From the NCBI GenBank assembly GCA_963971425.1, contig OZ020521.1, forward strand, positions 2,296,501 through 2,360,500: 64,000 nucleotides of DNA, written 5' to 3'. The position numbers and the translations under genes are program-made. The notes beneath the pieces are model-generated. The model made no database searches, was not told the origin of the DNA, and saw only the letters and a list, made by a program, of their open reading frames with translations. Below, piece after piece: positions 1 to 64,000 of the stretch. How positions within the stretch are numbered: the stretch's first letter is position 1; the number at the start of each line of letters is the position of its first letter. Origin of the DNA: Bryoerythrophyllum caledonicum. Taxonomy: Eukaryota > Streptophyta > Bryopsida > Pottiales > Pottiaceae.

Positions 1-2041
1 TGTAGTTGAGGGGGTCGGAGTTGATGCTGCCAATTTCCACTGTGCAGATGAGGAAGATGTGGACGAAGATACTCGCGGAGTCTATAATGAAGAGCTTTGT
101 GAATTGCAATGACATTTTCGTCTTTGTCGGTTCATTTTTTTCTGAGACGCACGTATTGGAGCACGGGTGGAGGTTGACGTCAGGTCGAGTAAGGCGACTT
201 TGTTGTCGTGATAGAAATACAGGGTATGCTGCTATGTTCCTGTCGTTGGCCAAGCACAATCTCGTCAGCTGTCTCCAAGTCAAGCAAGAGGAAGTCCTGG
301 ATATACTGGAGAAGGTTTCGAAACAAGCCATATCAAAGGTAGTAATCCATATTGCCCCTTGTGTATCATGACAGATCATGGGTCAACATTCCGTGCCATT
401 TCTTTCATCACAGACATGGTGTTACTAGTCGTCTCTGCACGAAAACAAAAATGCAAAATATCCCAGAGCGTCCACAGTTTGATCCAGAAAATAACATACC
501 TCTCTGCTTAAGCAGTAATGTGAATAACATTAGATTGCGTTTTAATGGTATTCTGCACAATTTCTTGTAATCCCATTCATCAGGACTCACGATGCATTGC
601 ATCAGGTACAGTGGAATACTCTAACTCACATCATTGCGGTGTACAGGACCAGCATGGGCGGTGACAAGGTGCTCATCTGGAAGATGTTCATGCCCGCGTT
701 ACGCGTGTTGATCGACTGGAAGAGTCCGTCCATCAACTTAATTCCTGCACTTGAGTCTGAGAGGTCTTCTGTCAATGACCGGGATTTCCACTCCAATGCG
801 CAGAAGGCAATCAGGCCCACCACATTGAGCGCCACCATTGTCGCCACGAGCCAGATGGTTTCCGCTCGAGGGAACAGATGGGTGTAACACCGACGTGGAA
901 ATTGGAGCAGATACTCGTAGACCTTAATTCTTTGAGGATCGCCAGACTCTCGCCTCAAGATAGAAAGGCCCCAGATGACGAAGCTCAGAATGGGAGGAAA
1001 CATGCAGTTTCCAGCGAGAATGAGAGCAGCAAGCGGAACGAGCACGGTCGGTGAAGCTGCAAACGGTACCATGTTTTCGTCCAGGGGTGATAGTCCTGTG
1101 TTAGAAAACGCGGATACGGACAAGAACATGGCCGTAAAAATTGGATTGATTTCTTCAGCCTGGTACAGCCCCCTGATCACCGTGGCCGATCTTTTGGTGC
1201 TGAAGTGGGTGTAGGAGGAGACGGCGACGAATCCAATCGACAAGAAAACGATCATGTAGATTGGAACCAGCCATGACAAGGTGATGAGCGCCTGACGCTC
1301 TAGCAACCCGACATCATGATCAGCTTGTGGTGGCTGACACGATCTTTCACAACAATCTGCGACCTTACCCAGGCTTAGAAAATCTAGGCGTTCCCCGAAA
1401 TCGTCACTGTCGCCATGGCCCTGCCTAACCCCTGTTTTCTCGACCTCTAAAATATGTTCCATTCTGATAATATCCATCGCATCCCCATTTACTGACGACA
1501 CCTTCTTTTTAACGACGGGAACATCGGTTGCCATGTGTGATAGGGATCTGCGATGGCAGTGGAACTGGAATCTGCGTGCATACACAGGGAGCAGAGAGAC
1601 AAAAACGGTGTGTCCAAGCAGCATGAGCACCATCAAGACAAACATGCCAAGCGGGGTGAAGTCTCTGAGCAGCACGCTCGACAGCCCAGTGTTGGTGAGA
1701 GCCGACACTGCATTGAATATGCAGTCCACGAAGCTTATGGTGTCCTTGCATCGGCACCACCACAGGAAGATCGTCCCGGTTACCGTCAAAGCTCCATAGT
1801 ACGCGACATGCAACATCCAACAAGAGGTCAGTGAATGGCCACACACTATCTTCTTCAGCTTCCGCCTCGTGAGACCCAGCCTGTGCAGCTGGCTTGAAGC
1901 GGACCAGCCTGAGGTGATATGTTCCAACCGCTGAGGAGAGTAGCCGACATGCTTCGTCACAGCATCTGAATCTTCGGTGGATTCAGTGTCCATGTGAACC
2001 TGATGAGGTCTGCCGTCGGTAACCTGCTGATCATTGTTCAT
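1..2041 (-). CDS. HKT: HKT-type Na+/K+ transporter (3' part beyond window)
   Basis: Plasma-membrane Trk/HKT family cation transporter. Exon 1 runs from the ATG at 2041 down to about 630 (471 codons). It shows membrane segments alternating with pore loops: loop 1 around residues 106-122 (VSALTNTGLSS, Gly119), loop 2 around 307-320 (SAFSNTGLSPLDENM, Gly316) and loop 3 around 440-452 (INTRNAGMN, Gly450). A GTGAGT donor follows the Met-Met codons at the exon end, where HKT genes classically have their first intron. A phase-compatible acceptor at 298-297 would open exon 2 at 296. Its translation ends with a segment containing FIIDSASIFVHIFLIC and SDPLNY, which resembles the HKT stretch preceding the last pore loop. 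The last exon lies beyond position 1. Glycine in the first loop is the residue known from K+-permeable class II HKTs, where class I has Ser. The exon 2 boundary is my inference. Confidence 0.9.
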
Positions 2042-3947
2042 GTCTTTCAGCGCACTACTTAGCGGACCTAATTCCTTTCTACCTCCAATCTAGTTCGGTT
2101 ACGATGAGTATTCGACTGATTCATCTGTTCTTTACAACTAATTACGTACTTGAGCACCAATTGTGAATTAAGTGGCTTGATATCTGCCTCCTACACTGGC
2201 TTCTGCAGCGTCAGCTCTCGAGGTTACTAACGATAATGGGTCACATGTGGTATTTAAATAAAGTTTAGTGGAAGCATGCTAAGAAAACGTTGTGCCCACC
2301 CACCTCGAGGGAGTTATGTAGGTTGATGTGGTTTGTCGTCCGCTAATTCAGTACGGGACAGTACGGGTGTTCAAGGAGTGGTGCGGCCCAGCTCTCCCAA
2401 CTACCTCTAGTACCAGTATTGCAAGGTTAGGAATCCCAGCCCCAGCTCCCCGAGCTCCACCCACTTGCCGGTCGCGCCGATCCATCCCACATGCTTGACA
2501 CACAGTTTCTATGACTTTGATGCCCTTCCCGGGGATTCACAGTAACTCTATGGACAAATTCTTGGTTTGTTAGTTTGAAGTACAATACAGAACGCAGACA
2601 GATAATTACTACTCTTGGTCCCACGCTGCGTGCGCCAGCTGAGCTTTACACTCAGAAGTTGTTGGTCCTGCAAACCTCTCATGTGGTCATCTTGCTTACA
2701 GATTACACAGGGCAAGGACCAAGAGCAGCAGCAGCAGCAGAAGCGGGGTTACTCTATATAAATCCGTGTCTAGTTCCGTTGCCGGTAGCATCAAGCAGGG
2801 CTCCGAAACTTCAACGGTCATTGGTTGCATGACAGTCCCCGATTTCGGTTTCTTCCCGGAATGCTTCAAGGCATGAATGTGGATGAATCCAAGTGCAATG
2901 GTGCCATCTGAATCCTTCTAGTACAGTTTTGCCAAGCTCGGATAAGAAACCCTCAAGGCAGAAAGCATCTCATCGTTGATTATCCTGTTTCAAGTACGAT
3001 GGCATGCATCCGGGTCTTCCTGTAACTGCTACGTCCTTGATACAACATGACGCGCCATAATCATGCCCACCTCAACCACAACGTTAGTTAGTTCACGCTG
3101 CTCATGTTGATGGTGCCCTCACAACCACAAAGCAGTGCAACATACAGTAGATGTGGGTAGAGCTGTAAATCAGATGCAAGAGCTATCACAACAGCAGGAT
3201 TACGACTGGCCAGAAACACGCTCCTCTTATTTTTGTGCGAAAATGTCCTTTTATACTAGTCACAACCAACGAGCATACCAAACATTCACTGATTCTGGTA
3301 TAAATGGCCAATGTTTGGTAGACTCATCTCATGCCATCTTTCTAGTACACTAAAATTCATGTTTACTGTAGTGGTATGATTAGTGTAGTTACCCTACTAC
3401 ATATTTGTGAACAATTTGATAATTAGTGTAATCCTTGTGGTTGCAACATCTACTATAGTGTATACAATATAGATTAGAATACGTATACAAAATAAATTCT
3501 ACAATACACAATATTATATCACAATACATACAATATGTACTACATTACTACACTTGTAGTACATATACAATCCATTATTACATATAGAACATATATCTAC
3601 GTATAAATATAGCATTTATACTCTCTGTATTCATATTACCACCTCAAGGTAACATGACTATTACCATCCATGAATGGTGTGCACAATCCACATTCCAACT
3701 TCTGTATTATTTCCACAAACACGCATTCTGGGTGCCTCCAAACAGGCTCAAGGAGAAGGAAAATGATGCAAAAATTCTCTTAGAGGATTCTCATAGTCTA
3801 CTTTCCCACCTGAGACACATGGAAAATGTAGCAGACATTCCCGGAGAGATTTTGTCGCACATCTCTGTTCAGCGGGCCACAATACATACATTTATTGGAT
3901 TAATACAATATTGTGCTCTGGCCGGAGAGAAATAAAATTAGTTCGAA
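2042..3947. other. HKT upstream region and intergenic DNA
   Basis: No convincing gene. A TATA-like TTTATTTAAATA on the minus strand near 2250-2262 lies about 210 bp upstream of the HKT start and may be its core promoter. A plus-strand CTATATAAAT near 2753 is another TATA-like site without a recognisable gene behind it. From about 3360 the DNA becomes very AT-rich with many TATAC/TACAAT words. A 93-codon open frame at 3654-3935 has no recognisable domain. Confidence 0.5.
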
Positions 3948-4517
3948 CTAAGGTAGAGTCACCCAATTCCGATCACTTAAGCCAGATGGGGACTCAAATG
4001 ACATTGTATGTCAAAAACATTTATGTTCAAAGATGCGGAATTAGGAATGAAACTCAACAAATATTTTTTCAAATTTAATCTCAAAGATTTGCAATTGATA
4101 TAGAATTTAGACGCCCGAAAACCACCGGAGTCCATAATTAAATTATAGAGTAGGTGAGATTTGGTCCCTTCTTTTGCCCAATGCCATTAAGTGAGAGTGA
4201 GTAAAAAGAGAGAAGACATGCCATGGATAACCAACTCATGGAGGGTACCCAATGCCGATCGGCCTTGTTCAATTTTCGAGGCGAGGCCACCAATGAGAGC
4301 TCAATTGAGGTGGAGCAACCCAAAATTGCATACTTCGTGACCCAATACCGATAATGACTGGAGTTTTTAGATTTTGAGTTATTAGTTTTGGGTCACTTCA
4401 TGCACCATTTCATGCATATACCATTTTCATGCATCATTCCATGCATACTCTACTTATCGGAATTGGGTGGCAGATCGGAATTGGGTGGCCGATCAAAATT
4501 GGGTGCGTCTACCTTAG
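3948..4517. mobile_element. MITE-like element with inverted ends
   Basis: The left end reads CTAAGGTAGAGTCACCCAAT and the right end is its imperfect inverse (a stretch ending GCGTCTACCTTAG). Both ends are followed inward by variants of CACCCAATTCCGATC. The motif GGAATTGGGTGG is repeated in the right arm, and related copies (ACCCAATGCCGATCGG) lie in the middle. The element is about 570 bp with no coding capacity. I could not identify a clear target-site duplication, so the superfamily is open. Confidence 0.6.
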
Positions 4518-5275
4518 CCTCTACATTCTACATGTAGAAATCATTTACATTGTAGTTAAAACCTAGTCCAAACTTATGGAAAATCAATATCTCATGGATC
4601 AATGGACTCCTTCCTTATCTTTATCATTCCAAGTGACTTATGCTCGCAGCTGGCATAATGCTCTGAACACTATTAGACCACCAAGATGGCAACCGCTGAC
4701 TTATATTCACTTACACGTTTATGACTAGATTTAGACACATCATCTTTGATTGTACCTTGACATGGGGAGCATCTATTTAAATTGTCGGTGTTGGTTTTCT
4801 TTTATATGGAATTTGGTTTCTAGAAAATTTGTAGTTTCTATGGTTTACGTCAATTTTATGTCCCTTCTAGGATTTTCCATATTTTTCTAAGTTTTCCAGT
4901 TAGGGACAATAGGTCAAAATATTAGTTTATATTATATATGGAACATGGGCTATACATCATTTGCCGCATATAATATATATATATATATATATATATACAT
5001 AATAAAATTAAAATAGTGTAAAATAGCATAAACAATGTATAGTATATATGTATAAATAATATATACTATTTATAGTATGTTTCTATAAGACATGTGGTAT
5101 ATAATATCTATAAATACATATGGTATATATAGATACTACATTCTATACATGGTAAATAGAATATATTTTATATGGTTTGTCCTATGAGTGTAATATACGT
5201 ACTACATATAACGGGTATTTAACAAAAACATGAAAAAAAGGATCATTTGTGGACAAATTAGACTCAAAATTCTTA
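4518..5275. repeat. AT-rich tract with (TA)n microsatellite
   Basis: Non-coding, strongly AT-rich. A pure TA dinucleotide run lies at about 4972-4996. The surrounding sequence is made of ATATA, TATAGTA and similar words. Nothing gene-like seen. Confidence 0.7.
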
Positions 5276-5497
5276 TCGGTGGTCAGCCAATGCTTCTCCT
5301 CATTTGCAACTTTCAAATGACCATAACTCACTCAGATTTTGTCCAAATCAAACATATGAGGTGATTCTTGACATCAACATTTTCCTTAAATGTCAAAAAA
5401 CACCTCAAATGTCCAATTTGGATAATATATAAGTGAGTTATGCTCTTTAAAAGATTGTTGATAAGATACTTTGTCAGGTGTCGGCGGACCACCGACC
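5276..5497. mobile_element. Fold-back MITE-like hairpin
   Basis: The outer arms are TCGGTGGTCAGCC and its inverse (GGCGGACCACCGA). The inner arms contain CATAACTCACT and its inverse AGTGAGTTATG, and a third pair is TGAGGTG/CACCTCA near the centre. The whole can fold into a long imperfect hairpin of about 220 bp. It is non-coding. Superfamily not determined. Confidence 0.5.
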
Positions 5498-8400
5498 ATT
5501 ATTTTTGGACTTTTTTTCCCACATTTAGTTAAATATCTATTATATATCACATATTCTAAAAATAATATTGTTAATTCTTGTTTTTTATCTTTAATAAATA
5601 TATCATATGGTATATACAATATATATTGCACATACAATATATTCAATGTATATATTCTTATTTTATATTCTATACATCTCATATATACTTTGTATAATAA
5701 CATATCTATATTATAGTATATATAGTATATTTTGTATATGATAAGGTATATATTATTATAATCATTATATTCCATTATTTTTAGTATATATTATATTTAA
5801 ATATATATCAATAAATTATAGTACATATTCAATCAATACTCTACACTAAATGTCAACAAGAAAAAAAATGTATGGCAATGTTTATAGGAGTAGACAATTA
5901 GTATTGTAGCTGGCATTCAATGTACAATTTTGTCACTACACCAAACATCAATTTTAGTGTAGTGAGTAAAGCAAAGTTTACCTAGTGTCAATGCTACCAC
6001 TTTAGACAAAAGTCTTTTTGCAATGAGAGCAAAAGAATAGGTTAAACTACTTGAAAAAGTATTGAGGTTTAATTTGCAAACTACACTCTTTTGTGTATTT
6101 AGCATTACTCACACTAAATGATTATAGAACTTTGCACTTCTCATGAATAGTATATCCAACATATGTAGAAAGGATTTATACATGTTTGATGGTACAACAA
6201 ATCCCAAAAACTCGTTGAACAACTGCAGGTGATGCTTCAACAAGCTCCCCCCTAGAAAGAACCACCTTCGATATTGCATTGTGTGCCACTTCCTCTTTTG
6301 CTCTCAAGAGGCGAGCATCAAAAAAATTTAGTGGAAAGAAGGTTTTTCTCAAGAGACAATTTGTTTAACCCTTTGACGCCTACATGGACCATCAACCCTA
6401 GGAGAACCTACAATAGTAATAGATTAGTTAGAATGTCATCTATAGTTAGTTCTTGCACGTGCAATTAGATTTAGAGAATGAGGAAACGCCAAGTCCAAGA
6501 TTCTTTGGACATTGGCCTCACATCGGTCCTAACTCTCAATCCAGTAAGCAACATAAATCACAGCACGCCAACACGGAAGCGAAGAATAGACATTGAGCAA
6601 ATTGGATCAACTGTGATCAGGAATCCCTCAATTGCTATCAGCTAGTAGTCCTCCAATGACAAGAACAATGTTGCCGGCTATAGTAGATGTAGAGGTTGAA
6701 GGCGGGTTGAATGAAGCATTCCACGACCCCTTCCTTGAGCCAATTTTGTTACCTCACATCCGTGTCGGCTTGCGCACGTCGATGTCAGTTGTAGCACACT
6801 TCTTAAACGGGCGCAATAGAGCTTACGATGGCCACTTTTTCCACATTGTCGTGGGCTTGTGTAATAAGGGCCTCTTAGTCTCGCAAGTAGAAAAAAGTTG
6901 CAATCATGACATTCTCCGAAAGTAGGTTCTCCACTCGAGACTCAAACATCGGCTGTCGGTTGTCAATTGCAGCGACCTTGCAATGGCCATGCACTTTGTC
7001 GACCACTATTGTGTTGTATATGGGGGTCCTCTTAACAATGCTTCTTTCTCTATGAAATTCTTAAGAGCCGCATGGGCTACCTTTTCGGAAAAAAGGACGT
7101 AGACTGGATAGCCAAGGCGTTGAAGGCCCGTTCCTGGAGGTTGGCAAATGGTTCATCAAACCCGAAGAAGCTAGGTCCATCCGATTTGGGGCAACAAGTG
7201 ATTGCACTCATCGACCTTTAGGTCACACAACATGAGCCATCGTCAAATGGCAGTTTAGGTCAATAATTTAACGGATTCAAGAAATATGACACAATAAGTG
7301 TTTCTTTTTCATTGCATTGTACATTGTTGCAACGTTAAACACTATTGCAACATTTTTGTTTTATTGATTTACTAGCAATACACATTAGATGTTAAATTGC
7401 ATACATATAAACTACATATTCTTGGCGCCATACATTAATCCCCATGTTTGTACTCAAATCCACCATTGTATACTAGGTGCAAACATTGGAAAATCGACTT
7501 TATTCCGTGCAAATGAACATGCAATTCAACAGCTATTCAACCGCTCTCCTGATGTAAATATCTACAGATGTATAAAACATATACTTGTTTACATTTTGGA
7601 AAGATCTTTGATAAAGAAGACAGATAAGTTGGTGGCGCTTCTAGTAGCTTCAAAGTGAGGCTTGTTGCTCATGGAATTGTTTAAAAGGCAAACAATATTC
7701 TCCAATTCGAAGTATTTCTTTACGTTTTTAGAATTTGTGTTCGGATTTGAAGTTCAAATTATAAAATGTTGAACTGGAGGGTTTTATTGGAGTCACAAGA
7801 TCTAGACTCAGAACCGGAGGTAGAATTAAAGTTTTCTTTGTCTCAGTTGCCAATTCAACCATCTGAGCCGGTGATTTCCACACCATTGTCATTCCACCCA
7901 CAAGATGAAGCTGGATCTTCTCGTCCGCTCAAACATCATCGTATTGAGCGGCGTTGGGATGGTAATCTTCAAAGGGACGCTTGTGTTTTAGTGATCTTAC
8001 TTCAAACTGGATGTGTTGGATGGGCACTCGTGAAGTGACATTTGAAGGAAGTTTTCAGAGCCATTATTTTTTAATACCTAGGCCAATCGAGGTAAGCTTT
8101 AATCACCATTGTTAGTTAGAAGGACCAATAAATCCTTTGACAAAAATTCAACGCGTAGATTACATCGCATTTACTATCAAGCGCATCCTCATGTTCTTGC
8201 AAATGGAGTAGCACTCTTCTTTGACTTTAATTTTTACCTTTACTTGATTTTGATTGAAGCTTTGTACTTAATATAAGTATTTTTGTGTTCCATTTGAATG
8301 TTGGAAATTAAAAGATGGTAGAGAGAGAGTAGTTTAACTCCTAGTTAGAACTCTAGAGTTTCGTTGGCCTTAAAAGATATATATGAACTTACCTTTAAGA

Positions 8401-9592
8401 GTTTTCCTTGGGCCAATGGGTGTTTTAAGGCCCATGTAAGATGCACATGGGCTAATTTCATTCACCTTAGGGGTCTAGAGGATAGGTAGGCATCTTCTTC
8501 CTCCTTCGTGTCGGATTTTTGAGAGGGAAAGAAGTTAGTGTGCGTTTGGAGTAAAGTGTGTGTAGGTGAAAAAAGCCGTGAGTTTAATCAGCCATAACTC
8601 TGGTTGTAAAACATATTTTTAAATGAAATTTTGAGGGTTTCCTCCTCTTTAAGATGCGCTTCTATATTTTTTTTTTGCTTGATTTAGAGTTGTAAACAAA
8701 AAGTTACAAGCCTGTGAGTGTATGAGGGTCTGCTGCTGTTGCAGTTTGTTGAGACAGTATCCCTCCGGAATGCACCCAATCGTCACTAAGCACTTTCCAA
8801 AGTAACCGCTCCGATTTCGTTTCCACAGAGACCTAATGTTATTTTCCAAATACTCCGGATTACTAAACTTATCATAGCAATTTGTTTACGAGTTAGCTAT
8901 CATCTTTACTTACGTAAGGTAGATCCGGATCCTTCCAAAGCCGGATGTTATACAGCCGTGTCCGGAATATAATTTCCGGAACGCCAAAGGGTAGTTTGAT
9001 TTATCTTTGTTCCTCCTCAGAGAGTCTCCTGGAATTTTTAAACGAGTGGCTGGAGTCCACTGATCCTGTTTTGTGTAAGTAGCTGGATTTCCTACTGCCC
9101 TCTGACTTTAAGTGGCTGGGCACCCACTATCCGGAACTTATAGTGACCGAACACCACTCTCCCTATTCTGCTAACTGGTGATTTGATTGTTGATGCCAGA
9201 CGTAGACTCTCACGACATCCGGAAGGCCTTCCGGATGCGGTCACACAGAGACAAGTCCGGACTACAACAACATTCCGGTGGGTACGGTTGCAATTCTCCG
9301 GAACAGAGGCTCACCATTCACTATGGGTATTCCGTCTAGATGTTGGTATCAGGCTTTTTCCTATCTAAGGGGAGAACTCCTGCATGGACTAGAATCCAGT
9401 TTAACACGGATTCTTCCGTGGACTAGAGATTACCAAGAACACCTTTGCAGTTCATCTCTTCTCCTCCTGGCTACTTCCGGATCCTGGAGACTACTAGAAC
9501 ACCTCTGCAATAGCTCTCTCCAGCTCTCCCAGGCGATCTCCTAACACCGACCTAGATAGTTTTCCCCCTGCGACAAAACAACTGAGTTATAC
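5498..9592. other. AT-rich intergenic DNA, TCCGG-rich at its right end
   Basis: Only short open frames without recognisable domains (for example 7389-7658 and 7766-8038). The right part, about 8760-9490, changes character. It is densely populated with TCCGG/CCGGA words (such as ATCCGGAAGG and CTTCCGGATCC). This resembles the sequence right of 28200 on the other side of the giant element, and suggests that both flanks were once one continuous stretch. Confidence 0.5.
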
Positions 9593-9622
9593 TACTAACA
9601 CCATATTCATTAAAATGAGACA
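9593..9622. repeat. Left TIR of giant element with TACT duplication
   Basis: TACT at 9593-9596 is followed by the 26-bp terminal inverted repeat at 9597-9622. The match to the right end is perfect over 26 bp and breaks immediately beyond it. The next 150 bp hold several TGAGACT/AGTCTCA words. Confidence 0.88.
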
Positions 9623-10497
9623 TTTCAGAGTCTCAATTTATCATGGTCTCTTTTTATAGTCAATTTATAATTTCATTAATTTGAGACTATGTATTAAATT
9701 GAGACTCAATCTCGATTGAAAATGCTAAATAATCTAGCCATATCATGGATTGTTGAATTCATCTTGTATGAAATTGAATATCATATTTAATTGTGTGTGT
9801 AAAGGTAATAGATTATAAAAAATGTACCTAGATATGGAGCCTATTATCTAAGTAAAACTAATACATCCAAAAAAAATCATTGCGAGAATAAAATTACGAT
9901 GGAAAATAGAAGCGGCAATAAATTTGATAACCCCTCTAAGTAGATGAATCCAAAATTGGACTTATTTAAAATTATAACACATATACACTCATTTAAATTC
10001 CACCTTGAATGCATACCTTTTCATTTGAAAAAGAATTAATTACCAATTTCAAGAGATTATACTATTTCCAAACAACAAGGTCGTTGAAATACCTAGTAGC
10101 ATTGAAAAGTTAGCATGTATTGTAGCAATCCATTCAATAATTGCTATCTATAGAAAGTATCGATGCATCAAGGATAAATGTACAATTATTGACACTCACA
10201 ATGTGGACCGCCATTTATAGATCAATGATGTAACAAAATTCCCGCCTCTCTTGTATAATATTGAAAGCAATACAATACATTACTACATGTAACTACAAAC
10301 ACTAATCTAACTCCATCTACAAATATGCTATGCGCACATTCAAAGTCTACAATTCCATCCTATAGATACAAGTTCACTACATACTTAATAGGATACCCAA
10401 TACGGATGAACAAAAAATAAAAAAAGAACATGCACCCCCCCTATTTTATATTGGTAAAATAACTCCAGTCCCCAAAAACCACAAACTCCTTTGAAAT
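9623..10497. other. Left subterminal region / 3' UTR of the DUF7869 gene
   Basis: AT-rich and non-coding. It holds the 3' flank of the leftward gene. No palindromes of the internal type are present here. Repeated GAGAC words lie near 9618, 9629, 9681 and 9703. Confidence 0.6.
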
Positions 10498-13311
10498 CTA
10501 TAATTCAGCTAAAGATGCCTTGATTATGTCCACTTGTGATTTAGGAATTTTTAATCTAGAGGAGCTTGTGTTTCCACGCAACCTAGGCTTCCAAGCCGTT
10601 AAAATACAATCTGTATACACCCAGATTGGTTCAGATTCAGTCTCTTCAACCCAATTATTCCCATGATTAGAATCCCACCCTTGGTACGTTTCCAAGTCCA
10701 CATGACGCTGGGATGCAGGTTTGAAGTATTGCACTTTAATCTCATGAGAATGTTCACGATCCGGATGTGGATTAGTCAATGCCAAGGCAATCCAAAATGG
10801 GCGCAAATCTCCATCAGCTGAACGCACCGCAAGTACATAGCCCTCGTACACATCTCTACCAACCCGAAACGATGGAGGGGGACAATGACGTCGTTGTCCA
10901 ATGAATGGAGGGTCCTCTGCATATTCCTCCCTCAACGACCCATCAATCTCATATTCATCCACCATGGATGGAGCATATCTAGATAGTGGCCAAAATCCCT
11001 CTCGTAGGAGAGCCGATTCTTCCAAAGGCACCTCGAGAGAAGCCTTAACACCTCTCCAATAGTACATAATATGCTCGTTCTTCCTCCTATATTCACCCGA
11101 GAGATCCTCGTTAGCCATAGATTCCCAAAGACTTAGAAACCCAGAGATACCCTTCAGGACCTCATCATAATTCTCATGACGTCGCGGAATGAGAGGAATC
11201 GGTTGTCCACGAGGCAAAATTGGCCTACCATCTTCCGCCACTTTCCACAGCTGGATTCCTCCATCCTCCTCAGGCAACCAATCCCTATCTGTACAAAGAA
11301 TTTTGTACTGCATCTTTGGCAATCCATCAGAGCCCTTGTAAAACTTGAATTGTTGGCCCTTAGTGTGACATGTAAGGGCCTCTTTGCCAATGCACAAATA
11401 TCCTTCTAAAAAGCCCTTGAAATCGGGCACCTCTTCAATGAGGTGTGGAATAACTGGCACTTTCTCAGCATCCATGAATGATTTCATCAAGAGTGGAATC
11501 GTTGGATAGCTATTTGATTTGAGTTTGGAACTCCATCTCCCAAACATTGCGTCAATATCCTCGTGAGTATGACCAACAAGTAAGAAGTTGACATACACTT
11601 CACGGAAAATACCCATATGGACAAGAAGGGAAAAAAAAGCGAACACAAATCTATTTTTATTGTCCCCTGTGGCATTATCTAACTGCATTTGGAGAATTGG
11701 TGGTAACTGTTTCGCAGGAATAGGTTCAACTGGTGGAGCAGCAAGGGATCCAAGACACACGTTAGCATCCGCAAGCACAGCCTCAGAGAGAGGAGAAGCT
11801 CTTCCACTCGTAAATAATTCACGAGAAGAATACACCGGTGGACTCTCTAAGTCCCGAAGTAACTTTGCAATGGATCCAATAGTGTGGTTCGAGTCTGTGG
11901 GAAAGATGTCAAGACTATAATGGGCATAACGAACATCTCCATGTCCATGAGCAATCATTCCAGTTACGGCCACAGGCAGCTTCATGAAGGACTCCGTCGC
12001 TTTATTCTTGTGAGAAAAATGAGGTGATGCGGTTTTGCTATGATCCATTTTATCATGAATGATGCACACAACCTCGTCAGGTTTTTCTTCCGAGTTCTTC
12101 CAATTCCCATAATATAAAATGCGATGAGTCTGTTGAGAGGCTTGATGTAACTGCAATTTGACTTCCCACATTTTGTATGAGGAGGACCCCCATGTACAAG
12201 CCTTCTTTAATTGCTTGAGTTGGTCGCATCTTCCGCAGCGGGCAAAGTTGTCACCAGGCTTCTTCGTAGAGTATTGTTCAAACTCAGAGCTTCGAATTCG
12301 ACTAAGACCAGACAAAGATATTGGTTTGAGGCCAAATCTTGAATTCACCTCATTCACTTTGGGCAACACTCCACTCCATTGAAAAGAGGCAGGAAGGTGT
12401 TTGGAGACGACCTTCTCCCCAGTGCCAAGTGTAGTTGTCTTATTAGGACTGTGATCGGCAGCATCATCAAGTATATCATGCAGAGTAGCAATTGCCTGTA
12501 GAGTATGAGTCCGAGGCTTCTTTGAACCAGTATTGCCGTGTGCCCCTGCCCGAATCCCATCCTTTGCCTCTCGTTTGTACCGGTAGAATGTGGCTCGACT
12601 AACCCCCATGATAGTACACCATGCATTTTGGCATACATCAATTCCATCAAGCGTCACCACATGGTTGCCATTGGAATCCATGTGGATCTGCCTGTGCACA
12701 TCAAGCCAAACATGTTTCTGAAAGAAAACACCTCCAATGTCACGGTAAACTTGGGAGCGAAGCACAGAAATTGAACACCGTGGAAATCGTTGAGTACAAT
12801 TTCTTGGACAACAGACGGTGCTTGCAACAGAGTTGATTGATTGTGAAGTAAGAAGTACTTCCTTCTTTGGTCGAGAAGGTCCCTCTACCCTGTGACGAGT
12901 GGTTTCGTATTGTCGAACGCCTACTCTTGGTCCGCGACGAAATACCTTAAGAGCTGCATTGAAAATGCTAGTTTGTTCTTGGTCATACAAACTCACATTA
13001 CAAAGAAAGACTTGTCGAGTTGGCCATGCTCGGAGGGCAAATATCCAATTCAATGGAATTTCATTCTCGTCTAAGCATTCAGCGATTAGAATAGCAACAT
13101 GATCATCTCCAAGTGGTCGACCACCAGTTTCAGGAACAAATCCAGAATCAACACTCTGGCAAAGTCCAACTGCAACATCGGCACCAGATGTGTTTCGAAG
13201 GATAACGCGCTTTGAGAACCACGATGAGCAAGGAATGCCCTCACATGCAGCAACACCTGGAGGTAACGTAGGTGGAACTCGAACTACACCATCATATGAG
13301 CATTCTTCCAT
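10498..13311 (-). CDS. DUF7869-family DDE-like transposase candidate
   Basis: One uninterrupted frame of about 937 codons. I prefer the ATG at 13311 because it directly follows a TTGAAG splice-acceptor-like end. N-terminal third: a Cys cluster (CCPRNC, about 169-174) and a GVSRATFYRYKRE helix-turn-helix-like stretch (about 238-250). Then a CGRC zinc-ligand pair (361-364) and the core: IIHDKMDHSK (419-428), QLDNATGDNKNRFVF (545-559) and VNFLLVGHTHEDIDAMF (576-592). The GHTHEDID motif is the signature of DUF7869 proteins, which are widespread in plants and animals. The spaced acidic residues D422/D425, D547 and E586/D587/D589 fit an RNase H-like DDE fold. The C-terminal 250 residues are not assigned. 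It is the only intact nuclease-like gene in the element and hence the best transposase candidate. The catalytic role is inference. Confidence 0.8.
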   Translation of the reverse strand: MEECSYDGVVRVPPTLPPGVAACEGIPCSSWFSKRVILRNTSGADVAVGLCQSVDSGFVPETGGRPLGDDHVAILIAECLDENEIPLNWIFALRAWPTRQVFLCNVSLYDQEQTSIFNAALKVFRRGPRVGVRQYETTRHRVEGPSRPKKEVLLTSQSINSVASTVCCPRNCTQRFPRCSISVLRSQVYRDIGGVFFQKHVWLDVHRQIHMDSNGNHVVTLDGIDVCQNAWCTIMGVSRATFYRYKREAKDGIRAGAHGNTGSKKPRTHTLQAIATLHDILDDAADHSPNKTTTLGTGEKVVSKHLPASFQWSGVLPKVNEVNSRFGLKPISLSGLSRIRSSEFEQYSTKKPGDNFARCGRCDQLKQLKKACTWGSSSYKMWEVKLQLHQASQQTHRILYYGNWKNSEEKPDEVVCIIHDKMDHSKTASPHFSHKNKATESFMKLPVAVTGMIAHGHGDVRYAHYSLDIFPTDSNHTIGSIAKLLRDLESPPVYSSRELFTSGRASPLSEAVLADANVCLGSLAAPPVEPIPAKQLPPILQMQLDNATGDNKNRFVFAFFSLLVHMGIFREVYVNFLLVGHTHEDIDAMFGRWSSKLKSNSYPTIPLLMKSFMDAEKVPVIPHLIEEVPDFKGFLEGYLCIGKEALTCHTKGQQFKFYKGSDGLPKMQYKILCTDRDWLPEEDGGIQLWKVAEDGRPILPRGQPIPLIPRRHENYDEVLKGISGFLSLWESMANEDLSGEYRRKNEHIMYYWRGVKASLEVPLEESALLREGFWPLSRYAPSMVDEYEIDGSLREEYAEDPPFIGQRRHCPPPSFRVGRDVYEGYVLAVRSADGDLRPFWIALALTNPHPDREHSHEIKVQYFKPASQRHVDLETYQGWDSNHGNNWVEETESEPIWVYTDCILTAWKPRLRGNTSSSRLKIPKSQVDIIKASLAEL

Positions 13312-14444
13312 CTTCAAGATAACACAAGAAAAAGGACAGAGGTTTAGTTATCAAGAGATATTGGCAAATATGTAAATGACGGCTCCAATCAGAGGAGAGA
13401 GATACAAATAAGAAATGCTTATCCTCAACACGAGGATAACTTCAGATATTGAGTATTTCAACATTGGATTAGGGAGTTGTACAATAATTCAACAGTCAGT
13501 TATGACAACACATTGTTGATTAAACCCGGAGTGAACACACCAAATGTACAGAATATTTCAAACGAAGATCAGCATTCAGAAATTCATTTATCAAAATTCA
13601 TATTTGTAAAATTATCTCCATCAATTTGAAATGGCTAGAAACCAATCTTCTTCTTTGATGGAACAGACAGCACAATACCTCAGTGAGTTATCCTCGACCC
13701 GAGGATAGACCTACGAAAGAAATCTGAAGCACATAAGAGAATGTATGACATTGGCATTCACCACCTCAAAGTTCAAAGAATACATGCATCTCAGATGACA
13801 TTAAACTCGGAGTCAGTTATCCTCGACTCGAGAATAACCATCATAAAGTAAGTGATCCAGATATTGTATATCATACTTTTGATATCCTCGACTCGAGAAT
13901 GACAGACATGTTGGATATTACACCCGTCTAGTGCAAATCAAGACTTGACATCAATTCTTGATTCAGCTGATGAATTCAGGTTATACTTAATGTTGTTTCG
14001 TCGCATTCCAGCGAAACTACATGCGTTATCCTCGAGTCGAGGATAATTCTTTTTTCAACTTGCATCCCGTTTACCTTACAGTACTTTACAAGATTCAATA
14101 GTTTTATTCTCGAGTCAAGGATAAACCTCATATAATGTCCCGTTAGTGATGGATTTGATTCGATTATGTGAATTCAGATTATCCTCGACCCGAGGATAAT
14201 AGTGCTACAGTGATTCCGTAATATGCGGAGTGTCACAGATAGAGATTTAGTTTAGAGACAAACAAGAACCGCGAAAGTGGTCAATATCACTTAATAACGT
14301 GCAATGGGGAGACTTGTACTCTTGCACAGAAAGCAGAGTAGAAAACATTGAAATGACCTGTGCGACACAGGCAAATAGGAAATGAATATGATTTCAACCA
14401 ACGAGCAAGAAATACAACCACATAAGAAATACAGACTCACTTAC
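13312..14444 (-). other. Predicted 5' leader intron of the DUF7869 gene with seven palindromes
   Basis: On the minus strand a strong donor, GTAAGTGAG, begins at 14444 and an acceptor-like end directly precedes the ATG at 13311. Within this 1.1-kb interval are seven copies of the element's palindrome, at about 13418, 13687, 13816, 13884, 14025, 14104 and 14179. The exon-intron structure is predicted from splice consensus only. Confidence 0.55.
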
Positions 14445-14659
14445 ACTCCTGCCCTAAAAAACTATCCAAAACATTCATGTCCCAAAAAACGACCTGGAAC
14501 AATAAAAACCAGTTCAGTATCTTACTGAGCAAAGGCAAGAGCTGAAGCACAGAAGTGGAAGCGGAGGCGAGGAAGAGAGAGCTTCAGAGAGGGAAGAGTT
14601 CGAAATGAGTATTTCCAGGGGAAAGTTAGAATGTCGTGATGGACTTCGGTGCACAAAAA

Positions 14660-14725
14660 ACGGAGGAGGGCGGGAAACTTGAAAGACTTTTTCCAACGGC
14701 GGCATTTTTGGGCGGGAAAACAATG
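14660..14725 (-). promoter_or_regulatory. Two E2F-type sites upstream of the DUF7869 gene
   Basis: The exact E2F consensus TTTCCCGCC occurs twice on the minus strand, at 14677-14669 and 14719-14711, 42 bp apart. In plants this sequence binds E2F/DP factors and drives S-phase genes. The sites lie about 230-275 bp upstream of the predicted leader-intron donor, where the promoter should be. Regulation itself is inferred. Confidence 0.6.
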
Positions 14726-15219
14726 TATTTTTGGCACATCTTTTAAGGTGACCTTTTTAAGTTGTCGAGTCACTTCAATTTAGAAATGCGACCAACCCGA
14801 ATAAGACAAAATGAGATTCGTTTTGACAAAATCGGATTTTCTAATGAATAAAAAACTGAAAGTCATATTTGGTTTCATATGTAAAATAAAAATAAAAATA
14901 AACAATAATCTGCTACATTAGTTTTAGGGTAAAAAGGGTTTTTTTTTTCAATAAGCCTTGTAAAATGAGAATCATTTTCAAGAATATAACTCTTGGAATA
15001 TTAAAAGTTTTAACATATATAATTTGTGTTGATATTGTTTTCAAATAAGAATTGAAGATAATTTAATTTGGTTTTTAAAAAAAGTTGTATATTCATTTAG
15101 GCTTTCTTCGTTTCATTGATAAAAAATCAAAATTTTAATCAACTTTAGATTATATTTAAGTAAGTTGATAAATGTTTTTTGTCACACACAAGAAGAAGAA
15201 GAACTCTAGTTCAAAAGAC

Positions 15220-15272
15220 GGCGTGAATAAAGTGTTTATTTGATCCACCGCTAAGTCCATGTCCACCGGACT
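15220..15272 (-). repeat. Dispersed LINE-tail-like motif, copy A
   Basis: On the minus strand it contains GGACATGGACTTA followed by GGTGGATCAAATAAACAC and TTTATTCACGCCG. The same order of words occurs at 40284-40389 (minus) and 55261-55372 (plus), where the identity is higher. It is probably the conserved 3' end of a retroposon family inserted into the giant element. Confidence 0.5.
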
Positions 15273-15374
15273 TATATCACACACATATTTGTTCTTCAAA
15301 GTTGACGAAGAAGGGGAAAAATGATTAATTTTGTTCACAATCTTTAAATATAAAACGAACTTTCTTTGAGCTAA

Positions 15375-18300
15375 TTCATGCAATTTGATGACTTTCTAAT
15401 TAAAGGTTATCCTTGATTTGAGGATAATTTTTTTGACTATAATTAGTAGTCAATTGCTATGTATTGAAAACTAGAAAATGGTATAATTTTTTTTTTTTAA
15501 ATCACTAAATTGTATAGTGTAATATGATGTGAATTTGAAAACTACTCATGGATCATTGCACTGTCAATAATTCTTTATGTCTTTTTCTCGAGTGGCTTAA
15601 GTCTTAATGTGTTTCTTAGTATTGCTTATATAAAACTATAGTGAATCAAATACATGTAGTTTTCTTTAAGAACGACTAAAATAAAATTTCATTGGTTTGG
15701 TATGTTCGTATTCTGTATCATAAGTTTTAAGAAATTTTTAGTTGACAATTGCATTTTTAAATTTGAAAAGCAAGTTCTGGACCACTATGAAAAATCAAAT
15801 GCAATGTCAAGTTCAAGAAAAACATTTGTCGTATAGGCACATTTTTTTAAAAATGTATAAGTGAAGTATATTAAAAAAAAATTATCAAATCATACATGAG
15901 GTTTTTAAGCAGGTCCATAAATTATCAAGTCATACATGAGGTTTTTAAGTAGAAACCCTAAACCCTAAAACCCTAAAATTCTAGAAACCCTAAATCCTGA
16001 AACCCTAGAAACCCTAAAAATCCTTAAAAACTCTGTAAATCCTAAAAACCTAAAAACTCTAAAACTATAAAATCCTAAACCCTAAACCTAAGATTTCGCC
16101 GTAACATGCGTGTTGTTGCTGGTGAACACCATGTCGATTTGGGCAACCGTACATTTCTAGAGTGGCTTTTAAGGACAGGCTGAAGAAGATGAAAGATGCC
16201 ATAATCAGGTGTCCACGGGCATAGAAACTTCAAGTATTATACTTGTTTCCTTGGTTACTCATTACACTATAATCAACAGTTTAGAATTGATCTTGGTATG
16301 CAATTTCGAGGAACTTTTATTGGGGTTAAGTAATATTGAAGTATTCTGATCACGTTAAGTGGTTCTACAAAGGTAGATAAGCAAGGAGATAGTTCACATT
16401 ATAACTGACGTGAAGTAAACTATTGAAATTCTTTGCAGTCTCCGGTTCGAATCCTAGAACGATAATGGTCCGCAATGGCAAGATGAGTTTGATTTGTACT
16501 TTTGTAGATTTTCATAGTCACCCATGATTAAAATGGACCCATTTTTTAGCAAGTTTATTACAAACTTATCAATGTTTTAATCCAAAAATTTGAACAATTT
16601 CCATGTAGCATTCACATTATTCACATGGCAAATAATTAATGTAATGTACTAGCATATTTCTTATATATAACTTAAAAACTAGCCCCTTCATATATACTAA
16701 ACCCTTAACCCTAAACCTAAGGGTGCTCTTTGCCATCTCCGAATTCGAATCTAGTTTTACTTTTTCAAACATATTTCCAATCCAAATACAATTTAACATT
16801 AACCCCTAAACGTCCTTGGGGGGTCGAAACGCTAAAATGCAGTCAAAAATCCCTCAAAATTAAATTCCATGTAGAGCTCAATGAAAGAAAAATATTCAAA
16901 AAGTAACCATAAGATCCTCTTCAAACATAGCCAAATAATAAGTGAGCCAATTCTTGTGTACTTTGAACATGATTTAGGCCTCCATCCACTCCAAAAAAGC
17001 TACGTTTGGGGGCTAAAATTAGTTGGGCAGACCCTAGCAGCTCTTGTTGAGACCCCAACAGCTATTGCTGGGGGCCCCAACGATTGTTGTTGGGGTTAAG
17101 TATAAGATATAGAATAAATCATTAACAGTTAAAATGCTTTGAGGCTGATGAATTATGTTCAAAAAATATTGGATGAATCTCCTTTTAATCAATTTCAACT
17201 CTAAACTTGTAAGTGTTGTAATTCTAGCTCTTAAACATTTCTCACGTTGCATTTATTTGTAGTAAACAAATAAATCATAGAATAGAACTTACTTAATTGT
17301 TATGAAAATGTGATTTATATAAAAATTAAATATAGAAGGAAAAGAAATCTTAATGCATATTCAAAAACAAGATAAGATAATTCAGATTTCAATTGTGGAT
17401 ATAGGCTCTACTTCTGCAAAAGTTCCACGGAAATAGGCAACATGACACTAAATTTTCCACAGATATTGGGTACTCTAGAGCCTAATTTCCACGGTTAATC
17501 ATTAGGTTTCTACAAAAGCAGGGCTAGAAATTTCCGACAATTCATCGCTCACGTCCCACCGCTCATTGAGCATTTGTCACCGCTCACAACCTAGCATTCT
17601 TGTGAAGTAAATGAAAGTCATCAAAGATCAAATGCTAAATGCTTCATCAATTTCAAACAATGGAGAAACTATAAAATATTAACAAGTTTGAGTGAAATAA
17701 CAATTTTGAAGAGAATATATGAAAAGTATCTAGAAGTCTTTTTACTAAATTTATAATTTTTTAACTTTCCATTCATTAAAGCAATAAAAGATACCATATT
17801 CATGTCAAAGAGGCCTAAAATAGGAAAAAAAAGAGGAAATATAAACCTCTTCTAAAGTATATTACGGAAACAGATTTAACCTTCATTAAAAAGATAAGAC
17901 TTAAATAAATACTCATAAATTTAAAATATGATGTGAATTTGAAAAGTATTCATGGATCATGGTGTTTGATGTCTTTTTTATCTAGAGGCTTAAGTCTTAT
18001 TGTGTTTCTTAGGATTGCTTATATAAAACTACAGTAAATCAAATACATGTAGTTTTTTTTAAGAACGACTAAAATAAAATTTCATTGGTTTGGTATGTTT
18101 GAGCAAAATCATGCAATTTGATGACTTTCTAATTAGAGGTTATCCTTGATTCGAGGATAAACTTTCCATTATTAACTAGAAGTCAATTGCAATGTATTGG
18201 AAAATTAGAAAAAGGTATAAAATTGATATAACCACTAAATTGTATAGTGTAATATGATGTATTTGAAAAGTATTCATGGATCATGGTGTTTGTAATTCTT

Positions 18301-18460
18301 TATGTATTTTTTATCTAGTGACTTAAGTCTTATTGTGTTTCTTAGGATTGCTTATATAAAACTATAGTAAATCAAATACATGTAGTTTTTTTTTAGAACG
18401 ACTAAAACAAAATTTCATTGGTTTGGTATGTTTGTATTGTGTATCATAAGTTGTAAGAAA
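15375..18460. repeat. Threefold internal repeat (15375-15760, 17930-18105, 18106-18460)
   Basis: The blocks share long stretches, for example GCAATTTGATGACTTTCTAA, TTGTATAGTGTAATATGATG, TATATAAAACTATAGT and ATTTCATTGGTTTGGTATG. The first and third blocks each begin next to a diverged palindrome; the second is a partial copy running directly into the third. Function unknown. Confidence 0.7.
15949..16092. repeat. Degenerate telomere-like CCCTAAA tract
   Basis: A run of CCCTAAA and variants (AACCCTAAAACCC, CCCTAGAAACCC, CCTAAAAACC) over about 140 bp. A short second tract lies at 16697-16720. It is the plant-type telomere repeat, interstitial and mutated. Confidence 0.7.
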
Positions 18461-19103
18461 TTGTAAATGGACAATTGCAACTTTAAACTTGAAATGCAAT
18501 ATGTGGACCACTTTGAAAAATTATTACAAACTTACAATTTACGGCATGAAATTAACACGTATCGGAACAAAAAAGCCACATAAATGTAGTTTTATATAGA
18601 TCCACTCAAAGATTCTTAATTTGATGAACAATGACTCTAATAAATGTTTACAATGTTACCTTTAAAAAAATATTTAGATTTGAAATTAACAATACAATAG
18701 TAATGAAAAATTAATATTATTAACGATGATTTTAAAAATTAAAAGATTCTAAATACGTTTATACCAAGTAAAATTTTTATGTACTTCCCAAAGAAACTAA
18801 TTTAGAATGTATTTTTATCATGCAAGAGTATGCCAAAGTTGGTAGTTTTCAAATCATTCAAAGTACAATTAAATTGACGGATGAAAACGTCCCATATTCA
18901 TTCCAATTCACGAACATTCATTAACCGAAAATTAAATTGAAGCATCACGTCATTTCGATATAGTTTCTAAATTCTAAATAATTGGACATTCATGTACCGC
19001 TTAGCTTTAAAGTTAGGTTAGGTTTGGTCTCGGAAGGAGGGGAAAAGATGAAGAGCCGCCAAACCCTTCACTTTTTCAAGAGTGAATAAGGGCGTGACAC
19101 CTC

Positions 19104-19130
19104 CCTCTCTCTCTCTCTTTCTCTTTTTTT

Positions 19131-19191
<61 letters not shown>
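19104..19191. repeat. (CT)n microsatellite
   Basis: An almost pure CT run of about 50 bp preceded by CTCTCTTTCTC and a poly-T. It is followed to about 19480 by GTGTGAG-type words. It sits just upstream of the presumed 5' leader of the rightward gene; CT-rich tracts are common at plant transcription starts. Confidence 0.8.
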
Positions 19192-19195
<4 letters not shown>

Positions 19196-20607
19196 TGCTC
19201 TCATTTCCAGGACATGCTTTTTCTCCCTTCTCTCCCTCTCTCTTTGCTCGCTTCGCTCGCTTTGTCTGTTTGATAGCGTGAGCGTGAGTGTGTTCGTGAA
19301 GCTATGAGTGTCTGAGGTGTGTCTAAGAGTGTGTGAGCGTGTGTGTGAGTGTGTGTGAGGTGTGCGTGAGTGTATGTGAGGTGTGCGTGAGTGTGTGTGA
19401 TTCTGTGTGGTGTGTGAGAGCGTGTCTGTGAGGTCTATGTTATTGTTTGTGTGAGGTTTGTTTGTGTGGTGTGTGTGTGGCTGTCAACGCTTAGGGTTTC
19501 ATGAGTATTCGTATTTGAGGTCTGTGAGCTGTGAAGTATTTTGTGCGGTGTTTCGTGAGTGTCAGCGATTGGGGTTTCAGTTCTGTGAGGAGTGTTTGTT
19601 ATTGTCAGCACTTAGGGTTTGAGGTGTGTGAGGTGTGTTTGTGATTTTCAGCGCTTAGCGTTTGAAATTTCTGCATTAAGTTTCACTGAAGCGAGGGATT
19701 TGGTAGTGATTTGCAAAGTGTTTCCACAGTTTAGGTTTTGGAGATTGGAAGTTTTGGATTTAGTTTCACGCAAGCTAGGGTTTTGCTTGTGCACGACACC
19801 TGCAATCAGATTCAGAGCTTACAATTGCAATATTTGCACACACTCCAAGTAAGTTTATGATAACTTTCACAATTCTGCACTCTGCGTTTCAAGCTGCATC
19901 TGATTTTCTGTCTAAAACATTGTAAACGTGCCTGAGTAGAGAACTGTCCGACACCATCGTTTGAAAGTTTGTAATGCTAATTTGTTTGTATGTATGTTTG
20001 TTTGTCTGCAATTTTATTGCAATGAACTGTAGTTTGTAAAAAAACAGCCAATACTGGAAGCCGTTTATTCTCGAACCGAGCATAAACTTGTTGCCATGGT
20101 TCATTGGTAGTTTCTGGTCCATTATGTGGTTGAATTTCGACCAATTTATCATCGACTCGAGAATAAATGCAAGAGATAACCATGACAAAATGTATAGTAT
20201 CCTCGAGACGAGGATAAATTGGTGAATATTCAATGATAAATTGAACCAGAAATCATGCATAATTGTACTCGGTCACTAATTTTCCTGTGAAATATACTTG
20301 CCCGTCAAATTTTCATACATGGCTCCAAGAATATTTCCATTCTGGTCCCACGTTTATCCTCGAGTCGAGGATAAATATCTTAAAAATCAAAATACAATGA
20401 ACGCCCCTTTATAAATGTCTTTACGACTCGTAAATAAAGAACTCGGGAATCCATTGCTTCAGCCAAGTTACGCTAGATGTTATACTCGATCGAGAATACC
20501 AGGACTCACAATCCAATGTAACTTGCGAAGAATGAGAGTTTCTATCATCGACTCGAGGATAAATCAGTATGTGATTACTAATACCCATGTGGTGTGGCAT
20601 TCTGCAG
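19192..20607 (+). other. 5' leader exon and intron of the rightward gene, with six palindromes
   Basis: A donor-like CCAA/GTAAGTTTATG lies at 19848/19849 and an acceptor TTCTGCAG at 20600-20607 abuts the ATG at 20608. This predicts a 759-bp leader intron. Six palindrome copies lie inside it, at about 20064, 20145, 20198, 20353, 20481 and 20543. The arrangement mirrors the leader intron of the leftward gene. Predicted from consensus only. Confidence 0.5.
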
Positions 20608-23600
20608 ATGGCCAATGACCCAATGGATATTGTCGACGACTACGATTATTCAGCGGAGAGGTATTTCATTGAGATGTTTAGAAATCCACTCGATCCATCC
20701 CCCTTCATCGACGACGTGGTAGAAAACTATGGCACACTGTGGGAGTTTCAAGATACAGTGCAAACATGGTCGTTCTCCAAATCCGGGAAGTTTGTGCAGA
20801 TAACGATCAAGGTCAATGACAGTACCCCTTACGTGCTTTTGAACCGCAGGGAGAGAGTGACCTTTGTCGAGCAGCAACATAACGAGTATATTGTGCTCGG
20901 AGTTCAAGCATTCGATGATGCAGGAGCTGATCTTCCCCACTGCCATTCCATTGTTGTCAAAGTGGGTTTGCATTACGGGCAATTCGACTTTTCGGAGTTG
21001 CTCGAATCTGTGGTTCGAAACGGGCAAGGATCGCTAAAAGAGGCGTTCGAGAAGTACTTGCCCTGGACTAACGATGATGTTGTCAAGGTCAATAGGCGAT
21101 TAGTTCGAATCCATCAACTCCTTACAGCATTTGAAGCTCGGTCGGTTCCTGTCGAAGGCATTGCTCGTCGTCGTGCACGCGCTCCTGGTGCCGGTGCAAC
21201 CAATCCATCTGGCTCATCTGCACCTCAAACTTCAAGCCGTGCTCCGCCCAGAAGATCCTCGACAACAACTCCAACGGCTGGAGAGCCCTCCTCGAAAAAA
21301 CGGAAGTCAACGACTGGTGGAAGCTCGACCTCAACCATTACGCGGGCAGCAACTCCGAATAAATCCCGAAACGATCCGCAGGTGGATTTTGAGGCGGTCA
21401 CCGAATCGCAGCGGGTGTTTTGGGAAGAGTGCAAGGGTTGCTTCCCGTTCGACAGTTCAACATATGGGGTTGGAATCGAGCAATGCGTCGTTGCGAAAGC
21501 CCAATACGTCATTCGGGGAATGGAGGAGGGCATCGTGTCAAGCACCATGGACTTCCTCGTGCAACTTGGCGAAATTGGACAACGCCAGAAGATCTGTGTT
21601 TGCCCAGTCGATGACGATGGTGAGCCTCTTCAGCGGCAGCCGACGTCATGGGACAATATTAAAAACGGCAAGTTCATGCTTATCAATGGACAGCATAGCG
21701 TGGAAGCCTCTAGGCGTCTGCAAAACGTCGAAAAATGCAGTGAGAATCGAAGAAATGTTTTGCAGCGTTGGGACGCGTATGTAGTTTGGTCAACAGATCC
21801 TCTGAAGTTGCAGAGGATTTCCAAATTTTACAACGACACCAACTACCTGGACCACGCTCAACCGACATGGGGGAACCAGATCTTGAGTTGCCGAAGAATT
21901 TGGCTCAACTCGGGCCGACCGAGTTACCAGCAAGGAGAGGGCTCAACTCGTGGCAATAGTGCCATGTTTGACCAGGAGAAATACTCGGTAAGATTTCAGT
22001 CAGAATGTATCCTCGACTCGAGGATAATTCATGATTCACTACAACTACCATTATATCCCTCAAGCATGTCTTCATTATTTTCCTAGAATGTGTTTAGATA
22101 TTTGACATGCCTGGGTTTCCTGAACTGCAGTTATTCTCCAAGTTGATTGTCAACCGCTTCCAAAACATCGACCCCACGAAGGAAGGGAAACAGGTGAACA
22201 AGTCATCAGATATCACGAATGAGATCAAGGTGATCACATTGCCTGATGACGTTTTCAAGCTCTGGGAAGCTTTTCTCGACAAGCACACAAAAGGCGAGAT
22301 TATCAACCCAGACACGATGGTGATGTATAATGAGGCAAAAAATTTCAGAGCCTCTCCCATTCATCGTGAATTTTTCAAGAGGTTGGGTCACCTCTCCGAC
22401 AAAGACTTACGGGATCTGTTCACGTACCTGGTGGACAGTGAAGGCCCGAATGGGTATCCGAAAGTCACGCTCCGGCGGACAGGTGTTGTTCACGGGTCCT
22501 GCTATCACTACGAGGAGTGGGCAGATCGCCGGAAGAGGAAGCGCATTGTCCTTCAGGAATTGATCGCAATAGATCCTTCCTTGAAGTTTTTGATGCCAGA
22601 CGGGTCCACAAACGACGAGGTGTGGAAGGTGTGGAAGCAAGAACATTGCGTGTCTTCTGCGACGTACAATATGCTCCTTGTCTGGCCCGACAAGGAGTTC
22701 TTCTCCATGAGGCTCACAAATGCCGAGAAGCTAAAGCGAGCTTCTCAGTTGGTGGAGAAGTTTCCGAACGTGTTTCCATTCTTTCGGAAGTTTTTGTACG
22801 TCAAGAGCCACATCGACCCCGTTGTTGGACCAGCCAAGCTCCGCGATTTTGATGGAGAGAAAATGGAGTTCGGCGAATACTTTGACCCCCCTACGGAAGA
22901 CAGAGAGTGGTCGCTTGGTCTCCTTGACCTTCGACAGGTCCCTAGGTGGTCTTCCAAGGAGGACTCATCAGATGAGCCATACTTCTCGGAGTTTTTGAAG
23001 ACCTTAAAGACGCAGAGAAGCAAACCCACCCTGAACTCTTCGGCTGTTTGGGTGTGGATAACCTCTTCTGAGCAGCGAGCGGTGCAAGCTGAGAAGTATG
23101 CGGAGAGGAGGATGTCGAAGTATGTGTGCCTTCCGTCGAGGTACATGCCATCCGCATTCGAGCGACTGAACATGGGGACATCGAGGTCGAAGTGTACTGA
23201 GGTGTACTTGCTGTTCCTTATTCGGGACGACCATCCCGATTCTTCGGCGCTACTGAAGAAGGTTGACCTGAATTACTCTGCCGCGGATACTCCATACTAC
23301 ACCGAAAGAAACAAGTATTTGGAGGCATGCTTCGCTGTTCACGGCTACGAGTTGCGGATGGAGTTCTACCTTGAGCTCCTCTCTGCATTCAGCAAGCCCG
23401 GGAGCAGGGTTTTCGGTGTCTTTTGTGGCTCCAAGCTGTTGCTGGCGAGTAAGGTAATTGATCTCCTTCATTTCTTAGTTTATCCTCGGGTCGAGAATAA
23501 ACCCGATATATCACTCAATCACATTATTCCGTTTTCAGGTTCTCTGAATTATGCCACATCATGTTATGCTTAGCAAATGTTTATCCTCGTATCGAGAATA

Positions 23601-25086
23601 CCTCGTATGCTTGCATCTCCATTTCTAGATTTCGTTGGTATTTAGTTTAACTCACTATTCTTGTCATTCGCAGATGTTTGGAACATCATTTTACGGTCTC
23701 GTGGACAAAGACTATCGCAATTTATACAAGCACAATGCGAAAAAATTGGAGAAGTATGACATAAACGACTTCCTCCATAAGGATTGTGCGTATGTTAGTC
23801 GTCCACTGCCGCCGGATTCCGATGATCCCGAATCCGCACCAGCTCCCATCACTGATGATCGAAGGCCCTCCAGGACAGCCACCGCTCGCAGAAGCTCTGC
23901 ACAGAGGCCTTCGGAGACTGCTGCTGCAACGGCCTCATCCTCTGGTTTCCGTCAGGATTCAGTCCGCATTGACAACGAACCTGATGAGGATGCCGACCCT
24001 CCTCTCTCGCGCAGATCTCCTCTTCCGCCAAATCCCCCGGAATCCAACGACAATGATACTCTGGAATTTGATACGTATGGGAGTAACATTGGTGTAAATC
24101 TCTTGTCCCTGGGACCCGACTCTGTTGGGCCATCATCACATAATGCTGATGATGCAAGCGATTTACCGGTGCCATCATCCTCTGGAGTCGACATTACGGT
24201 GCTCCCCAATGAGGTCCCTTCCACTGTTATTCAAGGAGACGCCCCTGTTGATTTAGCACCTTCATCTGAAGAGGCGCCACCAGCTGAAGTAGTCATGATG
24301 CAGGATATTTCCATCATTCTGCTTTCGGACAGTGACGACGAAGGACCAAGACCTCCTACGGCCGGCCCATCGAACCTTCAAACTCTTGAAGGTAAATGGC
24401 CTTTAAAACCGACTGTGATAGAGGCTTCCGACTTCTTTGTCAACGCTGCTGGAGAAGCCCCACCCCCTGAAAAGGTTGTAAAGTACGAATCTAGTGGTGA
24501 TTTTTATCAGCATCTGGCTATCAAACGCCTCATGGAGATGAAGGAGAAGTAGGATATGGTGGACCGCTTGGAAGAGTCAAAGCGCAGGCAGGCAGAGATG
24601 GAGGCAGCTCTTGAGATGCAGAGGTTGGAATCTGCCTTGGAGAAGGCGCGGATCGAGGCAACTATAAGGGCTGAGCTTCAACTTCAAATGAAGTCAGACC
24701 TTGCCCAGATGTACGTGAGGAGCCCTTTGAATTCGGGGGCAACATCATCTGGTCCTCCTCCCTCTGAGGTGCCTGTGAGCACGAGTTATCCTCGTGTCGA
24801 AGATAACTTAGGTTCAGGGCTCTCTACTCCCCTGCATCCTTCGGCTGGACTATCTCAGAGGGACCCGAATTTTCCTGTTCGCAAAGCTTCCTCTCTTGAT
24901 GGGCAACAGTCTCTTCCTCAAGAAGCACCTACGTTCGCTCCCTCTGAGGAGCACTCTACAAGAAGAAGCCCTCCTTTTGAGTATCCTCGACCCGAGGATA
25001 CGCCGGGTGTCTGCCTTCACCAGAACCCGCTTCCTCCCCCGCTCCGATTCAACAGTCTGGGGAGTGCGGCGCAGAGGCCCGCGTAA
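20608..25086 (+). CDS. Multi-exon element gene with DGQHR-like motif and coiled-coil tail
   Basis: Exon 1 is 20608-21987, exon 2 22131-23453 and exon 3 from 23674. All junctions are GT-AG and in phase 0. Exon 1 encodes an acidic N-terminus, a Ser/Pro/Arg-rich linker (about residues 195-260) and a region with FMLINGQHSVEASRRL (about 350-365), similar to the GQHR core of DGQHR/ParB-like domains. Exon 2 encodes an unrecognised 441-residue domain. Exon 3 is Pro/Ser-rich and ends in an Arg/Glu-rich coiled coil. A TAG at 24550-24552 cuts the coiled coil, but the frame continues open to 25086 with the same heptad character. The present copy is therefore probably truncated by one nonsense change. Two palindromes lie inside this last coding part and translate as YPRVED and YPRPED. 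No function is claimed beyond a possible DNA-binding partner of the DUF7869 protein. Confidence 0.65.
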
Positions 25087-25428
25087 TCGACTTTCCTGTG
25101 GTGGCCATGGATGTCAGTCCGGTGGGGGAGGATCGAGTGGATTACAAGCCGTCACCTGAAGGACCTCGAAACGGAGCATCTGATTCTGACCAGGTTGGCT
25201 AGCTCTTTTTTTTCATTTTTTTAGGCTACTTTATGAGCTGCAGCCCTGTATTTTTTGAATTACTACTCATTGTCTCCAGTAGGTCTCATATGGGTTTGTT
25301 GGACTGCAGGCATCGGATCCATATGAGTTTTAATGTACTTTAGGCGGAGTGTACATACTTGTAAAAGCATTTGTATATAAATTTATGGAATTGTTTAACA
25401 ATTCAATTTTCTTCAATTGTTTTCTCAT
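25087..25428 (+). other. Intergenic spacer before the HAD gene
   Basis: AT-rich and short. It holds the presumed 3' UTR of the preceding gene and the start region of the next. A TATATAAATTTATGG stretch at 25373-25387 could be a TATA box about 45 bp upstream of the next ATG. Confidence 0.4.
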
Positions 25429-26405
25429 ATGAGAATGGATGATATTGTTCATCGACCTCTTGCATTGAAGCCTCGGATTGGGAATGATTTACAGAAGTCG
25501 CTATGTGGGGGAGAATTGATGCAATCTGTGACGCTTCCTTTGCATATTGCTCAATGTGCATTTCATCAGGTAATTTCCATTGACTTTAGTGTGTGTTTGT
25601 CCTGTCCCAGGACTGTTTGCGGAGGAGTTTGTCCGTTGTCCCCAACCGGCGGCCAGACAAGTGGCTTAATATTGTTCTGGATATTAATGGCATCCTTTGC
25701 GAGACAGAGCATGCCCCTGGGTTGTCTAGAGACTCAGTGAGTCGGGCCGCGTATTCTTGCACCGGTCCTGCGTACATAGGTCCAAAAGCTGTATATACTC
25801 GCCCTGGAGTTCGTGCATTCCTGGCGGACATCCGAAACGTAACGAACTCTATTGTCGTCTGGAGCTCCATGAAGAAGTCTACTGTTGTTGAAATTGCAAA
25901 GTATCTTTTTTCGGACATGCCTTCTCCAGCTCTGGTTCTTGGTCAGGAGAGCTGTGATAGAATCGAAACCTTGCCCAATAAGTTCTTGATGGATCCGAAT
26001 AATTCGAACAAGACGATCTTTTTGAAAACTCTGTCATCAACTTTATTTAGGCAACGACTTGAGTCGATGGTCCTAGATTCGGACAACACCCTTCTGATCG
26101 ACGACAGTCCGGAGAAGAGCGTTTGTAATCATATGGGAAATGCCATATTTCTTCGTCCGTGGAGACATGCGGCCTGTGACGACCAGATCCTTACTCAGGA
26201 ACTTGTACCTTGGCTGCGACGTCTGGTTTCTGAATGCCCTCTTGGGCAGTTACATGATTATGTTAATATCAATCGTATAGGGGTTGAGCCGTTGGCGCCT
26301 AATAGTCCTTTCATGAAATACATTGTAGATGGGATGGAGCTCTCAAACAAGAACGTTGGCTATGTCTATGAAATTCCACATGGTTCTTCTTCGTCGGCTT
26401 TATAG
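25429..26405 (+). CDS. FCP1/NIF-type HAD phosphatase-like protein
   Basis: Exon 1 is 25429-25569 and exon 2 25611-26405, joined in phase 0 across a 41-bp GT-AG intron (about 311 residues). Motif I is VLDINGILCETE: the nucleophile Asp is kept, but the second acid of the usual DxDx(T/V) is Asn. The segment VYTRPGVRAFLADI and VVWSSMKKSTV correspond to the FCP1-homology motif II region (WS/T). DSDNTLLIDDSPEK is the conserved motif III/IV block. FCP1/SCP proteins dephosphorylate RNA polymerase II C-terminal repeats or other proteins; the DxN variant may be non-catalytic or altered. It lies between two element genes in the same direction and belongs to the giant transposon. The 41-bp intron is unusually short for a plant. 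Confidence 0.75.
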
Positions 26406-26759
26406 TTCCATCGGCTCCTTTTTTGTAATATAGTAGGAATTTAGTATCGATATTGTAAATACTCTGTTTCATTTTGAATATATAAATATTTTACAACTTC
26501 AACAAGTTTATTTACTTTGTCTGGTGTTTTTTTTGTTATCTATGTGTTGTTATTCATCTGTCAGTTGGTTTTAGGATTCATCTTTGTTTTCAATATTATT
26601 GTTTTTGCTCTGGTCGAGCGTGTTGTGTTTACTATGGATCCTAGGTATATTGTATTCCTTTGGGCTTTCATATTTATCTTCGGGTCGAGCATGCGTTGGA
26701 TTGCTGTGACTATTGTTATGTTGACTCATCGCTTCTTTTGTCTCGTGTGTCTTCTGCAG

Positions 26760-27575
26760 GTTGTGGAGGCTACCATTATCCCTTCATGTAGGAGTGATCG
26801 TAGTAAACCGCCCTCCAATTGTGGCTCGTTTTCTGAGTACTCTGGGTCGCTTCTTGGAGGTTTTTCCCAATCCCACTATTCAAAGCCATTTCTTATGTGC
26901 ACTGCAACCGATGCTGCCTCTGCTATCATGGACTTTTCTACACAGAAGGTCGATGATGGTGTTGTTGATAGCCCTCCTGAGCGGAGGGCTGGAATTCCTT
27001 GTGTCGCATCTCCTTCGCCACTCAAGCGAATGTGTGCATCTATAGAGCCTATTGGCGATTGCACTCCTAAACGGCAGCTCTATCTTAATGGTGCAATTGA
27101 TGTAAACGAGGTGAAGGAGTCTGAGCCTATCTCTTCCAACTTGATTATTCCGCCTTCGTTTATTCGTGTCCAGCCTTCCCTTCCTACCCTTGCTAAGTGG
27201 AGGCGGTTTCCTAGTTCTGAAGGTATTGTTGGAGTTAGTAATCCTCCATCCCGTTCAATAGGTTTGCATACGGAATCTCTCGATGTTAAGCCTAGATCTT
27301 TGGGATCCGCATCATCACATATTCGTCGGAAGTCACTATGCTTGAGTGGAGGTGGTGGTTCTGGGGCTGGTAGTGGTCAATGCCATCAATCACGTCATTC
27401 ACCTGTGCAAAAATCCGTGAATTATTCGGAAGTAGATGATTACTATAAACCGTATTCTTGGAGGAAGGAAATTATGATTGGGTATGCGAAAGTGAAAGCG
27501 CAAGAGGCTTTACTTCTGCAGACACGAGGAGGTGGTTCAACCATTCCTTCTAGTGAGGGGGGAACTCCTAAGTAG
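26760..27575 (+). CDS. Unrecognised Ser/Pro-rich protein of the giant element
   Basis: An open frame continues from a CTTCTGCAG acceptor at 26759 to a TAG at 27573-27575 (about 271 residues). It is rich in Ser and Pro, with a Gly run near SGGGGSGAGSG. The C-terminus is basic and tyrosine-rich (DDYYKPYSWRKE). The upstream open frame back to 26517 translates into a very hydrophobic Phe/Val/Ile stretch that looks like intron or UTR, so the start is unresolved. No family recognised. It is the last gene before the right terminus. Confidence 0.5.
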   Translation, partial: VVEATIIPSCRSDRSKPPSNCGSFSEYSGSLLGGFSQSHYSKPFLMCTATDAASAIMDFSTQKVDDGVVDSPPERRAGIPCVASPSPLKRMCASIEPIGDCTPKRQLYLNGAIDVNEVKESEPISSNLIIPPSFIRVQPSLPTLAKWRRFPSSEGIVGVSNPPSRSIGLHTESLDVKPRSLGSASSHIRRKSLCLSGGGGSGAGSGQCHQSRHSPVQKSVNYSEVDDYYKPYSWRKEIMIGYAKVKAQEALLLQTRGGGSTIPSSEGGTPK

Positions 27576-27949
27576 GAACAGTTTTATATGCTTTAGAAGT
27601 CCTTTCTTGTTTTGTTGTAGACACGGTAGTATAGATCCTAGACTACTATAAATAGAAATTGAATTGTGATTACCTATGTTGGTAAACAATGTCATGAAAA
27701 TGAAGTTTTAGTATGATTATTTGCATTATGCTCACTTGTTTTCGACTATGGATGGAATTTTATTCTCTATGCCGATCTATTAATAGAATTTCTGTGTAAT
27801 GCAATTTTGATGGGTCGCAATGATCATGTTGTTTACTGTTGGATATGGGATGTTTCTTGTATGCTGCATGATGTATGCCTTCGTTTGCAACAACTTTTCA
27901 CGATATTTGTGTCCGAAGTAATAGGCTTTTAGTCTCAAATCTCACGATT
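27576..27949. other. Right subterminal region of the giant element
   Basis: AT-rich 3' flank of the last gene with no open frame of note. GTGAGATTTGAGACT (read inward from the right end) echoes the GAGAC words at the left end. Confidence 0.5.
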
Positions 27950-27979
27950 TGTCTCATTTTAATGAATATGGTGTTTACT
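27950..27979. repeat. Right TIR of giant element with TACT duplication
   Basis: 27950-27975 is the exact inverse of 9597-9622. The four bases outside it, 27976-27979, are TACT, identical to 9593-9596. Confidence 0.88.
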
Positions 27980-28408
27980 CGGGAAGAATCACTCATATAA
28001 CCATACCCACAAGAATGGATCCGTCACTCACAAGTTCCACACGTCACAACAAGACACAAGGTAGCAAGTCTAGTGCAAATAGGTGACGTATATTTCCAAG
28101 TGAGAAGAACAAGATGAAAAGGTTTTTCCCAAAACCTCTCTACTAAGTACTAACTAAGTTCCTTCTGAATTCAGCTTTCTTCCTAGCTATCCGCTAGAGC
28201 TTATCTAAAAGATCCGAGAAATCCGGAAAAGTTCAAGATCAGATCTCAGATCCTAAAATCTCGGAACAGTTCCGTCTCCGGAATTCCTACTCTAACTACA
28301 AAACTGGCCGTTAACTCCGTCAGCAGCCGAGTGCACTTGGGGCCCCATCGTTAATCGCTGTTGATCTGGAATCTAAAACCCTAAGAGAAATACAAAATCC
28401 TAACTAAC

Positions 28409-30463
28409 CTAAGTCGGAGCACCTTGGCCCCGATTTCTCCCACTCTTGTGGGAGGGGGAGATCTCTACTGGAGCGTGCTGCTTGCCCTTCGCCTTCTTCG
28501 ACGTTGCTGGCAAAAGAGTGGTCCTCCGAATCGATGGTGCGATCGCTGGAGAGATGCCAACCACCGGAGTCCTAGCGTCCGGCGGTGGAGGGGGCTGTTC
28601 CGGTGATCCTTTCGGAACCGGCGGTGCTGGCAGTTCCGTCGCGGAAGCTGACCTGGTCTCCTCGACCAAATCTCGGTAACTTTCGGACGGACTCTTGGGT
28701 CCGGGCGCCAACCTCCGGGACATAGACTTGGGTGGTACCGGAAACTCACCTTCTACCGGAGGATCTGGCAGGCGCATATTTGGTGGCGACAGAAGATCCG
28801 GAAGCTTCTTCAAGATCTCACTCGTACTCGGATTGAGAAGAACGATGCCCTCCGTTGGCGTCCAAGGTGACGGAGTGTCGAGAGACTCCGGATTCGCTCA
28901 GGTGCCCAGAGCTGAAGTGGTCTTGGTCGGTGGTTCCGGAGGGACCGTAGTTCGTGTTGGGGTCGTGGTACCTTCCGATCCTGGTGCTGCCGGGTCTTCC
29001 GGAAGCTCCTCGGTGACATTCTCAACGAGCAGCTTCATCTGCTCCCAGGTCCGTCCCATCTTCTCCGCTTGGTCCAGGAGAAACCGGATAATGTTGGCCC
29101 TGGTGACCTTCTACTTCTTCTCCACCAATTCGGTGAAGAGCCGACTCCAGTTGATGACGTCAACCGGAAATTCCAGGGCTGCCCGGACCTCTATCAGGGC
29201 CGCTGCGGACGCATTGGCCTTCTCCTCAGCCAGTTTCCAGGCCCTGACCGCCAGGGTTGCCTCCGCGAGGTAGTGCTTCATCTTCCTTTCCATCTCCGTA
29301 CTAGCCTTGTACATGGAGGAAATCTGGGTATGCAGCACCTTCGTGTCCACCTCCCGACTCCGGAGTTCCTCCACCCTATTGATGGTGTCTTCCAGCCGGT
29401 CGACATCCAAACTCCGGAAGATTTGCTCCACGCTCGTGGTAATGATGAAGTTGGTCTCCTTAAGGAGCCCAACCTTCCAGCCGATATCACGTGTGAGCTC
29501 ATCCATCAGCTTCAGCTGACCCCTGTAGTCGTCCCGGTTAACCTTCCTCTTCTTCCGGTTGGTCCCTCCTGAGGGTCCGGACTCGTCTTCTCCGGATGAT
29601 GCGGAGGAGCTGTGGATACCCGGATTCTCCGCCTTGGGCTCCTTCCCTTGAGGTCTCTTTGGCGCCTTTCAGAGTGTCTGTCGGTGCTGCTTCCGGCACA
29701 GGCTCCTTCTCTCCGGACTCCTCTTCCTCCGACTCGTCCCCTCCATACCTCTGGAAGTTAAGGACTTCGTCGTACTTCCGGATTTCCGCCTCAATTAGCT
29801 GCTGGTGGTGAGCATAGACGTGCGCCACATACGTGGCCAGCACTGTTGCCAATTTCTTCACCTTCTGGAGATTGGCCACAAGACGGTTGATCATCTCGGT
29901 CATCAGCGTTCCCCAGTTGACGACGATCTTCCCCCAAAGTGCTCCGAGGAAAGTGCAGGCCCACTTCGCCACTACCCGTCTCGGCTTTTCTGGATGGAAG
30001 ATAGGGTTTAAAAACCCTAGCACGAGTTGGGCATCCAGGTGCCGAAGGTCTTGAAGGTTGTAGCCATCCTTCGGGTCCGCTGGTCCTCCGAACTCCTCCG
30101 CCAAAAACTCGTCCTGCCTTTCCACCACCTTGGTACGGCCGGCTCGGAAATCGTATGCCTGCGACCATTCCAAAACTCCCCAGACTTCCGGATGGGCTCT
30201 CATCAGCCCCTTGTATTTACTGTCCGGGGTGCCCACCAGTTCCCGGACGTAGACCTCTTCCCGATGCCCCAGGGAAACTCGAGCAAACCCTCGCATCCCA
30301 TATACTTCAGGCTAGTCTTCAGCATGCTGAGTTTGTGCGGGTCTTCTGGGATTTCCGGAAGAACACGGGTTAAGGGTGGGAGCGCAACTGCCGGCTCTTC
30401 GTCTCTCCGGTCGCGCCCATCTCTGTCAGTTCGCTTCTTCTTGGCCATGGGGACCGTCTTCAT
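28409..30463 (-). pseudogene. Frame-broken gag-like or unknown gene
   Basis: On the minus strand the reading starts at MAKKKRTDRDGRDRRDEE (about 30448). It must change frame near 30280 to continue as EEVYVRELVGTPDSKYKG and LNPIFHPEKPRRVVAKW, down to an acidic linker near 29600. It changes frame again for a coiled-coil segment (29506-29111, ending LVEKK and a stop) and again for a Pro-rich tail (28813-28409). The composition and domain order (globular, acidic, coiled coil, proline-rich) resemble gag-like proteins of plant non-autonomous retroelements, but I recognise no diagnostic motif. The breaks are probably frameshifts; introns cannot be excluded. The DNA is TCCGG-rich. Confidence 0.45.
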
Positions 30464-31730
30464 CGAGCTGACCTATTTCCTTACTTTCTCTCAATGTTGT
30501 CCCTGCACGCACCGTCCTCGCCAAAACTCTCCCTAATGGACGCACGTCCGTTCTAACCGTCTAAGCTCCAAACCCTAACGGCCAGCAGTTAGAAAAACCG
30601 TAAGAGAGAGAAGGGAGAAAGAAAAAGTAAAAGAGCAAGCGTTGAGCGGAACCTTAACACGCGAAGAAGAAATGAAAGAAAGAGTTTTCCCCCCAAACCC
30701 TAGCCTTAAGTAGTCGGGCCGTTAGAACGGCTCATGATGACAGTTGATGGTGACCTTTTCGGCTCACGGTTTTGGATAACTGACTGCCCCAGAATTCCGG
30801 TAGCTACTCCGGCTCCGCTTTTAACAATTTTAGGTTTAATTAGGGTTTGCAGTCCGGCCCATCTGACTTTATTATTGCATCAAGACTATAGGCTGTATTC
30901 TAGCACGATCTATCGTAACTAATTTACTAATTTTTTTGTTTTGGCCGGAATTTAAGGTTAATTTCCGGCACCATGTGGAAACGGAGTTCCACATTTGCCA
31001 CCCACCAAAGAGGAGCAGAGATTTGGGCGACCACCAAAGTTTGTAGTTTTTGCATCTGTCTTTGAAAACAGGAAATTCTATCAGCTTTCTATAAAGGTAT
31101 AAACTTCTTTATTTTAGAAAAAATTGCAAATGTTATGAGTTGAGAGGCAAAAAAAAGGTTTGTTCCCTTCTTATTTCGTGTTGAATGTGGTTAGGATGAG
31201 TGTGGAATTGGGTTTCTTCTCAATTCTTGAAGACTTTAAAGACTTGGAGACTTGAAGATTGAAGATTAAGGACTTGTGTGTTGTGGCTTGTGGCTTTGTT
31301 ATTCCCAACCGGTTTTGGAGGCTCGTTGTCTTTTTAGTGTTATTCCTAGCCGGTATTGGAAGCTTGTTATTTTCATTTTTGCATCGTAAACACTGTTGCG
31401 GGTTATGTGATTATTGACTAATAGCCCTATTTTTTATATTTGTGGCAACAAAGTGGGGTTGATCACCCACATGGTCGATCTCTTTTGTTGTTCCCATCGG
31501 TGAGGCATGATTGCTGGTCACCGTGGTTTTGAAGTTTACGAGTGTAGAGTGATTTTTCACCACTCTGATAAAACACCCAAGTGTACCCATACCTCATAGG
31601 ATTCGTTACGGGGATGATCATACGCCTAGTTTTAAGTTATTGGAGATTAATTGTGACGTTAAAGCTATCTTTTTGGTTAATTCTTAACGTTATCTATCTA
31701 TTTTTTAGGAAATTAGGGCTGTTAGCATCG
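30464..31730. other. Non-coding DNA
   Basis: Contains the upstream region of the preceding minus-strand gene (purine-rich AGAGAGAAGGGAGAAAG near 30604) and AAACCCTAG words. No gene seen. Confidence 0.5.
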
Positions 31731-31732
31731 CT

Positions 31733-32755
31733 CTTAAGGGATCCACAAACAAAGTCTAAACCCCAAGGATCTCTCGTGCCTTAAGACAGAACATTAGTCT
31801 TTTTAAGATTGTGCTTATGCCATTAATCCTTAAACACTTGCCACACAGGGCTAATGGAAGTTTCTATTAAGTCTCATTGCATTGGTTCTTTAATTACAAT
31901 CTTTAAGAATTCAAATTCTTACCTTATGCAAAAACGTTCCATTTTTCACGTCCGTCCACTCGGTCCACGTGATCACGTTCTTAAGACAATGGTTAGTCTC
32001 AAAAATTCCATACACAAGTTAACTTAAGTCCTAAGGAGTTTCAGCTCTTAAGTCTCTACTTAAGTTTACTTATCCACACTTAATTCTTAAAGACTACGTT
32101 GCTCTACACTTACTTCTACCATTTAGTCTTTAAGATCTCTGACTGGTTCTTAAGACTTTCTTCTCGGTCGTCTCGATGTTCTTAAGGACACAGTCTCTGG
32201 CCCTTGATTCTTAAGCACTCACTTACTCACTTAGGCCTAATTCTTAAGAACTTGCACTGTCTAGACCAATTCAGCCCTACAGTGTTCTTAAGTTTCTGTC
32301 TTTAAGACTTCCAGAACCGAGATTGCATCTCACTGAATGCAAATATTGTCCCGTATTCTCACCCATACAAACCTTTAAGTCCAAGCCCTTAAACTTAAGG
32401 GTCTCCTGGTACTTAAGGTCTCAACTTACATAAGCTTATGTATCCAAACTTGGACTTAAGATTCTTAAGTTTCTATGTTCTTTTCTTAAGTCTTTCTTTG
32501 GGATTTATTCCTTGTTTTCTCTCTTATGATAGATTCTTAAATACTCACAACTTAGCCTACTTTAGGGAATCCCTTCTACTAAGGTTAGACTTAATGCTAA
32601 TTTTTTGTATGCATAATATGACACTCTTGCCATGCATCAAGGTATGCCACTTTTGATGTTTATTGCATAAATTGCATTAACATGAATAAGAACTCCACTC
32701 TTATTCTTATGATACTCAAGTTATGCTCACTCACACTTGAGATCTTCTTAAGTAC
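31733..32755. repeat. Dense CTTAAG cluster
   Basis: The palindromic hexamer CTTAAG occurs about 17 times in about 1 kb, often as TTCTTAAG or ACTTAAGT. There is no fixed period and no long repeat unit. The surrounding DNA is non-coding. Confidence 0.65.
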
Positions 32756-33900
32756 TTATGCTTCACACACCTTATGCACTAAGTCACTTAATTTCACATT
32801 ATCTCCATTAATCTTCACACTCATGATTAATGCTCCAACACACACACACAAGGTCACACCCATGACCTTAGTAGTTAGGGTATTTCCCTAACTTATTCCA
32901 TGAAGAATAAATATTCAATGCATTCATGCATAGGAATTTTATCCACAATTAATACCTAATGCATGCAATTGCATTTACAACACACAATGTCAAATTTATG
33001 CAATGAAGTTCACATATTATTGAAATTATACATAGGACTCAAGTCACACACAAGACTCTACATATGCAAATTCAATAGTAATTATATATTCATATGTAAA
33101 ATTAAATACTCTTACAACATTAAGAGTCATCAACTAGCTTTTTTTCACCTAAAGCTAGGGCTCACTCCAATCTTCCTCCAAGGAATTTCTATGGTAATGG
33201 CAAAGAATGCTAAAAATTCAAGCTAGTCATTCTACTCAACATCCAAGAGGCACACCTCTTGGCAAGAGGTTTTCCCTATCATTAACCATTAAGATTAATT
33301 CCACTAAATCTTCACATCTATTCATATCTATTCATGAAAAGGCACACCCTTCTCAAAGGGTGCGAGTTCAACCCTTTTTCCATTATTTCCTAATTCTTGG
33401 GAATAGGCACTTTTCAATTAATTAGCTACTTAGAGTAAATTTAATCATTAATTATTTAATTCTTCATATATCTACAACCCTTTTTACACTTAATTTTCGG
33501 GAAAAATCTATTTTTGTTATTTTGGCTCTACAACGAGCCAATCTTTTGGACGGTCCGCTCGTGGTTTGGCCATCCCATTTTACCCGTCCGAGGCGGTGGT
33601 TTCTTTTCATCCACCCTTATACTTAACCCTTTAGAGCCACCAGAGGATAGGCCAATGGGGAGGAGTTTGAGACTGAAGTCTGAAGACTGAAGACTACCAA
33701 ATTTGATAGAACTCTATAGCATGCTATTCCAAGTGGCAGCCAGATACCTCGCCTATTCTAATAGCACGTTTTTCTCTACCCGACACCGCCATACAGAGTA
33801 CCATGTTGTTAACGAGGAGGTGTTAGCACCGCACAAAGATGTAAGCGAGGTGCGTAAGTAAGAGGGCCGGCTAGGCTTGGAGTGGCAAACTAACTTAGGG
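32756..33900. other. AT-rich non-coding DNA
   Basis: Short open frames only. A hairpin word pair CTCTTGGCAAGAG lies near 33255. Nothing gene-like seen. Confidence 0.5.
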
Positions 33901-33923
33901 AGAATTGAGACAAGTCCGTAGCA

Positions 33924-35142
33924 TGGATGACTCTGTTGTGGCTGCAAAGAAAGCTTTGGAAGTACGAGAGCTGCTAGTTGCACTACGTAACAAGGGAGAT
34001 AATGTTGCCCAAATGGGAGCTATTGTTGTCACTCAAAAAAAGAAACTTGAAATTCTTGCAGAGGGTGTTTCGATGCTATTCACAAGGCCCAAGTTGCCAA
34101 TGATGCACTTGAGACCTACCGTCTCAACAATCTTTGCCTCCGCCTACAAAAAGTCTTTGAATATGCAGTTGGTCGCTCCCACCCATACACATGCAATTGG
34201 GTTTATATCTCGTGCAACAATCATTGCGTCATGCGGATGTTGCTTACACCTTGCGTGCATTGCAAGGCTAATTGCATTACAAACACCGTCATGCCTGCGC
34301 TGCAACGTCCAATTTCATGGAGCATGGATGACTCAGTTTGGCTGCCCCTTTGCTACCACTATGATAATAGAGGTCATGGATGCGGAGACCGCTATACTAG
34401 AAGGTATGAATGGCGCAAATTCTAATACTACTAACTCCCAGTACACATCAGATTCTTTTTATCTACCAGCTAGGTTCAAGGTTATACCACACATGTGAGG
34501 CCCGCCAAACTCTCCAGTTACAGAGACCCATACAATTTCCACATGTAAACATCCACCTTAATCCAAGCCATGATTGAATGTATGTGTGCTTTGCACTCTT
34601 TTAAAATTGTTGCGCTCATACATGTTATTATATTGCAGATCAGTTGGGTAGCCAAGAGAAACTTCTTTGCATATATAGGTTGATGTTCTTAAAATAATTC
34701 CAGCAACACCCCCTGTAGAACTTTTGGGGATGGTTGCCCTCGATTAGTGCATTGAAATGTATCAAATACAAATTACTATTTGCTGCCATAGTTTTTGAGT
34801 TCATTTGCAAATGAATCTACAGATTTCATTTGACTTTTTGTTCTGCTTAATAATCAGATTCTGACACAAGTCTACCTGAAGGCTGATGAAGTTGCATAGA
34901 TCCTTGTACTCATAACTTCACGAGTAGAAGTTGAGAATGACGGCTTCGGTAAAGCTTTGGCTGTGAGTGTTGCCAACAACAATCCCCTATTTCTACCGAC
35001 AACATCCAAGCCTATGTTTACTACCACCGCCCACAAAGGAATTGAGGCACTAATAAATGCCTCTGTCAATGAAGAGCAAGAAGCAAGTTTGGCTCTTGCT
35101 GGACTTCCACAAGATACAGGACTTGGTGTTAGCGTTTCCTAA
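33924..35142 (+). pseudogene. Possible small spliced gene or its remnant
   Basis: The first exon starts with ATG at 33924 (MDDSVVAAKKALEVRELL). A TTCTTGCAG acceptor-like end at about 34060 allows a second reading (DAIHKAQVANDALETYRL, then a Cys-rich VHCKANCITN) up to a GTATGAATGG donor near 34402. Further acceptor-like ends precede 34638 and 34857. A last open stretch ending at 35142 reads PTTSKPMFTTTAHKGIEALI. The frames do not join cleanly and one stop interrupts the last part (GCATAG near 34900). No family recognised. Confidence 0.3.
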
Positions 35143-37896
35143 AGTATCAACCCACTAAATGCTTACAGTTAGCCGAGTCTTAAGTCCTCTAAGCTCTTTT
35201 GACACATAGATAGAAGAGAGGCAATTTTGGTGGTCATGGTTTGTTCCTTCTGGTACTCATAGTCATGCAAACGTTGGAAATTTTTGCGCGCAAATTTTCT
35301 ATTGCTTGTTTCAAGCAATATACATACTACCCTTAATTTTTATGTTGATAATCTCTCATGCTAGCCTGAACAGTTTGGATGTTTATGTACAAACAATCTC
35401 ATGCACTATGAACATGATGTGATATTGTCAATTTTGATTGTATTCTTCCAAACCTTGCATTTCTTACAATAGCATTCATGTCTCATTGCTATCAATTGTT
35501 GAAGCATGTGCGGTTTGTGGACGTTTTGAGAAATGAAGTCTGAGTGAGCTCCGAAATTTCTGGTGAGGGGAGGTGAGACTTAGTTTGCAAACAACAAGAT
35601 TGTGGGCACCAAGAGGTGGCTGACCTTGGTGAGAACTCACCACAAGTCTTAGTTTTTGAAAGGAAGGAGAGGCTGGGATGCAGACATTGTTGGAAAAGGG
35701 CTCAAAAACTTTCAGATCTAGGGTTTTGTGGAGTGAATGGAGGACAAGGCTTTAGATCTATAGTGTGCGTTTACTGAGAAGCATGGGCGCAAGTGTTGGC
35801 ACAATAGATCTAGCTTAGTCTCTTGGAACAAGATATACCCTAGAACTGATGGTTGGTTACCAGATCTGAAGACCTCCATGTTAGTCGCCGCACCTCCCCA
35901 AACCAGTTACTCATTTTACATCATCACAAGACAAGACCCACAGCAGCAATAACCGCATCCACGATTCTGAAGAACACCGCACCAACAGCAACAAGCAGCA
36001 AGCACACACATCAACGCAGCTACCTCAGTAAGTTTTCCTAACACTCTTTTCCATTTCTATATATGAAACACACTAGATTTGCGGTCCACGCACCGTTAAA
36101 CAGTATACTCTTTGTATTACAAGTTTATTACTGATACAACCTAACAAGGAAGCTAGAACAGCAGTAGTGATAGAACTAGCCTAAACTAACTAAGTTAACC
36201 TAACCCTAGATCACAAAAAAAAACCCTAAGCACACACATAAAAGATTTGCACATATATAGATGTGTGCGGAAGCGCTGCGCATTTTTCTGGAAAATTACA
36301 GGTACATTGAAGACACTTTAAGCGCATAAATCTACATCTGGGACCTGCACCAACACCCCGAACCAAGGATCGATAGAGGAACAATTGAGAAGAAAACCCG
36401 CAGCAAAGCAGTATTCGGGTAGATGGCCATTCCGAGAAGCTGTGACCCTCATCAGACATAGAAGACGTTACTCGTCGACAAGAACCTCCCAAGAACTGTA
36501 GTCCACCTCACCTCCAATGTAGACACAACCTGTTAAAACCAGGTGATAGAAACCACAGACTCAACCAAGTGGCGGAAGAACCTAAACCCTCGTCAACATA
36601 GCCAGATCCCTGGACAAATTCCACCTTAGCACCCAAACCCTGGACCAAACTCACGGACGCACAAACTAGAAGTCAAATCACTCTAGTAGCCTAGAAACCA
36701 GAATCATAGAGTTTAGAAACCGAGAACCAGTGACAGATCCAGGGGCCCAACAACTTAAAACTAGAAAAACCGACCTGGGAAGACGCCACCGACATCGCAA
36801 CAAGGTACCTCCGACCCAAACAGAAGACGTATCGACATAAGAAGACACCGGCAGACCAAGACGAAGCCGACGAGGCGGTACATGTTTAATCGACACAACA
36901 AGACAAGAAGGCGGCCCAGGCGAAGGAAAACCAGCATCAAAACATCGACACCACAAGACAAAAAGCCAGCGTATGTGACAAAAGACTCGAACCAAGAATA
37001 TCGACAACAGAAATTCACAAGTACAGCAATAGAACATGTACGACATCTACAAAGGTGCGGCATCTACAACACGAACGAGAGGTCCAGATTAAAGCCGAAA
37101 CTGCCCAGCACGCACCATCAACTCCATACGAGGGTGAGAAGAGGAACACAGTACGTAGGGGATCATAATACAAGAAGAAGAGACCTACTCAACAAGCATC
37201 ACCAACTTCAGACGAAGGAGAGAAGACGAGCACAACACACAGAGGACCCTGAAGGAGCACACAACACAAGAAGAAGGAACCTCCACATCATCCTAGCCAG
37301 GCACGACTCAACAAAAGATCAGCAACCTACTGCATGCGGCCCTTGCAACGTGCCAGAGACCCTCTACCTCACGTCTGTAACACCTTACTTCGTGTAAGCA
37401 ACCCCTGGTGTGAGCCAACAGCCTCCGACTAGTTACTGTGAATCGATTGAGACGTGCTAGAGACTTCAGGTTAAGAACCAGTGATCCCTGCTTTGGAGAG
37501 CGACCGCCCACTCCGCACCAACGGCCTCATGCGTTGGATCCAGTAGTACCAAAGTCAACTTGAGACCTCCAATATTTGCCAACGACCTTCTCGAATACGG
37601 GCCAGCGACCTACCAAGTTGAGCGACCCTCCCAATCGGCGAGCGATCCACACAGCCGGCAAGCGACCCTTCCAGAAGATGCGCCAGCGACCCACCCAAGT
37701 TCGAATACCTCCACAGTAGGCAAGAGACCTCCCCCGAATACGCGCCAATAACCAGGGACCTTCCACACCAACGAACCAACGTTCCTCCATCCAAGACACC
37801 AGGTAAGTCTCCCAAAAAAGGTACGTTCCTCACCTCTCTTCCCTTTGTTACAAGCTAAATAATAAGGTAAATAAGACAATAAGTAGAGCTAACAAC
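35143..37896. other. Non-coding or LINE 5' leader region
   Basis: No convincing gene. From about 36900 it is rich in purines, with repeated GAAGAAGAGACC/GAGAAGACGAGCACAAC words. At 37595-37705 are imperfect tandem copies of a roughly 28-bp unit containing GCGACC(C). It runs directly into the LINE ORF1 and may be its 5' untranslated region; the element's 5' end is not defined. Confidence 0.4.
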
Positions 37897-39513
37897 ATGT
37901 CCATCACAAAAAGGAACCTTAGATTCGAGGAAAACATGGATATCGATGGCGTGGGGACAAGTTCAACACTTAATTGGAGAGAGAAAGGAATAAGAAAGAA
38001 CATAGAGGTGGAAAATGGCAGCATTCAAGAAGAGGTAAGTCAATCTCCTCCCCTTAATGCAATGACCATGTCTCTCAAGTTTTGGCTAGGATATGAAGAC
38101 ATGGAACGCCTTGCAACCGAAGAAGGGCTAGAAGAACTCTTATACGATGAGAAGGTGGAGGACATGATGACTAGAGGATTCCATGAGCATGAGGCAAAGG
38201 AGTTCAAGATGTTAAAGGTGGCCTATCCAAGAATACCCCAACTTTACTATCCTATTGCAAGGGCGGGAAGCAAGGAGTAACACTACAACATCACCCAGAT
38301 TCCCCAACACACCAAAGTCAATGGTGCCACAGGTTTGGCAAATGGTTTCCACGTGGCTATCCACTTTGAACCCCCTCCCTCCATTTTATTGCATGATGAT
38401 GTTTATAAAATGATAACCCATAGACTCGAAGCTATGGACATTAAACTTGGGGAAGGAGTTATGGACCCTATCTATATCCATTGTCATAGTGTTAAGAGAG
38501 GTGGGCAAAAGGGTGTATGGACCGGCATGTTCAAGTTACACTTATTAAACCCCGAAACCGATGCTCTCATGTTGTTAAAAGGCATTAGGCCTTTCATTCT
38601 AAGCATAAACAACCAAAACACCATTACAAAGGTATGTAAAGCCTACCCCCAAATTGCTAACTCTTCTAACCTCTCCGTGCAAGTGCGTAGTGATACATTG
38701 ATAGGTATCTCCACTCACCACCTCTTCAAGGACATCCTCATCAATAGCTTCAAGCGTGGCCAAGATTACGAGATCACGGGAGTATCCAAGGTGGAAGGAG
38801 ATCCCTATGCCTTCATTGCCGCCACCACTCCCACACAAGCCTCCAAGATTCAACTTCAACACATCACCACCCACCATGAGGTTATCAAAGCAAGGAAGAC
38901 CTGTAACGGCGGAGGAATGACTCCCGAAACCAAGGCAAGGAAAGATGCTATCTCCCTCACCCTCTCCCCTTTGCCTCTTCTCATGAATGTGCAAGATGTT
39001 ACTAATGCTATCCAAAGGATCATGGGAGTGAATAATGTCAAGGCTATATGGTTTCACAAAGAAATTGGGGGAAGGCACAATGGCAAGGCTAATGTGGAAT
39101 GTGTTAATCCAATAGTATACAAGCAATTCGTTAGAAAACACTTCAACATTGGTGACAACTATGTGGACTTCACCCCACATTGGAAGAGCTTGGAAGGCAC
39201 ACAATCCCCCACGGAGGAGCAAATCAACGCCTTCGGTTTCAACGACATCAATGCCGCTATGGTCAACACCGTTGCAACTTTCAAGATACAAGACACCCCA
39301 ACCGCCATCACCAAAACGGAGTTGAAGGAGGCCTTGGAGGAGAACAACAAAAAGGTGATAGAAGAAAGCAAGAGGTACACCGACATCCTCCACAACTCTT
39401 TGATGGAACATCTAGACAAGATGGAGGAAGCCATGAATGCCACAAGGCTTGCATTCCAAGCCATGAAAGGAAGAATACCACCTAGACTCGAAGATAGGCC
39501 GCCAAACATGTAA
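37897..39513 (+). pseudogene. LINE ORF1 with an in-frame stop
   Basis: One reading frame of about 538 codons is interrupted only by TAA at 38278-38280. The frame after the stop (from about 38281) is the same, so a single CAA- or AAA-type codon change explains it. The middle part (about residues 350-460 of the joined frame) contains a fold resembling the RNA-recognition domain of plant LINE ORF1 proteins (LPLLMNVQDVTNAIQRIMG ... VKAIWFHKE). The C-terminus is a predicted coiled coil (TELKEALEENNKKVIEESKR). LINE ORF1 proteins bind the element RNA. Assignment rests on these features and on the endonuclease downstream. Confidence 0.6.
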
Positions 39514-39604
39514 TGACCAAAGACCTCAAGGTAATACATAATTACCAATTAGTATTTACTACCCTTCACATACCATACTATTCCCTAGAAAAATACATCT
39601 ATGT

Positions 39605-40260
39605 TTGGTATATGTTTGGTACATAGATGTATATATCAAATACCAGTACAATATACATAGTAGTCCTCATATACTTCAAAACTATATACAAATATTGTAC
39701 GATTTGTTATACAAATACAAAATATACACTACATTACGAGTATGCCTACATAATACCCAACTACTACACCGACTACCAAACATGTATAAAATACTACGCC
39801 CTTCATGCAAAATACAAATACTATACAAAATACTATCCCACCTACTACATCCACTATACCAAATACGAATACCAAACAATACATTCAAAAATTATACAAA
39901 TACACACACACAAACATACAAACATAAACACAACTCCAGAACATATACCCACATAAATACACCAAAAACCACATATATAAATACACCAAGAACCACACAC
40001 ATAAATACACAAACAAAGAGGACAAAAAATGATTAAAAAACACACAAAAAAATACATAATAAAACATATACACACAAATACTTATACATAAATACACGTA
40101 CATATCCCTCTATACACAAAACATAAAAAAACAAACAAATACAAACAAAAAGTTGCACCACAATATAAACAAAAAACAACACAAGAATACAAACACATAC
40201 ATAAAAAACACAAAAATACAAACACAAATAAAAACAAAAAAAAACGCAGAAGAAGAATAA
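39605..40260. repeat. AC-rich low-complexity spacer
   Basis: First TACAAATAC-type words, then from about 39890 ACACAAAC/ACATAAAT repeats on the plus strand. Open frames in both directions here are products of composition. A similar composition returns at 41090-41430 and 41540-41690. Confidence 0.7.
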
Positions 40261-40283
40261 CGCCCGCCTTCGAATGAAGGCCG

Positions 40284-40389
40284 GCGTGAATGAAGTGTCT
40301 GTTCGTTCCACTTACTAAATCAATGCCCACTGGACAAGGAAAAGCAAGCTGGGACTACTCCCCTCTCTCGAGGGTAGACACTATGCAGC
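40284..40389 (-). repeat. Dispersed LINE-tail-like motif, copy B
   Basis: On the minus strand, TAGTGTCTACCCTCGAGAG, then AGTAGTCCC, GTGGAACGAACAGACACTTC and ATTCACGCCGG. It lies about 140 bp downstream (minus sense) of the antisense reverse-transcriptase fragment and just before a T-rich tail, so it looks like the LINE 3' end. It is highly similar to 55261-55372. Confidence 0.6.
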
Positions 40390-40527
40390 AATTTAGCCAA
40401 AGAACCACATACCAACCAATCCAATCATCACTAACAAAACAACTAGCCAACTAACCAACTACGAAACAAGCAAGCGGTCACAAATCTGAGAACTAATAGG
40501 TTAAGAAAATCAAGGTGGGGGAAGAAT

Positions 40528-41055
40528 TTAAGGGGGGTCTTGTGTATTGGGGAGGGTTTGGTTGTTTTCAATTTTGCGTTTATGTAGAAGAATGGACATG
40601 GCATGTTGAATAGCAATGGTGTTAATGTTTTTAAAGGTGGTTTTAATTTTTTCAATAGGAATTTTGAAGACATTTTCAAGAGTATTCATAGAGGGGATAA
40701 AGGAGGTGGCTCGAGCGCCAGATGTTATTACAATGAGGGGGTCCACATTCCACCCGAGAGCAATGATGTCATCAATAAGTGGTTGGTATTTATCAATTTT
40801 TTTTTGGATTGTTTCCGGGAAAAATCTATCGTTGCAATATGTGAATTCAATGAATTGAATGTTGTAATCTTGGTTGATGTTATCTGGTGGTGGGTCGTTA
40901 TATGGTAAACCTTTAACACAAAGAATGTCCGGTTTGAGCCAAGCGTTGCAATGACATCTTTGGGTCATGCATGAGCATGGGAGTAGCCAAGGGGGGACCG
41001 TATTTTCTTGTGGATTGTTATTAAAAGTGCCTGCGTTCATTAGTATAAAACATCT
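40528..41055 (-). pseudogene. Antisense LINE reverse-transcriptase C-terminal fragment
   Basis: The minus-strand frame encodes a Cys/His cluster (PCSCMTQRCHCNAWLKPDI) followed by IQFIEFTYCNDRFFPETI, KIDKYQPLIDDIIALGW and IVITSGARAT. This resembles the conserved domain after the reverse transcriptase in some plant and algal LINEs (motif KYxPLI...GW). It stops at 40528. The upstream hydrophobic open frame to 41190 is probably chance. It is inverted relative to ORF1 and the endonuclease. Confidence 0.5.
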
Positions 41056-41697
41056 TGATTTATTGTAGGAGGTGATTAGTTTTCGGACTTCCCAAAAAAA
41101 ACGCAAATATACAACTACACATAACACACACAATAAAAACAAAACTATCACCATAATCACAAGAAAAAACTTAATCCCACACAATAACAAAGAAATAAAA
41201 ACAAAAACACCAAAAACCCGTTATACATCCAATATCCCTACATTCACCATAATTACAAATACAAATATAACAACCCCCCGAACAAAGGAGAGTCCAAACT
41301 CCCAAAAAAACACAACTCCAAGACCATAAGAAAACACCAAAAAACAACACAAAAAACAAGAACTCTAAAACACATCACCAAACCCAAACACATAAAACTA
41401 CTATTACTTCTAAGTGGAGACATAGAAACTAACCTGGGTTCCATGTCTAATATACTAAAAAGACACCCTACAGCACATAAGAAAAATGCCAAAATATACT
41501 TTATACCAAATACCATAAAATTCCAACCGGAATATAATCACATTACAAAATCCTTCGCACCCTTCTTCAAAAACACACATACACTACACCACACACATAA
41601 CATTACATACCCAAACATTTCCCATTACATATTACAAAAGAATATGCACCCACCACCCCACATCCTATATGCTCTAGTAGTCACCACTCATCCATAA

Positions 41698-42945
41698 ATA
41701 GATGAATGCAACCACCTCCTAAATCCACAAAACTTAAACTCAATCACATGGACCAATACACTCCTACAAACTTTACTAAACCTACAAAACCCACCAGAAC
41801 CACGGATTTGCACTACGCACCCTTATATAAAGTTTCTTGAAGACAACCAAAACATTCTAAACCATGCAAACTCAATACTTAAGGACCTATATGACTTCTT
41901 ACATAGCCAAACCATACCTCCCTCAAATGAAACAATAAAACTAAAATTCCCCTACCTCCCTAACAATCTCATTAATGAACTACTTAAATGTTTAGACCCT
42001 GTACCAGAATACACCAGTCCACCACCACCACCTCCCTGCATCCCTCCACAAAATCAAAACATCAGCTCAAATCAAGAAGATACACACATAATCACATGGA
42101 ATGCCTCCTTTCTAAACACTGCCCTTCCTAGCTTACAAACTTTGGTAACACACACAGCCACACCACCAACCCTCATAGTTATACAAGAAACAAAATTATC
42201 CGCCACAAAATCCATAAAATATATACAAAATATATTTCAAAACTATAAACTCATCTTTAACAATACACATGCACTTACAAGATGCATCCAACAACGGAGG
42301 CCATACACACCGGGCCGCGGTGGCCTACTTACACTAATACACAAGAAATATGCCTTCCCGGGAAACATCAACAAAATCCCCACCCCAATGCATATATCAC
42401 TTTATATTCAAATAATAAAAATCACTAACAACCCGCTACAACCATGGTTAATCTTTCACATGTATATGCCATCTCATCCCGAGGACACTAGATATGTCAT
42501 AGGCATACAAAACACTATTACATCTCAAATTAATAATAACCCCAACCACACATACCTATTATGTGGAGACTTCAACAGAGACATAGCACTAATCGATCGC
42601 CAAAATGGAAATCATAACACCCCACCTCAAAACATTGATTACCAATCGCGCCGCTTCACAGAAAACCTAAACTTCACTTACATCAATATTGATACACAAT
42701 TCTCTAGACAAGGAGGCTATAATTACGGTGATTTGAGCCTAATAGATGGATTCTATATAAATACAAACAACAATACACAATACACCTCTACAACAAACAA
42801 AGATGATATTCACAACTCGGACCACTCACCTATACCATTGCACATTCCTACAAATAATGTTTGTTCCAAGTACAAATCACTAAGACTATTTGAACGAGTT
42901 CATGCTAAAGGTAAATGGTCGACCATGTTTATTCCTTCAATCTGA
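41698..42945 (+). pseudogene. LINE ORF2 endonuclease domain (truncated)
   Basis: Open from after a TAA at 41695 to TGA at 42943-42945 without an early ATG. Motifs of the AP-endonuclease/EEP family appear in order: ITWNAS (near 42096), IQETKL (catalytic Glu), YLLCGDFNRDI, LSLIDGFYI and NSDHSPI (Asp-His pair). These domains nick target DNA for reverse transcription. The frame ends about 30 residues after the last motif, and no reverse-transcriptase motif follows. The 3' truncation is odd, since LINEs normally lose their 5' ends. Confidence 0.75.
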
Positions 42946-43021
42946 TTTGCTTCTCATTGACTACTGCCTAATTGTTGATATTGTTTTGGATCTTGGTGAA
43001 GTGCCGTTGGCGGCAGTCTAA

Positions 43022-43639
43022 GGGCCGCTTCACACTATGTCCAAGTCGAGAGGCTGACCGTCAAAATGAGTGGCCAAACTATGGCGAGAGGCCAAACTTT
43101 TTTGCCAAAAAAATACATTAAATAATATAGATTGAAGGTTTGGCCGGTCGTGGTGTGAAGCCCCAAAGGCCAAGTCCAAAGTCCAAACCTCATATCATTA
43201 CGCCAAAAAAAATCAGCCCAAAAAAATCAACCAATAAAAATCAGCCAAAAAATCAGCAAAAAAAATCAGCAAAAAAAATCAGCCACGACAAATCAGCCAA
43301 AAAAAATCAGCCAAAACAAATCAGCCAAAAAAAATCAGCCCAAAAATTCGGTCTCTTTCATCTAACGGTCTAGATCTTGTCGGTTTGGATTATTTTAATA
43401 GAAAAATTCGACGGACTCTCGATTGTAGTTTGGGTCGACTAAAATGGACGACCCAAGTTTTGCTTGAGAGGCGGTCGCTTTGGCGCCAAAACAACCCAAA
43501 AGCGTTGCCATGTAGGACAACGGCCTTTGGAGTTTGGGCACAAGTGTGAAGGCCCAAAGTCCGGACTTTGGCCATTCTAGCAATCTCATTGGTGGAAATC
43601 GACGGCCTCTCGACTTGGCCACCAAGTGTGAAGCGGCCC
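43022..43639. mobile_element. PIF/Harbinger-type MITE
   Basis: The terminal inverted repeats begin GGGCCGCTTCACACT and contain CAAGTCGAGAGGC. They are bounded on both sides by TAA (43019-43021 and 43640-43642), the 3-bp duplication typical of PIF/Harbinger elements. It is 618 bp and non-coding. The centre (about 43196-43345) holds about a dozen copies of AAAAAAATCAGCC. Confidence 0.8.
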
Positions 43640-43859
43640 TAATTTCGCAGTTTTAGTTTTAATTCCGCAGTTTCAGTTTCACTTGTATGCTTCAGCCATA
43701 GAATGCATTCATTACTATGGTACACTGGAAATCTATGGGAAACTGGTCCCTTAGTATTTCCACACCTGAAATCGAGTTTGAAGAGGAGTATTTGCGGCAT
43801 GCAATTTTTCCCTTCCTCTTCACTCATTCTAATATTCATCAGTTCGTGTTGTTCTTGCA

Positions 43860-45158
43860 GGTGTGTCCTTCCACTTCGAACCCGCCCCACAGCGCAACAT
43901 GTCCCCACCGAGGTTTTGATCTCATCCTCGGGGACATCCCACAAGGTCTCTGGGTTCCATCTATTTCATGGGATGCAAAAGACATTCCATCTTGGAATGT
44001 TTATGCTGAGCCGATTGTTGAGGCCCTCTTTGAATTTGTTGATTCGTTCCTTCATGAACAGAGATGCATTATGGTTATTATTCCTGAGTCTGTGCAGATC
44101 CGCACCGATGTCCGGTCATACGCTGCCACCTACGAGTTCAAGTTACTTCGCGAGTGGTGGGATATTAACAAATTACCGTTGGCGTTGCCCACTGATCCAT
44201 CAAAGAAGGTTACTGATTATTTTTCAAAAAGATAAGCTTCATATTTTTATTACATTTCACCTAATTTCGATCTTTTGCCTTGTCTTTTCTTTTTCAGACC
44301 CACCGTTTTCGGATCCTTCTCTACGTGAGGAACGCGTTACCCTTGGAGTCCTTCACATACATTGTGAATGCGCAGCTGTCAAAGACTGGTTGGGGAGTTG
44401 AAGAGACCGACGTCCTACTCAATCACAACGACTTCACTTCCCAGACTATGTGCGGTAATGTTCCATGGAGGGTTGGACGGGAGAAGGGCGTCATTTTTTA
44501 TCAAATGCTATTGGAAGCCCTCACCAAGCCTAGCGCTGTGATCTTCGATGCATTCGCTTCTACAAAAATCGCTTCACCTTCTTCTATCCTTTCACATTAA
44601 TGTATTTTCCTCTTTCATTCATTGTGTCAATAGTTCTAACATTTTCTAGTCATTTAGGAAACTCCCTTCGCGCGTGTCGCACTGCTGGTCGGCATTTCGT
44701 TGGCTTCAAATCCGATAAGGCTGTTTTTGAGGCGGTGTTGAAGCCACTTTTTATGCCGAAGCCTCTGCGATCCACTTTCGTTCAGTCCACCTCCGTGGAC
44801 CTCACCATTGATGAAGATCCCCCAATCCGCAAGATCACCAAGAGAAATCGATTGAGTAAGTAAGTCTCAATTTTAAGTTTTACTTCCGTAGTTCCTCATT
44901 CACTCAGATTAATTTGTGACCTCGCTTTTTGCTTTCAGTTTGATGGCGTTGGCAGCTTCACCGGATCGGGATTTCTTGCTCCCTTCGTATGCGGGCCAAG
45001 CTGCACACCAGATGGCAAACATAGTCTCCCCCTTCGTCTGCTTCCACTTCCTCTAGTTCTGGTTTTACTTTCAACGACTTCCTTGATCTTGAGGCTTTAG
45101 AGGAGTCCGACATTTTCCTTTCATCGTCGGATAGTTATTGTAACTCTTCTTCCTAGAT
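43860..45158 (+). pseudogene. N4/N6 DNA methyltransferase-like gene, copy 1
   Basis: Predicted exons are 43860-44235, 44299-44598, 44659-44873 and 44940-45158, each preceded by a pyrimidine-rich AG. Exon 1 has FDLILGDIPQGLW, matching the DPPY catalytic motif of amino-methyltransferases but reading DIPQ. Later comes AVIFDAFASTKIASPS (AdoMet motif I, usually DxFxGxG) and RTAGRHFVGFKSDKAVFEAVL, the typical GRxFxGxE segment. The order (catalytic motif first, AdoMet motif later) is that of beta-class enzymes such as CcrM. The last exon needs a 1-bp frame change near 45030 to reach SASTSSSSGFTFNDFLDLE and the stop, so decay is likely. Activity is doubtful. Its role may be transposon-borne. Confidence 0.6.
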
Positions 45159-47300
45159 ACTTTTCATGCACAGCCTAAATCTTGGCAACAAGTTTCTTTG
45201 TGACTTAGCATCTCAAAGCATTTTCTCTCATCTGATTTCTTTGTTCCATGCATTCTTTAATTTCTCTTCCTTCGTTGCGGTTAAGGCCTATACTAGCACA
45301 ATATTCTCCCCACAACACTATTCCTTGTGTCTCGTATAACTAATTGCCTCTCTCAATTCTGACACTTAACCATCTGTGCACCTTTGCTAACACTCCGATA
45401 CCCACTTCTTGTAATGGATATCATAGGAGTTTTGCCGGGTGTCACCTTATACTCTAATTTCAAGTACATTTTTTGGGCTTCCCACAACCGACAACGTCTG
45501 CAGATATAGGGTTCCCTCTGACCTCTTCTTCTTAAGTCATATCTAAAAATTTATTATATTTCTTTTCAGGTAACAGACTCATTCCTATATTATAGAATTT
45601 GAGGTCCCTTTCAATTTACTATCAGTAACATTTTAGACGTAAATGCACTTCAAAGTTTTTACCCCTCGCCGCTCACCGCTCGCAAGATAGCATTTCCCGT
45701 AATATAGCTATCACGATGAAATTATATGACTCCACATCCCCTATTGTTGGACTTCACAATCATTGTAAGTTTTATCAAATTTTATTCAAATTTTTTATTT
45801 GATTGTGTACTCTGTAATTTTAACCTTTTAATAAATGGAAATAAAACCACGAGTTGATAGTCCTGGACATTAGGGAAGAAAAGGAATCGGAAAAAATAAC
45901 CATGGTTAGTGATTCCATGGCTATAGCGTGCATTCTAAGTTTAAAAAATTCTTCGAATTTTCCTCGCAAAGTTTGAGAGACTTATCATTACTTTCCGTCA
46001 AAATAAAGTTTTGCTAGAAAAAAACAACTTTTTTTCCCATTTTTAGACTATTTTTTGCTCACCGCTTGCCACTCACCATTCACCGCTCACAAGGTAGCGT
46101 TGCTCCTTTCCCCCCTCACCTTCCTAAAAAACCCATCCATTTCTCCCAATCCCTACATGTCCATCAATATCCTTCTATTTGAGTTATTTTCATTCTTTGT
46201 ATCCATTTTTTATTACCTTTGTTCTTTTTTCTACATGGTTCTTTGAGTTTTTTAATTTATTTATTTCAATATTACCTTTTCAAGTAAAAGTACCTCTTTG
46301 ATTTTTTTTCCACTTCTATATTACTCAGTATTTTTCTTCCACTTACCAATTTTATTTTATTTTATTAGTCTTTTCATTTCTATCTTATTTGTCTCTAATA
46401 TTTCCACAACTCTCTTCAATGTAATATGTAAGGTGGTGCATAGTATTATTTTTTATTTTTTGTAGTATGTTTATTTTTAATTATATTTTTTCATTTCTAT
46501 CATATCTCTATCATTACAATTTGAATGAATTCTAATCATCTATTAAATATTCATTATTGTGCTTTTCTTTCTAATTATTTATATTACGTGTAAATTGGCT
46601 ACCATTTTTGTCATTCATCTATATATTAAAATCTAAAATGCTCTTAATTTTCTTTTGAAAGGATTGTAGTAGTTCCTATCTTTGTCAAAATTGACACTAA
46701 AAAACGGCCTTCTTGAATTAAGGGTTTATGGTTATGTCTCTATTTTTTTTTAAATTATTACAAGTTAAATTATTTATTTTTTAGAATATATGCAAATATC
46801 AATCAAAGAAGTAAAGTTTATAAGATCATAAAGCGGTTCAAATGGTGAACACAACTGTAGAAAATAGTAAAGTTTCAAGTGGAATACCAAAAACACAAAC
46901 TTACAGAGTGAACGAAAAAATATGTGAAACAAAGAAGTACATCACTAATGCAAAATTAAAAAGTAATATTCGGACTATCATCACTGTTGGTGTTATCCTT
47001 GCTATCCTCAACTGCTTCAATGTCCAAGTATTCAGCAACACGAGGGACATATCGACGGCCTTTGGGTCTCACATGGTGGAGATGATAATCTAGTCATTGC
47101 TTGGGCTAAGTCTTTTACATGTGGCGGAAGTAGAAACGGTCGAGTAGGAGATTTTGCAATGGCATCAATCTACAAAGAATGAAATTAGTATTAAGATACA
47201 ATATAAAAATATACAATTGCAAGTACAAAAATAATAACGACAACTTACTTACTCAAACGATTTTGTTTTGCAACGTGACAAACTAGGATGTCATCTTCGT
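45159..47300. other. AT-rich intergenic DNA between the two methyltransferase-like copies
   Basis: No gene. It contains two copies of a CACCGCTC(A/G)CAAGxTAGC motif at about 45672 and 46079, plus T-rich low-complexity DNA. The short frame at 46842-47093 is not recognised. Confidence 0.5.
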
Positions 47301-47439
47301 CTACGCTAATATCCGCTTGAGAATAAATAGACATTTTAGGCGGTGGTGGAGAATCTCAAAATAATGACAGGACGTCCTCAAAAATATTGGGATACGCCTC
47401 AAAAGCAATCAAATGGCGGCTTGAGTGGCGGCAAGCGTG

Positions 47440-48900
47440 AATAGAGGCTGCTATAAGTAAGCTAATAAGATTAGGGGGATTCTGAAGCCTTGAGAACGAT
47501 AAAAGCAAAAGGATAAATAATACCTATAGAAGCGGTGGCATCAAGGACGACACCACCTGGCTTTGTCAAAGCCTAAATTAGATTTGCATTAAGATTGGAT
47601 CCTTCTCCCGGCCTCCTTTCCAAGGTATAACTCCATTAATGAGTTGTATTTTTTCCGACACGTTGTTGAAGATGATATCATCTTCACCAACATTGATATT
47701 AACATCCAACGTTTGTTGATCTTTTTCAAAATGAAAGAATGGAAGCAATTCATGAAGAAGGAAAAGGATGTGGAAGCGACGTGTTTACAAAAACAATGTA
47801 CATATTAGTCTCAGATATGAAGAAAGAAAATATGGAAGGAATAGGAACTTGTTGAGGATGTCAATTTGAGCTCATTGATATCCCACCAATCTTTGACAAT
47901 TTTGAATTCATATGTTTTAGCATATATTTGTATGTCTGTTCGAATAGTTAGTGAGTCAAGCATAAAAATTAGTAAACATGCATGAGTTTGCAAGTAGAAA
48001 TGAGCAAACTCAAAGATAGCTTCCAATTCAGTTACTTTATACGCGTTCCACTGTGGAATGTCACTGGTAGCAGATGAAATATTTGGAACCGGCAATCCTT
48101 TGGGAATGTCGATAATTATGAGATCAAATCCATCATGAGGACACGATGTAGCACTCACTTGAGTCCCTTGACCCTTTCTAACCTACATACATAAAATCAA
48201 ACAAAATTCAAATAAGAGCGAATCTATTATAGAATTTAATACTTGTTTAATATTATATTAATATGAGAAGGGAAGCTTCAAAATTCATAGAATATCGTAA
48301 TTCACTTCAAAGGTTTTATGACTAATTCAATATTACAATTGACAATGTAGAAAAAAAATAGTTTGAGAGGCATACCGTTTCAATGAACTCATGCATCTTT
48401 TTCGTAAGTGGATGGTCCTTTCCCGATTCCATTAATTGAAAGATGGATGTATTTTCAACAAGAATTTTTGTTGATAAGTTATGAGAAGAAGCAGCACATG
48501 AAGCATAGACAAGTTTCATGGCCTCAATAGAGAGCTTTGATAAACTTGGTTGACATAGGAGGTCGGAGTAGAAATAATTAAATTTGTCACATTCAATAGA
48601 TTAGGAGGAGAGGGTAATCCATTGCCCTCTAGATCAACAATAACTTCTCGAGAAATCTCTGATTTTTGTACATCTTTAAACGCTTTAGATGCCTTTGACG
48701 TCCTCGTTGTCATTGTTGATGCCTTCATTGTCGCTTTTGCCTTTATTGCAATTGTAGCCTTTTTCTTCCCTTTTGAGTTGTTTTCAATGTTATTGCAACC
48801 TCAGGGGCATTCAATGTGTCATCTGCATCCTCTTCAAGCACAATAGCAGGATGTTTCATTTTCAATCCTGCTTTCTCTTCTTCCCCATCCGCAGAACAAA
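47440..48900 (-). pseudogene. N4/N6 DNA methyltransferase-like gene, copy 2
   Basis: On the minus strand, from about 48860: a basic Ala/Thr/Lys-rich N-terminus (MKASTMTTRTSKASK), a segment SIFQLMESGKDHPLTKKMHEF ending at a GTATGC donor near 48372, and an exon from 48181 with FDLIIIDIPKGLPVP (DPPY equivalent). After a frame change come PWKGGREKDP, KPGGVVLDATAS (AdoMet motif I) and CRHSSRHLIAFEA (GRxFxGxE equivalent, about 47430). It matches copy 1 block for block but is diverged and has stops. It lies tail-to-tail with copy 1. Confidence 0.55.
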
Positions 48901-49234
48901 ATGCAGGTGGACAATCTAAGTACCAAGCCCCATTTTGTAAATGAGTAAGACTCTACTTCTGTTGTTGCATTGGAGTGTAGATACATAATTTTGATGTCTT
49001 ATCTATCCAAGATGATAAAAATAGAGGTAGAGCTTGTGGAAAGATGGCGCGTTTCACAACAACTCCTTCCGTATATATCTACACGGAATTAATCAATAAA
49101 ATATAAGATCTTAATCAATAGTAGAACCCTATGAATTCAAACAAATGAGTTAATTGACCCACCTGATGCACATTTGACCCTGTGCATACCTGTGAGGAGT
49201 TTCAATCAAATGTGTGTCGTTGTAGGGTTTTCCT

Positions 49235-50640
49235 CCGACATTGATCTCGGCACCTTGGTACTCTCCCCGATCCTCCCGGAACTTCCACAATATCCGCTCA
49301 TCGAGACGACATATCTTGGCGCCAAGACAGTATAACAATGGGCGAGCATGAGCGGAGAAACCTCGAACTTGGCACCGACTCCCAAGTTACCACATCGACA
49401 ATCAAACGAATCCTGTGAAAACCAACAACTTGGCACCGAGACCCGTGATAGAGCGAGACAATACAACGAGCGGAAACGAGAGCGAAGAAAGCCCACAACT
49501 TGGCACCAAGTCACCACATCGACCACGTGAAAGCAAGAACTCGGCGCCGAGTCACTCATTGAAAATCAAGGACTCGGCACCGAGTCACTCAAAATTGATG
49601 AAGGAATCATCAAGATAAATATTTTTGTCTTTGAGCTCCATAACATTTGTTTATAAGCTTCTTGACACAAAGACCAAATGAATTTCATAAAAAATATGGG
49701 AAAAATGGTTGGTTTAGAGATTATTATCGGTCTCGGCACCGAGACACCTAAATCTCGGTGTTTTTATAAGAACTTATCCTATGGAAAAGGGATCTCGGTA
49801 TCGAGATCCATAAAAACAAACAACAAAAAATATATTAATATATATTTTGTTGTATGTTCAAAGACATCCAGAAGAATCATGTTCACTAGGAAGAGTATCT
49901 TGGCACCGAGACCCATCACATTCAACACTCAAAAATTAGAATCAAAATTCTCCGTTGTATTTCCAATGAAATTCATAAAATAACATATCCACAAAAATGA
50001 GGATCTTGGCATCGAGACCCAATATATCAAACACCCAAAATGAAAGCAACGTACTTCGTTCTTCGTTACAAAGACATTCATGCATTCTCGTTTTCTTCAC
50101 GGAGGGGATCTCAGCACCGAGACCCATCTACTTCAACACTCAAAAAAAAAAGGAAGGGATCTCGACATCGAGACCCATCTACTTTAACACTCAAACAAAA
50201 CATAAACAAAAACAAAAAAAACAAAAAAAAGGGGGGTCTCGGCACTAAGACCCATCTACTTCAACACTCAAAAAAATGAGGAAATTTTTTTTAAAAACGA
50301 AAAAAAGGGAGGGGATCTTGGCACCGAGACCCATCTACTTTAGCACTCAAAAAAAAGAGGAAAAAAAAATTTTAAAAATAGGAGGAGATCTCGGCACTGA
50401 GACCCATGTACTTCAGCACTTGAAAAAAATATAATAATTTAATTAATAAATTAATAAATTAATATAAATAATTAATTTTTTTTAAAAAGAGGGGATCTCG
50501 GCACCGAGACCCATGTACTTTAGCACTTTAAAAAAAAGAAAATTAATTAATTAAAGAAAATTTTAATTTAATTTTAAAAAAAATTTAGAAAAGGAAGGGA
50601 TCTTGGCACGGAGACCCATCTACTTCAGCACTCAAAGAAA
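49235..50640. repeat. Palindromic TCTCGGCACCGAGA array, left part
   Basis: About 17 imperfect units. Each has the near-palindrome TCTCGGCACCGAGA, then CCCATCTACTTCAACACTC and a variable A/T-rich tail, which makes the spacing irregular (about 50-110 bp). The first units (49240-49600) use GACTCGGCACCGAGTC or CTTGGCACC variants. No coding function: the reading frames in it are by-products. Confidence 0.8.
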
Positions 50641-50657
50641 AAGTTATATTAAAAAAT

Positions 50658-51740
50658 ATCTACCTATATAATAGGTGATAGTCTGTCTGTCCGCCGCTCC
50701 CGGTCATGTGACCTCTTTTTCTTGATTTTGACTTCTTGATGTGAAGGGTGGGGCACGGTGATGCACTCTTCTTGACTCTTGATATTAGCTAGTAACCTAA
50801 TGACTCTTGATTCTGACCTCTTGATGTGAAGGGTTTTCTCCTCATATATTAGGTAGGAACCTAATGACTCTTGATTTTTGACCTCTTGATGTGAAGGGTT
50901 TTCTCCTCTTATATTAGGCAAATGTGCACAAAGAGTCAATCAAAATGCGATTGTAAAGTAGAAGTACTTTATTTTTGGAGTGGATTTAAACTAGGGTAAC
51001 GTTTACATGCACTCAAAAATATAAGTACTTTTCCATTTAGATTCAATTTGAGCTTATAGGTTTTAAAATACAAAACATACAAATGTAAATTTAACACACC
51101 ACCCTTCGCTCTCTCTGTCGGGACGACGGATAGAAACCCTAGTACATCCCCGGTTGTCATCAACTGGCCGGGGCAATCCCAAGTTAAATAGACGAATGTA
51201 AATGCAAAAATCAAATTTACCCATTATATACACATTATGTACTATATATAACTATTATTCACTTTAAATGCCCATTATTTATTTCATATACGTATTATTG
51301 TCTTTAGATAACTATCATTTATTTTATGTACCGAGGTGGTATATTGTGTAGTTTGAATATGTTGGAAATTATGGTTTTATTTTTCTAATACATAGCATAA
51401 TTTTAAAACTCAATAAGCCAAATTTGAATAAAAGCCACTATAAAGGATTCCTCCAAAGGGCATTATAAAAGATTCCTCCAAAGGGCACTATAAAGGATTC
51501 CTCCAAAGGGCACTTTAAAGGATTCCTCCAAAGGGCACTATAAAGGATTCCTCCAAAGGGCACTATAAAGGATTCCTCCAAAGGGCACTATAAAGGATCC
51601 CTCCAAAGGGCACATATGGAAGATTCTTTCAAAGTTCACATTCAATTCAAAGGGCACATTTGATTCAAATGGCAATTCCAAAGGTCACGTCTGACCGGGA
51701 GCGGCGGACAGATAGATTGTCGCCTATTATATAGGTAGAT
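50658..51740. mobile_element. 1.1-kb TIR element with internal tandem repeats
   Basis: The ends are roughly 50-bp inverted repeats beginning ATCTACCTATATAATAGG and containing CCGCCGCTCCCGGTCA. They are about 88% identical by eye. Inside the left part, a unit with CCTCTTGATGTGAAGGG recurs about three times (64-bp period). The right part has seven 25-bp repeats. It is non-coding and interrupts the TCTCGGCACCGAGA array. No target duplication was identified. Confidence 0.65.
51436..51610. repeat. 25-bp tandem repeat, seven units
   Basis: Seven consecutive 25-bp units with the core TAAAGGATTCCTCCAAAGGG, differing by one or two bases each, followed by a degenerate eighth copy. It lies inside the 1.1-kb TIR element. 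Confidence 0.9.
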
Positions 51741-51955
51741 CCCTAACAGACTCTTGACTCACATTAGTCACTCGTGTGAGTGGTGACTACTTTTAGTGGC
51801 TTCTAGCTCATGCATATGAATCGTGTACTATTTCTCATATAATAAGAATAGTACATGATTATGCGTTTGGTGAGTGACTCACGAGTTGCAACCTATGAGA
51901 CAGCCACAACACTGAGCAAAGCTGAGCCGGGGATCTCGGCACCGAGACCCATGTA

Positions 51956-54666
51956 CAGTGGGGTGACACCCAAATTGGCACCTTGTGCAATTCCAGGGAT
52001 AGTGCCCACACTGCTGCCAACTTTGACACCCTCCCGAGCACTGGAAAATTGTTATTTATACATGAAATTTTAGACACAAAATCACTGTTATGTTGACAAC
52101 ATGTGTACCAAATTTCAAAGCTAGAAGATTGATACAAAAAAAATATTCAAGATTTACTAACAAGGGATAGCTATAAGAAATGTTTCACAGCTGCCAACTT
52201 TGACACCCTCCCAAGGATTGAAGAAATTTTTTTTTCACATGAAATTTTTGGAGTAGAAATCTCTTTATATTGTATACACATGTGAAAAATTTCAAGTCCA
52301 AAAGACCGACAAAAAAAATGATATTCCAAATCTACCAACAGGTGTAGTTGTGAGAAACAAAGGGGAGAATCGTTTCACAACTTCCAACTTTGACAGCCTC
52401 CCTAGGGCTGAGGATCTGTTATTTCAATATGAAATTTTTGTCACATGATCTTTATGATGTTGATCACATGTATGAAAATTTTCAAGGCCAAAAGATACAC
52501 AAAAAAATAGTTATTTTAAATCTACCAACTTGTATGTCCTCCATTAGCATCAATCACTGCTTGTAACCTAGAGGGCATAGAATGACATAATTGAAGGAGC
52601 TTTGTTTCACTAATTGACTTCCACTCTCTTTCAAGAACTACCTTCAACCCATCTATGTTTCTAAGACATGCCTTGTTACGTTGTACTGCATCTTTTAGAA
52701 TCTTCCACAAGTTCTCAATTGGATTGAAATCGGGAGAGTTTGCAGGCCAATTGAGCTTTTCAAGAAGGCGCAGTTGTCTCCATTCTTCACATATTTTGCT
52801 ACGATCGACGGGTGCGCCATCTTCCACGAGCACTGCATGTGGAACTTTAACCATGAAATGAAATAATTCCCCTTCGTAAACCACTTCCACAAAATCCTTT
52901 GCAGAGCGTCGATCTTTAAGCATGAAAACAAGTTTTGACTTTTGGCCTCCAGCAAATGCGCCCCAAATCATCAAGGAAGTCCGTCCACTTTTAAAAGTAG
53001 GAACTATACAATTTGATGAATACCGCTCATATGCAGTTCTCCAAACACGAACTTGTCTCGAATTCTTTCCAATTTCAAAGGTAGATTCATTTGTCCGAAT
53101 AATACGCTTCCAATCTTCTGCGCTCCATCCACGGTACTTCTGAGCAAAAATCAGCCTTTTGTATATGTGACAAGGTGTCAAAAAAGGTTTTTTGACTGCA
53201 ATTCGACTGAAAATGCCACTTCTATGTAAGAGCCTTTGAATGGTACGTCCACACACTGGAGTATGGCATACACTAGCAATCTCTGATACTGACGCGCAAC
53301 GGTTATTTTCTGAGAAACGCAAAATACTACGCACATCTCTATCACTAAGTTTTGTAGTGTGACTTCCACCACAAGGTTCGTGCTTGTAAGTTCCATTTTC
53401 TCTAAATTTTTTCACCAACCTCTTAACTGTTCTAACGGAAACATTAATAGTGGCTGCAATTTCAGCTTGAGTACTCCCTCCCTCACTCATACCTATAATA
53501 CGTCCACAAATTTCATCGGAAATTGCCATCTGAAATATGTTGAACTTTCTTTTACTAGGCTAACAGAACCTTAAACTCTCATTAACAACACTAACAATTT
53601 TATACACAATCAGTCACTCAATCAAAACATTTAGTCCATTAGGCATAACCACATGCACATCATTTAGCATAGTAAGAATAACCACATACACATCACTCAA
53701 CATGCATAAGCAAGCATGACTAAATTACTCATGCATCACATCACTCATACAACACATCACTCCATGTCTCACACATAACACATTCTTTCTCTCTGCTCTC
53801 ACCATTACTCCAACATCCAATGATCACAAATCACATGCAACATTCCCTTAAGTTTACACAATAGTGTTCAATTGATCTTTAGAGGGGGAAACTTCATCAT
53901 GCCTGTATGATGCAAGTGGTTTCTTCTTGATGTGACACTCCACACTTCTACATTTGGATGTTACTGATTTTTCTTAGATGCATTTATGATTAGGCATTGT
54001 GTCAAATGGATAAGTTCAATGAAGAAGCATGAGGTGTCAAAGATATTTCAATATTTTCACCATGTCCTTGAATTGGTTATTGTCATTACACACGTTGGTA
54101 GATTTAAAATAACTATTTTTTTGTGTATCTTTTGGCCTTGAAAATTTTCATACATGTGATCAACATCATAAAGATCATGTGACAAAAATTTCATGTTGAA
54201 ATAACAGATCCTCAGCCCTAGGGAGGCTGTCAAAGTTGGAAGTTGTAAAACGATTCTCCCCTTTGTTTCTCACAACTACACCTGTTGGTAGATTTGGAAT
54301 ATCATTTTTTTTGTCGGTCTTTTGGACTTGAAATTTTTCACATGTGTATACAACATAAAGGTATTTCTACTCCAAAAATTTCATGTGAAAAAAAAATTTC
54401 TTCAATCCTTGGGAGGGTGTCAAAGTTGGCAACTGTGAAACATTTCTTACAGCTACCCCTTGTTAGTAAATCTTGAATATTTTTTTGTATCAATCTTCTA
54501 GCTTTGAAATTTGGTACACATGTTGTCAACATAACAGTGATTTTGTGTCTAAAATTTCATGTATAAACAACAATTTTCCAGCGCTCGGGAGGGTGTCAAA
54601 GTTGGCAGCAGTGTGAGTACTATCCCTGGAATTGCACAAGGTGCCAATTTGGGTGTCACCCCACTA
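51956..54666. mobile_element. Tc1/mariner element with long IR/DR termini
   Basis: 2711 bp, bounded by TA on both sides (51954-51955 and 54667-54668). The inverted repeats of about 575 bp start (C/T)AGTGGGGTGACACCC. Each arm carries three copies of an 18-bp repeat CCAACTTTGACACCCTCC, spaced about 180-190 bp, near 52018, 52194 and 52384, mirrored near 54221, 54411 and 54587. The insertion split one unit of the TCTCGGCACCGAGA array: left flank GACCCATGTA and right flank TACTTTAGCAC rejoin exactly to the intact unit at 50500-50525. The element contains one transposase gene. Confidence 0.93.
52522..53529 (-). CDS. Tc1/mariner DD34E transposase, first Asp changed to Asn
   Basis: 335 codons, uninterrupted, with start ATG at 53529. 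Helix-turn-helix segments lie at about residues 20-45 (QAEIAATINVSVRTVKRLV) and 77-105. In the catalytic core the first acid is Asn147 (RTNESTFE, family consensus DE), the second is Asp237 (VEDGAP) and the third is Glu272 (DFNPIENLW). There are 34 residues between the last two, which defines DD34E. Loss of the first metal ligand should abolish cleavage, although the frame is otherwise complete. The stop lies inside the left terminal inverted repeat. A single AAT-for-GAT change explains it. Confidence 0.92.
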   Translation of the reverse strand: MAISDEICGRIIGMSEGGSTQAEIAATINVSVRTVKRLVKKFRENGTYKHEPCGGSHTTKLSDRDVRSILRFSENNRCASVSEIASVCHTPVCGRTIQRLLHRSGIFSRIAVKKPFLTPCHIYKRLIFAQKYRGWSAEDWKRIIRTNESTFEIGKNSRQVRVWRTAYERYSSNCIVPTFKSGRTSLMIWGAFAGGQKSKLVFMLKDRRSAKDFVEVVYEGELFHFMVKVPHAVLVEDGAPVDRSKICEEWRQLRLLEKLNWPANSPDFNPIENLWKILKDAVQRNKACLRNIDGLKVVLEREWKSISETKLLQLCHSMPSRLQAVIDANGGHTSW

Positions 54667-54668
54667 TA

Positions 54669-55125
54669 CTTTAGCACTTTAAAAAAAGAAAATTAATTAA
54701 TTAATTAATTTAAGAAAAATTTAATTTAATTTAATAAAAATTTAAAAAAAGGAGGGGATTTTGGCACGGAGGCCCATCTACTTCAACACTCAAAGAAAAA
54801 AAATATTAAAAAATATCTATATATAAAAAGAGGAGATCTCGGCACCGAGACCCATATATTTCAGCACTCAAAAGAGAAGGAAAAAAATTTAATTAAATTT
54901 TTTTTTAAAAATAAAAAAATGGAGGGGATCTCGGCACCGAGTCCCATCTATTTCAGCACCCAAAAAAAAAGGAAGGGATCTCGGTACCAAGACCCATCCA
55001 CTTCAACATCCAATTTTAATTTTTTTAATTAAATTTAAAATTTTGAAAATAAAATTAAAAATGGGAGGGGATCTCGGCACAGAGACCCATCTACTTCAAC
55101 ACTCAAAAACAAAAAATAAAAAAAT
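54669..55125. repeat. Palindromic TCTCGGCACCGAGA array, right part
   Basis: Five further units continue the array of 49235-50640 beyond the mariner insertion, with the same CCCATCTACTTCAACACTC follow-on and A/T-rich tails. Confidence 0.8.
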
Positions 55126-55260
55126 AAAAAATAAAAAATCCAGAAAAACATGCATTCAACCTCTATAAATCATCCCTTGGAATGGAGCCCTGTGACTCCA
55201 ACTTATCCCTACTCCTGATCAGCGGTTACTAGTCACTAGTCATTGGTTACTGATCATTGG

Positions 55261-55372
55261 TTGCATAGTGTCTATCCTCGAGAGGGGTGAGTAGTTCCAT
55301 ACTACTAAATCTATGTCTGGTGGACATGGATTTATTGGTGGAACGAACAGACACTTTATTCACTTTGGTCCC
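55261..55372 (+). repeat. Dispersed LINE-tail-like motif, copy C
   Basis: Reads TAGTGTCTATCCTCGAGAGG, GTGAGTAGTTCC, GGTGGACATGGATTTATTGG, then GAACGAACAGACACTTTATT. It is highly similar to the minus strand of 40284-40389 and, over its second half, of 15220-15272. Confidence 0.6.
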
Positions 55373-58035
55373 CACTAAGGAAGTATAGAGTGTATGGTTT
55401 GAAAGATAGCCACATCTGTGCCTCTCTTGATTCTTTGACTCCTAAACTGTCGTCATTGGTCAAGCTCCAAAACCAGATTGGAGAGCAGGTAGAACGAACT
55501 CCTGCTGCAACAAATTCTTCCATCGTTCTCGAGGCGAGCAAGGAGTTTCTAGGGGATTTATTGTTATGATCTGAATGCGTTCCTCAAAAGACTCTTCCAT
55601 TCAAAGAGCTTATACATGTTCTAGATAAGTTCAAGCATATGACGTCCCTAAGTATCCGCAATGAGGTCACCACATTCAGGTATTTGAGACGTTTTGGTGT
55701 AATGGACAGTATTACCAGATTGAAGAGGGCATCTAATTGGGCCTTTATTTAAGAGAACAAATTTCCAAGTCAGGGAACGGACTCAGATAAGATATTTCTT
55801 TTTAAGATGGCCGAAGTAGGACCGGGGAGCAGTGTGGATTTAGTGCAGCGCATGCAACCAGGAGGCGACCTTGGGGACGCTTGGCTCATGTTCGATCACG
55901 ACAAACGTGTGAAGGACTAGATAACCATGGCGTGCCATGTTTATGACTCAACATACTGCAGTGTAATGACGTTTGCAATTTGTGACATGCAATCTGAAGA
56001 TGTAGCACCGCAACTGATCTTTTGGCAAAATCTTAATGCCGTGGCAGCTTGGCATGGTATCCATGACGTCACGTTTAAGGGCTTTATGGCGGGTAGTGCT
56101 CAAGCAAACTAGAATGTAGTCCGCATTTCTTATAGAGATGGGGACGCAAAGAAGCCTATGGATAATCGAGAGCGCACATGTCTTTTTCACTGGACACAAT
56201 CTCTCGAGAAACATACCAAAGCGGACATACGAGCGGACCTCCAAGAACAACACCGACAGCTTTGCAAGCAATACAAGAATGCCAAGACGCTCGAGGAGGC
56301 AGACACTAAGTACACAACTATCAAATCATCGTGGCTGTCATCAAGAGCGACAACACATGAAAGAGTTGTTCGTTTGGACCTCTAGCTGGCGTTTTGGCAT
56401 TTTTGGTACAGACAGTGGGGAGGTTTTATGGAACTTGTAAGCACATTCTAGTCATCATCACATTTGAAATTTCTATGTTCAAGGGTGTCCCTCTCCCTGA
56501 AAGATGCGGCTATGGAAGGGTTCACCTCACTTTCTGTTTTTTATCCTCATGGTACTTATGTTTTTTCCAACTTCCGCAGGCTCTTTCTGAAATGGAATTG
56601 GCTGAAATGCCATAGTGCAATCTTGCAGAATCCATTCACAATAAATGGTTACAACAATCAGGGAAAAGAGGCACAGATCTCTATGTGGCAACTGTTGATG
56701 ATATGGTTCGTGCTTTCATGCAAGTTGTTGCATACTATCAATTCTTGAAGGGTGAAAAGCCAGGTACTGGACCAGGGAAGGATGAACTTTTATTTCAAAC
56801 TGCTCCGCGTACCGCTCATTGCTTGGGGAACTCTAAGGTTTTATACGAGGCCATCGCAAAAATGCTTGGAGCTAACAAGATTTGTACGCGCGATCTTCAT
56901 TTGGAAGGGGAAGAGGTTTTTTTCTCATTGAAACGGAAGGTTGATCTTCCTCCAGGTTCTAAATTTGGCTCCCATAGGCTGGATAAAAATTAGCATCTCT
57001 TGTCTTTGATTTCAGAAACGACCATTTATGCATACTGTCCATGACCTCACTTCCAATGAAGATGCTTCAGTGGAAGCTTCAGCAGCAGCAAAGGATGTGC
57101 CCTCTTCTCCTAAATCTCCTGCATCGGCTGTAGAAGTACAACACGTGCACGTTGTTCAAGAGACCGGTTGTGATGAGACTAAATGGCATATTGCTCGGCT
57201 TCCAAAGACATATGCAAAGGCCTGTTTTGCTCAGCAGACCATTACAAGGAGGAAGTGTGTGGCACGAATTGTCAAGGATGGTAAAAGTACTGCAGCACCA
57301 ACTTACACAGGTACGATGGATAATTACAAAAGGAACTGGATTGAGAAGATGGAGTTCTTCTTTTGTAATGATGGCATCGAGAGATGTGTGAAGGACACTA
57401 GAAGGAAATGGGATGTCTCCAAACTAGACGTTCCTAGTGTATGGCCAGTGAAGATTGGCACCAATCTTAGCCAGAAAGATATATTTGCATTAGAAGACGC
57501 CAAATTCCGATTGGCCGGACGCGTGGAGCTGTCTCCTCGGGAACTATTTGGGGATCAAGGAGGGCCACTGGACTTCTCATCATTTCCGACCCTGAAGGAG
57601 CCTACCGTGCATCCCTCGAAGCGATTTGGAAAGGTCATTCGAAGAAATTCCAAAACTCCTACTATAGCACATCAGAACAGCTGTGCATCTGCATTGTCCA
57701 TGGTTGGCAAGATATGTAAAGTTCATATGATTCCTCCTCCAGGGTTTGGCTCCGTTTTGTCATTCGAGTCTAGAAGCATTTCGAAGGTTTCAAAGTACGT
57801 GCTAAGTATTGGCCAATTCCCCAATTGTGATTGTCCATCTTTCATGGACATGAACAATAAGTCACTCGACAAATGTGGACAATGGATATATTGTAAGCAT
57901 CTCTATTATATCTTCACCATAGTCTGCGCTTTAGATCCTGATATGGATGTCTTCATGCATGCCCCTAGTTTCAGCTTCAACGAGATTAAGCAAGTTTTAC
58001 AACTCCTTTTTGTGAAGCACATCGTCTTCTATTAG
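55373..58035 (+). pseudogene. Decayed MULE-type transposase with SWIM zinc finger
   Basis: One frame runs from about 55373 to 56437 and is broken by stops at 55567 (TGA), 55754 (TAA), 55918, 56110 and 56383 (all TAG). It continues after an intron with CNLAESIHNKWLQQSG (a TAG precedes it at about 56614) and ends in the frame 57028-58035. The core includes MTFAICDMQSEDVAPQLIFW and CLFHWTQSLEKHT, typical of plant MULE-related transposases. The C-terminus has a SWIM finger: CDCPSF ... CGQWIYCKHLYYI (CxC...CxH). MULE proteins cut and move DNA; this copy is dead. Terminal repeats were not located. Confidence 0.75.
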
Positions 58036-58900
58036 CAGCAGAATACATTGGATCTACATTGTATGATCATCTAACAATTGTAATGAAAATGTGGTGAGAC
58101 TAAAAGGGCCACCACTCGAGTTTTGTTGCATTTGTGTACAGAACTTACTTGCTTAAAAATGGTGTTTTTTTCTTCTATTTGATGTTTTTTTCCATCCATG
58201 AATATTTATTGCACTCAAATTGATATAACGTTAAATTGAATTGTCTCAAAAAATTATAGTTTTATCTGTCAACCAATGGTTATAAGTCTTACTCGCGCCG
58301 TACATGAACCCTACTCCAAGGTCATAGGTTCTTTTTTTGCATGCTTTTTTTTGTAAATATTGCTTACAAAATATATTAATTTGTTTTTTTTAGTAAATTA
58401 ATTTAAAAATAAGAATATTTTGTTATGTGGCTCATGGCTCACGGCTCACGGTTCACGGCTCACACGCTAGCTTCGTCTCAATCACAATGTCTAAAACATA
58501 GACCCTTGTCCAAAAACACATGGTTTCAAGAAATACATAATCAATCATCAGCAACATCTTGCACAAATCTAGAAGAAGCCACTCTAGATGCAAGAATCTT
58601 CTTTTCGTATCGTTTGTTGACCTACATTCCAACAACAAATAGACGTATAAGAAACACAATGTGATTAAATATTTGCACACAGCCACAAGAGATCTCATGC
58701 ATGTCGATGAACCGCATCTCCATGAATCGCATCTCCAAAGTGTTGTAAACAGATCTCACACCTATCTATGAATTGCATCTCCAATATGTTGTAGCATTGA
58801 AGTCCTCACCTTTATATCTCCCACTCCATCCATTGCAATTGACAAGTTGTAGTCCTTTGGTGTTGACTCGTCTAATGCAATCCTTAGCTCTTGTCTTATT
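58036..58900. other. AT-rich DNA with GGCTCACGG motif
   Basis: 3' flank of the MULE remnant. At 58430-58475 GGCTCACGGCTCACGGTTCAC is repeated and runs into CACACGCTAGC, a relative of the CACCGCTCACAAGGTAGC motif seen at 17573, 45672 and 46079. No gene. Confidence 0.4.
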
Positions 58901-58905
58901 GTACT

Positions 58906-60340
58906 TTATGGCCATTGCTTGCCTACCACAAACAATGTATCAATAAAATTCTCCATGATGCATCTCACTTCCACCACCTTGCATAACTCTCCCTCATCCA
59001 TATCCTCCCACTTACTAGCGACAAACCTTGTTGTGTTGAATTGGAAGTTGGTGTACAAGGTTTGTCTGCCAACGTGATACCTACAAGGTAATACATGCAC
59101 AAACATCAAACCCTAGATCCAAAATCTACAAACAACTTTGCTAAATATAACAACACATAAACATTTGGACAAATGGATTCTATCAGTGGAATTTTCCCCC
59201 AAAGAAACTAGGGTTGTGCAAGGTAGTCTTCACCCACCTAAAATTTACGCTACTGCGCAAAACAGTGCACTTGATCATGTCTTCCCCGTCCACTATCTTA
59301 GCATTCCACCCGTCATCTATACGGATGGATAATGTGGCATCTATCACTTCCCTGATTACAAACATTGTTGGTGTCCAATGAATATTGTCAGCAACAGCGA
59401 CTAGGTCAACAAAGACGCCAATGGCCATAAACCATTTAATGTGGGTGTTAGGACTTCCAGTGGTTGCTTTCATGGACTTTCGGAACTCATAAAATAGCTT
59501 TGCCTTAAATGCTTCAGAGCTTTCCATGTCTGGAAGTGGCCAACTGGGATTGCTTAAAAGACAGAGAGGAATAGGGACCAATTCACCGTGACTTGCTGGA
59601 GCTTCCGCAGGAAAGTAATGGTGGCTATAAAATTATATACCTACATTTAACAACTCCTTGTGAGACCTCTTCTAATGGATTGCCTCTCCAACCTCGGCGT
59701 GCATAACGATAATGACCCCAGTGATTGACTTGGGCTTCACCTTGTCCTCAAACAAGCTTGGAAACAAATCTGATACAGTATTAGCAGAGCGAATCAGTGT
59801 CAACAATAAATCAAAAACTGAAATTCATAAGCCACTATTTAAACTTTTGAAGAGAGCAGGAAATTTAGATTTTCTGCCATAGTTGGGAGTAGTAACCGCT
59901 TTAGGTGCTAAAAAAACTATCAAGGAAAGCCTATACCCATTGTAAACCCTTACTTTGCATTGCAAATTTGCTCTCTTTGCAACCCTTATAATTACAATGC
60001 CGTTGGGGCTGCATCACGTCAGGATCTAGGTCTCCAAGCTGGTGTGACTAGTAAGCATGGCGCACAAGTACACTTTGGACTTCAATTGCGTCCCCTGCAA
60101 CTGCTTTTGCACTAGTGAAATTAACAATTTGGGCCTTCCAATTCTCCACCGCCACTCTACCAAAACAATGCCTCCCATCTCTTCTTGCTTGCCAATGGCA
60201 TCAATGTCATCCATGACCTCACCTCATTGCAAGTTGGAACAGGTTCACCCTCCTCATTAGAGAAGTTGTGCAAAAGAACAGCTTGCAAAACGTTGTTTGG
60301 ACAAGCCATGGTGAAGGTTCTTCAAAGACGGTTCATGCTT
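58906..60340 (-). pseudogene. Unrecognised, broken multi-exon coding region
   Basis: Minus-strand frames follow each other with stops between. They are MACPNNVLQAVLLHNFSNEEG (about 60308), RIGRPKLLISLVQKQ, an open stretch 59581-59183 (FRKSMKATTGSPNTHIKW, IRIDDGWNAKIVDGEDMI) and a last one ending at 58906 (TTRFVASKWEDMDEGELCK). Composition and codon use look coding, but I recognise no family. It is probably a dead mobile-element or host gene. Confidence 0.3.
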
Positions 60341-62160
60341 GACTAACTACAATGAACTCTAAGAAAATCAACAATGTGATTCATCTTCCACCATGATCAG
60401 CAAAGCAACATGCACATGCTTACGACATTGTTTTCTTCTACCCTTTACAACGTTGGCCCCTCGATATTATAGGATATTAGACTAACATTGCCTAGATATT
60501 AATCTAGAAGTGCATAGTGTAAACTACTATGGTCTCTGTGTACAACCTTACCGTTGGCAATCCAACCCCACCTATGTCAGCATTGTGTAACGCGGTATGG
60601 TACATTGTGACTGATGACTTGGACCACGAAATTTACTTTTGGAGGAGCTAAACCTCAAAAAAATTACCCTCGGCTGCTACAAGCAAAGTTCCGCAACCTA
60701 GCTTTCCAACAACTTCTATGTACCATCCACGACCCAAATATTGTATAATACTACTCTTTTCACGTAAGCGTAGTACTGCCCATCCGCATTCTTGCCCATT
60801 TTTTATAATACTTTATCAATCTTGAATTGTTGGTACCAAATGTGGCTACTATGTTTGGGATCAAATAATCCATTGTTAACTTCCATGATAAAAGTGGCTT
60901 CATGCTTGAAGAGATTCAATTGGCTAACTTCTTGGCTACTACCTCGCTCCTTCACCTTGGGTGAAGAACTAAAAACCTATGAATTTTAGGTGTTAACATA
61001 GGGTGTTTGCCCATGGCATCTTTAAGCATTTATTGCTAAGGATGTCATAAGGTTAGGATACTAAAATAGGCCGGTTTCTCCCCTAATGCCTTCAAAATCT
61101 CTACAAATAATGCAGCCATCTGCTCTAGTTCATGCAATGCCATCTTATTTCCTTGCCTTTCTACTTTTTATTATCTTCTCTGTCATCTATAATTTCATCT
61201 TCTCAATCTAAAAAATGCTATCAAATAAATTTGTAATGGCACGTGCAATTGTATACTCATCTACAGTTAACTCCATCTTCGACTTCTTTGCGCTTTTCTT
61301 CAAGTGTCTACTGTAATGTGGTTGCTTCATTACTTTTTATAGTGGTGAAACCAGTGCACTATAATTGTCATTTGTTGGAATAGCATTTGGTGTAGACTCC
61401 TCATCATTGCTCAGCTCTTAGATGTCTTCATGTCGCATGCAAACCCTCTAATCTATACCCTGTAGTATACCTAAATACCAAATTAATGAAATTAGAAGTT
61501 TGCATGGTTCCAAAAGGTCATGATTTCCAATATGAACACTATTTTTTTTATTTTTAAATGAGGTTTACGTACATATTTATATTATTGCTAATAATATATG
61601 TACAAATTGTATATTTGTGAAATCCTAAGATAACAAGAGAATTTCTTTAAAAATCCCAAAATCATTCCAAATTTCCAATGTAAAGAATATGATTGTACCT
61701 TGAATTTTAGCAATACCACTAAGCATGCTGTCAAAAATCTCACATCGAGACCATTTTGAGAATGTTGCTCCAATCTCTAGATGTTGCTCCTACCCCTCGA
61801 AACACTTCTACCTCATTCTCAACCACTTAAATCTACATTATTGTCAACTCCTCGGGGCTTTTGGGAGAACTTTGCAATCAACTTCCTTGCAAACTCTACC
61901 TAACTCCTCTCACTAACAGTTATGCTCCCATTACACACTGTAAGGAAATAGTTGGTACTTTTCTAACCACTCTTAGTGCAAAGGTTGGGTTTGGGGTGCA
62001 AACGGAGGCTTGTTTGGGTGCATGCGCGTTCATAGCAAAACCTCTCACACAAACACATGCTGAGAAGGCAACTCTCGCTACATATTTTGAGGGAGCGGAT
62101 CTGGAGCCATGCACAGTCCAAGTGAGTCCACTTTAGGGTTTCATCAACAATATCGCCTGG
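60341..62160. other. Intergenic DNA upstream of RBL13
   Basis: A few minus-strand coding-like scraps (for example VNNGLFDPKHSSHIWYQQF at about 60880) with many stops. The rest is AT-rich. No supported gene. Confidence 0.45.
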
Positions 62161-62163
62161 AGA

Positions 62164-62184
62164 GGGGTTTAGGGTTTAGGGTTT
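62164..62184 (+). promoter_or_regulatory. Telo-box in the RBL13 upstream region
   Basis: Three tandem copies of the plant telomere-type heptamer (GGGTTTA) about 490 bp upstream of the RBL13 start. Single TTAGGGTTTC words recur near 62295 and 62402. Telo-boxes are common near transcription starts of plant housekeeping genes. Confidence 0.6.
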
Positions 62185-62673
62185 GTTCTGATCGTTGAAT
62201 TGAGGTGAGCCTCCTGTTTGTATGGCGCGTGGATTGGTTCTGTGATGTGGGTTTTTGTGAATGTGGGGTGAGTGAGTTTTTCGCTCTCTTTAGGTTAGGG
62301 TTTCACATTGCATGCTGGATGTTGGTTTTGGAGGTCTTGAATGGTGGGGACTATGTGGTATTTTGGAAAGGGGTCTGCAGGGGTTTGAGCTCTGTTTACG
62401 TTAGGGTTTCAAATAATTCATATCGGTTGGGCTTCACATTGTTTGTTGAAGGTTGTTTTGAAAGTCTCGGATGGGAAGTATCCGAGTGACGGGTGAATTT
62501 TTGGAATGGGTTGCAGGGGTTTGGGGCATGAGGTAGGGGGGAGGAAGAAGCAGCGCTCTGGAGTGGAGGAACGGATGGGGCACTGAGATGAGGGAGAGAC
62601 TATCAGAGGGGGTTTGTTGATGCGAATCGGTGGCAGGATGTAGAGGCAATTGAGGAGTGGGAGGTAACTAACC

Positions 62674-63492
62674 ATGGGGCGGCCATTACTGTACGATGTG
62701 CTGGAGAAGCCAGCGAGCTCGTGCGCCATCGCCGTATGCTCTGCGATATGGTTGCTCATTCAGAGACGGAACGTGGGGTACAGCGACGTGGGACTGAGCT
62801 ACGAGTCCGTGGTGTCTCAGGGGCAACATTGGCGGATCATCACGTCGGCGCTCTCGCACATCAGCTTCCTTCACTTGGTTTTCAACATGAGCGCTCTGTG
62901 GAGCCTCAGCGTCGTGGAGAGCACTCGGGACTACCATCTGGGAACGGCGTACTATCTGCAGTACTCGATAATTCTGGTGCTTCTTTCCGGGCTGATGGTG
63001 CTGGGGATGTACCATGTGATTATCACTCGGTTTAAGCTGGAATATTACAGACGGGTCACCGCCGTCGGATACTCGTGCGTCGTGTTCGGGTGGATGACCA
63101 TCCTCGCTGTGAGGCAGCCATCCCTGAAGCTCAACTTGTTTGGGCTCCTTTCGCTCCCCATCAGCTTCGCACCGTTTGAGTCCCTCATCTTCACATCCAT
63201 CATCGTGCCACAGGCGAGTTTTCTCGGGCACTTGGCAGGGATAATCGTGGGCTATCTCATCGGTTGGGGCGTAGTGCAAGGCATGACCAACTACTGGGCG
63301 GTCACTTTCGCGTTCTGGATCGCACTTGGGTTTCTGTGGAGTCTGAGCCGGAGCACCTCATTCGAGTTTCCATATTTGAAGATCGAGTCTGTGGCAGATC
63401 TTGACATGCCGAGCGTGGGTGCTGCCCCTTCCGGTTCATCTACAAGCTGGTCAGGACCCTCCCGTACTTTGCAGGGAAGTGACTTGGTATAG
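62674..63492 (+). CDS. RBL13: Rhomboid-like intramembrane protease, RBL13 type
   Basis: 272 codons, intron-free, start ATG at 62674 in a good context (ACCATGGGG). Rhomboids cleave proteins within membranes, using a Ser-His dyad. Seen here: [16 protein letters not shown] (about 61-76, the conserved HxxxN region), GYSCVVFGW with the nucleophile Ser134, and FLGHLAG with the catalytic His186. At least six hydrophobic segments are visible. The N-terminus [17 protein letters not shown] and the block [19 protein letters not shown] are characteristic of the plant RBL13 subgroup. The C-terminal tail is Ser-rich and probably soluble. It is intact, with codon use unlike the surrounding transposon DNA, and is a genuine host gene. 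Confidence 0.92.
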
Positions 63493-64000
63493 CACCCAGG
63501 TCAGGTGAAGCGCATCATCTAGTATATATTAGTGTAGAGAGATCATCTGGCTTTCCTCTTCCCACGAAGCAAGATTTTCGAAGTCACTTTGGTGGATCAA
63601 AACTGAGTCTGTCTCATAAACGCATGTCGGCACCAGATGCAGGTACAAAGCAATCGATCATGGATGTTCTTAAGCTCGACCTTCAAGACTGCTCTGAGAC
63701 AGAAATTTCGAACAGCCAACGACTTCCGCCCACATTCAGTGGAAAGAGAATGCCAAGATATCGTTCTTGTTCTCTAGTAGCAACTAGGCATTGCTGCCCT
63801 TCTCTGTGGTAGATAACATACCTCGAGCTCCGGAGCAGTTGTATTAGGCAGTCGTAATGTACTTCAATTCAAAAGCGAGGCACCTTATTCCAGTGATGTG
63901 TTTTATGTGTTTGTTTACTTACAGCGTAGGCTTTGTACTGGCTAGTACTTAGCGGAGCAACAACCGAGCATTCAACCAAGCACAGGACTCTCTATACTCG
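63493..64000 (+). other. RBL13 3' flank
   Basis: Holds the presumed 3' UTR. The short frame at 63624-63812 has no recognisable domain and is probably untranslated. Confidence 0.5.

Follow-up and report, generated by a model that had tools for sequence, protein, structure and literature searches.

A giant, probably Sola-type transposon of a moss and its conserved array of dyad-symmetric sites

Our analysis strongly supports the view, put forward in a preliminary description of this DNA, that the window (the whole stretch of 64,000 nucleotides analyzed here) holds a whole mobile element, and equally that this element exists in many copies; ends, copy number, target-site duplications, gene order and an empty insertion site all point this way. 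The element proper spans 9597-27975 in window coordinates (18,379 bp), while 9593-27979 includes both TACT duplications, and its family comprises roughly 400 copies, judged from 802 ends. According to its structural features, it is most likely an autonomous-type giant cut-and-paste transposon of the Sola superfamily, with terminal inverted repeats (TIRs). Comparison of its copies shows that about 20 sites with dyad symmetry, located at promoters, in introns and in a last exon, form a conserved array, which the preliminary description had missed. We propose that the product of gene B would act on these palindromes against silencing by the host, and we give this whole explanation, the giant Sola-like transposon included, a probability of about one half.

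Giant transposons raise the question of what their accessory proteins bind and to what purpose. Here, several subfamilies of differing divergence within one genome have their gene set and a 21-bp site of dyad symmetry in common, and this combination makes the targets of the accessory proteins directly testable by in-vitro binding.

Ends, copies and insertion site

Both ends read AACACCATATTCATTAAAATGAGACA, starting with AACACC, and the two 26-bp repeats match with 0 mismatches between an exact TACT duplication on both sides, just as first described. No such inverted end pair was found in 100 shuffled windows. A genome search with the end sequence, suggested earlier as a check, returned 403 + 399 occurrences (≤3 mismatches) against 0 for the reversed-sequence control. 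Ten facing end pairs on C1 were fetched from the matches listed, leaving out an eleventh pair with its ends 33 kb apart; in 4 of the ten the ends are 18.1-18.4 kb apart, and in the other 6 the distance ranges from 9.3 to 23.4 kb. A close copy on C9 at 19.67 Mb (hereafter the C9 copy) is 18.1 kb long. The duplication is exact over 4 bp in 9 of the 12 end pairs examined (the window copy and 8 of the 10 further pairs on C1), is kept in 3 of 4 bases in two, one of them the C9 copy, and is mismatched in one. A 3-bp duplication with an extra T on the left, prompted by the GGCT/GGCA of the C9 copy, was dropped because the base preceding the left end differs among copies and 8 of the 10 further pairs share 4 bp.

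We then looked at the flanks joined by a single TACT. The junction was spanned in all 40 scored places (of 1108 candidates) with 89-95% identity, and one of these empty sites, examined at letter level, reads ...gttacactactctggaagaatcactcat with a single TACT. Uninterrupted copies of the insertion site therefore exist elsewhere. The preliminary description had named an orthologous locus missing only part of the interval as evidence against a whole element; the empty site lacks exactly this interval.

The coding content runs outward from a central noncoding spacer, as had been noted, with A on the minus strand and B, C and D on the plus strand (Table 1). This order, A | B-C-D, recurs among the copies: 38 of 49 scored A copies have a head-to-head B within 30 kb and none has a same-strand B, while 71 of 92 scored B copies are followed by C within 10 kb and none by an opposite-strand C. 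There are, then, more copies that share both ends and gene order, and the first ground for rejection named in the preliminary description, the lack of any such second copy, does not apply. The copy representing a sister subfamily holds all four genes (A 87%, B 65%, C 58% and D about 45% identity), although blastn (E 1e-10) aligns it only over window positions 9856-13317; its right end lies beyond the 19.9 kb fetched. For a copy on C7, 19.9 kb were fetched; they contain no TIR and align only in places, and we therefore regard this copy as disrupted. These results bear on the idea that the interval is a chance or composite assembly, made of nested insertions and captured host genes between unrelated ends. 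Its genes are indeed unlike a standard transposase set, and B is broken in the window copy, but the recurring gene order, the four genes of the sister copy and the existence of an empty site make this idea extremely improbable.

Table 1. Features of the element in window coordinates
Feature	Position	Strand	Basis or remark
Left target-site duplication, TACT	9593-9596
Left 26-bp TIR	9597-9622	+	exact
Gene A, one exon, probable DDD transposase of 937 aa with DUF7869	10498-13311	-	Pfam PF25273, E 1.8e-44
Seven palindromes upstream of A	13419-14199		starts 13419, 13688, 13817, 13882, 14026, 14104, 14179
Two palindromes in AT-rich spacer	15407-18160		15407-15427 and 18140-18160, each in a duplicated spacer block
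Five palindromes upstream of B start codon	20065-20562		starts 20065, 20146, 20197, 20354, 20542
Gene B exon 1, 460 aa, motif INGQHSVEA	20608-21987	+	open frame; relatives
Gene B intron 1, one palindrome (22007-22027)	21988-22130	+	GT..AG borders
Gene B exon 2, 441 aa	22131-23453	+	64% identical in sister copy
Gene B intron 2, two palindromes (23480-23500, 23581-23601)	23454-23673	+
Gene B exon 3, coding for an acidic, helical C-terminus rich in proline	23674-25202	+	right limit predicted
Two palindromes in B exon 3	24786-24806, 24981-25001
Gene C, FCP1/NIF-phosphatase-like, DxN in place of DxD	25605-26405	+	Pfam NIF PF03031, E 6.4e-11
Gene D open frame, 273 aa, no known family	26754-27575	+	predicted 3' splice site AG 26758-26759
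Right 26-bp TIR	27950-27975	-	exact
Right target-site duplication, TACT	27976-27979

A probable transposase, three accessory genes and the superfamily

Four genes had been described as of accessory type. The number stands, but one of them, A, is most likely the transposase, which leaves three accessory genes. The assignment of A to DUF7869 was confirmed by Pfam, where this family is its only match above cut-off and no Mutator-type transposase appears. D420, D545 and D587 are among the residues invariant in an alignment of 28 sequences, and the order of secondary-structure elements places them as in an RNase H core. Foldseek with the A model gave no match at E ≤ 0.001, so that the RNase H fold is proposed from residue conservation and strand order; the VIA-align listing for A covers other domains. 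Taken at sequence level, A is probably a DDD transposase acting at the 26-bp ends. Viral collections contained no relative of A (52 pattern matches, 0 confirmed).

Among the scored genomic copies of A, 20 of 49 are free of internal stops. Compared with the sister subfamily, dN/dS of A is 0.127; the set comprised 13 stop-free A sequences (12 loci and the sister copy) out of 31 (30 loci and the sister copy), without L021 and L026, both missed by the start pattern, L034 and the stop-bearing rest, and of its 78 pairs the 3 whose dS was ≤ 0.01 were excluded. As judged from substitution patterns, purifying selection is shown to act on A and C between subfamilies. Values between the window copy and the close C9 copy are higher, at 0.35 for A, 0.45 for C and 0.08-0.82 for segments of B, as would be seen in decaying copies.

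The last exon of B in the window copy carries a TAG at 24550-24552 and a frame change near 25040, and this copy is therefore probably no longer fully autonomous. The C9 copy has no stop at that codon and the sister copy has one at another nearby codon. None of the full-length copies fetched has an unbroken B, the window and sister copies being stopped in exon 3 and the C9 copy in exon 1; genome-wide, 30 of 92 scored copies of B exon 1 lack a stop.

B had been described as DGQHR-like. What it shares with ParB/DGQHR (DndB-like) proteins is a short motif, [DN]GQHS, present in all 7 aligned B sequences (window and 6 relatives). A profile match was not found: window B reaches the cut-off of no Pfam or NCBIfam model, DGQHR included, and exon 1 searched against the DGQHR profile TIGR03187 and Pfam gave no match with HMMER and its filters, even when E values as high as 10 were admitted. 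A ParB-like PHROG family marginally matches 1 of the 7 sequences (E 0.048), in a list with six further families at E 0.047-0.63. Foldseek with the B model returned no match at E ≤ 0.001, and solved-structure searches with A, B and C returned nothing usable.

FCP1/NIF phosphatases carry the catalytic motif DxDx(T/V). Gene C, first described as an FCP1-type phosphatase and scored in 144 genomic copies, does belong with FCP1/SCP (NIF) CTD phosphatases by its Pfam match, at 42.6 bits against a curated cut-off of 21.8, and by WSS- and DDSP-like motifs kept in most rows of the alignment. Its catalytic motif departs from the usual one, however: Asn replaces the second catalytic Asp in 92 of the 93 rows that can be read at this position, the remaining 18 of the 111 rows being gapped. 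C is therefore probably not a normal phosphatase. Gene D has 142 genomic matches.

The preliminary description knew this gene set from no named superfamily. We found no description of the set A-B-C-D in the open-licence literature either, but the structural features compared fit Sola, whose members have a DDD transposase and, in the excerpted account, 4-bp duplications, TIRs of 11 to 1124 bp and lengths mostly of 2-9 kb with some over 15 kb, Physcomitrella patens being among the reported hosts (PMC10741241). The present element has an exact 4-bp duplication in 9 of 12 end pairs, TIRs of 26 bp, a length of 18,379 bp and likewise a moss host. Sola1-1_Ec32 of Ectocarpus, as excerpted, resembles it further in its giant size (21.5 kb) and in encoding, on the other strand from its transposase, an accessory protein with a ParB-like domain (PMC12477816). 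It differs in that our B has no methyltransferase match, and C- or D-like genes and a palindrome array find no mention in the excerpts on Sola (PMC10741241, PMC12477816). Membership of Ginger was rejected: its TIRs are given as 40-270 bp ending in TG..CA (PMC10741241), against 26 bp starting with AACACC here.

A conserved array of palindromes

The palindrome, TTATCCTCGA-N-TCGAGGATAA, is 21 bp long and dyad-symmetric. With ≤3 mismatches, 19 sites lie inside the element and none in the remainder of the window; they stand upstream of A and B, in the spacer, in both B introns and in the B last exon. Weaker matches occur nearer the ends, at 10157 (6 mismatches) and 26674 (5 mismatches). The seven sites upstream of A are present in 29 of 30 gene-A loci. 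At ≤5 mismatches, the C9 copy has 20 sites and the sister copy 23, where they recur although the surrounding DNA no longer aligns; the two spacer sites have no counterpart in the sister copy. Four more B lineages have 5, 8, 10 and 10 sites (≤4 mismatches), and the intron-1 palindrome is found in all four as well as in the sister copy. Loci L005 and L006 have one palindrome each, the 3-kb loci L001-L008 covering one end only.

The sites, those upstream of A among them, also vary less than their surroundings. In a comparison that excluded L034 and the sister copy, differing letters make up 195 of 4263 in the columns of the palindromes versus 4015 of 21750 outside, about four times less, and at CpG the difference is about eightfold (22/696 versus 198/754). 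Genome-wide we counted 3,460 sites against about 0.7 expected from uniform bases, with 0 for the reversed-sequence control. No exact match to a widened palindrome pattern occurs in viral_contigs.

The half-sites TTATCC/GGATAA presumably resemble plant MYB-related sites, and the palindromes could be host transcription-factor sites gathered for tissue-specific expression. We consider this unlikely, despite the clustering of sites at two promoters and in introns and the likeness of the half-sites, on which a literature search found nothing specific. A host site would not need the near-perfect 19-bp dyad symmetry with its TCGA, and sites also lie within the B last exon. The surroundings of the exact sites on C1 speak both ways: of the 92 checked, 48 have an A or B copy or a perfect TIR from the matches listed at a distance of at most 20 kb, against 6.3 expected, but 44 are not near any among the matches listed, and some of these may therefore sit in other elements.

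Inverted repeats located in introns and 5' regions might instead fold into functional hairpins once transcribed into RNA. Upstream of A, wobbles of the U-G type do exceed C-A mismatches at pair 8/14 (9 versus 4 distinct sites); pair 5/17 shows the opposite in the B part (3 distinct sites with wobbles, 10 with C-A mismatches) and about equal numbers upstream of A (C-A 5, U-G 4). There is thus no consistent wobble bias and the symmetry looks DNA-level, which leaves the hairpins very little credence. A covariation signal from symmetric change of the outer base pair was rejected, many sites being asymmetric there.

Possible roles of the palindromes

Placed as they are, the palindromes look like candidate docking sites by which the element would control its own activity. 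We suggest that they are putative cis-targets of a dimeric DNA-binding protein encoded by the element, serving anti-silencing or self-regulation in the manner of VANC, rather than sites of the transposase. ParB is known to bind palindromic sites. The best candidate binder would be B, with its ParB/DGQHR-like motif and helical tail, and the excerpted account of Sola1, in which an accessory protein of ParB-like type is encoded opposite the transposase, is a precedent (PMC12477816). B may mark the copies of the family and so shield the expression of their genes from silencing by the host, in the way of VANC in Arabidopsis VANDAL elements. The altered FCP1 site of C may serve to tether RNA polymerase II.

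In the excerpts at hand, VANDAL elements carry repeats of a short, element-specific motif in the introns of accessory genes and upstream of the transposase gene (PMC5735166), and for VANC both intronic and upstream motifs and a loss of methylation are described (PMC5735166, PMC10398659). Our element likewise has an element-specific short motif mostly in noncoding parts (17 of 19 sites; 2 of 19 are in the B last exon). VANDAL differs by a Mutator-like transposase and a duplication given as 8-11 bp for MULEs (PMC6446971), against DUF7869 and 4 bp here. VANC targets are described as fast-diverging tandem repeats (PMC10398659), whereas the 21-bp dyads are dispersed and conserved. Pfam assigns B to no family above cut-off, and its proposed likeness to VANC is a descriptive one.

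Two other roles were weighed against anti-silencing. In the first, a protein of the element binds the palindromes, represses the element and limits its copy number. Sites at both promoters are as in autorepressors, and the site counts, recurrence and constraint would fit equally; on the other hand, the sites in introns and in the B last exon are closer to the VANC distribution in its excerpted form (PMC5735166) than to a promoter-only repressor, and we regard this role as improbable. In the second, the palindromes are internal sites of transposase A for synapsis or excision of a long element. A does have a helix-turn-helix-like stretch (Pfam HTH_29, E 0.0094, below cut-off) and the sites number 19, but none (≤3 mismatches) comes nearer than 3.8 kb to the left end or 2.9 kb to the right one, and the TIRs lack the motif; this seems to us quite improbable.

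A further form of our anti-silencing reading is more tentative, and we think it somewhat likelier to fail than to hold: a ParB-like B dimer, alone or with C and D, would occupy about 20 palindromes per element and protect the family in trans, as a second, independently evolved sequence-specific anti-silencing system among plant transposons. An anti-silencing role of the sites would mean that unrelated elements of land plants had come upon the VANC strategy two times, and that a demethylation module reading one long sequence was available ready-made. If they serve repression, they would reveal a self-limiting system of a high-copy giant element. If the ParB-like reading is true, no cis-target was known before this palindrome for ParB-like accessory proteins in giant transposons.

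Finally, we looked at foreign B relatives (31-42% identical to B). When intron 1 is read through, with tails starting at anchors chosen by us, the palindrome is encodable with ≤1 mismatch in 4 of 6 relatives, and in none of the protein bodies of the same six. A variant palindrome suggested by this read-through, TTATCGTCGNNNCGACGATAA, occurs exactly once in the genome, in the 3-kb locus L065. Genes A-D were not found there by tblastn; the locus holds a second, degenerate copy 122 bp off.

Ends, target duplication and empty site

The preliminary description proposed a whole element with perfect 26-bp inverted ends and a TACT duplication on both sides. Our analysis recovered both features: the two ends match exactly, and TACT is present on each flank (Table). 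Searching the genome with the end sequence for further copies, as had been suggested, returned 403 forward and 399 reverse matches with up to 3 mismatches (437 Mb, 894 contigs), while the reversed end sequence gave 0 under the same settings. Among ten facing end pairs on contig C1, drawn from the first 100 places listed, eight showed an exact 4-bp direct repeat, all eight repeats being different; one of the other pairs agrees in 3 of 4 bases and one in none. When the window and a close second full copy (18.1 kb, at 19.67 Mb of contig C9; flanks GGCT/GGCA) are included, the exact duplication is found in 9 of 12 end pairs.

The insertion site is a multicopy repeat (window 9447-9596 and 27980-28129). 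An empty site was also found: the flanks joined with a single TACT were spanned across the junction in 40/40 scored places (the best 40 of 1108 candidates) at 89-95% identity, and the one match read at base level carries a single TACT. Both of the checks proposed in the preliminary description thus came out in its favour.

The element fits Sola in three respects, its 4-bp duplication, the length of its TIRs and its overall length; a review reports this DNA transposon superfamily from a moss (PMC10741241). By these structural features, the element is a probable Sola-type giant transposon. Its accessory gene set and cis-array appear to be new; in the open-licence literature on moss or giant transposons and related topics, we found no title or abstract describing the element or its palindrome array.

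Table. Features of the element and of the rest of the window
Feature	Position	Strand	Remarks
TrkH-type cation transporter frame	626-2089	-	ordinary host-type gene
Terminal inverted ends, 26 bp	9597-9622 and 27950-27975	inverted	exact match
TACT target duplication	both flanks of element
Gene A	10498-13311	-	one exon, 937 aa; Pfam DUF7869, 1.8e-44
Gene B	exons 20608-21987, 22131-23453, 23674-~25202	+	introns GT..AG
Gene C	25605-26405	+	FCP1/NIF-like protein (Pfam)
Gene D	26754-27575	+
Open frames	29111-29668 and 29538-30311	- (second frame)	right of element
410-aa frame	within 38281-42945		upstream of endonuclease frame; no Pfam match
Endonuclease frame	41698-42945		Exo_endo_phos
Tc1/mariner-type transposase frame	52522-53559	-	Pfam HTH_Tnp_Tc3_2 + DDE_3; 345 aa, stop-free
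Rhomboid-domain protein frame	62668-63492	+	ordinary host-type gene

Gene arrangement and coding content

Gene B lies head-to-head with gene A within 30 kb in at least 38 of the 49 scored gene A copies, and no same-strand B was seen beside these copies among the matches listed. For gene B, 92 copies were scored: 71 have gene C within 10 kb on their own strand, in most cases 5.0-5.2 kb away, and none of the 92 has a C nearby on the opposite strand. In a copy of a sister subfamily (C9:538-558 kb), genes A to D are all present and ordered as in the window, with identities of 87 (A), 65 (B), 58 (C) and ~45% (D). This recurring arrangement and the four-gene sister copy bear out the view that the element is one unit and not a chance assembly.

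The A-B spacer lengths fall mostly in classes of ~7, 8.5 and 10.1 kb. In the window, the spacer (15365-18521) contains a 214-nt block three times, related stretches alongside that carry the palindrome described below, and telomere-like CCCTAAA runs at about 15955-16090; a long CT microsatellite lies right of the blocks, at about 19104-19190.

Where the organism is named, relatives of gene A, the putative transposase gene, belong to two mosses, Ceratodon purpureus and Physcomitrium patens, which points to a moss as the host. Nothing on DUF7869 was found in the open-licence literature. D420, D545 and D587 are among the residues invariant in 28 gene A sequences. In the predicted model, D420 follows strand 414-419, D545 follows strand 539-544 and D587 lies within helix 582-599, the order in which an RNase H-type DDD core would be expected to present them; such a core was not confirmed by a fold search with the model. 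No internal stop is present in 20 of the 49 scored copies, and dN/dS is 0.13 between the window and the sister copy, with a median of 0.136 over 75 pairs from 13 stop-free sequences.

Of the 93 readable rows for gene C, 92 have Asn in place of the second catalytic Asp (DxN for DxD), and the relatives of C could form a pseudo-phosphatase class carried by transposons. The dN/dS of gene C against the sister copy is 0.20. As expected of copies decaying after insertion, values between the window and the second full copy were higher (0.35 for gene A, 0.45 for gene C); segments of gene B ranged from 0.08 to 0.82 in this comparison. Gene D matched no known Pfam family above cut-off. In a group of gene D sequences ~81-86% identical, many copies have a TAG inside the match and a 289-aa open frame, as if this group used a shorter D.

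No Pfam family matched gene B above cut-off, and its relatives are few: of the candidates scored, 6 reached E <= 0.001, and each of these carries the motif [DN]GQHS. In the window, B is interrupted by a stop at 24550-24552 and shifts frame near 25040; the second full copy lacks that stop but has one in exon 1, and in the sister copy a different codon of exon 3 is a stop. An unbroken B is therefore present in none of the fetched full-length copies, and, of the 92 copies of exon 1 that were scored, 30 are stop-free. Between the window and the sister copy, synonymous sites of B exons 1-2 are saturated (dN 0.25-0.26), and synonymous divergence is 0.54 for gene A and 1.65 for gene C. The subfamilies may be mosaics, the transposase half having been exchanged between lineages, or B may be evolving fast. 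Many copies (fetched loci L019-L038 and other contig places) are ~93-95% (A), ~73% (B) and ~86% (C) identical to the window.

The palindrome array

A 21-bp dyad-symmetric site is repeated inside the element: the sequence TTATCCTCGA-N-TCGAGGATAA occurs there 19 times with up to 3 mismatches, always within 13419-25001, and no further match was found outside the element in the 64-kb window at this threshold. Seven of the sites precede gene A, five precede the start codon of gene B and two fall in the spacer; within gene B, one is in intron 1, two in intron 2 and two in the last exon. Relaxing the threshold to 5 mismatches gives 20 palindromes in the window and 20 in the second full copy, at corresponding positions. 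Of the 23 in the sister copy, 7 lie upstream of gene A and 8 of gene B; B itself holds 2 in intron 1, 3 in intron 2 and 2 in the last exon, and 1 is found between C and D, a place at which the window, too, has a degenerate site. The sister copy has no counterpart of the window's two spacer palindromes, and blastn (E 1e-10) of the sister copy against the window aligned only 9856-13317, which covers gene A and the sequence to its left.

The seven palindromes upstream of A are present in 29 of 30 gene A loci. Across these 29, differences from the majority affect 195 of 4263 letters (4.6%) in palindrome columns and 4015 of 21750 (18.5%) in the rest of the 900 bp. Of all dinucleotides in methylated plant DNA, CpG normally changes fastest; here CpG differences amount to 22/696 (3.2%) in the palindromes versus 198/754 (26%) elsewhere. 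Because CpG varies so little there, the palindromes are under strong constraint.

Allowing up to 2 mismatches, the genome contains 3,460 palindromes, and the control sequence gave 0. Among the matches listed, at least 48 of 92 exact palindromes on C1 lie within 20 kb of an A or B copy or a perfect TIR (6.3/92 expected at random), and the remaining 44 have no listed one within that distance. Four further diverged B lineages (exon 1 identity 64-68%) have 5 to 10 palindromes each in the fetched part. For foreign B relatives, represented by protein sequences only, the evidence is indirect: read-through past exon 1 into the intron gave a palindrome-encodable peptide with at most 1 mismatch in 4 of 6; none of the six protein bodies contains it, and shuffled tails gave it in at most 0.6%. 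For three of the four read-throughs, the better match is a variant altered in both arms (C to G, G to C). This variant has one exact copy in the genome (G000:C7:4766806, position 1501 of locus L065) and a degenerate second copy 122 bp off (position 1623), with no gene of the element family in this 3-kb locus; it is possibly a remnant of another lineage.

Candidate reader of the palindromes and the rest of the window

With the palindromes, their constraint and their distribution established, we considered what might read them. Since they are dyad-symmetric as DNA and show no consistent RNA wobble bias, a dimeric protein would be their natural reader. The transposase is an unlikely one, because no good palindrome lies near the element ends, and we think it rather improbable that a host factor reads them. 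The placement of the sites, at the two promoters, in introns and within the candidate protein's own gene, resembles the target distribution of VANC, the anti-silencing proteins of Arabidopsis VANDAL elements; according to two papers, VANC motifs occur in the introns of VANC21 and VANB21 as well as upstream of VANA21 (PMC5735166; PMC10398659). In a 21.5-kb Ectocarpus element, a ParB-like accessory protein is encoded opposite the Sola1 transposase, and the authors propose that proteins of this type bind the element encoding them and modify it epigenetically (PMC12477816). From this distribution and precedent, we infer by analogy that the gene B protein may be the binder, that it would bind the palindromes, and that its binding might keep the element family from silencing. 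The opposite outcome, in which an element-encoded protein on the palindromes represses the element itself, seems to us about as improbable as a host reader.

The two open frames right of the element had no Pfam match at E 0.001. The interval 38281-42945 is probably a non-LTR retrotransposon. The TrkH-type and rhomboid-domain host-type genes border the region on either side.
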